From Saxidomus purpurata (lineage: Eukaryota > Mollusca > Bivalvia > Venerida > Veneridae): a stretch of 64,000 nucleotides of DNA. Numbering within the stretch: the stretch's first letter is position 1; each line of letters starts with the position of its first letter. Below are positions 1-64,000 of this stretch, piece after piece. The stretch lies in contig JAFMSR010000006.1 of the NCBI GenBank assembly GCA_022818135.1, positions 38,549,538 through 38,613,537 on the forward strand. Direction: 5' to 3'. Position numbers and translations under genes: made by a program. Under the pieces are notes generated by a model, which saw only the letters and a list, made by a program, of their open reading frames with translations, was not told the DNA's origin and did not search any database.

Positions 1-462
1 TCTAACATGTTCATGAGTTGTGGATAAGGAAATCCCACCCGAGGGTTGAGATTCATCCAAAAACGAGGCTCTGCCGAGTTTTTTGGACGTATCTCAACCC
101 GAGGGTGGGATTTCCTTATCCACAACTCAATGGACATGGTAGATTTATTTTCTCACCGTTTAAATCGTATTTTCACACAAGTAAGAAGGAATAAGCGCAA
201 ATACAGGTTGGGGTGAAAAATGAAAATCAACTTTTTCTCGAATTTTACTTCAAAACTGCTATAGATGGATAGAAAATGATCTAACTAAGAAAATGAATAC
301 CAACAACCCTATGTTTATTCAAAAATAACAGTTTTACAGTCATTTTTCGATTTTTATGTCTGCTTACAATTAACGTAAAAATAGTCCGGCACAGCCTCGT
401 TTTTGGACGTATCTCAACCCTCGGGTGGGATTTCCTTATCCACAACTCATGAACATGTTAGA
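1..462. repeat. Inverted-repeat (MITE-like/fold-back) element
   Basis: The first ~60 bases (TCTAACATGTTCATGAGTTG...) reappear as their reverse complement at about 405-462, ending in GAACATGTTAGA. A third partial copy of the same arm lies at about 88-145, so bases 1-145 alone can fold into a hairpin. No coding frame is seen. The target duplication cannot be checked because the left end coincides with the window edge. Confidence 0.75.
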
Positions 463-1369
463 TTCACTTTATCTCACATGGGTAAATGCGCGGAAATATG
501 TATCTCATAGGTGAGAAAACAGATTCCTAGCCGGGATCTCAATTATTTGTATTTATCGTCCTCTGTTTCAACCTATGTATCTTCTGCTCTCTTTGTCTCT
601 CACTCTTCTGCGACTTCTCTTTTTCACAGTCACGTTTTACAAATTATTTGATGAAATAACACACAAACGGAAAACAGTTTTAATTACACGCTACATTTAC
701 AAAAGTTTAATGATTATATGATATGAAAGTAATTTGGCACTTACCTTGTAAAATTAAAGTAAAAGTAATTCCCTGGCTGTGCCATTATCCAAATAGCTGC
801 AAAACATCAAGTTGGATCAGTTCCAGGATGATAACAGTATGGCTCAAACATGTACACGAGTATACGGGTTGTGCATTAAGGATTTTAGTTGACTTGCTAG
901 AAAAATTTGGAAATGTAATTTTCCTTCCTCATAATGCCAGGTTTGGTGCACTCCTGTTTGCAAGTACGTGTATCAAGCATAGGTAACATCATATCTGCCT
1001 TTGCTATTACACATGGCCCTTTGAAAAGGAGATTTCTTATTCGTGGGTCGGTTGATTATAATCATTCGGTGCTAGTAAAGGGCCTTCTGCTGAGTTGTCA
1101 GGATAGGTTTGAACTCGCAGCATTTATGACTTGTATTTTCGAAAACTTATGAAAACCTTTTAAAACAGCTTCTGTGAGACAACACTTAAGAAATAGTAGG
1201 CTGGTAGAGTATTTTGCCATAAATATATAGGTAATAATTGAGTATTTGAGAACTTGCTTGTTCCATCCTTTAAAATATTGGAGTTTTCGGAAGTTACGTA
1301 TGAAAAATGAGTCCAGTGACTGTTTGATATTTTCACTGCGTGTACGTAAACGATCACTTTACTCAGTAA
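463..1369. other. Intergenic, nothing recognised
   Basis: AT-rich sequence. The open frames here (for example at 723-986 and 934-1152) are short and show no recognisable domain, splice context or repeat structure. Confidence 0.5.
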
Positions 1370-1935
1370 TACCCATTCCTAGAAGCGGCATCACCTTTTC
1401 ACGTTATAGTGGCATTATTCAAGAGCGCATACTGAAAACTCTAAGTCGAACACATCCCATTTTTATTCAATTATTCAGTTTCAGATGTCAAAAATAGTAA
1501 ATTGTCAAAATTAAAAAACTTTCACCGTCTAGTTTTTTGTGTTGTTATGTAATGCCAAAATTCATGGAGCAGAAAAATGACGTTTCTGACCATTTTCTGT
1601 ACGTTTTCGACGATAATGTAATATTTTCTTATATAAAATGTAATAGGTTGCACACCGATTGAAATAATTTTTTTCAAGTATTATAGCAAACATTGAAAAT
1701 TAAAAGTCGGTCCACAAATGACAAAATAACATAACAATAACCACATGACGGTATGCTTCCGGTACGCTGTCGCCAGATGATGTTGTTAAATGACGTCATG
1801 TGATGTCACGTAAATAAAAACGTTACCATGCAATGCAGATGGGCATGATATTCGCATGTACCAAATTTCAAACAAATGTGACAACTTTTAATTTTACAGA
1901 CGAAAGGTACTGACCTACCTTAAAGGGTTCGGTAC
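1370..1935 (+). repeat. Dispersed repeat, copy 1 (reverse complement of the right end of the window)
   Basis: This block matches, with divergence, the reverse complement of about 63425-64000. Shared landmarks in order are a TTTTCACGTTA...CATTATTCAAGAGCGC stretch, a CTAAGTCGAACACA stretch, the TTTCACCGTCTAGTTTTTT segment, a GACGTCA-rich stretch and a final GGTACTGACC segment. No reading frame is conserved between the copies, so it is probably a non-coding interspersed element; its family is not recognised. Confidence 0.7.
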
Positions 1936-2930
1936 GTTTTGGGCCGATGTTTGGCCCGTGCTTGTTACTCAATGAAATTTACAAATATCATTGCGTTATC
2001 ATTTTCACGAAGAACATTGAAAAAATTACGTACTTACCTTTAAAAATGAAAAAAAACTTGGAAAATAGAAAACGGGACATAAAGAAACGTAAGACAAGAA
2101 AATAGAAATCAAACAGAATGTTGTTATACGATAACATCGTTAGGTTGAATAACAGCAGTCTTTCAACATGGCTAGAATCTGTAAATATCGACGTATGTAG
2201 AGATTTTTTTATCTTTTCTTTTCTTCAATACCTTTCGTAGTTTTATACAGCCACAGTTTCCATTACATTTTGGCGTGAATTTCGACGCAAGTTTCATTTC
2301 TTTTACTTACTAAATACGCATGTTAGGATAGAATATGAAGACAGTGCGCCAAACCCAGAATTATTGTGTTTGTGCAAGCATAAGTTCGATCGGAAGCTAT
2401 ACATGTATATAAAACGGTGAAAGCAGGCGCTTAAATATTTATCATTTATATGCAAAAAGTAAATACCTGATTTTCTACTATTTTAGCGTCATTGCAAAGC
2501 TGTTTATCTATAAATAATGTTTACAAATTTATTTATCTACGTCGGCTTACTTTACGTAAAGAGGTTTCTATGTTTCTAATTCAATTCGTTTGCCTACAGG
2601 ACGAGCTCGATCCTCATGCAAACTGTCGCAGACGATATTTTCATCAGATAAAAATTCAGGTTCGTATCAAACGCAGTGCTCTCGTTACTGACGATATGAA
2701 ACGACGGGAACTTTGTTTTACAAACACCAATCATTTGCAAAATATTACTTATTGACTTGATTTTACAAGTCCCGCATGTAACGGCATCGTACTGTCTTAA
2801 ATAAAAGAACCCAGCGTCCAAATTTCACGAAAGAAGAATAATTGAAAATATTAGATAGACTTATTCGGACCTTTTATTTCTGGTAGTTCGTAGTAATGAG
2901 TTTTTTTAATATAAACTTTATTGTTAATAA
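1936..2930. other. Intergenic, nothing recognised
   Basis: AT-rich. The open frames at 2492-2755 (+) and 2594-2821 (-) overlap each other and have no recognisable motif. Confidence 0.5.
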
Positions 2931-3520
2931 TCACACCGTATTACCCGCTGCAGTGATGACAGATTACTGACTGGATGACAGACTTCGAGAATTTTTGTCG
3001 ACCAACAGGCAGGTAAGATATCTGGCTGTGATAACGTTCTAATGAAAGCAATGACATTTTCGTATAAACGAACATGTTGTCCAATAAATGAAGGTGTTTT
3101 TAGGTCGTTTTGGACTCGATTTTCCAATTATTAACATATTTATGACGAGTTAAATATCACATCTTTGATCCAGAACGTGAAAATGTTTGTTTTCGCTTCA
3201 AAATATCTTTTAATTGAAAGAATTCGAGTAATTTTTTGTGTTATACACGAATACATTCATCCCTCATGTACACCAAATATAAGCCGCACACGTCTTTTCT
3301 GGAAGAAGTTACAGGCTTCCAAACTAGTCCGGGTAGAGAAAAATTGCTGCCTTGATGGGCAGAAACGTTTTTTGAAGGCTGTATTGTATGACAGAAACGC
3401 TCAGAGATCGGCTAACAATTTGACAGAAAAATGAAATCGCTCTTTCACTGATTTCTCTAATTTTTACATACTTTGATATGTCAGTAATCTGTCATCACTG
3501 CAGCGGGTAATACGGTGTGA
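2931..3520. mobile_element. MITE with 41-bp terminal inverted repeats and TAA duplication
   Basis: The left end (TCACACCGTATTACCCGCTG..., 2931-2971) is the reverse complement of 3480-3520 over about 41 bp, essentially without mismatch. TAA immediately precedes the left end and follows the right end. A 3-bp TAA/TTA duplication is characteristic of PIF/Harbinger-type DNA transposons, so this ~590-bp non-coding element is probably a Harbinger-type MITE. The 89-codon open frame inside (3165-3434) has no transposase motif. Confidence 0.8.
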
Positions 3521-4300
3521 TAATACGCCGAATAATGCGGTACTATTTATAAGTCGTGATGAACATTAAAAATTTGCAAACCCGGCGTCGACCAATCATT
3601 TGCTGTTGCCACGGATCTGCATAATTTTATGTAGTTCAATCTGTAATGACGTGCAATAATAAGTAGGCCCAAACATAGCTATTCTTATTTTGCCATTAAG
3701 AGAAAAAAATGTTAAGTTATATTGTAAGCTTGGCCATTATCCTTCGCACATTTCTTGATACAGTATGTGTTTTAGTATACAAGTGCATATCACGATACGC
3801 TACTTTCGGTTTCATCTCATATGTTGTATATTTCTGGAAACAGTGAAAGTAGAAATTCCAGAGATCACGTGCAGGAGCCACCCTGTCTACACACCTGCGC
3901 ATGAATTTCTTCTTTTTTTTTTTTTTTTGCTTATGAGTGGTCGATTTTAGGCATTCTGCTTTATGTCTATGAAAAAGTATTTGCACGCGGTCAAAACATA
4001 ATCTCTCAGGGGTCTGTCAACGAACGAGGGTAAAACAAACAAACCTTGTAAAATCGTGTCAAAGGTCATTTTCAAGGTTGTCTAAAAGTGTCAGCATTTG
4101 CCTCAGACGTCTGAGTTTTCAATTTTCAGGAGCTGTTGGCATAGCCTTTAAATTATACAGACAAAATGTGTTGCATACGGTTACTTCTATATATATACAA
4201 AAAAATGTGCCGGAAAAAAGTTAAATATATGAAAAGATAAAAACACATGGATATATACATTTTGTATATATACAAACAAAAATATAGACAACAAACAACA
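3521..4300. other. Intergenic, nothing recognised
   Basis: AT-rich spacer with a T-run at about 3911-3929. No supported gene. Confidence 0.5.
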
Positions 4301-4352
4301 TGTGAACCAGAATTGGTTTCCTTGAGTTCTTTTGGAGCCATGCCTCAACATC
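4301..4352 (+). repeat. Short dispersed repeat, plus-orientation copy
   Basis: The segment around ACCAGAATTGGTTTCCTTGA...CATGCCTCAACATC recurs in inverse orientation at about 7803-7857 with ~85-90% identity. The core ACCAGAATTGGT is itself palindromic. The pair could be ends of one 3.5-kb element or two independent copies; no duplication or coding content decides this. Confidence 0.5.
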
Positions 4353-5254
4353 TGATTTTTTTGCTTCTTATTGCAAGCCCGAAAGGTATAGTTTATCTTT
4401 TCGCTCTTTCATCAACATTGACATCACAGTATTTAGATTTAAGAAGCAGTTGAAACCGGAATGTAAATTCATTTTGAGTCAGCAAATTAAAGAATACTTG
4501 CTGTTTTATTTTTTTTTAGTTAAGAATAAAAAACTAGGGATGAAGAGGAGAAAAACAAGCAGATAACTCTCCGAAATTAGGGTACTCTCGATTATAAAAA
4601 TTACCTCCCATGGTGACCTCATTGTGAGCTTAGACTAGTTTTAGAAGTAAACAAAAAATGAGGAACCGGAGTTGGTTTTAGTTTGTTTCTTATATCCGTA
4701 GTTTGTTATCTATATATATAAGATTTTCATATAAAATTAAGAAGGAAATTAACTCTGATAAAGAAAATTGTGACTTATTGCCACAATTTCGCTATATCCG
4801 GAGTCCTTATAATTATACTGTAAGATATATGGTTATAACCAATGCATACAGGTAGATTATACGGACCGTGAAGATTTTATTATGTTTCGTCACTATCACT
4901 ATCACTATTTAATAGGTTACGTCACTATCACTATTTAATGTGTTACATCACTATCACATTATGCTAAATGTACTTGTACATGGCGTAATTACGTTGTCGT
5001 TCTATGGTTGTCTACACACTCAAAATGCACGCAATGTAAAAAGGCAGGTACAGTAAAACCCAGTATATTACGAATTCCTTAGGACCATTTCAATTTGTTA
5101 CTTATACAAATGTATTCAGAGTGTGTTATATCATACACTATTAGCAGTTTTAAATTGAATAAAGAAGGAAATAAATCAGAAACAGAAAACATGTTCATTA
5201 GTGGCGTTTACAGTATATATAAACTTCTACTATATGTCTTTTTTTAGCTTTTTT
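4353..5254. other. Intergenic with a short CACTAT-rich tandem stretch
   Basis: At about 4889-4965 the motif GTCACTATCACTATTTAAT is repeated three times with variation. Otherwise AT-rich sequence without recognisable content. Confidence 0.45.
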
Positions 5255-5640
5255 TCACCCGCCACGTAGCGGGAGGAGGATGTAGGAAGAGTCTACATTT
5301 TAACATTTTCTGTCCGCTTCAGAGCACCTTATCTTCTTGAAGGGGTTTGATGAAACTCATGGCAGATGTTCACCGCACCAAGACGATGTGCAGAACTCAC
5401 GAGCCGGTAACACTGGCTCAAGGTTAAGGTCACAACTTAGGATCAAACGTTTAAGTTTTGAAATTCGTATCCGCCCCATATTTCCTTAAACCTTTGAAAA
5501 ATATAGGATAAACCTTGGTCACGTATTCACCATCTCAAAACAACGAGCAAAACCCATGATATATCCGGTCTGACTTGCACTTATGACCTTCAATCGGTGA
5601 GAAGTTACTGGTATTTAAGTAAGCAACTGTAACCATGGAC
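5255..5640. other. GC-richer block, possible interspersed repeat
   Basis: The block opens with a small hairpin (CCCGCCACGTAGCGGG) and is GC-richer than its surroundings. It has no open frame and no second copy inside this window, so its status as a repeat is only a suspicion from its composition. Confidence 0.25.
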
Positions 5641-6784
5641 CACGGAGTGTCCAGTTAAATTTACAGACAACATAAGAATATAAAACTCTTACGCTGCTCA
5701 TACATCACTCTAATGGACATACTGTACAGTATGGTTATAAGCGTATAATTATAATACTGGTACCCCTTTTCTGGAGAAACTATCCCTACCATTACGTCGG
5801 GTACCAGACTAGTATGACAGACGAAAACGAAGTGAGTTTGTAAACAGGTATTTATTGTTTTAGTAAATGTATTATAATTCACATTTAACATATTAACTAA
5901 TATATTCGCTAAAAGAAAAAGCCAGGGGGTTGAGGCGTGGGCATGTCAGTTTTGGAGGGGATGGGGAGACATCAGCTCCCAAGGTGTGACTTGAGACACG
6001 GGGGGACTGGGGATGACCCCGTTCTCGGGATACGATTTACATCCCGGGACAATCTTGTTTATACAACGGCTTAACAACATTTTGGTCAAATTGGCTCAAA
6101 CCCTGTCAAACATTGCATTGTCAGATGTTCAGCAAGCTGATTCATATGGCACCGTCTACATGGGTCAGCTCAAGTTGAACTAACCTCGTCCCAGGGGAAT
6201 CACCCAAGGTCAGATCAGGTTGACGCAAGTGGTTGAGGACACTTAATGCCAGATCAAACACAACCCAATGCCTTCTCTTAAGGATATGATATCCAGTCCA
6301 TGGTACCACCAGACCACCGGAGGGGGGAGGGGCAGGGGTATGGGCTGGGGTGGCAGTCAAAAGAAGTTCACCCGGCCCCTAGTATTTATCAGGGGGAGGA
6401 CACAAAAGCTTCTGTTGATTAGGGGAAGTACATCCCAGCCCCTATTAATCAAGGGGAGCACACCCCATATTCCTATTAAAGAGTACATCCCAGTTCCTTT
6501 TAATCAGGAGGAGCACATTATATTTCTCGATTACGTGCCAATTACGATAGGGACCTTTTATGCTTGGCGCGGCATATATATATCATCCTGTATGAGATAT
6601 ATCTCCTTACATCTAAATTTTACGTACAGCCTTTAGTTTGTGTCCACACACAAAAATAGCTCAACACGACGGAAGGAATATTTACAGGATTGTCTGGGTA
6701 CCTGAATGACTGTTGTCATTATCAGAATTGTTTATTATGTCCGAATATAAACGACTATTTATTTTAACGAATAGAAAGTTGGCC
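5641..6784. other. Intergenic, nothing recognised
   Basis: Contains a degenerate set of short repeats around 6375-6510 (variants of CATCCCAGCCCCTATTAATCAGGGG). The 122-codon frame at 6268-6636 runs through these repeats and is not a credible gene. Confidence 0.45.
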
Positions 6785-7085
6785 GTATTATATGAAGAAT
6801 AGCAGTCTATTACTGGCCCTTCCCTGGGACCATGTTAACGAATTATATCTCTTTATGTGAGAACATTGGCAGTTTCTTATAGAGGATTGCAGTCTAGTAC
6901 TGGTTCTTCTCTGGGACCATGTTTAGGAAACCATGTCTGTTTATGTGAGAACATTGGCAGTTTCTAATAGAGGATTGCAGTCTGGTACTGTTCCTTCCCT
7001 TGGGCCACATCTAGGAAACGATGTCTCTTTATGTCAGAAAAATGGCAGTTTCTGTTAAAGAATAGGGGTCTAGTACTATGTATTT
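6785..7085 (+). repeat. Minisatellite, ~93-bp unit, about three copies
   Basis: Three consecutive units share GATTGCAGTCTAGTACTGG, CTGGGACCATG, TCTTTATGTGAGAACATTGG and CAGTTTCT in the same order, with about 80-85% identity. Confidence 0.8.
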
Positions 7086-9466
7086 CCTGTGATCAAGTTG
7101 TAGAAGCTTTCTTCATAATCAAACTTAAATGAATTCGTATAAACTAAAGACAAGCACTGCAAGCAAATGTAGACACTCATCTGATTTTTTCTTTGTCTCT
7201 GTGAATCTAAATGTTGTCCTACTCATCGTACAATGATATAAAATAATAAAAATAGCTATCATACTTCAAGAGAAAAGAGGCCATTAACACGAAACATAAC
7301 CACAGAAGTACAATCAAAGGACTGAAAGTGCTGGAGGGTCGATTGTCTCTGAACAACACAGACTGTACACATACATGTGTAAATATCAGGACAACCCATG
7401 CATGAGTGAAGTTATCAACTAACTGGAGACACAAAGGTCCACAGAGTTTGACCTTTTACCATATGTGTAAACTTTACTTTTGATAGGAACCCATGTGCTT
7501 ACCTTTTGCATTCAGTGACTACATGTATGTTCAACTACCCTATAAAGTATCATAGCTGTGAATGGTAACTGAGAAGTGGATTTTTACAAACCTGAACTGA
7601 AAATTCAAAGTTTGCACAACTTTTAAAGTCATTCAAAAGTTATTTAAATTCCTATCATAAATTGTAAGCAAAAACTGAACAATGAGCAAGATCAAAGAAG
7701 ACACAGAGTAAATTAATAACTGAACAAGAAAAACAGTGATACAAAGTATCACAGCGGGCCCACAAACAAAACTGACATGTTAATATTCTAGAAACTGGTG
7801 ATGATTGATGTTGAGGCATGACCCCAAAAGAACCCAAAGAAACCAATTCTGGTTGTACAAGCAAAACCTGACACGACTACTGACTGAACTTTACTGTTAT
7901 CGAATAATATATATACAGTATGTCTTATTAACATTATCCTTATAAGTTTGACATGAATGAAGTTTTCTATGATTATTTGCTGTAAAGCTCTATTATTCGA
8001 CGCGCGTTCCTCCAGGAAGATTGATTATTTTTACAATCACCGGAAGCATCGACTTCACTTTGGACAGGCACTAGTTTGGACTCACTCTTTAAAGATTATA
8101 CGGAACGGCCTCTCTTTCGGAAAGCCATCATGTTTAAATAAATTAACTTCCGGAACGGTATGTGAATTCACTTAACGTCGTGCATAATACTTTTGCGCCT
8201 TTTTACAAGTAAAACTGTGACAACAATTTGATTGTTTTGCACTGTGAACATTGATCGTATCTCATCTTTATTGTACGTCATATATAACAAAGTATAATAA
8301 TATTTTCTCTTCTACAACCTTTTGCAAAAAATTGACTTCGATTACCTATGGATTTTATTTGATAATTTGATTAAACTACTATGTGGTGGCAATATATCAA
8401 AATTTCAGGTGGGGTCACCGGACAAAATTCTTCGCAAAACGGCAAAATATATCAAGAGTACCTTCCAAAATACGACGTTATTTACGTCAAAATTGTCGCA
8501 ATAGTCGGCATACTGACTATAAATGCACTCATTATGTAATAAACATGCAACCAACATTTGTGTATACTTGTAATATAAAAAATGAAACTTGAATCTTCAA
8601 AATCTGTTCATAAATACCACCGGTACGAATGTTTGTATATAAACGCCCACATAAATTGGGTAGACTGCTTGACGACGTCATGACGTCAACGTCGCGTAAG
8701 CGTGTTCTTATCAAATAGCATCACATTAAAGTACATACATCGTAGACTGCATATGCAAAATATGACCGTTTTCTAAGGAGGTTGAAATATTCAGCCGTAA
8801 GGTGTGGAACTACCTTAAATGGATTTCGAACTCGCGTCCGCCGCAGTATGTCAGCGCATTTCAATTTCCAGCATCTCTACCAACCGATCTATGTCCTCCG
8901 ACTTTAGAGCTATATGTAAAAAACGAGTTCTTATAAATTTTATGTCCAAGTCGTTCGTTCGCGCATTAATAGTATTTACGATTAATTACACATTTAAAGA
9001 ACAATAACGAAATAATATTATTCTATTCTGAAATGTTTTTAAATTATTTAGATTTATTACTATATAATTTTGAAAACAGAAATCGCTATAATGCCTAACA
9101 ACTGTTTATATGGAACTACTTGTTTGTATGTTGTGCGTTCGGCCGTAAGGCCGATATACTCTGTTAACATTGGCTCGATTTTAACAATCAGAGCTGCGAT
9201 GGCTTTGATACATCAGGTGAAAACTGGACCTAAAGACAGAAAAAAATTAACCAATAAGCAATTCCAAATTCAATGCCAGCGCCAACGATGCTCAGGTGAT
9301 GACAATAGCTCACTGATTGTTTTACTTTTTCTTTAAATATCAGATGAGCTAAAATGTCTACCTCTTTCAAAAGAGACACGCCTCCCATGCTCAAGTGATG
9401 ACACTAGATCAATGCATTTTCATTCAAAACAAAATCAGATGAACTAAATATGTTACATGTACTCAA
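7086..9466. other. Intergenic; holds the inverted partner of the 4.3-kb repeat
   Basis: The only recognised item is the copy at about 7803-7857 that is inverse to 4301-4352. Other open frames (7219-7434, 7957-8175, 9070-9336) are short and motif-free. Confidence 0.45.
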
Positions 9467-9646
9467 AATTAACGCGAAACTTGTAAGGGGGTTACTACTG
9501 AAAATGACATGTCTCTTGTCAGGGGGTTACTTCTGAAAATTGACGTGTCTCTTGTCAGGACGTAACCACTAAAAATTGACGTGACTCTTGTTAGGGGCGT
9601 TACTCAAAATTAACGTGTACCTTGTCAGGGGGTTACTCAACATTAA
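9467..9646 (+). repeat. Minisatellite, ~40-bp unit, about five copies
   Basis: Units contain AAAATTGACGTGTCTCTTGTCAGGGGGTTACT with variation, in head-to-tail order. Confidence 0.8.
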
Positions 9647-10214
9647 CAACACTCTCATTGAACACATTAGATACACAGGGCACTAGTATTTCTTTACAAA
9701 ATAATGCAATTTCACCAGAATATCTAAAGATTCGGAAACACCCATTTGATGGTTAAAAGTAACCAGGTGGTATTTTCAGGCTTTTGTAAGGGAAACAACT
9801 GTGTTATTATTTATTTGATAAGTCTCATGATTACTTCTGTTTGTCTGTTGTGTAATTGGACAGTGAAATCAAGCGTCAGATTTCCCAGCAAAACTTGTCA
9901 CGTGAGTTCTTTCTCTCTGTGTTACCAGTTTGGCCATCCAGTATGCAGGGTGCACATCTTCTAAGCAATTTGTAATTGCAGTCCAATACACGTGTTGGCA
10001 TCATTGTGATGTGCTCATTCTGTTGTTGATAGAATTTTAAATTTCAACTTATTCTTGTATTTTATCATATTAAATACCATTTTGGATAAATTCAGGCATT
10101 TGTGTAAACTGTTTGTTACTCGTTCAAGTTAAAGGCCACCGGACACGATATTAACGAAAAATATGAACATTATGTTCATGTGCTTTAGAGGAAGTTTTCA
10201 GAGAACAGATAGCA

Positions 10215-10333
10215 TATATGGAAGGCAATCACCGCCATAAGTCTATGGGTCTAGATGACATTCTTATTTATGAACACTACATGCTCATTTGTCTTCTTTC
10301 TTACATCTTACATGCATGTGACATCTCAAGTGT
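10215..10333 (+). repeat. Left flank of the palindromic element: interspersed host repeat
   Basis: This segment, together with 16731-16890 on the other side of the palindromic element, corresponds to the reverse complement of about 18870-19080. The palindromic element therefore landed inside a member of a repeat family that has a second, uninterrupted member in this window. The stretch 9647-10214 before it shows nothing recognisable. Confidence 0.7.
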
Positions 10334-10339
10334 CATTCT
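10334..10339. repeat. 6-bp target-site duplication CATTCT (left)
   Basis: CATTCT sits directly before the left end of the palindromic element and is repeated exactly at 16731-16736 directly after its right end. A 6-bp duplication is the length made by Polinton/Maverick integrases. Confidence 0.9.
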
Positions 10340-10450
10340 AGTAGTATAAAATGGGGGGTCCCCCCCCGAAAATATTGCTCATACCCGAAACTTTTGCTCA
10401 TACCAACATATGTGCTCATATGGTCTAAGGGAAATAATTGTGACAGTCAT
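10340..10450 (+). repeat. Palindrome terminus with G/C hairpin and TGCTCATA repeats
   Basis: The terminus starts AGTAGTATAAAATGG, followed by a GGGGGGTCCCCCC hairpin and three to four spaced copies of TGCTCATA(C/T). The mirror copy is 16620-16730. Iterated short motifs next to the end also occur in the 14-kb Polinton, with a different sequence. They are candidate integrase or replication-initiation sites; the function is inferred. Confidence 0.6.
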
Positions 10451-10726
10451 TCGAGTTTTATGTTGACAAGAGTTCTCCTTTTGAATGAGCTGAATTAACC
10501 AATGAGGAGTGAAACAATGACGCGATTGAATCCGACTCGATAAAAAGAGCAGACTTTTCAGGTTATAACGACCGGTTCGGAGACCATATCATCGCTTTTG
10601 CGTCCGCCATTCAATTAGCACTTAATGTCCGGTGTGTAAATCTTACATGCATGAGTCGGTTTTCTATAGGATGTGTAGCAGAGCAAAGGTCACATAATAT
10701 ATCTCTACAGGGGTATAGTAGGAATT

Positions 10727-10923
10727 CACTATTATATATATCAACATAATAAGCCACACGAAGTGACAAGATGAGTCATTCAGGAGGTATGATGGGGTAT
10801 TGAGGAGGCATGAGGAGGTAATGAGGAGGTAATGAGGAGGTATGATGAGGTATTGAGGAGGTACGAGGAGGTTATGAGGAGGGTCACTTCTTGTGGCTTA
10901 TAGTGTTGATATATATGATAGTG
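10727..10923. repeat. Nested inverted repeat around a GAGG minisatellite (left arm)
   Basis: CACTATTATATATATCAACA...AAGCCACACGAAGTGAC (about 10727-10770) is inverted at about 10883-10923. Between them lies a minisatellite of about ten GAGGAGGTAATGA/GAGGTATGA-type units. The same nested structure is mirrored at about 16147-16343 in the other arm. Confidence 0.75.
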
Positions 10924-10977
10924 ATTTGGTACAGACGGCGAGGTCAGTTGCTAATAAAGCGAGACCGTTATCTCACT

Positions 10978-11346
10978 ATGGAGAGTAACGACAAGAACAT
11001 CATATTTCATTGTAGGAAATGTGGTTACGTTTTTTTGCTTTGGAGAAACCTATTACACCACTTCAGAGTATGGCATACGTGCGAGTATTATTCAAATATC
11101 TGTGTATGCTGCGACTGCGTGTTTGAATACCGTAAGGCATTTCTCAAGCATGTGAAAATGAAAGCCTCGGAGGTAGTGAGGAGAAACAGACCAATGCAAA
11201 CGGATTCTAACCTTTTAGGGATATCTAAGGGAGGTAAAAGTCGTTTGGTTCGGTCTCCTGAATGTTTGCGGCTATATGCGTCAAAATGTTTTATTCGATT
11301 TCTATCTATATGGCACTGGTTTCTGCAAATGAGACATGTATGTTGA
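10978..11346 (+). CDS. Two-zinc-finger protein of the palindromic element (left-arm copy)
   Basis: The frame is open from 10891, but the ATG at 10978 is the better start because it immediately precedes the zinc-finger region and leaves out a run translated from the AT-rich repeat. The 122-residue product has one good C2H2-like finger (C12, C15, H27 or H28, H33) and a second, incomplete one beginning about 10 residues later (C-x2-C plus one histidine). The C-terminal half is basic with no further motif. It points toward the palindrome centre and converges with the next gene. A DNA- or RNA-binding role is likely from the fingers alone. The mirror copy differs by two residues (Y to N after the second finger and R to W near the end), showing that both copies are independent DNA. 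Function unknown. Confidence 0.55.
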   Translation: MESNDKNIIFHCRKCGYVFLLWRNLLHHFRVWHTCEYYSNICVCCDCVFEYRKAFLKHVKMKASEVVRRNRPMQTDSNLLGISKGGKSRLVRSPECLRLYASKCFIRFLSIWHWFLQMRHVC

Positions 11347-12219
11347 TATTTCGGATTATTTCATCTCAAATTTGGGGTATGCCGTCGAAATCATACAAGT
11401 AATACTGGACTTTAATGAGCACCCCAATGACCAATAAATGGAACCTACCCATTGTAAAATTCCAAATGAAACACTTATAAAAAGATAGGACGGTTTATTC
11501 AAGCGTATAATGCAATGAAAATAAAACAAACTTTTGCGTATATTTCTCAACATACATGTAGATTAATAAAATATTTTAAAAAAAGTTGATAACTAATATA
11601 TTTCGAAAGGACATCAACTGTATACTTATAAAAACCACAAACAGGTATTAAATAACAAGCGAGATTGTCATGGTGACACGATTAAATTACATTTTTTTTG
11701 AAAGAACTCCAAGCACACACTGCGACCCGTAAACCGCATGCCTTTTCTTTGAATAGCGTTAATTTTAGTGGAGTGAGCGTTGTAGGAAAGCATTATTTTA
11801 ATCTTACGTATATTTTAAATGAATAGTTTTAGATAAAAGCTTATTACTTGATTTAAACTCTTGCTTGTTGCTAGACGTTTTTATATACCCTTAGTTAAAT
11901 GGTAAACACCACCTATTGGAAAAATGACCGAGAAAAGGAAGTCACAAAGCAACATCTGTGTTTATTAGCTACATTTATTTTTTTCTTCTAAATTATCTAC
12001 ATTTCTTTAATATAAAAGCGTGAGTTTTAATAAAACAGACACAAGTTTTGCTCTTTCCAGATGGAACAAATAAATGAAGTCAGTCAATTCGTTGATAGAA
12101 ATGTCACAGATCATAAAGGCTTTTTTTATACAAAAGACACGCAGCTCACTTTAGCTTCGACAATATCGTTTTACTATTAGCCGAACAAGTTTGACAGTCC
12201 TGTTATACATGTATCACTC

Positions 12220-12825
12220 TCACTCAGTATCTTCCATTTGTTCCGTATCTTCTTCCTCTTCCAACTGTGGAGTGACGTAATTGTCCAGCACTTTATCAAA
12301 CAGAAATCTCCGTTTAAGAATGGCGTACTTTAAGGCTTCCTCCCCTTCGTAGTGTTCTGTTGCAATTAGTTGATTGACTGTCTTCTTTATCGCTTTATAG
12401 ATGGGATCCTTCTTCATAGCATCGAACCACACCAGTTTTCTACCGAAAATGTTCATCATGGCTTTCCTGTAAGTGCTTTTCATGTCCTCAAAGACATTTT
12501 CTCTGGCTTCACTTTCACTGATCTCGGTATCTTCTTCCATAAGCTCCTTCACTTCGGTTTCATACTGCGACTGGCACTTATCAAACGCTTCCTCTACAAT
12601 GTATTCCCAAGGGTCAATATCCAAACTCTTCTCAGATGTTACAGACATATCGTCGTCGCTGTTATCAGAATTGTTTTCATTAACAGGTCCAAAAATGTCC
12701 TCTTGTACAGAAATGTCTGACATCGCGTCTTCCTCTGAATCTTCGTCCGGATGTGCAGACCTTTTATGCCGCAACATATTATCCCGTCTTCTAAAGACTT
12801 TGAAACATATATCACATTCAAACAT
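12220..12825 (-). CDS. C2H2 zinc-finger protein with acidic and helical C-terminus (left-arm copy)
   Basis: The 201-residue product begins with one classical C2H2 finger (C4, C7, H20, H25), followed by an acidic Asp/Glu/Ser stretch (residues ~27-75) and a conserved-looking helical domain with a WFDAMKKDPIYKAIKKT motif and a late KRRFLFDKVLD segment; it ends in an acidic tail. From memory of invertebrate genomes, proteins with one N-terminal finger, an acidic linker and a W-x2-AMKKDP-type motif are multicopy and often adjacent to Maverick/Polinton genes; this should be confirmed by search. It follows the basic-protein gene on the same strand, 46 bp downstream, suggesting co-transcription from the palindrome centre. 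Exact role unknown; a regulatory or DNA-binding protein is plausible. Confidence 0.75.
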   Translation of the reverse strand: MFECDICFKVFRRRDNMLRHKRSAHPDEDSEEDAMSDISVQEDIFGPVNENNSDNSDDDMSVTSEKSLDIDPWEYIVEEAFDKCQSQYETEVKELMEEDTEISESEARENVFEDMKSTYRKAMMNIFGRKLVWFDAMKKDPIYKAIKKTVNQLIATEHYEGEEALKYAILKRRFLFDKVLDNYVTPQLEEEEDTEQMEDTE

Positions 12826-12871
12826 CGCGCTTGAAGGCTAAACTGCAAATGAGGAGGAGTCATGTAAGTGT

Positions 12872-13306
12872 TCACTTTAATACCTGTCCAATAGTAGTGA
12901 TGCTTTCATCTTCTTTTGAGGTCTGCTTCGGCTTTCTGCTCGCAGATGGTGCCCTCTGCCTAAGTTTCTTGTTACTCTTGTTACTAATACCATCTAACTT
13001 CCCTATGGAACCTTTACGCTTCCGTGTTTTACTGACTTCTTTCATTCGTTGCAATTCCAGATCGATTAATGTCACTTTAGGTTTGGACTGACGATCAAGC
13101 ATACTCTTAGCTATAGCTGTCGTCTGCTCCGCTGGGAGGACCATCCGTATATACATTTCAGAATGAGGCACATGGCTTTTACGAGATGCGCTCCTATTAA
13201 ACTTCCTCTTTACTCTCTTTTCTTTTGTATCGAATATATCCATTTTTCTCAGGTGTGCGTCTTCACTTCTTGACATCCAAGCAATCACTGAAGTAAAAAA
13301 TGTCAT
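12872..13306 (-). CDS. Small lysine/arginine-rich protein of the palindromic element (left-arm copy)
   Basis: The 144-residue open frame begins near the palindrome centre and runs outward, directly upstream of the C2H2 gene. It is rich in Lys, Arg and Ser, with several nuclear-localisation-like runs (KEKRVKRKFNR, KTRKRKG) and a central segment around MVLPAEQTTAIAKSMLDR. The first methionine lies just before a TTACTTCAG sequence that could be a 3' splice site, so the true start may be the internal methionine at residue 11 or an upstream exon. No domain is recognised. Its position between centre and C2H2 gene is repeated exactly in the other arm. Confidence 0.5.
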   Translation of the reverse strand: MTFFTSVIAWMSRSEDAHLRKMDIFDTKEKRVKRKFNRSASRKSHVPHSEMYIRMVLPAEQTTAIAKSMLDRQSKPKVTLIDLELQRMKEVSKTRKRKGSIGKLDGISNKSNKKLRQRAPSASRKPKQTSKEDESITTIGQVLK

Positions 13307-13485
13307 TCTATTTATTTATCGTTTAAGACTCGAGCTTTAAGACGTTTAAAAACCACCGTTGCAATAATATCGATATTCGAACGTAAATAGGTATATATCC
13401 TACTTACTACCAGCTTATCTATCAGTTCGACTATATTGTTCACTTACACGCTTAAATGGAATCCTTCTTAAGTTTATGATTCAAA

Positions 13486-13590
13486 TATGGTTAACTCCTC
13501 GGAGGTAAGGGAGTGCCCCCAAACGTGTCTGACACCATCCCCTAGCGCAGGGGGCACTCCCTTACCTCCGAGGAGTTAACCATATTTGAA
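13486..13590. repeat. Palindrome centre with short unpaired spacer
   Basis: The arms meet at GGGAGTGCCCCC...GGGGGCACTCCC, leaving a ~25-30-base spacer (AAACGTGTCTGACACCATCC...) that is not self-complementary to the arms. The two basic/C2H2 gene pairs diverge from this centre, so the ~450 bp between their starts (13307-13763) must contain a bidirectional promoter if they are expressed. Confidence 0.85.
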
Positions 13591-13763
13591 TCATAAACTT
13601 AAGAAGGACTCCATTTAAGCGTGTAAGTGAACAATATAGTCGAACTGATAGATAAGCTGGTAGTAAGTAGGATATATACCTATTTACGTTCGAATATCGA
13701 TATTATTGCAACGGTGGTTTTTAAACGTCTTAAAGCTCGAGTCTTAAACGATAAATAAATAGA

Positions 13764-14198
13764 ATGACATTTTTTACTTCAGTGATTGCTTGGATGTCAA
13801 GAAGTGAAGACGCACACCTGAGAAAAATGGATATATTCGATACAAAAGAAAAGAGAGTAAAGAGGAAGTTTAATAGGAGCGCATCTCGTAAAAGCCATGT
13901 GCCTCATTCTGAAATGTATATACGGATGGTCCTCCCAGCGGAGCAGACGACAGCTATAGCTAAGAGTATGCTTGATCGTCAGTCCAAACCTAAAGTGACA
14001 TTAATCGATCTGGAATTGCAACGAATGAAAGAAGTCAGTAAAACACGGAAGCGTAAAGGTTCCATAGGGAAGTTAGATGGTATTAGTAACAAGAGTAACA
14101 AGAAACTTAGGCAGAGGGCACCATCTGCGAGCAGAAAGCCGAAGCAGACCTCAAAAGAAGATGAAAGCATCACTACTATTGGACAGGTATTAAAGTGA
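13764..14198 (+). CDS. Small lysine/arginine-rich protein (right-arm copy)
   Basis: Mirror image of 12872-13306, with an identical predicted protein of 144 residues. It is transcribed away from the centre and is followed after 46 bp by the C2H2 gene. See the left-arm copy for motif description. Function unknown. Confidence 0.5.
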   Translation: MTFFTSVIAWMSRSEDAHLRKMDIFDTKEKRVKRKFNRSASRKSHVPHSEMYIRMVLPAEQTTAIAKSMLDRQSKPKVTLIDLELQRMKEVSKTRKRKGSIGKLDGISNKSNKKLRQRAPSASRKPKQTSKEDESITTIGQVLK

Positions 14199-14244
14199 AC
14201 ACTTACATGACTCCTCCTCATTTGCAGTTTAGCCTTCAAGCGCG

Positions 14245-14850
14245 ATGTTTGAATGTGATATATGTTTCAAAGTCTTTAGAAGACGGGATAATATGTTGCG
14301 GCATAAAAGGTCTGCACATCCGGACGAAGATTCAGAGGAAGACGCGATGTCAGACATTTCTGTACAAGAGGACATTTTTGGACCTGTTAATGAAAACAAT
14401 TCTGATAACAGCGACGACGATATGTCTGTAACATCTGAGAAGAGTTTGGATATTGACCCTTGGGAATACATTGTAGAGGAAGCGTTTGATAAGTGCCAGT
14501 CGCAGTATGAAACCGAAGTGAAGGAGCTTATGGAAGAAGATACCGAGATCAGTGAAAGTGAAGCCAGAGAAAATGTCTTTGAGGACATGAAAAGCACTTA
14601 CAGGAAAGCCATGATGAACATTTTCGGTAGAAAACTGGTGTGGTTCGATGCTATGAAGAAGGATCCCATCTATAAAGCGATAAAGAAGACAGTCAATCAA
14701 CTAATTGCAACAGAACACTACGAAGGGGAGGAAGCCTTAAAGTACGCCATTCTTAAACGGAGATTTCTGTTTGATAAAGTGCTGGACAATTACGTCACTC
14801 CACAGTTGGAAGAGGAAGAAGATACGGAACAAATGGAAGATACTGAGTGA
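14245..14850 (+). CDS. C2H2 zinc-finger protein (right-arm copy)
   Basis: Mirror image of 12220-12825 with an identical predicted 201-residue protein: one N-terminal C2H2 finger, acidic linker and helical domain. Identical proteins in both arms argue for very recent formation or ongoing arm-to-arm conversion. Confidence 0.75.
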   Translation: MFECDICFKVFRRRDNMLRHKRSAHPDEDSEEDAMSDISVQEDIFGPVNENNSDNSDDDMSVTSEKSLDIDPWEYIVEEAFDKCQSQYETEVKELMEEDTEISESEARENVFEDMKSTYRKAMMNIFGRKLVWFDAMKKDPIYKAIKKTVNQLIATEHYEGEEALKYAILKRRFLFDKVLDNYVTPQLEEEEDTEQMEDTE

Positions 14851-15723
14851 GAGTGATACATGTATAACAGGACTGTCAAACTTGTTCGGCTAATAGTAAA
14901 ACGATATTGTCGAAGCTAAAGTGAGCTGCGTGTCTTTTGTATAAAAAAAGCCTTTATGATCTGTGACATTTCTATCAACGAATTGACTGACTTCATTTAT
15001 TTGTTCCATCTGGAAAGAGCAAAACTTGTGTCTGTTTTATTAAAACTCACGCTTTTATATTAAAGAAATGTAGATAATTTAGAAGAAAAAAATAAATGTA
15101 GCTAATAAACACAGATGTTGCTTTGTGACTTCCTTTTCTCGGTCATTTTTCCAATAGGTGGTGTTTACCATTTAACTAAGGGTATATAAAAACGTCTAGC
15201 AACAAGCAAGAGTTTAAATCAAGTAATAAGCTTTTATCTAAAACTATTCATTTAAAATATACGTAAGATTAAAATAATGCTTTCCTACAACGCTCACTCC
15301 ACTAAAATTAACGCTATTCAAAGAAAAGGCATGCGGTTTACGGGTCGCAGTGTGTGCTTGGAGTTCTTTCAAAAAAAATGTAATTTAATCGTGTCACCAT
15401 GACAATCTCGCTTGTTATTTAATACCTGTTTGTGGTTTTTATAAGTATACAGTTGATGTCCTTTCGAAATATATTAGTTATCAACTTTTTTTAAAATATT
15501 TTATTAATCTACATGTATGTTGAGAAATATACGCAAAAGTTTGTTTTATTTTCATTGCATTATACGCTTGAATAAACCGTCCTATCTTTTTATAAGTGTT
15601 TCATTTAGAATTTTACAATGGGTAGGTTCCATTTATTGGTCATTGGGGTGCTCATTAAAGTCCAGTATTACTTGTATGATTTCGACGGCATACCCCAAAT
15701 TTGAGATGAAATAATCCGAAATA

Positions 15724-16092
15724 TCAACATACATGTCTCATTTGCAGAAACCAGTGCCATATAGATAGAAATCGAATAAAACATTTTGACGCATATAGCC
15801 ACAAACATTCAGGAGACCGAACCAAACGACTTTTACCTCCCTTAGATATCCCTAAAAGGTTAGAATCCGTTTGCATTGGTCTGTTTCTCCTCACTACCTC
15901 CGAGGCTTTCATTTTCACATGCTTGAGAAATGCCTTACGGTTTTCAAACACGCAGTCGCAGCATACACAGATATTTGAATAATACTCGCACGTATGCCAT
16001 ACTCTGAAGTGGTGTAATAGGTTTCTCCAAAGCAAAAAAACGTAACCACATTTCCTACAATGAAATATGATGTTCTTGTCGTTACTCTCCAT
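15724..16092 (-). CDS. Two-zinc-finger protein (right-arm copy)
   Basis: Mirror image of 10978-11346, starting at the ATG that pairs with 10978. It differs from the left copy by two residues only. It converges with the C2H2 gene that ends at 14850; the ~870 bp between them is AT-rich and has no other frame of note. Confidence 0.55.
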   Translation of the reverse strand: MESNDKNIIFHCRKCGYVFLLWRNLLHHFRVWHTCEYYSNICVCCDCVFENRKAFLKHVKMKASEVVRRNRPMQTDSNLLGISKGGKSRLVRSPECLWLYASKCFIRFLSIWHWFLQMRHVC

Positions 16093-16730
16093 AGTGAGAT
16101 AACGGTCTCGCTTTATTAGCAACTGACCTCGCCGTCTGTACCAAATCACTATCATATATATCAACACTATAAGCCACAAGAAGTGACCCTCCTCATAACC
16201 TCCTCGTACCTCCTCAATACCTCATCATACCTCCTCATTACCTCCTCATTACCTCCTCATGCCTCCTCAATACCCCATCATACCTCCTGAATGACTCATC
16301 TTGTCACTTCGTGTGGCTTATAGTGTTGATATATATAATAGTGAATTCCTACTATACCCCTGTAGAGATATATTATGTGACCTTTGCTCTGCTACACATC
16401 CTATAGAAAACCGACTCATGCATGTAAGATTTACACACCGGACATTAAGTGCTAATTGAATGGCGGACGCAAAAGCGATGATATGGTCTCCGAACCGGTC
16501 GTTATAACCTGAAAAGTCTGCTCTTTTTATCGAGTCGGATTCAATCGCGTCATTGTTTCACTCCTCATTGGTTAATTCAGCTCATTCAAAAGGAGAACTC
16601 TTGTCAACATAAAACTCGAATGACTGTCACAATTATTTCCCTTAGACCATATGAGCACATATGTTGGTATGAGCAAAAGTTTCGGGTATGAGCAATATTT
16701 TCGGGGGGGGACCCCCCATTTTATACTACT

Positions 16731-16736
16731 CATTCT
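16731..16736. repeat. 6-bp target-site duplication CATTCT (right)
   Basis: Exact repeat of 10334-10339, immediately after the right terminus ...TATACTACT. Confidence 0.9.
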
Positions 16737-17384
16737 TACGAGTGTATGTTGTATGATGCTAATTTCCTGTTTCTTTCTTCCACATGCATGTTTCTTCTTC
16801 CACCTGCATGCATCTTTATTGCAAATGCCTGTTATATATTTGCTATTTTCTATTGTGATTGTGCTGATTACTTAGTAATGATGTATTTGTACTTCTGATT
16901 ACTCCGTTATGCGTCATCGCATGTGTCGTTCTTCCAAGTGCTTGCTGTATGTTGCTTAAAGCATATTATTTTCTTCCAAATACATGTTTCATTTGTACTA
17001 CTGACTACTCTATTCTTGGAAGTCTCCGACATGAAAAAGTAGCAGATATACGTGGTAAAAAGTAACAAACATGTCATTTTAGTAATTAAATTCTTATTCC
17101 AGGGAGATAACCGCGTACGAACGAAAAATATCCCATAGCTGAAATCCGAAAAGAGCTCTTTTCGCAAAAAGAGAATTTCACATACGAAAAGAGGACTTTT
17201 TGATTTAATTATGTGTTAATTGATAAAACAGTCAATCCATTTAAGTTGTAGGTTAGTATAACCTAAGATGACGACAATCTTTAAACGCATGACCTTGAAG
17301 TGGAAGTTTGTATGTTTTCCTACTACCTCAAATGTCATTCAACCAGGAGCGAAAGCAGTTTTAGCTAGTACGAAAAGAAGATCT
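16737..17384. other. Continuation of the host repeat, then plain spacer
   Basis: The first ~150 bp (TACGAGTGTATGTTGTATGATGC...) continue the host repeat that was split by the palindromic element. Beyond about 16900 nothing is recognised. Confidence 0.5.
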
Positions 17385-17690
17385 TCCCAGGAATACCTAT
17401 CTCCCAGCTGGCTGGTTATTCGAAGCTAGCTGGGTATTCGTTTTTCGATTTTCGAATACCCAACTCCCAGCTGGCTGGGTATTCGAAATAAGCTAGGTAT
17501 TCGCCTTACGTGTAGCGAATACCCAACTCACAGCTGTCTGGGTATTTGAATTTAGCTAGGTATTCGCTTTACTTTTTGCGAATACCCAACTACCAGTTGG
17601 CTGGGTATTCTAATCTAGCTGGATATTGGCTTTACTCTTTGCGAATATCCAACTCCCAGGTGGCTGGTTATTCGAAGCTTACTGGGTAAT
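17385..17690 (+). repeat. Minisatellite, ~60-bp unit containing GAATACCCAACTCCCAGCTG
   Basis: Four to five units alternate AGCTGGCTGGGTATTCG and its near-complement CGAATACCCAACTCCCAGCTG, so each unit can form a hairpin. Confidence 0.85.
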
Positions 17691-18471
17691 GCCTAGACTG
17701 GCATCAGTCGTTAGAGTCCTCATGTTTTATCTGAACATTTTACAACATCTCCACAATTTCTCCTTCCCTTGACTCTCCCAATCTTAATGAAAGTTGTTTC
17801 AGAATGTGTGGTTTGATAACTTCTAGGACGATGTAATAACTATGTCACGATGAGTGAGAAACTGTGCATGAGCTTTGATTAAGACAAATTTTTAATAGAG
17901 ATATTTTCTTAAAAGAGAAAAAGGCTTCAAGAAAAAAAAGGCCTCTCAATCTCAACAGACTTTTATAAGTCTAGGTAATTCCCTTAACTTATGCAAAAAC
18001 GCAACTAATGGCTAGCTAGATATTCAAATCTAGCTTGTATTGAATACCAAATAACCAATCCCATCTTCTAGCTAACTTCACTGACCTGCATGATAACGCG
18101 GTATTTGAGTGACTGTTACGCGAAATATTTTGTCTGTCCGTCCGTACGTCCGTCCGTCCGTATAATTCAGTTCCTGCAACAAACAGAAAATACAAACATT
18201 GATTGTATGTCGTCGCTAAGTATTAGGTTGTAATTTAAAAATGATATAATTTTATAAACTGTATAAAATGAGAAGGGTGATTTTGTAGAATGAAATTTCA
18301 GCTGTGGCCAGGCGCAATGAACAAATTGAACAACTTGATATATATGTATGTGCTTTTATAGGTAAAAATGACAATGCGGACTTCAATATTCTGCCTTTGT
18401 GACTAGTGCAGATCATGATCTGTTTGCCATTTCGCGACAATGCCCTTTGTTACTAGCATTACAAAAAAGGT
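17691..18471. other. Intergenic with a small TCCG microsatellite
   Basis: A (TCCG)n-like run is present at about 18132-18162. No other feature is recognised. Confidence 0.45.
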
Positions 18472-18723
18472 GTGCGTCGAGAGTTGCTGTTTGTGAAGAA
18501 CATTCGCTGTGATGCTTTTGAGCAGTGTCCAGTTTCAAATGCAATACTAAGAGAGTACTTTAGCACCAAGAAAGTCGCACTGTATAGTACGGATAGTACG
18601 GGTGATGGGAATTGTTTATTCAGTGCCGTGTCTACTTGTGTCGCTGACAAAGGGGATAATTCAACGCCAGTCAAACAATTACGTCAGCCACCCAATGTGA
18701 CTTTTTTTACAGAATATGCATAA
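18472..18723 (+). pseudogene. OTU-like cysteine protease fragment
   Basis: The open frame contains GDGNCLFSAVS, the nucleophile motif of OTU-family deubiquitinases (Asp, then Cys in DGNCLF), preceded by a YST-rich strand as in the family. Only the N-terminal ~50 residues of an OTU domain are present: there is no in-frame ATG (the frame opens with GTG), the catalytic histidine region is missing, and the frame degenerates after about 18690. It could be one exon of a larger gene whose other exons I cannot find, or a decayed copy. OTU domains also occur in vertnin-like and transposon-encoded proteins in invertebrates. Confidence 0.5.
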
Positions 18724-18759
18724 ACAAGAAGAATGTAGCATTTTAATAAAAAACCAAAA

Positions 18760-19080
18760 AGACACATGGGAAGATAATTACATGCAAGGTATCGGTAAAT
18801 AAGACAGATGAGGATGCAACATTCATGAATATAATATTGAAGGTAAAGAAGTAAGATGAATGAAATCATAATGTCAACATAGAAGTAATCAACAGAAACA
18901 TACACTACTAAATAACAAGTATATAACATGCATGTGGAAGAAAGAAACATGAAATAAGCATCATACAACATGCACTCGTAAGAGTCACATGCATGTAAGA
19001 TGTAAGAAAGAAGACAAATGAGCATGTAGTGTTCATAAAGAAGAATCTAGACCAATAGATTTATGGCGGTGATTCCCTTC
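18760..19080 (-). repeat. Uninterrupted relative of the repeat hit by the palindromic element
   Basis: The reverse complement of about 18870-19080 reads continuously through the position where 10334-16736 is inserted in the other copy (TTACATGCATGTGAC followed by TCTTACGAGTG). It acts as a paralogous empty site. About 14 bases next to the junction differ between the copies. Confidence 0.7.
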
Positions 19081-19094
19081 CATAAGCATAGACT

Positions 19095-20040
19095 ATAGAA
19101 GGATATTTAAGTAAATATTATGTTAATGTAACTGACAACTGTATTCGTCTAAATGACAAGTGCCTATATTTAAGTAAATATTCTGTTCATGTAACTGGAA
19201 ACTGTATTCGTCTAAATGGCAAGTGTCTATATTTAAGTTAATATTCTGTTCATGTAACTGGAAACTGTATTCGTCTTAATAACAAGTGCCTAGTAAGTGC
19301 AATTAATTTGTGCCTAATTATAATTGACTACTGCATCGTGTATGCGTACAACTTTTAGTTGCCTTCCATTCATTGCTTAATGATAATTGCCTACGTCCCA
19401 ACTGATAAGTATATACGTTTTAATACTTAATGTCTATGTGTTTACACTATGTGATTGCGTGAAAATGTTAAGTGTTTATTTTCATTGACTACTGTGTTTG
19501 TGTATTTATTTAATACATTATCAATAGCAGTAAGCATATAGACGAATGGAACTAAATGAATGGACTTTTAAGAACGAAATAGAAGGGGAACCAATAATAC
19601 TTATACCCTGCGACTGCATTAATACATTTTGTAAACCAAAACGGGCACCAATAAAACTGGTACTCTTTGAAACCATGAACGAGAACTCTTACGAATAACT
19701 CTTCTGCCATTGGTATGCAAGTAGTCTAAAATAACTACCCTTACCATTACGCTATCACATAGTGTAAACACATAGACACTAAGAATTAATACGTATGTAC
19801 TTATCAGCTTAACGTAGGCAATTATCATGAAACAATGAATGGAAGGCAATTTAAGGTTGTACGCATACACAATGCAGAAGTCATTATTAGTAAGCACAAA
19901 TCAATTGCATATAAATAAGCCACTTGTCATTTAGACAGTTGTCAGTTACATGAACGGAATATTTACTTAACTATAGGCACTTGTTATTTAGACGAATACA
20001 GATGTCAGTTACATAAACAGATTATTTACTTAAAAACCCT
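19095..20040. repeat. Fold-back element with internal ~75-bp tandem repeats
   Basis: The left half carries about three units of AAGTAAATATT...GTAACTGACAACTGTATTCGTCTAAATGACAAGTGCC. The right half (19740-20040) carries the inverse of these and of the inner segment (CACATAGTGTAAACACATAGACAC...). Arms are about 80% identical. There is no coding capacity. Confidence 0.7.
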
Positions 20041-20829
20041 TCCATAATGGACAATGTAAAGTAAATATACCGTTTATGAATTTTACAGATTGTATTATAC
20101 ATTGTATATTTTTCATTGCTTAGGGTATTTTGGTATTGTTTATTTTCATGCCTTGATTCATCCATTCAGAAATACTTGTATATAAGTTAGTTTCAACTAG
20201 AACATGTAAAATGATGTTACACTCAATGTGATTATTTAGATACCATCTACAATGAGTAACTTTACAGTAAATATAAAGTACAATGAATGAAGTGTCTGAA
20301 GCACAGCAATAAAGACGTATTTTATGGTTTCTTATAGTTTTCTTGTTTTGGTCAAGGACTTAGTAAATAATTCTAAAAATTATTCACTGCATGATACAGG
20401 ACTTATTCTAGTAAACGATTTAAGACCGCATAATGGTTGGCCAAGCTGGTTACAATAACATTACAACATATCCATTTATCTTAACATGTCTATTTAGTGT
20501 ACCATCATTAGTTTTGAATGCGCTCCAAGGGAGACAATACGTATCACTATGAATGCATTTTTCTAGTTTTAATGAACACCCACACTTTCGCTTTACTGAG
20601 ACTGGTGGATGTATTTAATTTTCATTAAATGTTACTTTATACAACTCTATCCAATCAGCTGTCAAAGAATATTTTATGAATGAAAATAAAAGTTTCTACT
20701 GTGACCATATTCGTGGGTGAGATCGCAAAGGAAATTAAGCAGAGACAAAATATCTGACGGTAAGACATACATGTATACAGTAAATCTTTATCATACCAAA
20801 TGTTTCGCATTGCTTAAGGGTTAAGTGCA
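20041..20829. other. Intergenic, nothing recognised
   Basis: AT-rich spacer without motif or open frame of note. Confidence 0.45.
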
Positions 20830-21030
20830 GCGAGAGCTTATGCGGGAGGGGAGCAGTTGTGTAAAGATTAAGGTGTCCGCCGCATCTCCTGGAGGTTGAG
20901 GGTTCGAGCAGCACTGGGGGTCGTATCTCCTTATATGACAGCAGTACTGTTTTTTTTTTTCAGGAAGCGAACTCGAGAGTAACTTGATAAGCTTCAAGCT
21001 TTCTTCAAAAGCGAGCTAAAATAAAGTGAT
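20830..21030 (+). repeat. tRNA-derived SINE-like repeat
   Basis: GGTTGAGGGTTCGAGCA resembles an RNA polymerase III B-box (GGTTCGA core), with an A-box-like TTAAGGTGTCC upstream. The 3' part (GAAGCGAACTCGAGAGTAACTTGATAAGC...GAGCTAAAATAAA) recurs at 24363-24432, marking it as the common tail of a SINE family. Confidence 0.6.
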
Positions 21031-21719
21031 GATTCGATTTTTAAATCAATCCGTCGCAAAGGTCTGAAGAAAAATGTGGATGTCACAAAATTGCGTGGCG
21101 GAGAAACGCGACATGTACTTGAACGTCTAAGACAAATAGACCGCAGTACATCAACAAAATTATTTTACATATACATGTAGAAGGAAATGACATTAACAGT
21201 GGTAAATCGTTACCGGTACTTCGGGGTGACCTTAAGGAAATCATCGCACTGCTAGAGAAATGCGAATGCAACAAGTTTTTCTTCTGTATGCCCGCGTACA
21301 AACATAGACGTGACTCCTCTCAATGACACCATCGAACAAATATGTCAACAGAATGGAGTATTGAGGACTACTGTTCATTTGTGCAATATTGATGATCAGT
21401 ACAATTTCAGTTACTTTAGCTACACATTTAAGGCATGTTTTGATTCTCCTTGTATCTGTCCTCCTTCTCAGTAAATAATGATATTAGTATTATATCTTAA
21501 AAACATACAAACTAGATTTTGACTGAAATCCATTTTAAATTTGTCTTCTTGTAATGTAACAGTAAGTACTTATAAATGCAAAAGTAGTCCAATGTCTACT
21601 TCAGCTCATATTGTTGATAGTAACTGTGATGGTCAATTAGCTGGAGATAATGCACAGACGTCTGGTAATGTTAACGATTTTGATACACAAGGTTCTCAGA
21701 AACTATTATCAGTTTTAAA

Positions 21720-23215
21720 CTTCAAGGTTTAAATATGAGAAGTTTGAATATTTGCCGTTATTAATGCTTACACGTGATGAGGTGAAATACAACTACTGGC
21801 GGAAGGCTCTGTAGATATTTTGGGCTTATGTGAAACATTTTTATCTGAAGTAATTACTGCTGGCGTCATCAAAATTGATGGCTACAAAATTGAACGGAAA
21901 GATCGGATAAATAACAAGGAGGTGGCTTACTAACGTATATTAATAACAATATCCCAAACGTCCGTCTGATTGATCTAGAAATAGTGAAATTGAGTGCCTA
22001 TTGATAAAAATACAATTTCCTAATAGTAAACCCTTTTTAATTGCCTTCATTGATAGACCACCAATCTCTTTACAAACTTGGATAAATTTATTCGAAACTC
22101 AGTACTGTGGTGCGTCAGCTTGTTCATATAAAATATACTTACTAGGTGATATTAACATAAAATTTTCACAAACTCACGGGTTTACAAATAACAAGTAGTA
22201 ATTTTCCGTCCTAAATATAGACTTACGCAATTAATAACTAGAGTAATAAAGTTCTGTGCTAGTACAATATATATACAACGCATGCTGAAAATGTTATTGA
22301 CTTTTGTATGCCTAGTTTGATTTAAAGTGATCATTATCCTGTCTGTTGTGTTCGTACAAATGCGCACTTAGTTGTGAACAATCATAAAACATTTGAATAA
22401 TCAAATTTTAGTAAGTTTGATAAAGAAACTTTTAGAGACGATTTGTACTCATCTGGAATTAAGCAGCCGTTGTTTTCTCGGACCCAACTATCTCATTAGA
22501 GTTTTTAAATTATAAATCAAATGACATTTTATGCACGCATGCCCCCGTAAAAGTACAAAGGGCTAAACACCTAAAACAATCTGAATTATATAATGATCAA
22601 ATAAAAGAGGCGAAAAAAGATGAGATATATATACATTGTACCACAAATGTAAAAAATTGTCAGAGAATAAAAAGTTGTGAACCAAGACAACGTATCTGAT
22701 AAATAAGAGTACACGGTCGTATTTTTCAGAAGCTGTCGACACTAACAAACACTATAATATTGAAAGATGATGAAAGGATTATCTAAAGCGAGATTAATAT
22801 TGTAAAAGTATTTAATAACCATTTTATCAATATTGCAAATGCAACAACGTAGACATCTTTCAATGAAACTAACTATATATCAAACGCTTTAAGAAAATGT
22901 TTCATTTAAATCAAATCACCTAACCGTTTCTCAGGTTCGACAATGAATGGACCAATTACAAGTTTATAAAGCAACTGGCATTGATAACATTGCTCCCCGT
23001 GTAATTAAGCTGTCCTCGGATCGTATTGCTGGTAGCCTTGCTTCGGTCATTAATGAATGCATTGATCAAAAACTTTACCAACAAAAACTTAAGAAGTTGT
23101 GTGTGTTTGAATTCTTAACACACGATTTAAATAACTACAGGCTGATATCGGTTTTACCGGCAATTCATTTCCAATTGTCTGTACTATCGCTGTATCACAC
23201 GCTGATACAGTAACT
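21720..23215 (+). pseudogene. Broken non-LTR retrotransposon (endonuclease and start of reverse transcriptase)
   Basis: Across several frames the translation shows hallmarks of an apurinic-type endonuclease: a DILGLCETFLSE segment near 21815, GGGLLTYINNN-like sequence near 21920, an R-P-P motif near 22057 and LLGDIN near 22145. From 22947 a frame reads KATGIDNIAPRVIK and later NNYRLISVLPAI, typical of the N-terminal part of a non-LTR reverse transcriptase. Stops and frameshifts separate the pieces and the catalytic core is absent, so the copy is dead and 3'-truncated. Confidence 0.8.
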
Positions 23216-23249
23216 GTTTCATGAAAATCAATAATATAATATAGTCCAG

Positions 23250-24620
23250 ATCAATATTGATTTAATAGTTTATTTGAATCTCATTTATTTGCATAATACA
23301 TATTTATACAATTCTTTCATAAACAAAATCATAGATAATATCAAGCAAATGGCCATTTTATAGTAGACTTATAAGAGACTATAAGCATGATAAATTACAA
23401 ATTATCATAGTGTAGCTATATTCTATTTTATCCTAAAACTCCATATTTAAATTTACTAAAAGCTGATCTGTGTTTTGCTGACATAGTTGTCTTACAGTAA
23501 TTATCAACATAAAGTTCCTGCTAAAATATTCTGTAAGTTCTTAACTTATTTAGACCAGTGCCTGAAGTACCAGAAATACTGTTAATTGAATTTAACCAAT
23601 CAGTTTCACTACATTGTTGACCAAACTATTTTTATAAACTGGAAAATGAATTGATCAAACTAATCAAGATTGAAGGCAGATAATTTCTGTTTAATAGCAA
23701 AACCAGATTTTACATGTTGTACTAGCTAACCAAGGGGCAGAGTGCAACACGTTTATTAAGTCTAGATTCAGGCATATTGGTAATGCGAGCCCATGGAATT
23801 AATAAACATTTAAACTGGCGTACTCTACTGTAGGGGTTTGTCAAGCCATCTCACCAACAACTACTGCATTTGGTGTATATCGACCAACACCATAGAAATA
23901 TATCATGGCTATATTGTAAACAGTATTAATACATGAGAAAGTATTTATCTCCTCAGACTGAAGCACCAGAGGCAAAAATTGGCCATGCAAGTCATAAAGT
24001 TTTGTAAAACACTTCAAACGGAACACCAACTATGGATTCGCATTTAGCAATGAGGAGACCCAATGCACGTCTGGCACTCTGAGCAACTGCCTAAGCGGTT
24101 GTATTCATATTTAAATGTTATTGTAAAACTAAGCCAAGGTAAGTATATTTACTAACCACTTGCAATAAACTTTCCCCACATGTAAATCTAGACTCAGTTC
24201 TAGGAGTCGACACAGGTCTAGAATGTATAAAATTGCTATACACATATCATACATATTACATCAATCATTTAAGGCATTCAATAATAGTTGAAGGTTATGC
24301 TGGGTTTCAGCTAACAAGACTATGTCAGCATACATTAAAATACTTTTACCACTGACTTGTATTTTTTCCATGAAGCGGACTCAAGAGTGACTCGATAAAC
24401 TACACGTTTTCTTCACAATCGAGCTAAAATAAATTAGTATAAACTAATATCTAACAATTTCAAATGAACTGCTAAATCATTGATATAAAAATTAAATAGC
24501 GTAATAGAGATAAAATGCAACCCTGCCTTATCCCACATTGTACATCAAACCATTCAGTCACGTAAAAGTTTAGTCTGACACAAGATGAAATTGGTGAGTA
24601 GACTTCATAGCACAAAACAT
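23250..24620 (-). pseudogene. Broken non-LTR reverse transcriptase (minus strand)
   Basis: Reading down the minus strand, CGIRQGC (near 24540) is reverse-transcriptase motif B. Near 24320 a YAD-IVLLAET stretch corresponds to the catalytic Y-A-D-D box but has only one Asp, apparently a one-codon deletion. Further down come YTYLGLVL and a C-terminal region with RALGLLIAKCESIVGVPFE. Many stops and shifts interrupt it. A SINE tail (24363-24432) lies between motif B and the catalytic box. Confidence 0.8.
24363..24432 (+). repeat. SINE tail nested in the retrotransposon
   Basis: GAAGCGGACTCAAGAGTGACTCGATAAAC...GAGCTAAAATAAA matches the 3' end of the SINE at 20830-21030 at about 80%. Confidence 0.65.
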
Positions 24621-24703
24621 TCTGCCAGTAATACCCAATTTTACAAGACTAATCCAAATTATATATAGATTTATCAAATCATTAGCATTATAATACGAAA
24701 TAC

Positions 24704-25320
24704 TACGGAATCCTATTAGGGACCTCGCGTCCTCGCCCCGCGCCTTTTGAAAACGCCGTAGAAAAAACGCGAGATTCGATGGTTACATTCTCGCGTTCTT
24801 TTTTTAAAGACTTTTACAGTGACGCTATATATTTATTATAGGAAATTCGATAAAAAAAGATGCGAGATTCGACTTTAAAATGAATACATCTTTTTTATAT
24901 TGATATTGAAAATATATTTTGGTAAAGATCTTTTAAAAAAAAACGCGCGGCTTGATGTTAATTTGGCGTGTTTTTTTTTCCGGTACTACACCACATTTCT
25001 CCAATACCAATTGGTATCTTAAATTAGTCCGGGATCATTGAATCGACTTCATAAAAAAACGCGAGATTCTTCCGCAAATCTCGCGTTGTTTTTTTTTTCG
25101 ATCACCGAAGATGTTTGAAAACTGTAAAAAAAATGCGCCAAAACAAAATACAAATCTCGCCCTTTCTAAAAAGATTTTCCAGTGGAAATATAGTGGAGAA
25201 ACCATTCAATTTGACAGGAAAAAGATGCGAGAATGTAACCAACGAATCTCGCGGGTTTTTTTCTACGGTGTTTTCGAAAGTCGCGGGGCGAGGACGCGAG
25301 GTCCCTCACAGGATTCCGTA
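24704..25320. mobile_element. 617-bp inverted-repeat element with TACGGA ends and AAATAC duplication
   Basis: TACGGAATCCTATTAGGGACCTCGCG... at the left is inverted at the right end (...CGCGAGGTCCCTCACAGGATTCCGTA); homology continues inward for at least ~100 bp. AAATAC precedes the left end (24698-24703) and follows the right end (25321-25326). It is non-coding. The six-base duplication and TACGGA terminus match those of the element at 27749-28483. Confidence 0.8.
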
Positions 25321-25326
25321 AAATAC

Positions 25327-26426
25327 TATAATAGCTTTTCACGATTCTTTTCTTGTATCAATAATGCTAGTTAAATATCACAAATGGTAATGACCGATCG
25401 GAAGTTTCCGTATCATGATAAGTCATTATCATTGTATCAGCAAATAGCGATAATATACGCTAGCGCTAAACTGGTACTGTTACGTTTCACACTTTTTGAT
25501 CGAGCTTCTGAGTTTGTGCTTGCTAGCTGATTTATTGCACTAAATTTAAGGCATATCGATTAAATATATTTAAAAGCAAACGAAGGGTGACACTATGCTA
25601 AAATATGACTAGAAATCATCATCGTGTCTATGAGTGTTTTTAATTCATAAAACATTTAACTTTGACAAGATGCTATCAAATAACTTTTAAGCACAACATA
25701 TTGTAATAAAGACATAGCAAATTTGTAATGACATGTATACATTATCAAAACACCTTCTATAGAGCATTTAGTGCAAGCAGGCCTATCTACCTTTAGTGAA
25801 AATTCATGGTTCCATGGTTCTATGCAGTCCAAGTATAAAGCATTTAGTTTAAGAAGAAATATTTTTGGAACTCGCTTCGTTAAAAGATTGATGTGATAAC
25901 TTTACACTGAATTCATCTCAAATTTAAAGTAAAACATGCATGTAGATTTTGTACTATTCTGGTACTATTCAGTGCGTATTTTGTTTGATGAAGCATGTAC
26001 AAATATAAAGCCCCCTCTGTTCTCTCGCTCTCTCTGTCGCTCCCTCTGCTCCCGCTCCCTCTGCTCCTACTCCCTCCCTTTCTCTCTCCCTCACTCTCCA
26101 ATTATCATCCCGCTGAAACGAGAAATGTCTTTTTGTTTACACATTTTACATCATATAGGTAACTTTCTGCCTTGTGAGAAATACATGGAATAAGAATGTA
26201 AAGTAAAAGAAATACTGTTTCATGCTGATTTCTTTTACCTTTTTTGTGGTGGGATCTTGCATTTGAGAATTTAAAAATGTCGACAAGTATCACGGCTTAA
26301 ATAACCTGAAAAGTTACAGGACTACTGTGTCACATTTGGTCTTAGAACCAATGCTTTTTCAAGGACACATCTAAAGTGGACTTGCCATTTGTATGAATGG
26401 TAAATACATATTACTTTGGATCCGAT
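25327..26426. other. Spacer downstream of the EGF receptor gene
   Basis: A CT-rich low-complexity tract occurs at about 26018-26100. No gene is recognised. Confidence 0.45.
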
Positions 26427-26506
26427 TTAAACTTCAAATGAACGTCTTCCACCACCAACTCTCCCTTTGCTACGTTCGTCTCCATCAGAGAAGATTTCTT
26501 CTTCTT
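26427..26506 (-). CDS. EGF-repeat receptor, terminal (cytoplasmic tail) exon
   Basis: The exon encodes an acidic run (EEEEIFSDGDE) followed by a basic/glycine stretch and a TAA stop at 26427-26429. Upstream on the minus strand lies TTTCATTAG followed by repeated GAAG. Only an acceptor inside the repeat (after GAAG, exon from 26506 or 3-bp steps inward) keeps phase with the preceding exon, whereas the TAG acceptor four bases upstream does not. Assignment depends on phase and strand continuity only. Confidence 0.55.
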
Positions 26507-27068
26507 CTTCCTAATGAAATCAATGGAAAACATGATAAACACTAGCTCTACTTAAAGCAATACAAAATTGTAACATATGAACTAGTAAGATTTTGCAATA
26601 AATAGTGCGTGCCAGCATTGAAGTAGTAATGTTTTCAAGCACTTATGTGCGATATATAGTTTAATCACGTTAAACGTGTTGTTTCATACATTTGTTAGTT
26701 CTACAATTATATATTAAATGTCAATAAGACAATTTTTCTTAGCTCAATGAATTAATTTATCACGATCTGTTAGAAATTCCTTAACATTCTTGTTTGATTT
26801 TATAGTTTATATTCACATTCTTAGCCCAATTATCATAATTTTATGCAAACTGTATTTTTCATTATACAGTAAAGTTCGTATATAACGATTCTGGATGATT
26901 ATAGCAAAATTCTAAAAATAAGGAACAACTATATCGGCCAATCTTTATTCTTTCTCTATTTAGTATGAAAATTATATGTGGATACAACATGCACTGGATA
27001 CAAGAAACAAGTGTAAAGGGTTACCGGAAGTTCGTTATATACAGAGTTTTATTTTTTTATTATGTTAC

Positions 27069-27181
27069 CCGAAACAGAATCTTCAATTTCATGATCGTTT
27101 CTGTGCTTTCCGTTCACTTCCCCATCATGGTTTGCGCTCGGATCTCTTTCGGCCATTTCCACTTCGTTATTAGTAATCTTG
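27069..27181 (-). CDS. EGF-repeat receptor, cytoplasmic exon
   Basis: On the minus strand TACTTGACAG precedes, and GTAACA follows, a 113-bp open segment coding for a hydrophilic stretch rich in Asn, Glu and Asp. It accepts phase 2 from the membrane exon and leaves in phase 1, as the tail exon requires. No tyrosine-based signalling motif is seen. Confidence 0.55.
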
Positions 27182-27439
27182 CTGTCAAGTAATATATTTG
27201 CCTTACTACACAGTAAGTTAAAACTTTTTTTAAAGGAAAGCAATTATGTTTGTCGTGGAGTATGCATTAATAAATATGGAGCGGCTTCATAGCGTCAACA
27301 TTAACAGAGACATAGATTAAGACTTTATTTTTTTCCTAATATAGTGGAAACTAACACGCCATATTACTGGTTTAAAAGTTTTTACAACTTATATTAGCTA
27401 CTTTCAATGACTGTTTCCTGGAGTTCTGACCAGTACTCG

Positions 27440-27535
27440 CCCTGTAACAAGGGATTGTGAAGATCGGGGTCAAATGCCGCTGCTGTGGTTCGAACCAACG
27501 ACCTCCGTGTTAGAAGTTCGAGACTTTACCCCTCC
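27440..27535 (-). repeat. tRNA-derived SINE-like fragment in an intron
   Basis: The minus strand carries GGTTCGAACCAC, a good B-box, about 35 bases after a weak A-box-like segment. Confidence 0.4.
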
Positions 27536-27748
27536 CTTACTATTACCATATTAATAAGCTAAAACTTAGCTTTTGCCGATTCTTAAGTAATAACTTGGAA
27601 CAAATGAAATATGACAAAAGAAGGGTATGAAATATTTTCTTTGAAAATGCACTGATCACTGCAACAACATGTGACGGCAATTTTGTTATCGAATGTTAAA
27701 AGTCAAATCAACATAAATATATTTCAACCTGTGATATATACGTGTTTA

Positions 27749-28483
27749 TACGGAAGCGTCCTGGTGCCTAGTGAGAACTGACTAGTTAATTTCTTACCCC
27801 TTATAAAATTCTTAATGTAATTCTGTTATAAACTCCTAATTAGGCTTTTTTATCTCCAACGTAGGAGTTATAAAGTCCTACGTAGGAGTTATAAAGTCCT
27901 ACGTAGGAATTATAAACTCCTAATTAGGCTTTTTTATCTCCTACGTAGGAGTTACAAAGTCCTAATTAGGCTTTTTTATCTCCTACGTAGGAGTTATAAA
28001 GTCCTAATTAGGCTTTTTTATCTCCTACGTAGGAGTTATAAACTCCTAATTATGCTTTGTTATCTCCTACGTAGGAGTTATAAAGTCCTACGTAGGAGTT
28101 ATAAAGTCCTACGTAGGAGTTATAAACTCCTAATTAGGCTTTTTTATCTCCTACGTAGGAGTTATAAAGTCCTAATTAGGCTTTTTTATCTCATACGTAG
28201 GAGTTATAAAGTCCTACGTAGGAGTTATAAACTCCTAATTAGGCTTTTTTATCTCCTACGTAGAAGTTATAAAGTCCTACGTAGGAGTTATAAACTTCTA
28301 ATTAGGCTTTTTTCTCTCCTACGTAGGAGTTATAAAGTCTTACGTAGGAGTTATAAAGTCCTACGTAGGAGTTATAAAGTCCTACGTAGGAGTTATAAAG
28401 TCCTACGTAGGAGTTATAAAGTCCTACGTAGGAGTTATTCTTTTTTATAGAACATTATGAATTGGCACCAGGACGCTTCCGTA
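27749..28483. mobile_element. 735-bp TIR element filled with a CCTACGTAGG satellite
   Basis: Twenty-base ends TACGGAAGCGTCCTGGTGCC (27749-27768) are inverted at 28464-28483, and TGTTTA flanks both sides (27743-27748, 28484-28489). Between about 27836 and 28438 lies a tandem array of a ~21-bp unit, CCTACGTAGGAGTTATAAAGT, with interspersed CCTAATTAGGCTTTTTTATCT units. Each unit core (CCTACGTAGG, CCTAATTAGG) is palindromic. The 132-codon frame through it is a by-product of the repeat. The element lies in an intron of the EGF receptor gene. Confidence 0.85.
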
Positions 28484-28917
28484 TGTTTACGAGTTGCAAA
28501 AATAAACTAAAGAAACACTAAATGACATCTTACAATTTCTTCAGACAATTATAAAAATATTTTATGTAAACTAAACGTTCTACTAGACTATTATTAGTAA
28601 TACGAACGTCTTTATATTCTTCAGTTGTTTATTTCGCGATTTTCTTAGTTTCGACTTTTTCGCAATTTCTTGAATTCGCGTGCAAGACTCGTAGAGGTAA
28701 AAAGCACTTTATCAAATCTTACCACAGAACTTTTAGCGAGACTGATGAATTCGCGATGTGGTAAAGTTTGTTTCATACGCGAAAGAACACTAACGCTTAC
28801 AACATATTGTACAAGTTATATTACTGTAAACCCACTGAAAAGAATAAATCTATTCGTAATGATATTTCGATTTTTGGCATATCGTAAGAACAAACTGTAA
28901 CGAAAACGTTTTCTTAC

Positions 28918-29029
28918 CGTTTGCGACGTCTGAAACTTAGAACAGCCACAACAACAACAACAATTATTAGGATCAAAATACCAGCACCAACACCCGCCAG
29001 AACACTGATTGGAACACTTTCAGCAGCCA
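28918..29029 (-). CDS. EGF-repeat receptor, transmembrane exon
   Basis: A TTGTTTTACAG acceptor precedes and GTAAGA follows a 112-bp open segment. It encodes a short juxtamembrane stretch, about 23 hydrophobic residues (GVGAGILILIIVVVVVAVL) and a basic stop-transfer RRRKR. It joins the preceding exon in phase 1 and exits in phase 2, so the protein is a type I single-pass membrane receptor. Confidence 0.8.
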
Positions 29030-29164
29030 CTGTAAAACAAACATGTAAAATGCAAAACAAATGTTAAGTTCATAAAACGCTAAAATTAATAAACCAAGCT
29101 GATATAAATATTTAAATCATTTGAAAACTAAAACTATACAACAGTAATTTTTGTTTATGTTAAG

Positions 29165-29340
29165 TTACTTGCATGTGTAGCCGTCTTTATATCCAGGTAA
29201 AACAGTGCATCCGTTTTGTGTGCGTGGGTTCGATCCCTGGCCGCGTCACACCCATGTTTTGATACATAGTGCGCACAGACAGCTCCCATTTTCCCATTGA
29301 TTGGTGTACAGCATTTAAACAAGTAATTACTTGATGAGAT
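29165..29340 (+). repeat. Possible tRNA-derived SINE in an intron
   Basis: GTGGGTTCGATCCCTGG is a strong B-box-like sequence. The A-box is not clear and no second copy is in the window. Confidence 0.35.
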
Positions 29341-29549
29341 AGTGCGAAGCCTCCTGCTTTTTGGCCGAAAAGCTTTTGTTTTTAGATACCCTGTTTTTCG
29401 CAAAAAAAGCATTGTAACATAATTTTGTCTGTTGTAGTAAGGGATCCTATATATATTGCTTGCACATGTGTCTAAATATACATGTATGTACATGTATCCG
29501 TATCAACATGACTTAAAAAGGCTTTAATTAATTTAGTAATAGGAGTTAC

Positions 29550-31805
29550 CTTGTTTGCATTGTTTCCCTTCGAATCCATCAGAGCATCCTATAGTACAAT
29601 CTCCACTGAGCCAATTGCACGAATTATTTGCACAGTTCTCGCTACAGGGTATGCCGCATGTGCTTCCAAAAAAGCCGGGTATACATCCTGAACTGCACAA
29701 TCCCGTTTCCCAGTTACATTCTAGATTTAAGCACTTTGGGTCACATTCTTCCTCACAATATGTACCGTATCTATTTTCCGTAGCACAGCCTGTGGTACAT
29801 TCCCCAGTTTTCATTCCGCAACTAGTTGCACAGTTAGAATTGCAGGTTTGTGAACAATTGAAACCATAACTTCCGCTGATACAATTCAAGCATTCTCCGT
29901 TGCTCTGGTTACAAGCGACGCAATTAGATGCGCAAGGTTTCTCACATGTTTCTCCCCAATGTTCCTTTGCACAGCCATGTAGACAGAGACCGCTTGTTGT
30001 ATTACAGTCTTTATGTGCGCATTCAGATGGACAAGGTTTGCATTTGTTAACGTAAGAAAAATATGACAAGTAGTGCCCCTTTTCACATACTACACATTTG
30101 CCAGACTGGTCACATTCTGAGCAGTGAGTATCATAAAAATAACAAAAGAGGGTACACCATTTTCCATAAAACCCTTTATCGCAACCTTCTAAACATGAAC
30201 CATCTCCCTTGGAACAGTTCTTATTTTTACAGTTCTCTGAACATTTGCGTTCACATTTCGTACCCCAATACCCTTTTTCGCATCCATATGTGCACTGTCC
30301 ATTAGATTGATCGCACGTTTTGTTCAAACACACTTCACTACAATTCAAATCACAAGTAAGATAACTATAGCGATAATTATTGTAATGATATGTAACATGT
30401 TCACCATATTTACCATGGGCACACGAAGCGCATCTGAAGTTAGAATATCGAGTACATGTTCTGCATTGTGACGAGCATTGTTTATCACAGCCGTCGTCAT
30501 AAAATCCGTCGGCACATGCTTCGTTACATCTACCATCGGTCTGGTGGCAACTGGTTCCGCTTTTGCACTTTGAACATTCGTTTTCACACATCTCTCCTGT
30601 ATATCCAACTTTACAAGCTGTACATTTAGTCTTAGATGAACAGCGTGAACAGTTTACTGGGCATTGACTGTCACAACGATTACCAAAGTAGCCACCAATA
30701 CAGGAACGGCAGTGTCCAGTATCTCTTATACATTTATTCATGCAATTCTGAGGACACACATTATTACACTTCCCGTCTCTTTCACATGATCTTGTGACAC
30801 AGTTATCTGGGCATGAAATTTCACATTGCTCTCCGTAAAAACCTTCTTTGCAAGACTTGCATGAACCATTATGTTTGAAACATAATTCGTTTTTACATCC
30901 CGGCTGGCATGATTTATTACAATAACTACCCCAGAATCTATCCTCACATATATCACATCTCAGTCCATAGAAACCTGGCTTACAATAAATGCAATTGCCT
31001 CCATTTTTGTGACATGATTTGCCTTTACAGTTTTCGGGACATTCCATTGAACACGACAGGCCATACGTGCCAAGTACACATGTATAACACACGTTGTCCG
31101 AAACGCACTGAGTACAATTCTTACCACAAGAAGCCTCGCACACGTCTCCATAGAACCCTTTTGCACACATGAAACATTGATTTGCTGATCCACATTTTAA
31201 GCAATTGTTTGGACATGCATCGCATTTATCACCATAGAAACCATTATTGCACGTTTTACATGAAGGAGTTTTGTAACCTGCTTCACAGCCATGTACACAA
31301 GATCCGTTTTTCATATCACAAATACCATTTTTGCAACCTTTGGGACAGTCTTCGCCACAGTCACGGCCAAATTGTCCTCTTATGCATTGATTACACTTAG
31401 AACCTTTGAAGTTCTTACGGCAAGTGTTGCAGTTACCGCTCGCCTGGTCACAGATGGCTTTGGAACACCCATAACCGCATCTAAGATTGCAAGATGCTCC
31501 ATGGTACCCCTTATTGCATGCCGTACATGTACTGCATGAGGAGCATGCTTTACAGTTAAAATTGCATTGCCCTTGGCATGGTGTACGTCTTCCGTTATTG
31601 CAATATCGACCTCTGCATTTTGTGCAGTTGAAATATGAAATACATGTTTCACAATTACCACTGCAACGATTACTACAATCATTCATCCACTCGTTATTCC
31701 TGGAATCATCGTACAGATGGCCGTTATAGAAGCCGTCTTTACATTGCTGACAATTATTTATCCCGCTGCATGTATTACAGTTTTTTGGACAGTGATTGTT
31801 TTGCG
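29550..31805 (-). CDS. EGF-repeat (SREC/MEGF-like) receptor, large extracellular exon
   Basis: One uninterrupted 2,256-bp exon encodes about 750 residues of cysteine-rich repeats of the type C-x-NC-x3-C...C-x2-C-x2-G-x(Y/F)G-x2-C, around 20 in succession, as in scavenger receptor class F, MEGF10/11 and related phagocytic receptors. The 3' splice site (TACATTTCAG, minus strand) and 5' splice site (CAAG|GTAACT) are both good. It joins a signal-peptide exon and a membrane exon in matching phase 1. Such receptors bind ligands or apoptotic cells at the surface in other animals; that role here is inferred from the family. An unusual point is that all repeats are in one exon; bivalve families with one-exon extracellular regions suggest duplication through a processed copy. 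Confidence 0.85.
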
Positions 31806-32337
31806 CTGAAATGTATACATTATCAAACTAAAGCAGACAAATACATCACTGAATAAAATGTAATAAAATCTCATACCAAAACCGGTAAATCATATTTTCT
31901 GCTTAGTGTCATTTGACCTCCGACCCTACTAAGTGTTGTCTATGTTTCTTTTCAATTTAGACCATTAATCTTTCAAGGGGGTGCTTAGTGGAATACGGAT
32001 CAGCGAACAATGCAGTTTATGCATAGGCTGCACTGGTCAGTAAGGAAGAACCACTTGCCGCCAGATCACAAATGAAAGTGTTTAACACATTAATCTAACC
32101 CATATGTGCCTGGTGTAAATTAAAATATATACTTTTTCATACAGCTACGTTTCGAAACAGATGGCAAAATTAATACAATATAATTATTTATCTAATCAAT
32201 ACAATAACACAATATCAGGATTTAAGTTGTTATCCCTTTGGATTACGATTCTGCAAGACATTCCTATCGAAATAAATAAACTTGCCAAGATTGGAAGGCA
32301 GACTATTTCATTGTGACTGGCTAGCTTTTTTCTTTCG
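31806..32337 (-). other. Intron 1 sequence left of the Polinton
   Basis: Plain AT-rich intron sequence. A second part of the same intron lies at 46742-48102. Together with the Polinton it makes a 16.3-kb intron; without it the intron would be about 1.95 kb. Confidence 0.55.
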
Positions 32338-32391
32338 TTTAAGGCCCCTATTGGGTCATCCCGTTTATTGTCCCCGTAGCAGGGGTCGAGG
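32338..32391 (+). repeat. Host repeat into which the Polinton inserted
   Basis: GGGTCATCCCGTTTATTGTCCCCGTAGCAGGGG resembles 51393-51450 (GGGTCACCCCATTTATTGTCCCCGTGG...), which continues to CCCCTACCAGCCTTAC, similar to the sequence after the right Polinton end (CCCTAACAACCTTAC). Confidence 0.55.
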
Positions 32392-32397
32392 CCCCAC
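32392..32397. repeat. 6-bp target-site duplication CCCCAC (left)
   Basis: Repeated exactly at 46736-46741 on the other side of the element. Confidence 0.9.
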
Positions 32398-32562
32398 AGT
32401 AGTATAGGTTGGCAGTATGGGGGAAATATGGCAATATGGGGGATTTTTATTGGAAAAGAGTGGCAGTATGGGGGATTATCGTGGCAGTATGGGGGATTTT
32501 TATGGGGGAAATATGGCAGTATGGGGGATTTTTATCGGGAAAGAGTGGCAGTATGGGGGATT
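32398..32562 (+). repeat. Polinton left terminal inverted repeat (165 bp)
   Basis: Starts AGTAGTATAGGTTGGCAG and consists of six iterations of GGCAGTATGGGGGA(TTTTTAT/AATAT). It pairs with 46571-46735 over its full length with about two mismatches. Related but degenerate units continue to about 32760 on this side only. Confidence 0.95.
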
Positions 32563-33320
32563 TTTATGTGTAGTAAAAGGGGTTTTATGGTTCGTATAGG
32601 TCCTTCTATGGGAATATGGGGATACACAGGGCAGTATGGGGAATTTTTATGGGGAATTTATGGGGCAGTATGGAGAATCCTATGAGAACCCTATTTGGGT
32701 CTGATTTTGGCAGTATGACACCCTAGGGCACCCTATGCACCGATATGTCGCAGTATGGCATTTAAATTTGCATGTGGTATAGTACCGAGAAGGGCCTCTA
32801 AAGTACCGTCTCTGTCTATGTCTATATCTATGTCTCTATGGACAGTCTGGTACCGTATTGGGGATTTGCATGTGTGATATGGTACAAATTAGGACAAACC
32901 CTATGGAAAAAAATATTCTCAACACGTACATGTATACTAATGATTTATTTTCGAAAACAGGTTTTGGCTTGTTTTCGGAAAATATGACGTCATTCGTTTA
33001 GTTTACAATTTCTCGGAAAATGACTAGCATGGGCGATGTACAGTAAAACTTCGATAACCTCAGTGATTGTCTTAAAAATATGAAATTTAGTCCAAAACAC
33101 ATACACAAACTAGTTTAAACCCCTATTTTAATTATCACATTTATTTATAACATGTATTTATAACATGTTTTATAAAAAAATGTTCTTATCATATTTTTTT
33201 TTCTATCATTATATGACCTACCGACACGGTTTTTATAAGGTTTACGCTGATTGGTTCATGCTCCATTGTCTCCATTGTCATCATTGGCTGACATGTTACC
33301 ATGGTGCACTAAGTAGGTCA
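32563..33320. other. Polinton left subterminal region
   Basis: Degenerate GCAGTATGG units continue to about 32760. The stretch from about 33008 (CTCGGAAAATGACTAGCATG...GATGTACAGTAAAACTTCGATA) matches 36096-36165. No gene is recognised. Confidence 0.5.
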
Positions 33321-33334
33321 ATCCGATAGACTCA

Positions 33335-33366
33335 TATAAATACAGGCCGTTTGAGACATTCAGATC
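33335..33366 (+). promoter_or_regulatory. TATA/initiator-type core promoter (Polinton, left module)
   Basis: TATAAATA at 33335-33342 is followed 27 bases later by a TCAGAT initiator-like motif. It lies upstream of the repeat-rich region that opens with the duplicated leader (33594-33760). Confidence 0.45.
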
Positions 33367-33419
33367 ATTCTGAGCGTTCACAGCGTACTGTCAAACATGA
33401 CTTCTCGGAGCTTTTGACG

Positions 33420-33600
33420 TTAGCTACAAATACAGCACAGGTGCCAGAGGGGAATAATACAGCATAGATCACAAAAGGGAATTATACAGCACCGATTCCA
33501 GAGTAGAATTATACAGCACAGATGCAAAAGGGGAATTATACAGCACAAATTCCAGACGGAAGATTATACATCATAGATTTCAGATGAGGGGCAATACAGC
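33420..33600 (+). repeat. ~35-40-bp tandem repeat, about five units
   Basis: Units follow the pattern GGGGAATTATACAGCACAGATTCCAGA with variation. Confidence 0.75.
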
Positions 33601-33765
33601 GGTGACCACACCATCCATCCAGCCACAGCCACAACAATATCAAAGGTTCCAGCAGTTTAAACAACAGTTCAAACAGCAACAGGACAGACAAGGCCACAAA
33701 ATACTGCTTAGTATTTTCTAAGAGATGCGAGCCGTTAATGCCAACACGGTCCACTTCAGTAGCCA
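33594..33765 (+). repeat. Duplicated leader segment, copy 1
   Basis: TACAGC.GTGACCACA, then CATAATACTGCTTAGTATTTTC and AGATGCGAGCCGTTAATGCCAA...TTCCACTTCA are shared, with divergence, with 36490-36625. Both copies contain an ATG in the same place of the shared block (33725 and about 36577). Copy 1 leads into the GCCAAGCA array, copy 2 into the viral gene block. Confidence 0.65.
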
Positions 33766-35408
33766 GCCAAGCCCAACCAAGCCCGCCAGCCAAGCAGCCA
33801 AGCCATCCAGACAGCCAGCCAAGCAGCCAACCCAAGCAGCCAAGCCCAGCCAAGCAGCAAAGCCCGCCAGCCAAGCAGTCAAGTCCGCCAGCCAAGCAGC
33901 CAAGACCAGCCAAGCAGCGAAGCCAGCCAGCCAAGCAGCCAGCCACGCCCAGCTAGCCAGGCCCGTCAGCCAAGCAGCCAAGCCATCCAGACAGCCAGCC
34001 AAGCAGCCAACCCAAGACCACCCAAGCAGCCAAGCCCAGCCAAGCAGCAAAGCCCGCCAGCCAAGCAGTCAAGCCCGCCAGCCAAGCAGCCAAGACCAGC
34101 CAAGCAGCGAAGCCAGCCAGCCAAGCAGCCAAACCCAGACCAGCCACGCCCAGCCAGCCAGACCCGCCAGCCAAGCAGCCAACCCAAGACCACCAAAGCA
34201 GCCAAGCCCAGCCAAGCAGCCAAGCCCAGCCAGCCAGGCCCGTCAGCCAAGCAGCCAATGCAAGACCACCAAGCAGCAAAGCCGCCCAGCCAAACAGCCA
34301 AGACCAGCCAAGCAGCGAAGCCAGCCAGCCAAGCAGCCAAACCCAGACCAGCCACGCCCAGCCAGCCAGGCCCGTCAGCCAAGCAGCCAATGCAAGACCA
34401 CCAAGCAGCAAAGCCCGCCAGCCAAGCAGTCAAGCCTGCCAGCCAAGACCAGCCAAGCAGCGAAGCCAGCCAACCAAGCAGCCAAACCCAGACCAGCCAC
34501 GCCCAGCCAGCCAGACCCGCCAGCCAAGCAGCCAACCCAAGACCACCCAAGCAGCCAAACCCAAGCCCGCTAGCAAAGTAGGCAAACCAAAACCAGCCAG
34601 GCTAAGCCCAGCCGAACAGCGAAGTGAGCCAGCCAAGCAGCCAAGCCAAGATTAGCCAAGCAGCGAAGCCAGCCAGGCAAGCAGCCAAACACAGACCAGC
34701 CAAACCAAGCAGCCAGGCTAAGCCCAGCCAAGCAGCGAAGACCAGCCAAGTCCGCCAGCCAAGCCGCCCAGCAGCCAAGCCCATCAAAGCCATCCAGCCA
34801 AGCCAACCAGCAAAGCATGCCATCCAGCCAAGCCAACCAGCCAAGCAGCCAACCCAAGACCACCCAAGCAGCCAAACCCAAGCCCGCTAGCAAAGCAGGC
34901 AAACCAAAACCAGCCAGGCTAAGCCCAGCCGAACAGCGAAGTGAGCCAGCCAAGCAGCCAAGCCAAGATTAGCCAAGCAGCGAAGCCAGCCAGGCAAGCA
35001 GCCAAACACAGACCAGCCAAACCAAGCAGCCAGGCTAAGCCCAGCCAAGCAGCGAAGACCAGCCAAGTCCGCCAGCCAAGCCGCCCAGCAGCCAAGCCCA
35101 TCAAAGCCATCCAGCCAAGCCAACCAGCAAAGCATGCCATCCAGCCAAGCCAACCAGCCAAACCAACCAGCCAAGCATGCCATCCAGCCAAGCCAAGCCA
35201 AGCCAAGCTAAGCTTTCCAGCCAAGCCAGCCAGGCAACCAGCCAGTCAAGCCAAGGCAGCTAAGCTATCCAACCAAGCCAAACCATTCAACCAAGCCATC
35301 CAGTCAGCCATGCCAGCCAGTCAAGCAGCCAGGCAGCAGCAGTTAAAGACAGAGGCAAAGACAGAGCATGAGCCTGATTCCCAGCCCGAGGTCCGGCCTA
35401 AGACATAG
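33725..35408 (+). repeat. 1.7-kb GCCAAGCAGCCAAGC-rich array with long open frames
   Basis: Sequence built almost only of AGCCA, AGCAA and CCAG blocks. A 317-bp segment (from about 34566) is duplicated in tandem at about 34883. Because the blocks lack stop triplets, several plus and minus frames are open. The longest plus frame beginning with the duplicated leader (33725-34573, 282 codons) would give a Lys/Pro/Ala/Ser/Gln-only disordered protein, and another open stretch runs at 34941-35408. Coding status cannot be settled from the sequence; no homology is recognised. The array occupies the part of the element where a polymerase gene might have been expected. Confidence 0.8.
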
Positions 35409-36489
35409 TCCAAGAGGAAAGAAGGCCGCACCCCCTTGTTTGAGATAGAGCCACCTATAAGCCACTAGTCTCGAAAGTTCAAAACCCAGAATCAAGTGTA
35501 TGATGTTATGTTTTTAGAAATACAGTCGTCTTTTTGAGTCCACACATGTCCTACTTTTAAGCAGTTTTTATGCATTTTGAACCAGTTTTTGACAAAGCTC
35601 CACGGCTTTCTCGTGAAAGCTGAAATTGCGTTTCTGCATGTTTTCAATGCGCGTACGTTTATACTTTCTTGTCCTATAAGGAATTATTTTTTTTGTTTAA
35701 ATATTCTTTTAATCTTAAACCCGGAAAATTTAAAACAGGCTAAATTTCTAATCCTACATGCATTCAATGCGCATCTGTACAGTTGTTCTTGTGAAACAGA
35801 TTTTTTTATCTATAAGCGTTTTTGAAATTCAATCGCTCGAAGTTGGTCAGTCGAAACGGCATGCAAGATTTAAACCCAGTTCCGTTTACGTGAAAATACA
35901 ACAGCCTGAACATATCTTTTTATAGCATATTTGAAAGTTTAAAAAGTCAAATGCCCTTCGCGGACAGAAACAGAACCAACCTTTCATTGCGTACTCCAAG
36001 ATTTATCCTTTAATCATTTATGTTTTAACAACGTTTTAATTACACATTTGAAAAAAGGAAAATAGAATTGATGATGTCAAATAAATGTTACGCAATGTGT
36101 TTCTCGGAAAACGAGTAGCTCGCGCGATGTACAGTAAAACTTCGATAGCTTAAAGTCGAACGGGTCAAAATACGAACATATTTAATTTTATTTTAAATTG
36201 TTTAAAAATGTAATTAATGCAATATTAGTTGTATTTCTTCACACACAAAAAACATAGAACTCGTAAACTGATTTTATCGTAACTTTCGTCTAATTGAATC
36301 ATGATGGAAAAATGTCAGTTGAAATAACCCACGCATTTCTATGCCGGAGGGGTCTTGAAAGAGCCGGCCCATGCATCACGGGTTACACGTGAGTATTCAG
36401 CAGATGACCCGCCTCAAACGAAGTGTCGTTACCATTGAGAACACTGAAGACAGTAGAGTGTGTTTGGCATATATTCCAGATAAGGGTCT
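35409..36489. other. Polinton spacer with two degenerate direct repeats
   Basis: Two ~115-bp units around TTTCTGCATGTTTTCAATGCGC and TCCTACATGCATTCAATGCGC are at 35580-35830. The stretch 36096-36165 matches 33008-33070. No gene is recognised. Confidence 0.5.
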
Positions 36490-36640
36490 ATACAGCCGTG
36501 ACCACAACATTTTAAATTTATTGCAGCAGTAGCATGGCATGTAAGACCACATAATACTGCTTAGTATTTTCAAAGTGATGCAAGCCTTTAAAGCCAATAT
36601 GTTCCACTTCAATTTCAACATGGTCAACATGGATACGTCG
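36490..36640 (+). repeat. Duplicated leader segment, copy 2
   Basis: Counterpart of 33594-33765; see there. A short frame from about 36577 on the plus strand closes within ~40 codons. Minus-strand frames through both copies share a TKQY core, but neither is long enough to call a gene. Confidence 0.6.
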
Positions 36641-36749
36641 GTACAAAAAGAACTGCTGAGTCTCCTTACAAGTGTCGTCCCAACTGATGTCGAGTAGAGG
36701 CACTCACGCCTTTTTATAAACAGAGAAGGGTATTTCCCCTGGAAGAGTG

Positions 36750-36786
36750 TATAAAAGAGAGCGTATCTTGTGCTAGTCGTCAGTTG
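36750..36786 (+). promoter_or_regulatory. TATA box and initiator ahead of the viral gene block
   Basis: TATAAAAG at 36750-36757 lies 32 bases before the A of a TCAGTT initiator-like motif (36780-36785), the classic spacing of an RNA polymerase II core promoter. The likely transcript leader contains CAGACAGCC-type direct repeats and a 21-codon open frame with a Ser-rich run (36854-36919) before the first large gene. Confidence 0.6.
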
Positions 36787-36967
36787 TCATCAGACAGCCG
36801 TCAGACGTACCCAGTTATCAGAAGTACCCAGTCATCAGACAGCCATCAGACCTATGGAACTGGTACCTTACTCAGACACCAGCAGCAGTAGTAGCAGCAG
36901 TGGTAGTGGAGGACTATAAGACGGTGCCTTACGGTTACGCTCACAATTCCTAGGGAGGAGGATAACC

Positions 36968-37354
36968 ATGGCAGACGTATTACCTCCAGCTCTAGCACAG
37001 CGAGTGTTTCTTAATTTTATAGAAGAACCATGGATCTCTTTGGAACACATCATAGACTTTGAACTGTATAGAGCCGCATTGAGTTTTGTGTCGTCACGGG
37101 AATGCACCTTATCAGAGATGTTTGTACCCTTTAAAAGGGCCGTGACCACGGCAGTGGCGAACGGGGGAGTTCAACTTAATATGGAGGTCATTAATCTGAC
37201 GGCATGGAGGTTGTATGTCGTCCATAACCCTCTCGTACAAGCGTGTCTCAAGGACTGGAACAAAGGAGGACAATGCTATTCACGCCTCTGGTCATTTGAT
37301 GTTTTTGAAAGCCATTCAACGTCATGGCTGGGACAGGTATGTGGTGCAGCGTGA
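36968..37354 (+). CDS. Polinton hypothetical protein, 128 aa
   Basis: The ATG follows GATAACC closely and is the first substantial frame after the core promoter. The product is a mixed helical protein without signal peptide, membrane segment or metal-binding motif that I can recognise. It shows no clear resemblance to the known Polinton core genes. Being the promoter-proximal gene of the block, it may be a lineage-specific early or regulatory protein; this is inference only. Confidence 0.55.
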   Translation: MADVLPPALAQRVFLNFIEEPWISLEHIIDFELYRAALSFVSSRECTLSEMFVPFKRAVTTAVANGGVQLNMEVINLTAWRLYVVHNPLVQACLKDWNKGGQCYSRLWSFDVFESHSTSWLGQVCGAA

Positions 37355-37429
37355 GCACCTGACTCAACAGAGATAAAAATGGATCCAGTGGTGTTATGAT
37401 ATAGATAGTAGTACTTTCATTTCGCCGTC

Positions 37430-37690
37430 ATGGAGCAGAGAAGCAGACGCTTTTTTGACATGAAGCAGCGCAGAAGCAGACGCGTTTTCGAGGTGCCTGT
37501 CTACAGAAGAGTATTGATCTATGCTTTTAAAATGATAACACTCGCACAACACCGTCTCAGCGTGGATTATATTTCGTGGCTATTGAGAACTGAAAAAATG
37601 CGGACAGACTTTCAGGAAGCCTTTCGCTATATTCAAGTCTGTGACATGTGTGTGCATCGATATATTTTACCTTGGACGGAGAAAGAGTGA
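37430..37690 (+). CDS. Polinton hypothetical basic protein, 86 aa
   Basis: It has an Arg-rich N-terminus (two RRSRR-like runs), a helical middle and a C-terminal CDMC pair. It lies 75 bp after the previous frame. A short AT-rich stretch with repeated GTTACACT/GATGTTACAAA follows before the ATPase. Not recognised; possibly nucleic-acid-binding by charge. Confidence 0.45.
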   Translation: MEQRSRRFFDMKQRRSRRVFEVPVYRRVLIYAFKMITLAQHRLSVDYISWLLRTEKMRTDFQEAFRYIQVCDMCVHRYILPWTEKE

Positions 37691-37922
37691 ATCAATGTAG
37701 TCGTGGATAACTCGGCAGTGATTGCATTTTTGACAAGGATACAGACTTTAAAAAACAAAACAATGTGATGATGTTACACTGTTACACTGTTACACATGTT
37801 ACAAAGATGTTACAAAGATGTTTTTAAAGATGTTACTTAGGTTTACTTCTTTTTTTCATGTGACACATGAAAATAAAAAAGCGATCCAAAGCCATTGGAT
37901 TGTCATTATACTTTTGTCCCTC

Positions 37923-38563
37923 ATGGAGAGCGCATTACTGTTTCAACACCCTTGTAATATTTTTATTTCAGGCCCTAGTGGGTCGGGAAAAACCCAATTT
38001 GTGAAACGGTTACTGGACTACAAGGAAGATCTATTTGATATCATTCCTGAGCAAGTGGTCTGGTGTTACAAAGAATGGCAATCCGAGTACGCTCTGCTGC
38101 ACCTTTAATCAAATTTATCGAAGGCATTCCTGATGACGAAGAAGACCTGGTGAGTGATGTTTCGGTGCCTCATTTGATTGTCTTTGACGATATGCTAGGC
38201 GATAAGGATGAAGAAAAAATCAAGCTGTGGTTCACACGAAAAGGACATCATCGGAATGCAAGTGTGATTTATATCACACAAAACATGTTTCAACAATCGA
38301 AAGCCAGCCGTACTCTGAGTTTGAATGCCCATTATATGATTTTGTTTCAAAACACCAGAGACAAAGGTCAGATCAAAACGTTAGAGCGTCAGATTCAGTT
38401 ACCCCATTTACTTGCGGCCTACCAAGATGCTATTTCGAGACCTCATGGATATTTACTGATTGATTTTCATCCTAAAACACCTGATTCCTATCGGCTACGC
38501 ACTGACCTCTTTCATCATTGGAGGACAGGGGAGGAGCATGGACCTGTGGTGTACACAGGATAA
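37923..38563 (+). pseudogene. Genome-packaging ATPase (FtsK/HerA, A32-like), frameshifted
   Basis: The ATG at 37923 places the Walker A motif GPSGSGKT at residues 17-24, the normal position in Polinton packaging ATPases; the frame also extends upstream to 37818 through unlikely sequence. The Walker B motif LIVFDDM is at 38174-38194, and a VIYITQN strand (sensor-like) follows. Walker A and Walker B are in different frames: the first frame closes at 38108, and the second is open from before 38063 to 38563, so one frame change lies around 38080-38105. Two-part length (~215 codons) is normal for the family. In intact elements this enzyme drives DNA into the capsid. Confidence 0.88.
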
Positions 38564-38609
38564 AAAGGGGTGGACTGACATTCCATGGGTCATTCGTATC
38601 TGACTTGCC

Positions 38610-38906
38610 ATGATGTACACACCAAGAGCTATCATTGAAAAATTGGAAGCACTCAGTCTGCAGAAGACCGCAGCCCGACAACAGTTACTGAAAGCTGGCT
38701 TAGAAGAAATGATCCGATGGTTTACCCTGGCAGCCAGAGTGATTATGCAAAAGAAGATTCACTTGCCAAAACAAACGATGAACTTTATGGAAAAACATCG
38801 GGAGGCTATCACACAGTTAGCCGATAATCAGGTGGATGCCAATACAAAACGTCAACTCATTTTGAAACCGGGTGGTAGTGGGTTTCTTGGTGGGGTAATT
38901 ATTTGA
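38610..38906 (+). CDS. Small Polinton protein with C-terminal GG-hydrophobic motif, 98 aa
   Basis: It has a helical N-terminal region and a C-terminus reading KRQLILKPGGSGFLGGV. The C-terminal pattern (basic residues, hydrophobic pair, GG, F-L) resembles that of the 131-residue protein at 39323-39718 and small virion-associated proteins of other Polintons/adintoviruses. It is probably a minor structural or membrane-active protein; function is inferred from pattern and position. Confidence 0.6.
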   Translation: MMYTPRAIIEKLEALSLQKTAARQQLLKAGLEEMIRWFTLAARVIMQKKIHLPKQTMNFMEKHREAITQLADNQVDANTKRQLILKPGGSGFLGGVII

Positions 38907-38936
38907 AGTTTATTACGCTGGGATGGACAGAAAACC

Positions 38937-39215
38937 GTGAGAAACTTTGGGAAGAAAATTCAAAAGAAAAATTCAAAGAAAAAAGCCTCTCCGAAGAAAA
39001 GACCATCTCTGAAAAAAGAGAAAAAGTCGAAAAAGATAGATGATCGATTTGTGACCCGACGTCGAAAGAAAAAGGTACAGAGACTCTCGCCGACCCCTTC
39101 ATCCTCTCCAACGATGAGAACCCCCATGAGAACACCCTTAGGAACACCCATTAGGACACCTATGAGAACACCCTTGGATATGGCTCGATTTTCACCTCTC
39201 ATCCATGGTTTTTAG
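38937..39215 (+). CDS. Strongly basic protein with RTP repeats, 92 aa
   Basis: The N-terminal half is almost continuous Lys/Arg (KKNSKKKASPKKRPSLKK), and the C-terminal half contains five RTP-type repeats (MRTPMRTPLGTPIRTPMRTP). Composition fits a DNA-condensing core protein, comparable in role to adenovirus core proteins. There is no in-frame ATG: the frame begins with GTG at 38937, while an ATG 14 bases upstream (38923) is in another frame and closes after five codons. The start is therefore probably disrupted by a small indel. Confidence 0.6.
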   Translation: MRNFGKKIQKKNSKKKASPKKRPSLKKEKKSKKIDDRFVTRRRKKKVQRLSPTPSSSPTMRTPMRTPLGTPIRTPMRTPLDMARFSPLIHGF

Positions 39216-39322
39216 GACAATCTGAATGCCAAATCAATCAGTGCGATCTCCAAAAGCTGTATTGTTTAAAACAGTGGTTCACATCAACCTGGGCTTCATT
39301 TGGACGTTAGCCTCGGAGCAAG

Positions 39323-39718
39323 ATGGTCAGCAGCAGAAAAACAAAGATCACCAAACGCAAAGAACCGTTGATTAAAAAACACGGTACCATGGTATTGGCG
39401 CTCGGACAAGCCTCTGCTCCCTTACGAAAGAAGATTCTGAAAGAAGCACCCAGGGAGTTGATCCATTGCGTCGCAGAGTGTTGTCACAATGTTTTAAAAG
39501 GCAATGTACCCCTGTCAGAAGCTCAGAAACGCCAGTTACACCCCAAGCGTCAACAACTCCGTCTGATAGCGGACAAAAAAGTATCGATTCAAAAGAAAAA
39601 GAGGGTGCTGAATCAACAAGGAGGATTTTTACCCTTACTAAGCATTTTAGCTCCTGCTTTGGCTCCTGCTTTAGCACCTGTCGTAGGTAAGGTCATACAA
39701 GGACTCCTACCTATTTAA
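39323..39718 (+). CDS. Basic virion-type protein with hydrophobic C-terminus, 131 aa
   Basis: The N-terminus is Lys-rich, the middle helical (APRELIHCVAECCHNVLKG), and residues ~95-131 read KKKRVLNQQGGFLPLL followed by an Ala/Leu/Pro-rich membrane-active-looking segment. This C-terminal signature is recurrent in Polinton/adintovirus genomes, where a role like the adenovirus X/mu or VI proteins has been suggested. The stop is followed after 7 bp by the next start. The precise function is unknown. Confidence 0.7.
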   Translation: MVSSRKTKITKRKEPLIKKHGTMVLALGQASAPLRKKILKEAPRELIHCVAECCHNVLKGNVPLSEAQKRQLHPKRQQLRLIADKKVSIQKKKRVLNQQGGFLPLLSILAPALAPALAPVVGKVIQGLLPI

Positions 39719-39725
39719 AACAAAT

Positions 39726-40490
39726 ATGAAGAAGATGGTCATTCTTCCCTACAAAATGTTAGAAGAGATACAGCAAAGAAAAGCAGAGCCACCACGGCCA
39801 CGACTCCCACCTAGCCCCCAGGTAGTGCACACCGTGGATTTACAGAAAGAGATTCAGTCTGTACTACAGAGGGATGACCTGTCGGAGTCAGAGAAAGCTC
39901 AGCTGTATGGGGAAACGTTACAGAAATTTCAGAGGGCTCATAAGAAAGCCATACAGCCTCAGAGTTCGACTCTTACAACAACAGCAGCAGCAACAGCAGC
40001 AGCTGCAGCACCACCAGCACCACCGACTACAGAAGAAGAAGAAGACCCCACCACGATTCAAAATCGTATCATGACCAGCGTACCCGTCACGATGCAACGA
40101 AAAGCTAAATTACTTCTACATCTGCTTAAGAGTCATCCCAACATGGGTTGGGACCGTCAGGGTGTGTTGCAATACCAAAATACACCCGTGGTAGGATCTA
40201 ATGTCATTGATTTGGTCAATGATGTGCTACGCTATCGTAAAGGTTCGAAACCCAAAGGATGGGAAAAGTTTGCTCAGGGGCTCAAAGAGATCAATGTTCC
40301 CCAGGAAGTCGTGGGTAACAAGGAGCGATGGGGTTGGATACAGAGATCAGGCGCCACCAATGAGGACAATTGGGAGGCGGAGGCAGATGAACCAGACTTC
40401 TCACTGATGACACCGCCTCAAACGGTCAAGAGACGACAGTATAAAACCAAGACCTCCACACCTTTGATCTCAGACTGGGAAGCTTGGTGA
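39726..40490 (+). CDS. Polinton conserved protein, 254 aa, unknown function
   Basis: The N-terminal region is helical and proline-rich, a low-complexity linker (Thr/Ala/Pro then acidic) spans residues ~80-110, and a folded C-terminal domain contains QRKAKLLLHLLKSHP, a hydrophobic VVGSNVIDLVNDVLRY segment and a KPKGWEKF motif. Proteins with this C-terminal pattern (a short 'LL.. L.....I.W...G.......I.GSNI.DL' module) occur next to integrase and capsid genes in invertebrate Polintons, from memory. The TGA stop overlaps by one base the first ATG of the integrase gene. Possibly a structural protein; not assigned. Confidence 0.65.
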   Translation: MKKMVILPYKMLEEIQQRKAEPPRPRLPPSPQVVHTVDLQKEIQSVLQRDDLSESEKAQLYGETLQKFQRAHKKAIQPQSSTLTTTAAATAAAAAPPAPPTTEEEEDPTTIQNRIMTSVPVTMQRKAKLLLHLLKSHPNMGWDRQGVLQYQNTPVVGSNVIDLVNDVLRYRKGSKPKGWEKFAQGLKEINVPQEVVGNKERWGWIQRSGATNEDNWEAEADEPDFSLMTPPQTVKRRQYKTKTSTPLISDWEAW

Positions 40491-41568
40491 TGAAAATGAA
40501 ACGGGAGGATCAACTTCACCGCATTTACTATGATGTTAACATCCAGCTGCTTTTTCGGGGATAGGTGCCTTGTACAAAGCAGCTCGAAAACAGGACAAAT
40601 CTATCACCCTGAAACAAGTCCAGTCCTGGTTACAGCGACAGAAAACTTACACGTTGCACAAACCAATTCGTCGTAAATTTGCAAGAAGAAAAACAGTGGT
40701 GGGAGGCATTGATCATCAGTGGCAAGCGGATTTAGCCGATTTACAGTCACTCAAGAAAGACAATGATCAGTATCGGTATTTACTCTGTGTCATTGATGTG
40801 TTTTCAAAATATGCCTGGGTAGTCCCTCTGTACAACAAAACAGGACAGAGTTTAATCAAAGCTTTCAAGTTCATCTTGAAAGAGCGAATACCACAGGCAC
40901 TGCAAACGGATAAAGGATCTGAATTCAAAAACAAAGAGTTTCAATCCTTTTTAAAAACAAAGGACATTCACTTCTTCACCACTGAGAATCCAGAGACGAA
41001 AGCCAGTATAGTGGAACGATTTCAACGCACCTTGAAAACACGGATGTGGAAATATTTTACGCATAAGAAGACCCGGAGGTACATTGATGTGTTGCAAGAT
41101 TTGGTGCATGCTTACAATCACAGTTTCCATCGAAGCATTCAGACCACCCCGGCTTCGGTTACGACACAACAGGAGCCCGAAATTACCCAACACCTGTATG
41201 GATCCAAGACACGCAAAGCTAAACTCTCGGTCGACGTGGGAGATTTAGTGCGTATCAACAAGACCAAACGAACATTTGACAAAGGGTATCTACCCAACTG
41301 GACCACCGAGTTCTTTAAAATTATTCACATTCGTCACAGCTCACCACCTACAGTACAGCTCGAAGATCTTGCCGGAGAACGTATTGAAGGCTCTTTCTAC
41401 CTGCCTGAAATTCAGCCGATAAAAGACTCGGGCATTTATGAAATTGAATCAGATATCGGACGACGCTCTAGGAAAGAAGGCAGAAAAACAATCAAGGAAA
41501 TCAAAGTGCATTGGGAAGGCTATCCAAAGAAATTTGACAGCTGGATTCCAGAATCCTATCTGATATAA
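40490..41568 (+). pseudogene. Polinton integrase with C-terminal chromodomain, frameshift near the N-terminus
   Basis: The main frame (continuous to 41568) contains an rve-type catalytic core: D54 in WQAD, D114 in LQTDKGSEF and E149 in KASIVERF, counted from the codon at 40570, giving D-D-34-E spacing. The last ~40 residues have the chromodomain signature (IKVHWEGYPKKFDSWIPE). The family inserts the linear element DNA and makes 6-bp duplications, consistent with both insertions in this window. The likely start codons (40490, 40496) are in a different frame, which ends in TAG after about 25 codons near 40564, so a one-base change near 40540-40548 interrupts the N-terminal region while the catalytic core is intact. 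Confidence 0.9.
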
Positions 41569-41571
41569 AAC

Positions 41572-41871
41572 ATGTCTCAGACATCGGATACGTTCAGTAG
41601 TGTGGAAGTGCAAGAAGAGAACACAGGCTCCGCCACCACCACCACCGTCAACAATAACAACAACAGCAGCACGAGAGCAGCGAAAAACAGAATCACTTTC
41701 TTTTCACAAATTATTGTGATTTATGCTATCATCGGTGTTGCCATTTTTCATCTGAGTTTTCAGTCGCCGGACAAAGAATTGTGGCTCGTGTTGTTAAGTA
41801 GCTCTCTGGGTTACATTCTACCGACACCAGGTTTGAAGTTTGTGAAACCCCCAAAGACGCTCGGATCATGA
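41572..41871 (+). CDS. Small Polinton membrane protein, 99 aa
   Basis: An N-terminal Ser/Thr/Asn-rich region is followed by two hydrophobic segments (FFSQIIVIYAIIGVAIFHLS and LWLVLLSSSLGYILP). Small two-helix proteins ending in S-S-x-GY(I/L)LP-x-P are regular neighbours of the penton-like gene in animal Polintons. The stop overlaps the next start (ATGA). Membrane location is predicted; function unknown. Confidence 0.7.
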   Translation: MSQTSDTFSSVEVQEENTGSATTTTVNNNNNSSTRAAKNRITFFSQIIVIYAIIGVAIFHLSFQSPDKELWLVLLSSSLGYILPTPGLKFVKPPKTLGS

Positions 41872-42722
41872 ATTCGTTTTACATCACCGTGCTCAGTGAC
41901 AGTTCCATGACTTTGTTTCCTCGCAATACGCAAAGTGAGTTTCGTACCAAATTGATGAAACCTATGGAACTCAATAAAGAGGAGTGGGAAATGGCTCTCG
42001 TCGAACTCATCATTCCCTCTCAAATTGTGAACATCACCGAACAGGAAGCGCATTTTGATATCATCACGGTGGATCCAAGTTTAGGTAAAGAGTTTGCAAA
42101 AGTGATCAACAAATGCCAAAAACAAGCGAGTCAGTATATTGTGTCGCTCTGTTTCAAAGCCGGAGTGTATGCAACCCCCGCTCACTTGCTGGAGGAAATC
42201 GACCAGGCCATTCAACAGACACTGGGAGAGTTGTTTCATCAAAAAGGAATCGTGTTTCATCTCGCCTATTCCAAAGGAACGCAACGTGTGAAATTCAATG
42301 ATGAAAGTCAAAAGAAGCAAATTGGAGTCCTCTTTCACCCGAATCTCGCTCTCAAGTTAGGAGCAAAAACCAACGACTCGTCGGATATCTTCCCGCAACA
42401 TCCTGATCCTTTTCCCTACGGGGTGGATCTCAATGTCGGATGCAATCATTTGTTTATTTATTCGGATCTGGCCGAATATACCCTCGTTGGAGACATCGAA
42501 GCCCCACTGTTAAGAGTCGTGCCGTTCACAGGAGGAAAAGGAGGTCGCGGTAACCACCATCATCAAGAATTTGTCAACCTGCATTACGTCCCCATTGCCA
42601 AGTCCAAGTTTGATGAAATCGGTATCAATATAAGGAGCGATTTGGGACAACTGGTTCAGTTCGTCAGTGGCAAGTCAATGGTCAAGTTGCACTTTAGAAA
42701 AAAGTCAACCCTACCTTTCTAA
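41868..42722 (+). CDS. Penton-like minor capsid protein, 284 aa
   Basis: The product begins FYITVLSDSSMTLFPRNT, continues with a W-E-x-A-L-V-E-L strand motif, and ends in a NLHYVPIAKSKFDEIGINI...VKLHFRKK segment, the pattern of the minor capsid (penton) protein encoded upstream of the major capsid gene in Polintons and adintoviruses. The predicted fold is a single jelly roll plus extension (from family knowledge). It would form the five-fold vertices of the capsid. The reading frame is intact, and the stop is immediately followed by the next ATG. Confidence 0.8.
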   Translation: MNSFYITVLSDSSMTLFPRNTQSEFRTKLMKPMELNKEEWEMALVELIIPSQIVNITEQEAHFDIITVDPSLGKEFAKVINKCQKQASQYIVSLCFKAGVYATPAHLLEEIDQAIQQTLGELFHQKGIVFHLAYSKGTQRVKFNDESQKKQIGVLFHPNLALKLGAKTNDSSDIFPQHPDPFPYGVDLNVGCNHLFIYSDLAEYTLVGDIEAPLLRVVPFTGGKGGRGNHHHQEFVNLHYVPIAKSKFDEIGINIRSDLGQLVQFVSGKSMVKLHFRKKSTLPF

Positions 42723-43133
42723 ATGCATCCTGTGTATCGTGGTATACCGCGTCAGTATGGTCAAGGACTGGGAAGTATGTTCAAATCGGCCATCAAATCG
42801 GCGATCCCGTTGTTAATGCCAGCCGCCAAATCCGCATTGAATGCGTTGAAAAACGAAGGAATGAAAGCCGCTGGGGAAATGATCCTGACAAGAGAGAGCC
42901 CTGCTCGCGTCTTGCAATCTCGGGCCAAGAAAGCCGTGACTTCCGTTGGAAAAGTAGCTGCCAGATCGTTAGGAACCACGCTGCTCAACAAGCTGACAGG
43001 CACCAAGCCACCCACAAAAAAGAGACGCATAAACCTATCTCGTCAGTTGTCTTTGAGACGTCGCCGGAAGCAGCTGAAAAAAACAACAAGACAAAAACCA
43101 CACCATAGTCGAGCTCTGGATATTTTTGATTAA
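42723..43133 (+). CDS. pVI-like amphipathic/basic virion protein, 136 aa
   Basis: The N-terminus has an amphipathic helix (GSMFKSAIKSAIPLLMPAAK), the middle a helical region with Ala and Lys, and the C-terminus is strongly basic (KKRR..., RRRRKQ). Size, amphipathic start, and position between penton-like and major capsid genes match the adenovirus VI-like cement/membrane-lytic proteins proposed in adintoviruses. The homology is by pattern only. Confidence 0.6.
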   Translation: MHPVYRGIPRQYGQGLGSMFKSAIKSAIPLLMPAAKSALNALKNEGMKAAGEMILTRESPARVLQSRAKKAVTSVGKVAARSLGTTLLNKLTGTKPPTKKRRINLSRQLSLRRRRKQLKKTTRQKPHHSRALDIFD

Positions 43134-43168
43134 TCATTTGAATAATCATTTGAATAATCATCATCATT

Positions 43169-44461
43169 ATGATGCAACACGGTTCCTGCGAGTGTAGTAA
43201 ATCGGAATTAGATGTGATATCGGTTCCACCTACCATGACAGCCATGCAAGATAGCCAGTGGACAGAACATTATCCTATATCAGCGCTGAACAATACGGCT
43301 CCAATTGAATTCATCATTCCGGCACAAACTGAAAAGTGGACAGATCTCAATCAGGCCTACTTGTACTTGAAGGTCAAGATCGTCAAAGGCGATGGATCTG
43401 ATTTAGAGGATGCCACACACGCTTCCGTGGCCAACAACTTTTTTCACAGTCTGTTCAGTAGTGTGGACCTGTATCTGAACAACAAACTGGTCAGCAATAC
43501 CTCAGACACCTATCCATACAAGGCGTACCTGGAGAATCTACTATCTTATGCTCCTGACGTGAAAACAACACCCTTAATGTCAACGGAACTTTGGATCAAG
43601 GATACGACAGGACATATGCAAGACAATGCTGCCGACGGTGGTAATAACGGATTTAAAAATCGACGAGTGAGCATTCATGAGAGTCGAAGTCTGGAACTGC
43701 TTGGACGATTGCATCTAGATCTGTTCTTACAAGATAAATACCTACCTAACGGTATAGAGATACGACTCCGACTCAATAAGACCAGTCCAGAGTTCTGCGC
43801 AATTGCTCAAGAAGCTGTCAAAATCCAGTTTCTACAAGCCGGATTCAACGTTCGCACTGTCGACCTGCTTCCTGCGGTGGCCAACAATTTAAATAAGACG
43901 ATTGCTGACCAAAACATGAGAATCCCCATCCGACGAGCAGAGGTTAAAACCTTCACTATCTCTGGAGGTCAAAGATCCAAAATTGAAGATCATCTCTTCC
44001 AAGGACAGCTGCCTAAACGCCTATTTATTGGCATGGTCAGAAACGCCTTCATGAACGGAACCTTAGCCAGCAACCCTCTTGATTTTCAACCTTTTGGACT
44101 GTCAAAAATAGAGGTCAGCGTTGATGGTAAAACCAACCGAGCTTACTATCCGAACTTTGCAGATGGAGATTGCTTAAGGTCCTACGTGGGACTGCATCAA
44201 GCTCTTGGAGCTCTCGGTGTCAATCGGACCATGGGGCTCACAATGGCCGAGTATAAGGACGGCTACACACTGTGGGGATTTGATCTGACAGCAGATCAAG
44301 GGAGTGAAGAAGGACAGCTCCATCCTATAAAAACGGGGAACCTACGCATAGAGCTTCAGTTTGCTGGACCACTCGCCAATCCGATCAACGTGCTCGTGTA
44401 TGCTGAATACGACAATCAGATTGAAATCAACGGTATCAGAGAAGTGATCACGGACTATTAA
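43169..44461 (+). CDS. Major capsid protein (double jelly roll), 430 aa
   Basis: An intact 430-codon frame follows an AT-rich 35-bp gap. It shows strand-rich sequence with the recurring Polinton hexon-type features: an early PIEFIIPAQTEKWTDL strand, SLFSSVDLYLNNKLVS, and the pair of ELLGRLHLDLFLQ and GIEIRLRLNK strands near residue 180-205. This belongs to the family often annotated in databases under the C. elegans name F54H12.2-like. It would build the icosahedral shell as pseudo-hexameric trimers. The gene has no disruption, in contrast to several neighbours. Confidence 0.88.
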   Translation: MMQHGSCECSKSELDVISVPPTMTAMQDSQWTEHYPISALNNTAPIEFIIPAQTEKWTDLNQAYLYLKVKIVKGDGSDLEDATHASVANNFFHSLFSSVDLYLNNKLVSNTSDTYPYKAYLENLLSYAPDVKTTPLMSTELWIKDTTGHMQDNAADGGNNGFKNRRVSIHESRSLELLGRLHLDLFLQDKYLPNGIEIRLRLNKTSPEFCAIAQEAVKIQFLQAGFNVRTVDLLPAVANNLNKTIADQNMRIPIRRAEVKTFTISGGQRSKIEDHLFQGQLPKRLFIGMVRNAFMNGTLASNPLDFQPFGLSKIEVSVDGKTNRAYYPNFADGDCLRSYVGLHQALGALGVNRTMGLTMAEYKDGYTLWGFDLTADQGSEEGQLHPIKTGNLRIELQFAGPLANPINVLVYAEYDNQIEINGIREVITDY

Positions 44462-44478
44462 TCCTACGATTGACCATC

Positions 44479-44962
44479 ATGGAAGAGAACTTTGAGAAAA
44501 CACTAGAAAAAGCCTATATGGAGGTCGTGTCTGAACCTCCTCCTGACAAAAAAGGCGAAGTATGACCAGAATCATTTGGACCACAATTTGGCTCAAATTC
44601 AAAGGGATTTAGAGACAGCCGTGATAGAGAACTTGCAGACATTGATCTATGTTATGGTTCACAAAGACTGCTCGGGGTGTCAAATTGATCACCCGAGTCA
44701 ACTGCAACACGTGCTCTGCATGGCCGACACAGACATCTGGGTGGAGTTATACAATGAGATTGCCCTCAAAGAACTGGATCTTCAAAAAGTCATCGCTCAG
44801 TGGTATCCCATGCTTTGTGAATGTCAGTCCACCCCTGATGAGATCATTCGGGCTTACGAACTCTGGACAGATTTAAAGCAACAACACCAAAACCAAGAGT
44901 CAGTCTGGATCAACCAGTGGGCCGATCGGGTCAAAAAAGTGTGGAACTATGGATACAATTGA
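44479..44962 (+). pseudogene. Polinton protein with Cys/His motif, frameshifted near its start
   Basis: The main frame (44576-44962, 128 codons) has a CSGCQIDHPSQLQHVLC motif, a possible zinc site, followed by a helical region rich in Trp. An ATG at 44479 opens a 28-codon frame that closes just after an A-run (about 44549-44554) and is in another frame, consistent with a one-base change in that run. The frame overlaps the protease start by 14 bases. Not recognised beyond its constant position between capsid and protease genes; function unknown. Confidence 0.6.
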
Positions 44963-45538
44963 ACTGCAATATATTCTGGATAAATCGATCATCTTGTCTC
45001 CTTTACATGCACTGGTGTGCCCTAAGGATCTTTTACCGAATCGAAAACCACCCCATGTGAAAGCTTACATTGTGAACACTCACAACTCGGATCAAGCCGG
45101 AGAACATTGGGTGGCTATCTTCTTCAAGGAAAATACAGCCATCTACTTTCGTATGGACTACCTCCATTGGAAGACCATATTCAACCTTTCCTACAGAACA
45201 ATACCAGACATTACTCAATGAATTCAATGAGACTTCAAGATGGAAGAACACTTATGTGCGGTGTTTACTGTCTTTTTGCCTTGGACATGTTAGTCCGAGG
45301 TTGTGATCTGAATACAGTTCTCACCACCCGATTTAGACCCAGACGTTATTGGGACAATGATAAAGCAGTGGCACGGTGGTTTAGACTATGTTATGGACAA
45401 TTGTACAGGCTAGCAATACAGGTGCCAAAAACACCTCCGTGTCAGTGGTGTACCACAGAGGGTAGAACCTCACAGGATAATGCAGCTTATTCTTTCAAAT
45501 GTCTCGTCTCACATAAAATTGTTCATCATAATTCATAA
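44949..45538 (+). pseudogene. Adenain-like cysteine protease, frameshifted
   Basis: The catalytic histidine region (EHWVAIFF, His codon 53) is in the first frame (44949-45221). The nucleophile region CGVYC (Cys codon at 45257-45259), with a Gln seven residues before it as in adenain, is in another frame, open to 45538. The frame change falls around 45148-45152, exactly where the acidic member of the catalytic triad is expected, and that residue is not visible. The copy is therefore probably inactive. In intact elements this maturation protease cleaves virion precursor proteins. Total length (~195 codons) is normal. Confidence 0.85.
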
Positions 45539-45633
45539 AATGTATTCTTGTTTTTTTCAATACTTGTTCATACTGTTTCAAATACTTGTTCATACTGTTT
45601 TCAATACTTGTTCTTGTTCATAATTAATGATTC

Positions 45634-45639
45634 AATAAA
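45634..45639 (+). terminator. Polyadenylation signal AATAAA
   Basis: AATAAA about 95 bp after the protease stop, preceded by three copies of CAATACTTGTTCATACTGTTT. A further AATAAA is at 46522-46527. Confidence 0.55.
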
Positions 45640-46570
45640 AGACATCAAAACTAAAAATGTGTTTTTGTCTTCTTTTCCACCTTGTGTTCTTATGGGGAAA
45701 CATTCCCTATAAAACAGACCTATATTGGTTTATAGTACCACTCATACCACGGGTCATACCACCTGCCATAAAAAAAGTAGTGAAGAGCAAATCGTGATTT
45801 TTTTGACAATAACAATGGTGTACAGACCAGGAATGTTAAAAGAAGACAGAGATACAGTAGACCATCAACCCATGAAAAACGTATTAAACCAGAGGTGAAA
45901 CCGTTGAAATTACTTATAAAAGTAACTGACATCACGGAATGCAATCAAGGACCTCTTCTTGCATCTTTTGGATATACACAAAATCATCACATTGCTATGG
46001 GTGAAAGATAATTCAGACTGATGCCTTGGTCTGAAACTGCGCTGAACGGGAAACTGACTTTCAGAACCAGGATATCCTTACCGAAAAATCAAGCATCCTA
46101 CGACCGGAAAAGCTTCAAGAACATGCTACTCTGCACTAAAGCTTTCAAATGGACAGTATCCATGGAATTTGAAATCTACGAACGTGAACTTGGATTACTC
46201 TTGAAAACAATCAAGAAATGGTTTACATTGGGAACTATTGGATATATTCATAAACCCGGAAAAAAATTAACATCACCCCTCCAATGAAAGCTATACTAGA
46301 AGAAGACTGTAAAATTGAAACTGAAGATAAAATAATACATCTTCACACTAAGAAACTCTGCAATGAAATAACAAAAAGAATCGTAGACACTACGGAACTC
46401 CTCTACATGAGGACCATAGAACATGGATGTATACGATACCACATGTCACGGTACATGTCACGGTGAAGATAAGCAGGACAACACAAAAACAAAGACAATA
46501 TCGATTTGATGTAATTTATTGAATAAAAACTTATAACTGTAAACGAATGTTTGTTTTTTATTATAAAAGG
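45640..46570. other. Polinton right-end region with short unassigned frames
   Basis: Frames at 46021-46287 (+, 88 codons), 46284-46466 (+, 60 codons, overlapping the previous stop) and 45720-45944 (-, one hydrophobic segment) are open but motif-free. The two plus frames could be a short bicistronic pair; I cannot support a function. Confidence 0.35.
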
Positions 46571-46735
46571 AATCCCCCATACTGCCACTCTTTCCCAATA
46601 AAAATCCCCCATACTGCCATATTTCCCCCATAAAAATCCCCCATACTGCCACGATAATCCCCCATACTGCCACTCTTTCCCAATAAAAATCCCCCATATT
46701 GCCATATTTCCCCCATACTGCCAACCTATACTACT
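46571..46735 (-). repeat. Polinton right terminal inverted repeat (165 bp)
   Basis: Reverse complement of 32398-32562, ending ...CTATACTACT. Confidence 0.95.
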
Positions 46736-46741
46736 CCCCAC
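46736..46741. repeat. 6-bp target-site duplication CCCCAC (right)
   Basis: Exact repeat of 32392-32397. Confidence 0.9.
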
Positions 46742-47054
46742 GCCCTAACAACCTTACAATTATTATCATTTACTATTTAGTATATATATTGATAATATAG
46801 TATAATAACTTTATTTTATTTTACGAACGTTATATATAAGGTTCATTATGAATTACAAACATTCAAAACATAACTTATTTTCATATGGCTCTCGGAACAA
46901 AAACGAAAATAGAAACATTACAAGAACTACCTTTAAAAAAGATAGTCGGCGCAATTTTCAGTATATGAAAGCCGTAATTAGATTTTTGGTAGAAAAACAT
47001 AATTTTATTCAGACGGAAGGCGCCAAATGTCACAAGGTGAGGAAAAAACAGGAA

Positions 47055-47140
47055 CCTTGACCGGGATTCGAACCTATGTAGCTTTGCTTGCAAAATTGTT
47101 AAACCGAATGCTCTCCCGACGGAGCTAACCGGTCACTTTT
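47055..47140 (-). repeat. tRNA-like sequence (pseudo-tRNA or SINE head)
   Basis: The minus strand has an A-box (TAGCTCCGTCGGGAGAGC) and a perfect B-box (GGTTCGAATCC) about 45 bases apart. Acceptor pairing in the standard frame is poor, so it is not a functional tRNA gene. It lies in intron 1 of the EGF receptor gene. Confidence 0.5.
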
Positions 47141-47764
47141 GATTTTTGTCCCCAAAAGTGATTTAATGTCTATCGCAATATGTGTATCAAGAAAACAAAT
47201 TTAATCTTTGTTTTACTTACCAAATATGCTACTGGAATTATTGACCCTTATAAAATGGCTGAGAAAATATGTTGAATACTCTACACTTACAATTAACATT
47301 AATTTGGCTGTAACAACATATTATGTTGATAGATATGAATTATTTGCGTCGCATTCAAGAAAGACTGAAAACGCAAGAGTATTGTATTGTCGATTCTCAT
47401 TCAGTATTATCCAATTAGATGGTGCCTTACAGCGTAAATTTCTCATTCAAAAAAAAATGTTATACATTCTACTTGTCATTTCATTGGCGTTTGAAGAGTT
47501 CCAAACTTCCGGTCAAAAGCGAGCTTAATACGGCTGCGCCGAAAAATAACAAAATATAACCCAATATAACATTGGTAAGATAACTTAGTGTAGGACCTCG
47601 TTTTTTTTTTTTGGTTTTCTCAAGAAATTTTTACTATAACAATATTTAGTTATAGAATAGCATATTACTATTTCCTTTGAGATAACCAGTACATCTACAA
47701 GTCTAAAAAGTCTAGATATAAAATGATTTCACGGACAGAAATAGAACTACAGACTGAAATGCAT

Positions 47765-48085
47765 CGTGCGTTGGTGCAGTGGTCGAGTGGTTAACGCTCT
47801 GGACTACCTATCCGGAGTTTTTCGGTTCGAATCCCGTCCCTAGCACTGGAAATTTTAAAAACGCTTTCCAAAAGTTTTTCCCTATCTAGTGATGAACTTG
47901 TTAGAAGCCCAGAGGTAGTCGTGTGCTATACACCGGATACGTTCAATAACCAAGGGCTATGATTTTGTACCTGCATTCCCTTGTATATGCATCTTGTTCA
48001 ATAACCTGCGCCTGTCAGGAGTCCCATGCTGGGAGAAATCCCAGGGTCGGCCATGTCTATAAACAATCTAAACGAATAAGAAGAA
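47765..48085 (+). repeat. tRNA-derived SINE next to exon 1
   Basis: A class II tRNA-like head (GTGGTCGAGTGGTTAACGC A-box, GGTTCGAATCCCG B-box, GTGC/GCAC acceptor pairing) is followed by a ~230-bp body. The body ends within 20 bp of the 5' splice site of the signal-peptide exon. Confidence 0.65.
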
Positions 48086-48102
48086 ATGCATCGTAGACCT
48101 AC

Positions 48103-48157
48103 CTTCTTCGAGACGCAGCAGCACAAGGAACACAACTGCATGAACGATGATAAACAT
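48103..48157 (-). CDS. EGF-repeat receptor, signal-peptide exon
   Basis: Minus-strand ATG at 48157-48155 encodes MFIIVHAVVFLVLLRLEE, a typical signal peptide, followed by a GAAGAAG|GTAGGT donor. It exits in phase 1, exactly matching the acceptor of the large extracellular exon at 31805; with the other three exons the coding sequence totals 872 codons including stop without a frame break. The 16.3-kb intron between them contains the Polinton. Intervening small exons cannot be excluded. Confidence 0.7.
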
Positions 48158-48777
48158 CCCGAAAACAAATCATTCGATTGATCTGTACCAAACGAGTCCA
48201 AATCCGTACATAAGACACACAAACATTGTCGGCAGCTGTTTGTCAGCTATATCGTCACATTCATGAGTCATTATTTCATGAAAGTGAAAGCATGTATCCT
48301 CCTGAGTTTATCCTCAATGAAACTCGAGTGCTTCCGGAAATATTTTAATTGTTTTAAAAATAAGAACTTATATCACCCTTCAAAATGACCATAATAAACA
48401 TGCTTCAGTAAGAGCTTTAGTCAGACGTCTTCCTTTATCATTATCTGAAAGTGAGTAGGGTCTTTCATTTGTTTGTTCTTGTCACGAGGTTGAACACCAC
48501 ATTAAGCTTGTTATGTTTATATGTTATATGTCCTCGTTCCTGAGTATATGTTCTGTCCATGTTTCATGTATATATAATATATATGGAAGGAGAACCTGTC
48601 TCAACCTGCGTATACGTGGTTTCGGAAAGGATATGACATTTAAAATAAAGATACATTTGTAGTTTAACAGATACTTCTCAAAAGGATTAGAACTTCGCGT
48701 AGTTATTCAGCAATTATAATAAAACAAAATCACAAAAAGAAATTAAAAAAAACACAAAGTAATTCACAGATTCAAAA

Positions 48778-48938
48778 TTATTCATTCGTTAGTACCACGG
48801 GGTGAACCAGCAAAGCCGGTATCGCTGGTGCGAAATAGAGTTCGATGTGCGGGCTTCCGGAAACAGATGCGCTAGACAAATTCGTTAACACCAAGGAAGA
48901 TGAACTTGCGTTTTGAGTTTTCCTAACGTTTGCGGGTG
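48778..48938 (-). CDS. Possible terminal exon of an unidentified minus-strand gene
   Basis: A pyrimidine-rich TTTTTTTCAACACAG acceptor precedes a 53-codon frame rich in Ser, Ala and Pro that ends in TAA at 48778-48780. No upstream exon or domain is recognised, so this is a weak call. Confidence 0.25.
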
Positions 48939-50839
48939 CTGTGTTGAAAAAAAAGCGGAACGTGATACAGTATATGGGCAATTCGTATAAAAGCACAGTA
49001 AGTTTCAGAGAAAAACAATTGTAATTGAATGAGCTATGACAATTCTCCTGCAAGTAATTATCTTTAAAATGTTGTTGTATATAAATTATCGTGTGTACTG
49101 TAGATTATTTCCATTTTTTCCCATTGGTTTCTGTTTATATACCCGTGTCTTCATTCATCACGAAAGTGTTAATCTGATCGAAATTTGTCGGGAGATGTTG
49201 ATCAGATTTTGAGTGTCGAAGCTGGATGCTCAGGAACTCGCCGTTTTGCATTGCGCTCGGTTTGCGCATTTATTTTGAGTATAAATCCGATCGGAAGGGT
49301 CTGTTTTTATGAAATGATGAAAGTTGAAACATATTTAACCTATAGAACAATGTATTTAATTCCAGAGTGAGGAAAAGTTCATCATTTTAAATAAATCTAT
49401 TTAACCGAGAAAATGTACATTCACTCATCTGCCGAGATCAATTTGAGTACTGTAAATTCAAACGAAGATCACTTTTTAAAATATTTTCGGAAAGGATTAA
49501 ATACGGCAGCATCGTTAGAAGATAATACGAAAACGAAAGTATAACAGACGTAATAATTTATCGAAGCGTACATTGAGCGTAAATTAAAGATAAATGCTTA
49601 TTTATATAACTATTGAAGAAACAAAGTTTCTGTCAGATATCTTTCAACAAAGTTCTGAGAAATGATTACATAAGAAAATTGTTTCTTCGGGGTTTGTAAT
49701 GTAACTTTTGATTTGTTCCGTTTATCATTGAAAGAAAGAAGTACCAGTACAATTATCCGCATGCAAAGAACAAAATGTCTCCAGTTTGCGCATCATACTG
49801 ACACGCCGATAGTGAAAGGACAAAATACGGAACACAGTTTGCACAACTTTCAGCTGAAGACTCGTGATATTTTTAGGGGCATTCTGGTATTCACGCCCGA
49901 TTCCACAGTATTCGGTTATTTACAGATGGACAATTTAAAATAGTAGTGATGATGTCGAGTCTGTAATTTTACACTTTTTTGCATCTAAATGTAGCGGTCT
50001 TGAATACTAGCCAGGTAGTTGGTTAGAATCCTGTCAGGAGCTGACCCCATCATTTACATTACTTTTGCGAAAGTATTTACTGGTAAATCTGTGAAATAAC
50101 CACGGAAGTTCTTTACTTGAAACAGTTTAGTGTTTGAAGTAAATCCTCCATGCTTATGATTTCGGCTGACGACTGTGTCGTTATTATTTTTGGTTCAACG
50201 GTATTTATATTTAATTAATTATAACTAAAATAAGGATAAGCTATTTACTTTAAATGTCTTAGATAATAAACAGGCTTAGATCTACGGTACAAAATTGTTA
50301 GGCAGATCTACATAAATATACTAATTTATATACTCTCGATTGCGGAACAAGTTCTTACAACTTAATAGATAAATCTCCCTTGAGACCCAGATGGTTTTGT
50401 CATGTCACGGCATCCAGATGGAATCAACCTCGAAGAGAAAGAGGCAAACGCGCTATCACTACGCCACGACGGCTGCAATGCCGGAGAACTTTACAACTAA
50501 AACTGACACCCGATTTGTGGAATTTTGTTGGTAAAACCCTTATATTAAACCTTTATCTGTAGTTCCTCTCCGCTCTCTGCCATCATCTAGATATTTGTAT
50601 TTAAACTGTATCCGCCCATTACATTTTTGTTTTTGTTTACATCGCGTCTGATATACTGTACACCGCTAATTAGAAAAGCACGCGTCGTGTATTAATTAGA
50701 TATAACGTCATGATTTTGACGTCAGCTTTACGTCGCGTTTTCTCGATTATGTCATTTTACAACTATGTTGGTTTTGTCATGTCACGGCATATTATGTTTT
50801 ATGTGTTCTAAATGCTGAATACTGACCCCGTGTCTTTGA
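48939..50839. other. Intergenic, nothing recognised
   Basis: AT-rich. A short direct repeat GGTTTTGTCATGTCACGGCAT occurs at 50393 and 50770. Confidence 0.45.
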
Positions 50840-50930
50840 GGAATATACCGTCGGGTGAGTTGATGGCACATGTCTGACGGTGACGGTTGCCTTGCCTACA
50901 AAAAGAACTTTATAGTTCACACAATAAATT
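50840..50930 (-). pseudogene. Exon relic related to the PPPY-tail receptor
   Basis: The segment around GAGGAATATACCGTCGGGTGAG...GTCTGACGGTGACGGTTGCCTTG matches 61875-61950 (tail exon of the receptor at 61777-63218) at about 80%. In the minus-strand frame it still reads KATVTVR...PTVYSS. Sequence on both sides is unrelated and no splice sites are evident, so it is a decayed duplicate. Confidence 0.6.
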
Positions 50931-51386
50931 AATAAATATAATTAATAAACGTGCATACCTTGAAAACACCAAATCGCATGAAAATATAGTTACCGCTGAA
51001 CAGTATCATTCACTACACGTTACATACTCAATAAATGGCAGGAAACTCCAGTGCGTGTCATGAACTGATTACTGTGCTCAATTTTGTTTAGCAGTAACGG
51101 TATAATTATTTCTGTTGAATGACACTTTAGGTGTAGGAACACAGATACACGTATATCATTTTCGTAGATGACAAAGTTGGTTATACTAGTAGTATAATTT
51201 TCTTGTCATTTAAAACGAAATCATTTTCCGTCCTTTCTACAAACTGGTCACAGTGTAAGCTAGAGTGGTAGTCTTGAACATCAATCGTCAAGAACATCAA
51301 ACAGGTTTCTTCATTTCCCGTCTTATATTTGTAACAAGCAATGCATTCAGTGAAATGAGTTATGGTTTAAAGAGAAATGTGATTTT

Positions 51387-51480
51387 AGGCTCCCTGTCGG
51401 GGTCACCCCATTTATTGTCCCCGTGGTCGTAATTGATACGGATCGGGGAGCATCCCCTACCAGCCTTACAAAACTTGTAT
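51387..51480 (+). repeat. Relative of the repeat hit by the Polinton
   Basis: Continuous through the position where the Polinton interrupts the copy at 32338-32391/46742-46760 (GATCGGGGAGCATCCCCTACCAGCCTTAC). Divergent, about 70-75%. Confidence 0.5.
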
Positions 51481-52484
51481 GACTTAGTAGTAATAATTAC
51501 ATAAATTAAATTAAAGGACATTGATTTTATTCTCCACTTAAGAGAATAAGAAATACAAAAACCAACAATGTTCTGTGGCATATCATATTTCAAGCACACG
51601 AATTCTAAACTTTCATGGAAACGAAATGTGCATATTAAACAGAATATGTGATGCAAATGTTTAAAATATACCTTTGTCATAGTGTTAAACTACTACCATT
51701 AATGAAAACAAGTAAAACACCAGGAACTAACTAAATTGATACCTTCACTATCTGTAGTGCCATACATACATATTTCTGTTACCTTAGAAATACATTGGTG
51801 TTAACATACTTGTTTATTTCAATGTGGAATTATCTTTGTCTTGTCTTAGACACTCGTAGATGGAGAAATGTGTAATCATTTTTATTTTTCCAATATAATA
51901 TGTTTTCCATACATGACATTTATTCTAAATAAACATTGTTTTTAAAAATGCTAATTCGATACATCAAATATTGTTAGTGTTCAGTCTTCCTGGGTGTTCT
52001 CACCCCATGTGTGTCCGAACATAAAGTAAAAATATCTTCGAAGATGATAAATCATATGCCCTTGATCTAAATATCTTAATCTTTGTGTTCGATGGTGATT
52101 CAGGGTAGAGGCCTTGGTACCAGGCATTGTAACTAATGGTGACAGCCACGTGTTCTATGTAAATGATGCAGCACAACGTGCTATTAGCGGCGCTGGCTAT
52201 AAAGATGAACTCAAATAACGCAACAAATTCAAATAAACTATACAATTTTATTAACTCGCAATTGCGAAACAAGTTCTTGCAACTTTAAAATTATGTTCGT
52301 GTGTTTATGCAGTAAACTGACTGGGTTTGATTTAACTATGTTAGAGACTGTGCAAACTTTACTGAATTTTACTGAATTTATTTTTCAAGTAAAATAAGAC
52401 AACGAGCTTTTTAAAAGCTACATTTCGGTCACTGAGATACTCATTTTCTTACTGCAATTCAAATTCGTTATATCATGACGATAC
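51481..52484. other. Intergenic, nothing firm
   Basis: A minus-strand frame at 52000-52272 has a hydrophobic stretch (FEFIFIASAANSTLCCIIYI) that could belong to an exon of a membrane protein, but no splice context or homology supports it. Confidence 0.35.
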
Positions 52485-52850
52485 CCGAAAGGAAGACCGG
52501 TAAACTCAATAATCAGGCCGGTAAGCCTTATTGTCAAATCGGCAAGCCAAGTAATTCAGCACGATCGCCAGACCAAAAAGCACAACGGCCAGACCAAACA
52601 GCTCGAAAGCCGAAGCGGTAAGCCCAGTCGCTAGACCGGTAAGACTAATAACATAGCCGGTATGTCCGACAGCTAGGCCGGTTAGTCTTATGGTAAGGCC
52701 GGTATGCCAGATAAGCAGACCAGTATGTTAAAAAGCAGGGCCAATAAGCTCAATAGCCAGACCGGAAAACCCGGCCGAAAAATCGGGCCGGTAAGGCCTA
52801 TATCCAGGTCGGTAAGTCCGATACTCTGACCGGTAGGCTCAATTTGGGTA
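52485..52850 (+). repeat. Minisatellite, GGCCGGTAAGCC-type, ~35-bp units
   Basis: About ten degenerate units of (A/C)GGCCGGTAAGCCTAATAGCCAGACC. Confidence 0.85.
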
Positions 52851-54312
52851 ATTTTGAGGTTTCCACTTTTCGTGCAATGCCTACTTTTTCTATGATCCAC
52901 TATGCACTGCATAATAATTGAAATACAGGTCAGTTTGTCGACTCTTAGGAAGGGAGTACAATCCGTTAAAAACGATGCCACATACACATAACGTCATAAG
53001 CAGAAGGTTACTGACAAGGTCTCAGTAGCCACACCTAAGATATACAGAATGTTACATGATTTCCACGTAGCAGTAACTTTGTTTGTCAATGGACGGAATT
53101 ACCAGTCCCCTGTTTCCGGCACTTGTCATTTAAATAGCAGAACGTTTAAGTACATGAATATCTTAAGTGCCCTGATTTAGCTGGACTTTGTGTAATCGCA
53201 ACAAAATGACAACTCTTAATATAGGTTACCTTGCATCCCAGCATCGTTTTAGTAGAAACTAGCGCTGCCAGTGAGACCTGAAGACGGCGAGTATCAACAA
53301 TCATATGCTATGCTTTTTTAAACACATTTTTACAATCCCTGTAACTAATGTACTTTATTTTGTTTTCTAAAATTTAACATGTATAGGCCACGAAAGCTTT
53401 GAACTGATTCCTCAAAATCTATCAAAACACTTTTTATTTTAAATTGATATCCCTCAAGTACAGACTGCATGGACCAAATAATAAGTGTAATAACATTATA
53501 CTTTCGATCATTACTCGCTTTTCTTCAGCAGCTGATTTGATTTTTCTGTAGTTATGCTACGATTACTCTATTAATTTCATACATGTACGAAGAGCATTGA
53601 GAAAACCTCGACGGAACGCCAAGCGTTTCGTTATATCAATTTTTAAAATGGAGGAATGACTTATTTCATCCTATGATTAGCGCACACGCGGGCATAATAA
53701 GGATAAACTGTACAGATTTGTAGACGTGACTCTCTTTATTTTATGAAGTAATGTGCAAGTTACATCATACTACATCATGTAGTACGTGAAGTTTAAACAA
53801 ATTTCGGTAGCTTTCGAGAAAATAAACAAATGAAGAATATGTTAAACTGAGGCTAGCCGGCATTACTCTTGCCTTAAGTGTCTTCTATGCTCACTTCTAT
53901 ATGACTTATATCCTCCGAAAGATTAACTTAACACCAAAGTATCTGCAAATAATATACACCTTAAAATTAAATTATTGATCCTTATTTATTCAACGGATCT
54001 TCTCAGTTCAAGAGTATTAAAGAAACAACCTACAGTTACGGAATGTAACAGAACATTTTTAATGATATTGGTTTTAACACATCTCTGTCCTCTATCGAAA
54101 CATTATTAAGAATAGGTAGCAGCTCTAAAGTGTTTACATTATGGGTTACTTAATTGTCATTGGGCATGATTATTCATCTATATATGAAATCAGACAGTTG
54201 TATGGCTGACAATAGCGTTACAACTATTGTATGGTTGGTTAAATATTGTAAAACTACTTACAATTTAATACATGCTGAAATAATAACAGGAAGTAAATTA
54301 CCATTTTGAACT
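52851..54312. other. Spacer upstream of the TRIM-like gene
   Basis: No gene or repeat recognised. The promoter of the TRIM-like gene should lie in its right part, but no clear TATA/initiator pair is seen. Confidence 0.4.
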
Positions 54313-54647
54313 ATGGCGACAGGTGGGAGTGAACAAATGTCGGATGAGATAGTAAACTTTAAATGTACACCTTGTGCAGAAATTAACAAAGTTAGAGAAG
54401 CTGTTAAATATTGTGTGGAATGCCAGGGATACTGTTGTCAGTCATGTGTGGACTCGCATAAAGCATTCCCTGCTTTAAAAGGACATAACCTGAAGGACAA
54501 ATCAACCTTAAAATCAACAGTGCTGACAAGTGATCTACCAGTAGTTCCCACGCAAACATGTAACATTCACGAGATTAAACTCATGGACATGTATTGTGGA
54601 AATCATGACGTGGTTGGATGTACAAGTTGTATGGCTTTAGATCATAG
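54313..54647 (+). CDS. TRIM-like B-box protein, exon 1 (two B-boxes)
   Basis: Starts MATGGSEQ. It contains two B-box zinc modules: C18, C21, C34, C37, C42, C45, H49, H58 and C83, H86, C95, H98, C103, C106, H111. No RING finger precedes them; RING-less B-box proteins are a large expanded family in bivalves. The exon ends at CATAG|GTATCG; the frame runs on into the intron to 54825 but loses similarity there. Joining to 57792 completes an Arg codon in phase 2. Confidence 0.85.
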
Positions 54648-57600
54648 GTATCGTTTTTCGTTTAATCAATACAACGCGTTGCAGTTGGCTTTGCCCTCTC
54701 GCTATTTTAGCAATCAATACAATTACAATCTTACGTCACACAAAGGCGAATCTGAAACTATTAATAGAGCATGTAGATATCGGTTAACTCCTCCCCTCCG
54801 TTCTTTCATTGAAAAGGTCAAATAGGGGCGCATACGATCAGTTTTTATTTGATTCTGACGTTACGGTCTGAACGTGGAAAGAAAAATTTAAAGTCATAAC
54901 AGAAGCAGTATCGGATAAAGTATATATTAAAGTGCCATTTGGTAAATGGCGGAGCCAGGTGTACACTAATTGATGAAACTTTCCCAAAACTTTATGAAAT
55001 AAACTATGGAAGTTTTATTGCGTACCTCAACGAATAGCCCAACTAATTGCACGCAAGTGCTTTTTGCTACATACGATGGCCGCCCTTCACAAAGGCAGAC
55101 TAGATGTAATATCAGTTTGTAAAATTTTTCTGTCTTGCAGTCGAAATATTGAGGCTACTCCACGAGGTAACACATGTGCATACAAATAAAAATAAAACAC
55201 AGAAACAGCGCACTTTTAAAGTAAGCAAGATTAAAATGTTATTCCAGTTCTGCAAATAGATCTAAAATGTCTGGGCTAGGTAAAACAGGACTTTCGTACA
55301 ATATTAGTTTTAATTTTTTGCCCTCAACATTTCGGCTAGGCTGCGGACAACCGGGACCCGGGACAGAAAAGCCGCTTGTCTGACAGCAGAAAGTCCCGTG
55401 CCAGACATGTCGGACCCCCTCTGTACTATGGGTTGGACATATACAGCAGCACTCCAATAGCCTAATTAATTTGGCGTTTCGGTGTGACCCCTTTCACAGA
55501 TCTGATATTTATAACTAGAAGGTGAACAGCTTGAAAATATCAGCCTATAAAATCGGTTTGCCTTCGAAGTCGAAATAGTTAGACTAGCACTCTACCAAGT
55601 TCTCAAATATATGTACAAATGTACATTAAATGTTGACTTTCCGAGAGCTTCTTGTGATTTTACCGACTCGCGTGCATGTGTGAGTTAATCATATGTCATA
55701 TAACGATTAAAACTAATGATTATCATAGTTATGACTATTTGGATACCCATTTAAAAACAATAACACTGAACATAAATTAGTACGCATGAGTATATCCAGG
55801 ATATATCAGATTATTGTGTATATTTTACTTCAGTGACGCTGACGACACAGCGGTCAGTGCAAAACAAAATGTTTCACTAAGACTGTCGTTTTCCCGCAGA
55901 TTCTTTAAATATGTTTTCTTTATCATTCGTCGAATGTTTCTTCTTCAAAATGTGAAAAAAAAACGAAATAATTCTAGTTAGTTAAGAGTTATTACAAAGT
56001 TTTGAGTAATCGTGTAACTCTCCAGTCATGTGGCATGTATGACTAGTCTACGTTGGTCAGGATGCAGTATCCAACATTCATCTACAGTTTTTTTATATTG
56101 GTTGGAATAAAAAAGAATTGAAATACATGTAAATATATGAGATAAAATGAAACAAATTAGATAATCGTCATTAATCTACTGGTCTGACTGTCATGTCTGC
56201 CGTTTCATTTTTATGGCCGAAGTAACTACGCCCCTGTTCATTGATTTGTATCTTTTTCTTAAACTCAACGCCGACCGCACTCCGAAAATTGACACTGTTC
56301 ACAAGGGAAAATTGTCGAGTTCACTGTCGGCAGTGATTATGATAATACAACGTCCGTACAAGTAAAGATTTTGGCAGATGTACTGAATATGTCAGTACGT
56401 ACAGTACGGCATTAGATACTTAGTGTGTCAGTAGACTTCCTTACCCATGGCATGACCTCGCTTTTGTGGCGACGCTCAATTCCAGTACTGCTAGAGACAA
56501 ACATATTTTTAACGCTGCGAAATCAGTTATCGATGAACTCAATTATTGATAATTTCGTCAATTTAATTACTTTCGTTGACATTTTGTTTGAATTCCACTT
56601 TGGCAAACAAAATCGACAAGTCGAGTTGAGAAACAGACTAAAAAACGCATTTTATGAAAAATGCATCACAATATATATATTTTTGTTCACCAGACGTCAT
56701 TATGAATTATGTAGGATAACATGTTACTGCAATGGAATTCCGGTGTGTAAAGTTCCGCGAACATAATTTACATGTATACTAATTCATATACTTACTGTCT
56801 ACACAGTAACACTTATAATAAATGCAATGATACCGTAGCTCAATCGCTGTGATTGAAAGAGGTCTCTTTTAAAAGAGTATATATTAATCAACATTTTAAA
56901 TAAAACAGAAGATCTATATAATTTATCTCGAAGTCACTACAAACCTATATTTAACATTACTGTTTGTTACATACGTGAAGTTTACCATGCGGGTTTTTGG
57001 GCGGAGCAAATTGACGACGTGAGAAAGAAGCTGGACGCTCGCACCTAAATGTCCTTGAATGGGGAGGAGTTACCTATAAACTAGCTCTAATAATAGTTTC
57101 AAAATTGCGCGATGAGTGACGTAAGATTATAACTGTATCGATTGCCAAGATAGCGAGCGGGCAAACCCAACTGCAACGCGTTGTATGTACTTTAGTGTAA
57201 TAATATTAAAGTGAGTTTCTTAGGCTGGTTAAACGCACTTCTTTATTACGAAAATACATTGGCATCCTTTGTGATCTTGGCGACATATCTTTTTTAAACG
57301 TTAATATATTTTTTATTAAATGTGTCCACCTTGTTTAATGATTTATTTCTATTGATATACTTAATAATAAGGTACTTTTTTAATTGACTGAATGACTGAT
57401 AGTTAATCAGTTAATCTGTTTTATTCTCAACTTGTAGAATAAATCTGACGACTTGCTTGGTTATATTTTGTAGCTGTGTCTATTTGTATTACTTCATGTA
57501 TGTGCTTAAAACTAGAACACGTTTCAAACGTCTTTAAATATTTCGTTTTGTATTATCAACATATTTACGGTGTATAGAGATAAACTTTGTCATGTATATG

Positions 57601-57791
57601 TACGAGTATTTAGATACTTTGTACATGGTTAATGTCTTAAAATATTTCTTTTCATTGGCAACCTTGATCTAGAATAACCTTAATACAGCTACACAAGCGA
57701 TTTAACTAGCATGTTATCCTAATCTCCAATGTTTATGTACCTTAACACGAAGATTTTCTTCAGATTTGATAAAGAATTCAAAATTTTGCAG
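54648..57791 (+). other. Intron of the TRIM-like gene
   Basis: 3.1 kb, with GTATCG donor and AATTTTGCAG acceptor. Short frames (55239-55457 minus, 56425-56766 plus) have no recognisable content. Confidence 0.6.
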
Positions 57792-59148
57792 GAACTGCAC
57801 AGATGTTCAGCTAATACCGGATGTCATTGATACAATTTTTAAAACATCGCTGGCAGACGAAACCTCTCTGAAAGTTCAAGAAATGAAGTCAAAGATGGAG
57901 AAAATTAAAACATCTAGAGAGCAGCTACTTGAAGAATTAAAGAAATGTAAGACGCGGGCAGTAAACGAAATAAGAGAGTATAGAAAAGAAATGGAAGCCG
58001 TTCTTGAACAACTTGAAGAAGAATCAATCAAAGAAGTGGAGAAGCATTATCAACTGCTAGACTCTACATTACATGTAGAGAAGGAGAGAGCAGAGTTAGA
58101 GATGAATATCCTGAAAAAGACGGCCGTTGATTTGATGAAATCAGAAGGTAACAAAGCCCAGCAGTTTGTTTCTGTAAAAGTTGCTCAGATGAAACTCACT
58201 CAGACAGAAGAAAAGTGTCACTCACTGGAAGAAAATGCAGATGCTAGAATATCATTTGCTCCCGATTCAAATATAAAGAATTATCTTCAACAACTGAAAT
58301 CTCTCGGATCCGTGAATCACCATGACATTGCTCCGTTACAACTAAGGACAAGTGTCTACACTATTAAGTCAGCTAGTGAACTGAACGTTAAGATGCAGAA
58401 CGATTCACAGACATGCTACATACACGGATCTTGTTTAACTGATGACGGTGAGCTTCTGTTGGCTGATTACTACAACCAAAAACTGAAACGTATTGACATT
58501 GTAAGAATGTGTGTAGTTGATCATTGTGATCTACCATACCACCCGTACAGCGTTTGTCAAACAGGTAAACAAGAAGCGGTAGTAACATATAGCAATTCAA
58601 TCATTCAGTTCGTAACCATGGGAAATCAGATGACAACTAACAGACAAATGAAGCTGAACCATCCTTGCTTTGGTATTGCATACAAATGCGATAGACTGTA
58701 TATAACGGACAATGCCGAGTCGCTATATATACACGATATGTCAGGTAGCCTATTGCAAACTGTATCCAAGGACAGTTCTGGTAATACTTTGTTCCAGAAT
58801 AGCCGTCATATGGTTTTGAACGACACTGATGACAAGATGTATGTGATAGACATTGGAAAAGGTCTAGTCTGCCGTGATGAACAGGGGAATCACAGTTACC
58901 GCTTCACTGATACATCGTTATCAGTGGCAACAGGAGTTTGTACTGACGGTAAAGGCAACATCCTTGTTAGTGGCCACAAATCAAACAATGTTATGCAGAT
59001 AGGACAAGATGGAAAGAAAGTTGGCATCATCGTGAACTCGTCAGATGGACTGAATAATCCACAGTCGGTGTGTTTTGACAAAAGAAAGTGCACCTTAATT
59101 GTTACGCAAACAAGCAGTGACATAGTTAAATTCTTTGACTTGAATTAA
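57792..59148 (+). CDS. TRIM-like B-box protein, exon 2 (coiled coil and NHL-like propeller)
   Basis: After the splice the protein continues NCTDVQLIPDV, the usual continuation after the second B-box in this family. Then comes about 130 residues of heptad-rich coiled coil (MKSKMEKIKTSREQLLEELKK...), and a C-terminal ~250-residue region with six-bladed-propeller repeats (GELLLADYYNQKLKRID, DRLYITDN, GKGNILVSG). The full protein is 563 residues. Such proteins oligomerise through the coiled coil and bind ligands with the propeller; many in bivalves are thought to act in immune signalling. Without a RING, ubiquitin-ligase activity of its own is unlikely. The single large second exon is typical of the family. 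Confidence 0.88.
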
Positions 59149-60765
59149 AATTAGAACGAATGGCCTAAGAGGTGTCCGGTGTTGTATTCTACACCACATG
59201 AGAACATTAATTTGAAATTGTAGATTTCTTTTGTGAATTTATATTTGTACAGTCTTTATATGTCTCATCTTTAAAGAGAAAAAGTCTAAGTATTAAGAGT
59301 CGCATATTGAAGCATGTTTGATCTTTAAGAAAACGATATATTGGGTTAAAACTCAAAACCATTTTAATTACAAATATAATTATAATGTATAAAGCTGTAA
59401 ATTTCCGGCTATTCATTACAAGTCTGGTTGAACAAAATACATTTAGAAGCAGCTTTAATCAGTCAAAAACATTGCATTTGTAAGCTGAAAACTTACTGTC
59501 AAAGAAAATCTTTATCCTGTTTCTCATTGTCGAAATTTTCAACAAACACTCTTCACTGCACGACCCAAACTGTTTTATAATGACAGTTGGGTTAGACCAG
59601 TTGCATTACATGTACCACTACATACTGATACTATTTGCATCGAGTAGAATAAAGTCTCAGTGCAAGGACCTGTCGGAAGTGGAGAAAATAGCGTGGTCGG
59701 ACGCACAAAAAGGCAACATGACTGTGCCAGGTGTTGTCACTGGAATCGACAGTAAAATGTTCTATAGATAGACAAATAAGCGTCCGATTTACGTTTCAAT
59801 AATTAAAATTGCTTAATTGAAAACAAAAGCACATTACAAAGGTACAAATCTGCATTGTATTGTATATATTGTCTGTTTGTTTCATTCCTGTTAGTCACAT
59901 GTGCTTTTAGAATGAATGCTTTATATTCATATGTTAATCAGATATTAAAAGCTATTAAAAGCTTATAATTATTTTGAATTACCAAAGCGGTCCAAAATTA
60001 ATATTCGTCAGTTCATGCAAGAAAGTAATATTTTTCAATATAAAAAAAAAATCTTGGATATCTCCATCACGAATGAGTAGAAACAACACAGTTTTAACTG
60101 CTTAAAGTACTGCACATAACTACTCGTTTAGATCGCATGTGTAAATAACGTTTATGCTTTGTCTTATTTTTAAAATATGTTTAATGGCTTCGTCCTTCTC
60201 TTGAAGCAGTCAGTTCTCTTCAGCCTTTTTCATGTATTCCCGTGTTTTCATTCTGTATTTTAAGGTACAGCTTTTATCTATCTCTTGTCAAGTATCTAGA
60301 CAAGTCGAAAATAAGACAATTCAACACTTCATAACAAAGTAGGCATGAAACATAACTGTTCAAAATGACTGATTTATGGTGTATGGCGGTAGCTACTACT
60401 CACTCACACGGAGAGAATTCAACGGCAGTCAACGGCAGTCAACGGCAGTGGACATTAAGTTTATTATACAAACATTTATGTAAAATTAGATATTTTACAA
60501 TAGGTTTTAAGAGTGATAAGTACAAAACATGTCACGACAATAAGTCGTACCTGCCAAAAAATACCTATGAATTTATCTTCCGTCATTAATGGTTGTTCGA
60601 GCTTCTTGCCCTCTGTGTCACATGGTGCGAAAAAGCAAATACTTCACCAACCAACTTACACATTTTCTCCACTTCTCCGCATCTATGACTTTGACATTCT
60701 TTCCCAAAAACTAGTATGTTGAAATCCGTCCTCCACGTTCAGTGAGTATTATAAAATTAAGCAGT
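59149..60765. other. Spacer downstream of the TRIM-like gene
   Basis: No gene recognised. A short tandem AACGGCAGTC (three copies) is at 60420-60449. Confidence 0.45.
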
Positions 60766-60769
60766 ACAG

Positions 60770-60930
60770 GCGGTGGTGACAGAGCTTGTTACGCCGGAAT
60801 GGTCCTGCATTCGCAAGTTTTTTGTTGCAGGGAAAGAAAAATATGCAGCTTGACGGGGAGTCGCAACCTGGGACCCTTCGCTTACAGTCTGAATGCTGTA
60901 ACGACTGAGCTACCCGGCCTCTTGGGCATT
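60770..60930 (-). repeat. tRNA-derived SINE-like repeat
   Basis: On the minus strand GCCGGGTAGCTCAGTCGTTAC is a near-consensus A-box region, and GGTTGCGACTCCCC a B-box with one extra base. The stretch from 60931 to 61776 is otherwise featureless. Confidence 0.55.
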
Positions 60931-61776
60931 TTCTTCTCTTGTCATTAATAAGCATGAGATGTGGTGTTTCTTTAACGTGCCTATCTGTGTTGTTAGAGTG
61001 TTCTTTTTCGTAACAGAATGGCACACTTCACAACGACAAAGCTATCGCATAAAATATAAATGTCTCAGATTATGCTGTCAGTCCTAAAGACTGTACATGT
61101 GTAGTAATAAGCTATTAGCAACTTACATCACATACTTCTGCTGTCTTTGTCAAAGATTTACTCCAGACAGGAAATATCTTAATTAAAGATGAAGCGAATG
61201 TAATTATAAGATTTGATGACTGCATTATGATAGAGTAAAACTATTATTACATACAACAACACGCCTTTCTGGAGTGCTATTTATTGCAACAGAAGAACAG
61301 CATTTAAAAATATCACAGATATATGTTGAAGAATGAAATATGAAGAAGAATCTATCCGAGTAAACTTTCGGAATAACATGTTGTATTTTCATAGATTTTG
61401 TGTCAGTATCTATATATAAATGTTCAAAGTTTATCACAGGAAAAATAAAATATGAAATAGTCTATCACAGAAAGCAACCTCTGACAGAAGCCTGAATGAT
61501 GATGCCATGGTTAACCATATATGTATAATGTGTACAGAGAGTTACCAAACATATCTCATGTGAATACAATCCGTTCCATTGACAGTCTATCTTGGCAGTT
61601 ATATATAAGGGTGATACAAAACAGCGGAAAACATCATCAAATGGCATAGAAAAGTCACATACAGTTTACAGGTGACAGAGCTATATTCACATAAATTTGT
61701 AATGTTGTCACTACTGTAACACACTATATATCTACTACTCTGCCTTTTAAGTGACAATTTGAGCCATTTGTGCCAG

Positions 61777-62048
61777 TTATACAGCAGGGTTGGAATAAGT
61801 TGGCGGTCCAGGTACTGAAGTTGGTTGGGACCCTGAATAGGCTGTATGTGTTCCAGAAACCGAATAGGGTGGCGGTTGCGAGGAATATACTGCCGGATAA
61901 ACTGATGGCGTAGGTCTGACGGTGGCGGTTGCCTTGGCTGCAAACAGGAACTTATATGCCAGATAAACTGCGACAATTATTAATACTACCCCAACAACGG
62001 CTCCGACTACAGCACCGGCGATCAGGCTTGCTTTGTTTTCTTCATCGT
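61777..62048 (-). CDS. EB/EGF-like receptor, transmembrane and PPPY-tail exon
   Basis: A TTATCTTACAG acceptor precedes a 272-bp terminal exon. It encodes an acidic juxtamembrane stretch, one membrane helix (IAGAVVGAVVGVVLIIVAVYL), and a Pro/Ser/Tyr-rich cytoplasmic tail with PPPYSV, a classical WW-domain ligand, and GPPTYSN near the C-terminus; stop TAA at 61777-61779. It joins the exon at 62683 in phase 1. The tail could recruit a WW-domain (for example NEDD4-type) protein; this is inferred. Confidence 0.8.
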
Positions 62049-62682
62049 CTGTAAGATAAAAACTTGTTGTTTAGAAGTTTGTCAACAAATTCCCTACATT
62101 ATCAGTACATATAAAACACAAAATGAAAGCAATCCACTGTGCGCAAACCAACGTTTTAGCTATGTGACGTGCATAGACGCATGTCAACATAAGCTGAAAA
62201 ACGAAAGCCTGCCATCTGTCTTTGTAATCAGTGTGGACACTGTAATACAATAAATCGCTGGTTTTGCATAGCAGTTCCTAAAGTCAAATTAATAATGTTA
62301 GCTATCAACTATTTATATTTTGCTGCAATCATATTCCTCTTACATTAACGTGATGAAATAAAAACAAATAAAACTACTTTATACTTGTAATGTCTTTGAT
62401 AACAAAGTCCCACTTCTCCGAATGCACATAAGGTTAGTAGGAACATAAAGCGGCGTGTCCAGATTCTTGCATGAATATTTTACAAACTGATCAATATGCA
62501 TTTTAAACTGCTGTTCATGCAAAACATTTCTCCGCCACTATGTTTGCACACGAAACAAAAACAGAAATGACTCGGTGCAATATATTTTAGCTAAAAGTAC
62601 TTGGAATTCGCGATTCGTTTCATACTTGTTTCCAAAGAAGCTGACATAATTTATTTTGGGATACAAGATCGCTTGTACGCAC

Positions 62683-62775
62683 CTGTCCCTTTTTCTTCAC
62701 ATATATTGCTGCTGCACTCAAGTGTACTGAAGGCACACACGATTGTATCGTCACAGTATCCACCAAGCCGACCAT
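62683..62775 (-). CDS. EB/EGF-like receptor, cysteine-rich exon 2
   Basis: A 93-bp symmetric phase-1 exon between TTCTGCAG and GTGCGT encodes a short module with four cysteines (LGGYCDD...CAF...LECSSNICEE), of EB-module type. Confidence 0.75.
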
Positions 62776-63083
62776 CTGCAGAACATCAGAAACATTTCAA
62801 ACATGTAAGACCCAAATCTGATCATGTTTATTTTCCTTATTTTGCATGATGTTTTAAATTATGTATATCGGGATTTTTAGAGGACGGCATAGTTCGCGAT
62901 TTTGGCCCTAATTTAGCGATTCATTAATTCGTGACTTTCGCTTCACATGTTTTTGTTAAACTGACATATTTTCAAAGACAACGGTTTATGTTTTTCACTA
63001 ACATACGTAATTGTTATCAATACATACAATCGTATTAAAGAGTTTCTTCTTTTAACATTTATTATAATGACGTATGTGCCCAC

Positions 63084-63218
63084 CTTGCTTGCATAACTTG
63101 TTAAGAATGCGGTACCCGTTGTTACAGCTGACACAGACTTTACCGTCATCTAAACATCCGCCGTCGGCAATGCCACTGCAGTCGTCGGAATCTGTGCAGG
63201 ATCCACCCGCAGTTCCAG
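63084..63218 (-). CDS. EB/EGF-like receptor, cysteine-rich exon 1 (first in window)
   Basis: A 135-bp symmetric phase-1 exon between TTATCTTACAG and GTGGGC encodes GGSCTDSDDCSG...GGCLDDGKVCVSC...NKLCKQ, an EB/EGF-like module with six to seven cysteines. Upstream exons, including the signal peptide, must lie beyond the right edge of the window. Confidence 0.75.
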
Positions 63219-63424
63219 CTGTAAGATAAAAAGATTGCATTAAAATTTCTGACATTGAGCATACATTTTGATCATGTTTTATACTACTTCGAAAACATGA
63301 AGTAATTTGAACGTAAAATGAATATTCAATATGATGTTATAGTTAGAAATTTTATTAAAACGGATGACATTGAGTGACTTGATTTAATTTGCGTATTAAA
63401 ATTTCTTAAAGTTAAATACTTTTC

Positions 63425-64000
63425 TTTCAGCATTAAGGTGGGTCAGTACCTTTCGTTGCCGAAATTAAAAGTTGTCATATTTGTTTAAAATTTGAAACAT
63501 GGGTACATCATGTCAACATACGTTGCATGGTAACGTTTTCGTTACTGTGACGTCACATGACGTCATTTGACAACGCCCTCTAGCGGCACGGTACCAGAAA
63601 CAACCCGTCATATGATAATTGCTATATTTTGTTGTCATTTTTGGACCGATATTCATATTCTAAATTGTGTTGTAATGCTTTAAAGTTTTTCTTTCAATCC
63701 ATGTGTATAAAATTTTAATTTTGTAAACAACTGATATCGCAATCCCGCCGAAAACGTCAAAAAGACGTCATAAACGTCAACATTTCACTCCACAAATTTT
63801 CGCTTTTAGAAAAATTGCAAAAAAACTAGACGGTGAAAGGTTTTTAAATTTTAACAGTGTATTATTTAAGAAATCTTCAACTCAATAATTGAATAAAAAG
63901 AAAGTGTGTTCGACTTAGATTTTTCAGTACGCGCTCTTGAATAATGTCTCTGTAACGTGAAAAAGTGATAACGTTGCTAGGAACGTCAATGCGAAATGAT
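63425..64000 (-). repeat. Dispersed repeat, copy 2 (inverse of 1370-1935)
   Basis: See the entry at 1370-1935. This copy starts next to CATTAAGGTGGGTCAGTACC and runs to the window edge. It lies in the gene region upstream of the EB-module exons. Confidence 0.7.

Follow-up and report, generated by a model that had tools for sequence, protein, structure and literature searches.

A family of gene-carrying palindromic elements with Polinton-type ends in the genome of the clam Saxidomus purpurata

The window analysed here (64,000 nt of contig JAFMSR010000006.1 of Saxidomus purpurata) contains a palindromic element and, further along, a resident Polinton (Table 1). Across the palindrome (10340–16730), each position i outside the centre is complementary to position 27070-i, six sites excepted. 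Its arms are 3181 nt each and differ by six substitutions (10747, 10748, 11128, 11269, 11463 and 13461 in left-arm numbering) and no indels, in agreement with an earlier note on this DNA that described an indel-free palindrome with a centre of about 25–30 bases and arms differing at several sites; the centre measures 29 nt. Symmetry breaks off at 10339/16731, exactly where the note had placed it, at a perfect 6-bp CATTCT duplication and at AGTAGTATA termini read inward from both ends. The flanks are not palindromic, as had also been claimed: three matches of 40 to 560 bp link the 10.3 kb on the left to the 47 kb on the right, and none of the three is arranged symmetrically around the element. 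The flanking host repeat has a second copy, which is free of the element and crosses the insertion point uninterrupted by it (153/179 identical, with alignment gaps of 5 nt and 14 nt, the latter adjoining the junction and entering the duplicated six by three bases), and the palindrome is thus a true insertion. AGTAGTATA also occurs at 51188 and 63280, which were rejected as a third element; inverted repeat and duplication are absent there.

Two of the three genes that the earlier note had assigned to each arm are well supported, since both P144 and P201 have homologues; relatives of P201/P144 occur in other bivalves, Mya arenaria and Mactra antiquata. The third frame is doubtful, with a weak C2H2 match (Pfam E = 0.31) and indels that break it in 27 of 38 family arms. 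The C2H2 finger of P201 scores 25.0 bits against a curated cut-off of 25.2. A structure model of P201 (mean pLDDT 69) has no match to a known fold at E ≤ 0.001 in BFVD or the PDB, and that of P144 is largely unstructured. Searches of PHROGs gave weak matches only, to proteins of unknown function, and IMG/VR gave no match for P144, P201 or two DNA patterns. The arms of the window element contain no frame longer than 205 aa, and no polymerase, integrase, capsid, packaging ATPase or protease was detected by Pfam in the four arm frames scanned.

Table 1. Features of the palindromic element and of the resident Polinton (window coordinates)
Feature	Position	Strand	Remarks
Target-site duplication CATTCT, left	10334..10339	.	
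Left arm	10340..13520	+	3181 nt
Terminal motif AGTAGTATA, left end	10340..10348	+	(AGT)2 Maverick end motif as described in PMC8097293
Subterminal 50-nt inverted repeat around GAGGAGGTA-type tandem array, left arm	10718..10932	+	
Third frame, left arm	10978..11346	+	122 aa from ATG, weak C2H2
P201 gene, left arm	12220..12825	-	C2H2 finger, acidic linker, predicted helical domain
P144 gene, left arm	12872..13306	-	Basic protein, conserved core YIRMVLPAEQTTAIAKSML
Asymmetric centre (loop)	13521..13549	.	29 nt
Right arm	13550..16730	-	3181 nt
P144 gene, right arm	13764..14198	+	
P201 gene, right arm	14245..14850	+	
Third frame, right arm	15724..16092	-	Mirror of 10978-11346
Subterminal 50-nt inverted repeat with GAGGAGGTA-type tandem array, right arm	16138..16352	-	
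Terminal motif AGTAGTATA, right end	16722..16730	-	Reverse complement
Target-site duplication CATTCT, right	16731..16736	.	
Paralogous copy of flanking host repeat without element (empty site)	18925..19084	-	
Resident Polinton	32398..46735	+	AGTAGTATA ends, integrase, weak adenovirus-type protease match
Target-site duplication CCCCAC of resident Polinton	32392-32397 / 46736-46741		6 bp

The window palindrome is a member of a large dispersed family without recognisable polymerase or integrase genes. The genome-wide search for other copies suggested in the earlier note revealed many with the same ends and inverted arms: at least 132 matches were obtained, mostly inverted pairs, with 40 of 517 candidates scored. 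Eighteen of the 22 loci fetched have inverted arms that terminate in AGTAGT on either side and are bordered by a perfect 6-bp duplication, and the other four (L026–L029) lack one or both ends. Together with the window copy this gives 19 copies at 18 different sites, and AGTAGT at both ends and a 6-bp target-site duplication are found in 19/19 copies retaining both ends. Scored neighbouring P144/P201 matches within 7 kb are inverted in 49/49 and 36/36 pairs. The best 150 of 844 P201 candidates, which were those scored, are 98–100% identical, with 145 of these 150 stop-free; for P144, the best 150 of 565 candidates are 95–100% identical. There is also a long-arm form that carries a MYND frame, and the one long-arm copy read has 620 additional bases in both arms. 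Six apparent single-arm matches were considered as full-length parents and rejected: L025 and L030 are complete palindromic copies, and L026–L029 are copies that are truncated, rearranged or running into a contig end.

One 29-nt loop, small differences aside, is found in 18 of the 19 copies (the window copy included), and these 18 keep the centre; the same loop recurs in the long-arm copy. It is not kept in L013, L026, L027 and L029. For the site at C1:15478461, an unplaced contig shows a form from which the centre is deleted. The common loop suggests a single origin of the palindrome, which would since have been passed on in palindromic form. The single symmetric snap-back defective genome envisaged by the earlier note thus gives way to a dispersed family with one common loop.

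The arms of an element evolve in concert, as variants common to several copies lie mostly on both arms (285 of 299 carrier cells). Random pairing of arms (200 shuffles each) never raised the symmetric fraction above 0.31 in the outer piece or above 0.20 in the inner piece. The two arms of one element are sisters in 14/16 elements for the outer piece and 14/15 for the inner piece. Own arms are no closer than the best match elsewhere in two of 16 elements for the outer piece (L022, L023) and three of 15 for the inner piece (L010, L022, L025). Exceptions to symmetry comprise the 14 of 299 shared cells that are one-armed, and the sister copies L022 and L023 have two arm-specific differences in common, in mirror image and outside the listed shared cells. 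Variable-gap cells are one-armed in 44 of 212 cases. Of 18 copies, seven have arms matched in length to within 3 nt; in the remaining 11, one arm is longer than its partner by 13 to 1440 nt. For most broken frames, the breakage differs between the two arms.

Changes private to one element bear on when the arms are evened out. There are 140 symmetric and 101 one-arm private changes, and with one-arm changes used as the marker of element age, the two do not rise together (Spearman 0.19, p 0.49, 16 elements). As symmetric changes fail to build up with age, the evening-out seems to be tied to mobilization rather than to gradual conversion within the chromosome. Symmetric changes in P201 within the family comprise eight silent, 21 replacing and two stops, and there is no clear sign of purifying selection on P201 changes inside the family. 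An identical P201 stop in both arms (L014, L015) or an identical 1-nt indel in both arms (L010, L016) did not prevent these copies from integrating, which counts for movement in trans.

The ends connect the family to Polintons. PMC8097293 describes (AGT)2//(ACT)2 ends together with a 6-bp duplication as the signature of Mavericks, and the nine end bases of the window palindrome are identical to those of the resident Polinton at 32398–46735. The insertion with Polinton-type ends and duplication described in the earlier note is upheld. Among the frames scanned in the resident Polinton, none matched PolB. Elsewhere in the genome, the PolB family PF03175 has at least 140 matches, and those listed were merged by hand into at least 82 loci. 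At one of them, the PolB match falls in an open frame of 1360 aa and is preceded at 2.9 kb by a AGTAGTATAGG motif; the other end was not seen. The AGTAGTATA motif is present at one of five PolB loci whose nearby stretches were read for ends, and for the PolB locus at C2:20960509 two stretches revealed no ends. No long match to the inner sequence of the arm occurs in the resident Polinton or the PolB stretches read (best 22 nt, E 0.009). A full-length Polinton with an end equal to one arm, which the earlier note had proposed to look for, did not emerge: no single-arm parent carrying PolB was seen among the at least 82 PolB loci and at least 141 gene clusters listed. Among the matches listed, two PolB loci have a scored P144/P201 match no more than 30 kb away, at 3.0 kb and 10.9 kb. 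The nearer (C13:37601685) was rejected as a parent; it is a rearranged copy with its end towards the PolB frame, and this frame is not part of the copy. At the other, the P144/P201 matches are paired in inverted orientation and belong to the long-arm form.

The palindrome is probably a gene-carrying, non-autonomous satellite for which Polintons in this genome supply the protein-primed polymerase and the integrase in trans, with its arms evened in a folded strand. We infer the helper, the hairpin and the functions of the proteins. A Polinton-type polymerase with a terminal protein would initiate at the AGT-repeat ends, and the displaced strand, because it is self-complementary, would fold on itself, giving a hairpin of 3.2 kb with the 29-nt loop at its tip. 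At this stage, mismatches between the arms would be repaired, or one arm recopied from the other, so that a change would become symmetric before the next integration. The Polinton integrase would then insert the duplex, making the 6-bp duplication, and the arms would slowly diverge in the chromosome. Of the intermediates, neither a free hairpin nor a virion nor an excision product was seen. A snap-back may have founded the family; if so, it was probably a single one of a Polinton-like end, perhaps primed by base pairing between two runs that border the loop, G5 on the 3′ side and C5 on the 5′ side. A bolder and more tentative proposal, which we would put at somewhat under even chances, is that the palindrome acts as a heritable hairpin replicon of an animal genome. 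Each time such a Polinton satellite is mobilized, it would go through a self-folded strand in which one arm proof-reads the other, and the conserved finger proteins that it encodes (P201, P144 and, in one subfamily, MYND) would be brought to bear on helper or host.

The strongest alternative, itself unlikely, takes the palindrome for a foldback-type DNA transposon that an unrelated transposase mobilizes; gene conversion, or the repair of double-strand breaks left by excision, would then even out the arms. Very long inverted repeats make up most of the element, as in foldback-type transposons, and such repeats are known in Foldback and Galileo (PMC4168063). Moreover, 6-bp target sites are not exclusive to Polintons, as Ginger2 also uses them (PMC2836005), and no Polinton gene was found inside the window element. 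However, its nine end bases are those of a Polinton in the same window, (AGT)2 ends with 6-bp duplications are what PMC8097293 describes for Mavericks, and symmetric changes show none of the build-up with age that slow chromosomal conversion would leave.

Improbable by comparison is a separate snap-back from a full-length Polinton parent for each palindrome, which would make the family a series of defective genomes with a common parent. Two inverted copies of one end do meet at a short loop, as in a symmetric snap-back defective genome, and symmetric defective genomes are known for adenovirus. Genomes of such shape also occur in adeno-associated virus (AAV; PMC8235507). Independent snap-backs, however, ought to differ in their joining points, and the loop common to the 18 centre-keeping copies and the long-arm copy disfavours them; the variable junctions expected of recurrent events are not seen, with one loop in 18/19 copies, and no single-arm PolB locus occurs among the matches listed. 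A one-off integration of a symmetric defective virus genome would fit the shape, ends and duplication of the window copy, but is very improbable: at 17 more insertion sites there are copies with inverted arms, the same ends and a duplication of equal length, which indicates that the window palindrome is no one-off. Long palindromes are a familiar shape of artefact, yet a missed adapter, which the earlier note had judged unlikely, or a chimeric fold-back read can be practically dismissed, given perfect 6-bp duplications of differing sequence at 18 sites, non-palindromic flanks and a paralogous empty site.

The replication mode of Polintons has been inferred from their genes. If the palindrome is a Polinton satellite, the family holds a record of replication in its own sequence, in which symmetric changes must have gone through a self-paired or re-copied state and one-arm changes are mostly post-integration. 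Protein-primed, hairpin-forming replication of an animal element would thereby become testable from sequence alone, and each insertion would gain a built-in clock. A snap-back product, usually taken for a dead end, may also found a successful lineage of many copies. No earlier description of such a palindromic Polinton-type element was found in the open-licence PMC papers searched.

Several known systems resemble the palindrome in part. The FB foldback transposon has very long inverted repeats and a short middle. This architecture is also seen in Galileo (PMC4168063) and Tetris. Unlike all three, the window element has Polinton-type ends, a Polinton-type duplication and a probable Polinton helper, with genes in each arm of the window copy and end-to-end symmetry. 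The palindromic MITE-like elements of Caenorhabditis elegans are whole-element palindromes that move in trans, though they are short and non-coding, whereas the window element is 6 kb with conserved genes. Polintons/Mavericks (Adintoviridae-like) have the same (AGT)2//(ACT)2 ends, 6-bp target duplication and inverted terminal repeats. The window element differs from them in its size (about 6.4 kb), in that PolB, integrase, ATPase, protease and capsid genes were not found in it, and in its inverted repeats, which span the whole element, compared with 46–1447 bp in the intact vertebrate Mavericks reported in PMC8097293. The snap-back subgenomes of AAV described in PMC8235507 are likewise self-complementary, with inverted copies of one genome end. 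Symmetric defective genomes of adenovirus have this build as well. The AAV subgenomes, however, are of varying lengths within a virus population (PMC8235507), whereas in the palindrome family one centre is inherited in chromosomes.

The claim of the earlier note that an end-to-end palindrome stands here holds in full: it spans 6391 bp, with arms of 3181 nt each, six mismatched positions and zero indels, and the arms join at a 29-nt asymmetric centre. The claimed 6-bp duplication, CATTCT, was found on either side, and the flanking sequence is, as also proposed, free of symmetry. The palindrome lies in a host repeat, a paralogous copy of which lacks the element and is continuous across the insertion point, apart from a 14-nt gap adjoining the junction (see table). 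Each arm also holds a 50-nt inverted repeat enclosing a GAGGAGGTA array, which is possibly a replication signal, a packaging signal or a nested insertion.

Coordinates of features in the window, the arms and the long-arm copy (L044)
Feature	Position	Remarks
Palindrome	10340-16730	
P144	first from centre in each arm	
P201	second from centre in each arm	
Weak finger frame	outermost in each arm	
50-nt inverted repeat with array	10718-10932 and mirror	
Paralogous empty copy of host repeat	18925-19084	
Resident Polinton	32398-46735	inverted repeats 165 bp (99%), ends AGTAGTATA, duplication CCCCAC
Tandem array inside resident Polinton	33760-35340	degenerate (AGCC)n / 13-bp, ~1.6 kb, where further genes might be expected
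Another dispersed repeat	1376-1923 and 63433-63983	inverted pair, 77% identical
Host-type frames	29536-31827 and 54310-59145	EGF-like repeats, B-box/TRIM-like pieces, bivalve-like by eye
MYND finger frame	L044:1732-1905 and mirror	missing from both arms of window palindrome

Three genes per arm had been proposed; two have relatives, and the third is a frame of 122 aa with a weak finger match, pointing inward from the element end. P144 is a basic protein of 144 aa with 17 relatives. P201 (201 aa) carries one C2H2 finger that scores 25.0 bits (E = 2.4e-5; cut-off 25.2), followed by an acidic linker and a predicted helical domain, and has 18 relatives by single-sequence search and 31 by profile search. 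Relatives of these proteins lie mostly on short contigs; all those with a species name come from bivalves, namely Mya arenaria (P0042) and Mactra antiquata (P0034), which makes a bivalve the probable host of the palindrome too. In more distant relatives, among them P0016, P0038 and P0041, a P201-like protein appears by eye to bear a P144 core at its end, an apparent P201-P144 order, whereas P144 lies upstream of P201 in the palindrome. The arm has no frame longer than 205 aa, and none of the four arm frames scanned matched a capsid protein, a polymerase, an integrase, an ATPase or a protease; no enzyme of its own is recognised in the palindrome.

The palindrome is one member of a dispersed family. 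In a search of the 1.135-Gb genome with the outer 601 bases of the arm, 40 of 517 candidates were scored; these gave at least 132 matches, most of them as inverted pairs spaced 3-8 kb. A genome-wide search for further copies, as the earlier note had suggested, was borne out: among 22 loci retrieved (16 pairs and 6 apparent singles), 18 have AGTAGT at both ends and a perfect 6-bp duplication, and the remaining four are cut off, rearranged or at a contig end. The window palindrome brings the total to 19 copies; L013 and L014 have their duplication and flank in common and count as one site, which leaves 18 sites. L013, on unplaced contig C3345, is a centre-deleted 3.1-kb form of what is a 6.4-kb element on the chromosome (L014, C1:15478461); its contig is probably the other haplotype of that site, the difference reflecting an unstable centre or an assembly effect. 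The best 150 of 844 candidates for P201 and of 565 for P144 all have at least 95% identity. The matches listed form at least 141 clusters, and in 69 of these the scored matches run in both orientations; scored matches at most 7 kb apart are inverted in 49/49 and 36/36 pairs.

The copies have one centre in common. It is retained in 18 of 19 copies, and the 29-nt loop is identical in all 18 save for one-base gaps and a few substitutions; in L020 a further 16 bases adjoin the loop, which is absent from L013 and from the incomplete L026, L027 and L029. Some structural changes are symmetric. P201 pairs also occur at a second spacing, which in the one copy examined corresponds to a long-arm form, with 620 additional bases per arm at arm position 3107, then the standard loop with a few substitutions; the 620-base segment encodes a frame with a MYND finger (PF01753, E = 1.2e-5) and recurs elsewhere as inverted pairs (best 40 of 293 candidates). 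L018 has lost an identical 473 bases from both arms. Others are asymmetric. The two arms are equally long to within 3 nt in 7/18 copies; in the other 11 the length difference ranges from 13 to 1440 nt, examples being a one-arm insertion in L009 and a one-arm deletion in L011.

Sequence variants show the two arms evolving in concert. The arms were aligned as an outer (positions 1-1400) and an inner piece (1401-2900), excluding columns gapped in more than four elements. The outer count covers 16 elements, leaving aside L009 for its one-arm insertion, L013 for its missing centre and L018 for its symmetric deletion; the inner covers 15, leaving aside L009 together with L011, L013 and L018, which are too short for this piece. 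Variants present in at least two elements occur on both arms in 245/255 outer and 40/44 inner carrier cells. When right arms were dealt at random (200 shuffles), the symmetric fraction averaged 0.14 outer and 0.05 inner, with maxima of 0.31 and 0.20. Among cells with gaps of at least three columns whose presence varies from element to element, 168/212 are symmetric, and trees pair an element's own two arms in 14/16 (outer) and 14/15 (inner) cases. Of the variants private to a single element, 140 are symmetric and 101 one-armed, and within-copy divergence is 0 to 1.0% (excluding L009 and L013, whose arms are out of register). Copies rich in one-arm changes are not significantly richer in symmetric private ones (Spearman 0.19, p 0.49); on our reading, changes turn symmetric around mobilisation, not later. 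The symmetry is, however, not strict: 14 shared-variant cells are one-armed, L022 and L023, which stand at two sites, have two arm-specific differences in common, in mirror image, and own arms are no closer than the best match elsewhere in 2/16 elements for the outer piece (L022, L023) and 3/15 for the inner (L010, L022, L025). Some heteroduplex can therefore survive a cycle.

P201 is open in 21/38 arms and P144 in 19/38, counting one in-frame indel as open. An identical P201 stop stands in both arms of L014 and L015, and identical one-base indels in both arms of L010 (P201 and P144) and L016 (P144); the remaining frame breaks mostly differ from arm to arm. Since such identical changes would predate integration, the sequences point to movement in trans. 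PF03175, the family to which Polinton polymerases belong, has at least 140 matches in the genome, from 85 scored out of 247 candidates; many of them lie in open frames of more than 1200 aa. Among 82 PolB loci merged from the matches listed, the anticipated full-length Polinton holding one arm was not seen, which is weak negative evidence. Only two of the 82 have a scored P144 or P201 match, among those listed, no more than 30 kb away. The one at 3.0 kb was rejected as a single-arm parent, being a rearranged palindrome copy with the PolB frame outside its end; at the other (10.9 kb), the nearby matches belong to the long-arm form and face each other as an inverted pair. Of five PolB loci whose nearby stretches were inspected for ends, one, on C7 and with a 1360-aa frame, shows AGTAGTATAGG at a distance of 2.9 kb on the upstream side of its match.

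The resident Polinton and the palindrome have nine end bases and the 6-bp duplication length in common, and no long internal matches between them were found. The former encodes an integrase core (PF00665, E = 3.4e-13, above cut-off) with a weak chromodomain match alongside, an adenovirus-type protease match below cut-off (PF00770, E = 0.0017), another frame that matches P-loop ATPases weakly, and a 435-aa frame that may resemble a Polinton major capsid protein. None of its 20 frames scanned matched PolB, and outside the tandem array every frame of sufficient length is already assigned; its replication may depend on another element. Vertebrate Mavericks most commonly have (AGT)2//(ACT)2 ends and 6-bp duplications (PMC8097293).

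One snap-back event probably founded the family, and it could have been primed by the runs of G5 and C5 that border the loop. Replication would then begin by a protein-primed start with jumping back at the trinucleotide-repeat ends; the displaced strand, being self-complementary, would fold into a hairpin, within which repair or re-copying could even out the arms. Adenovirus uses a protein-primed start with jumping back, and by analogy trinucleotide-repeat ends would suit such starts. L016 and L020 have three AGT units at both ends. L023 has four at its right end and two at the other, a pattern that jumping back in protein priming might leave.

Full palindromes and non-autonomous derivatives have precedents, and so do snap-back genomes (PMC8235507) and foldback elements (PMC4168063). 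For a gene-carrying, Polinton-ended, end-to-end palindromic family with one inherited centre and co-evolving arms, no description was found in the open-licence PMC papers searched.
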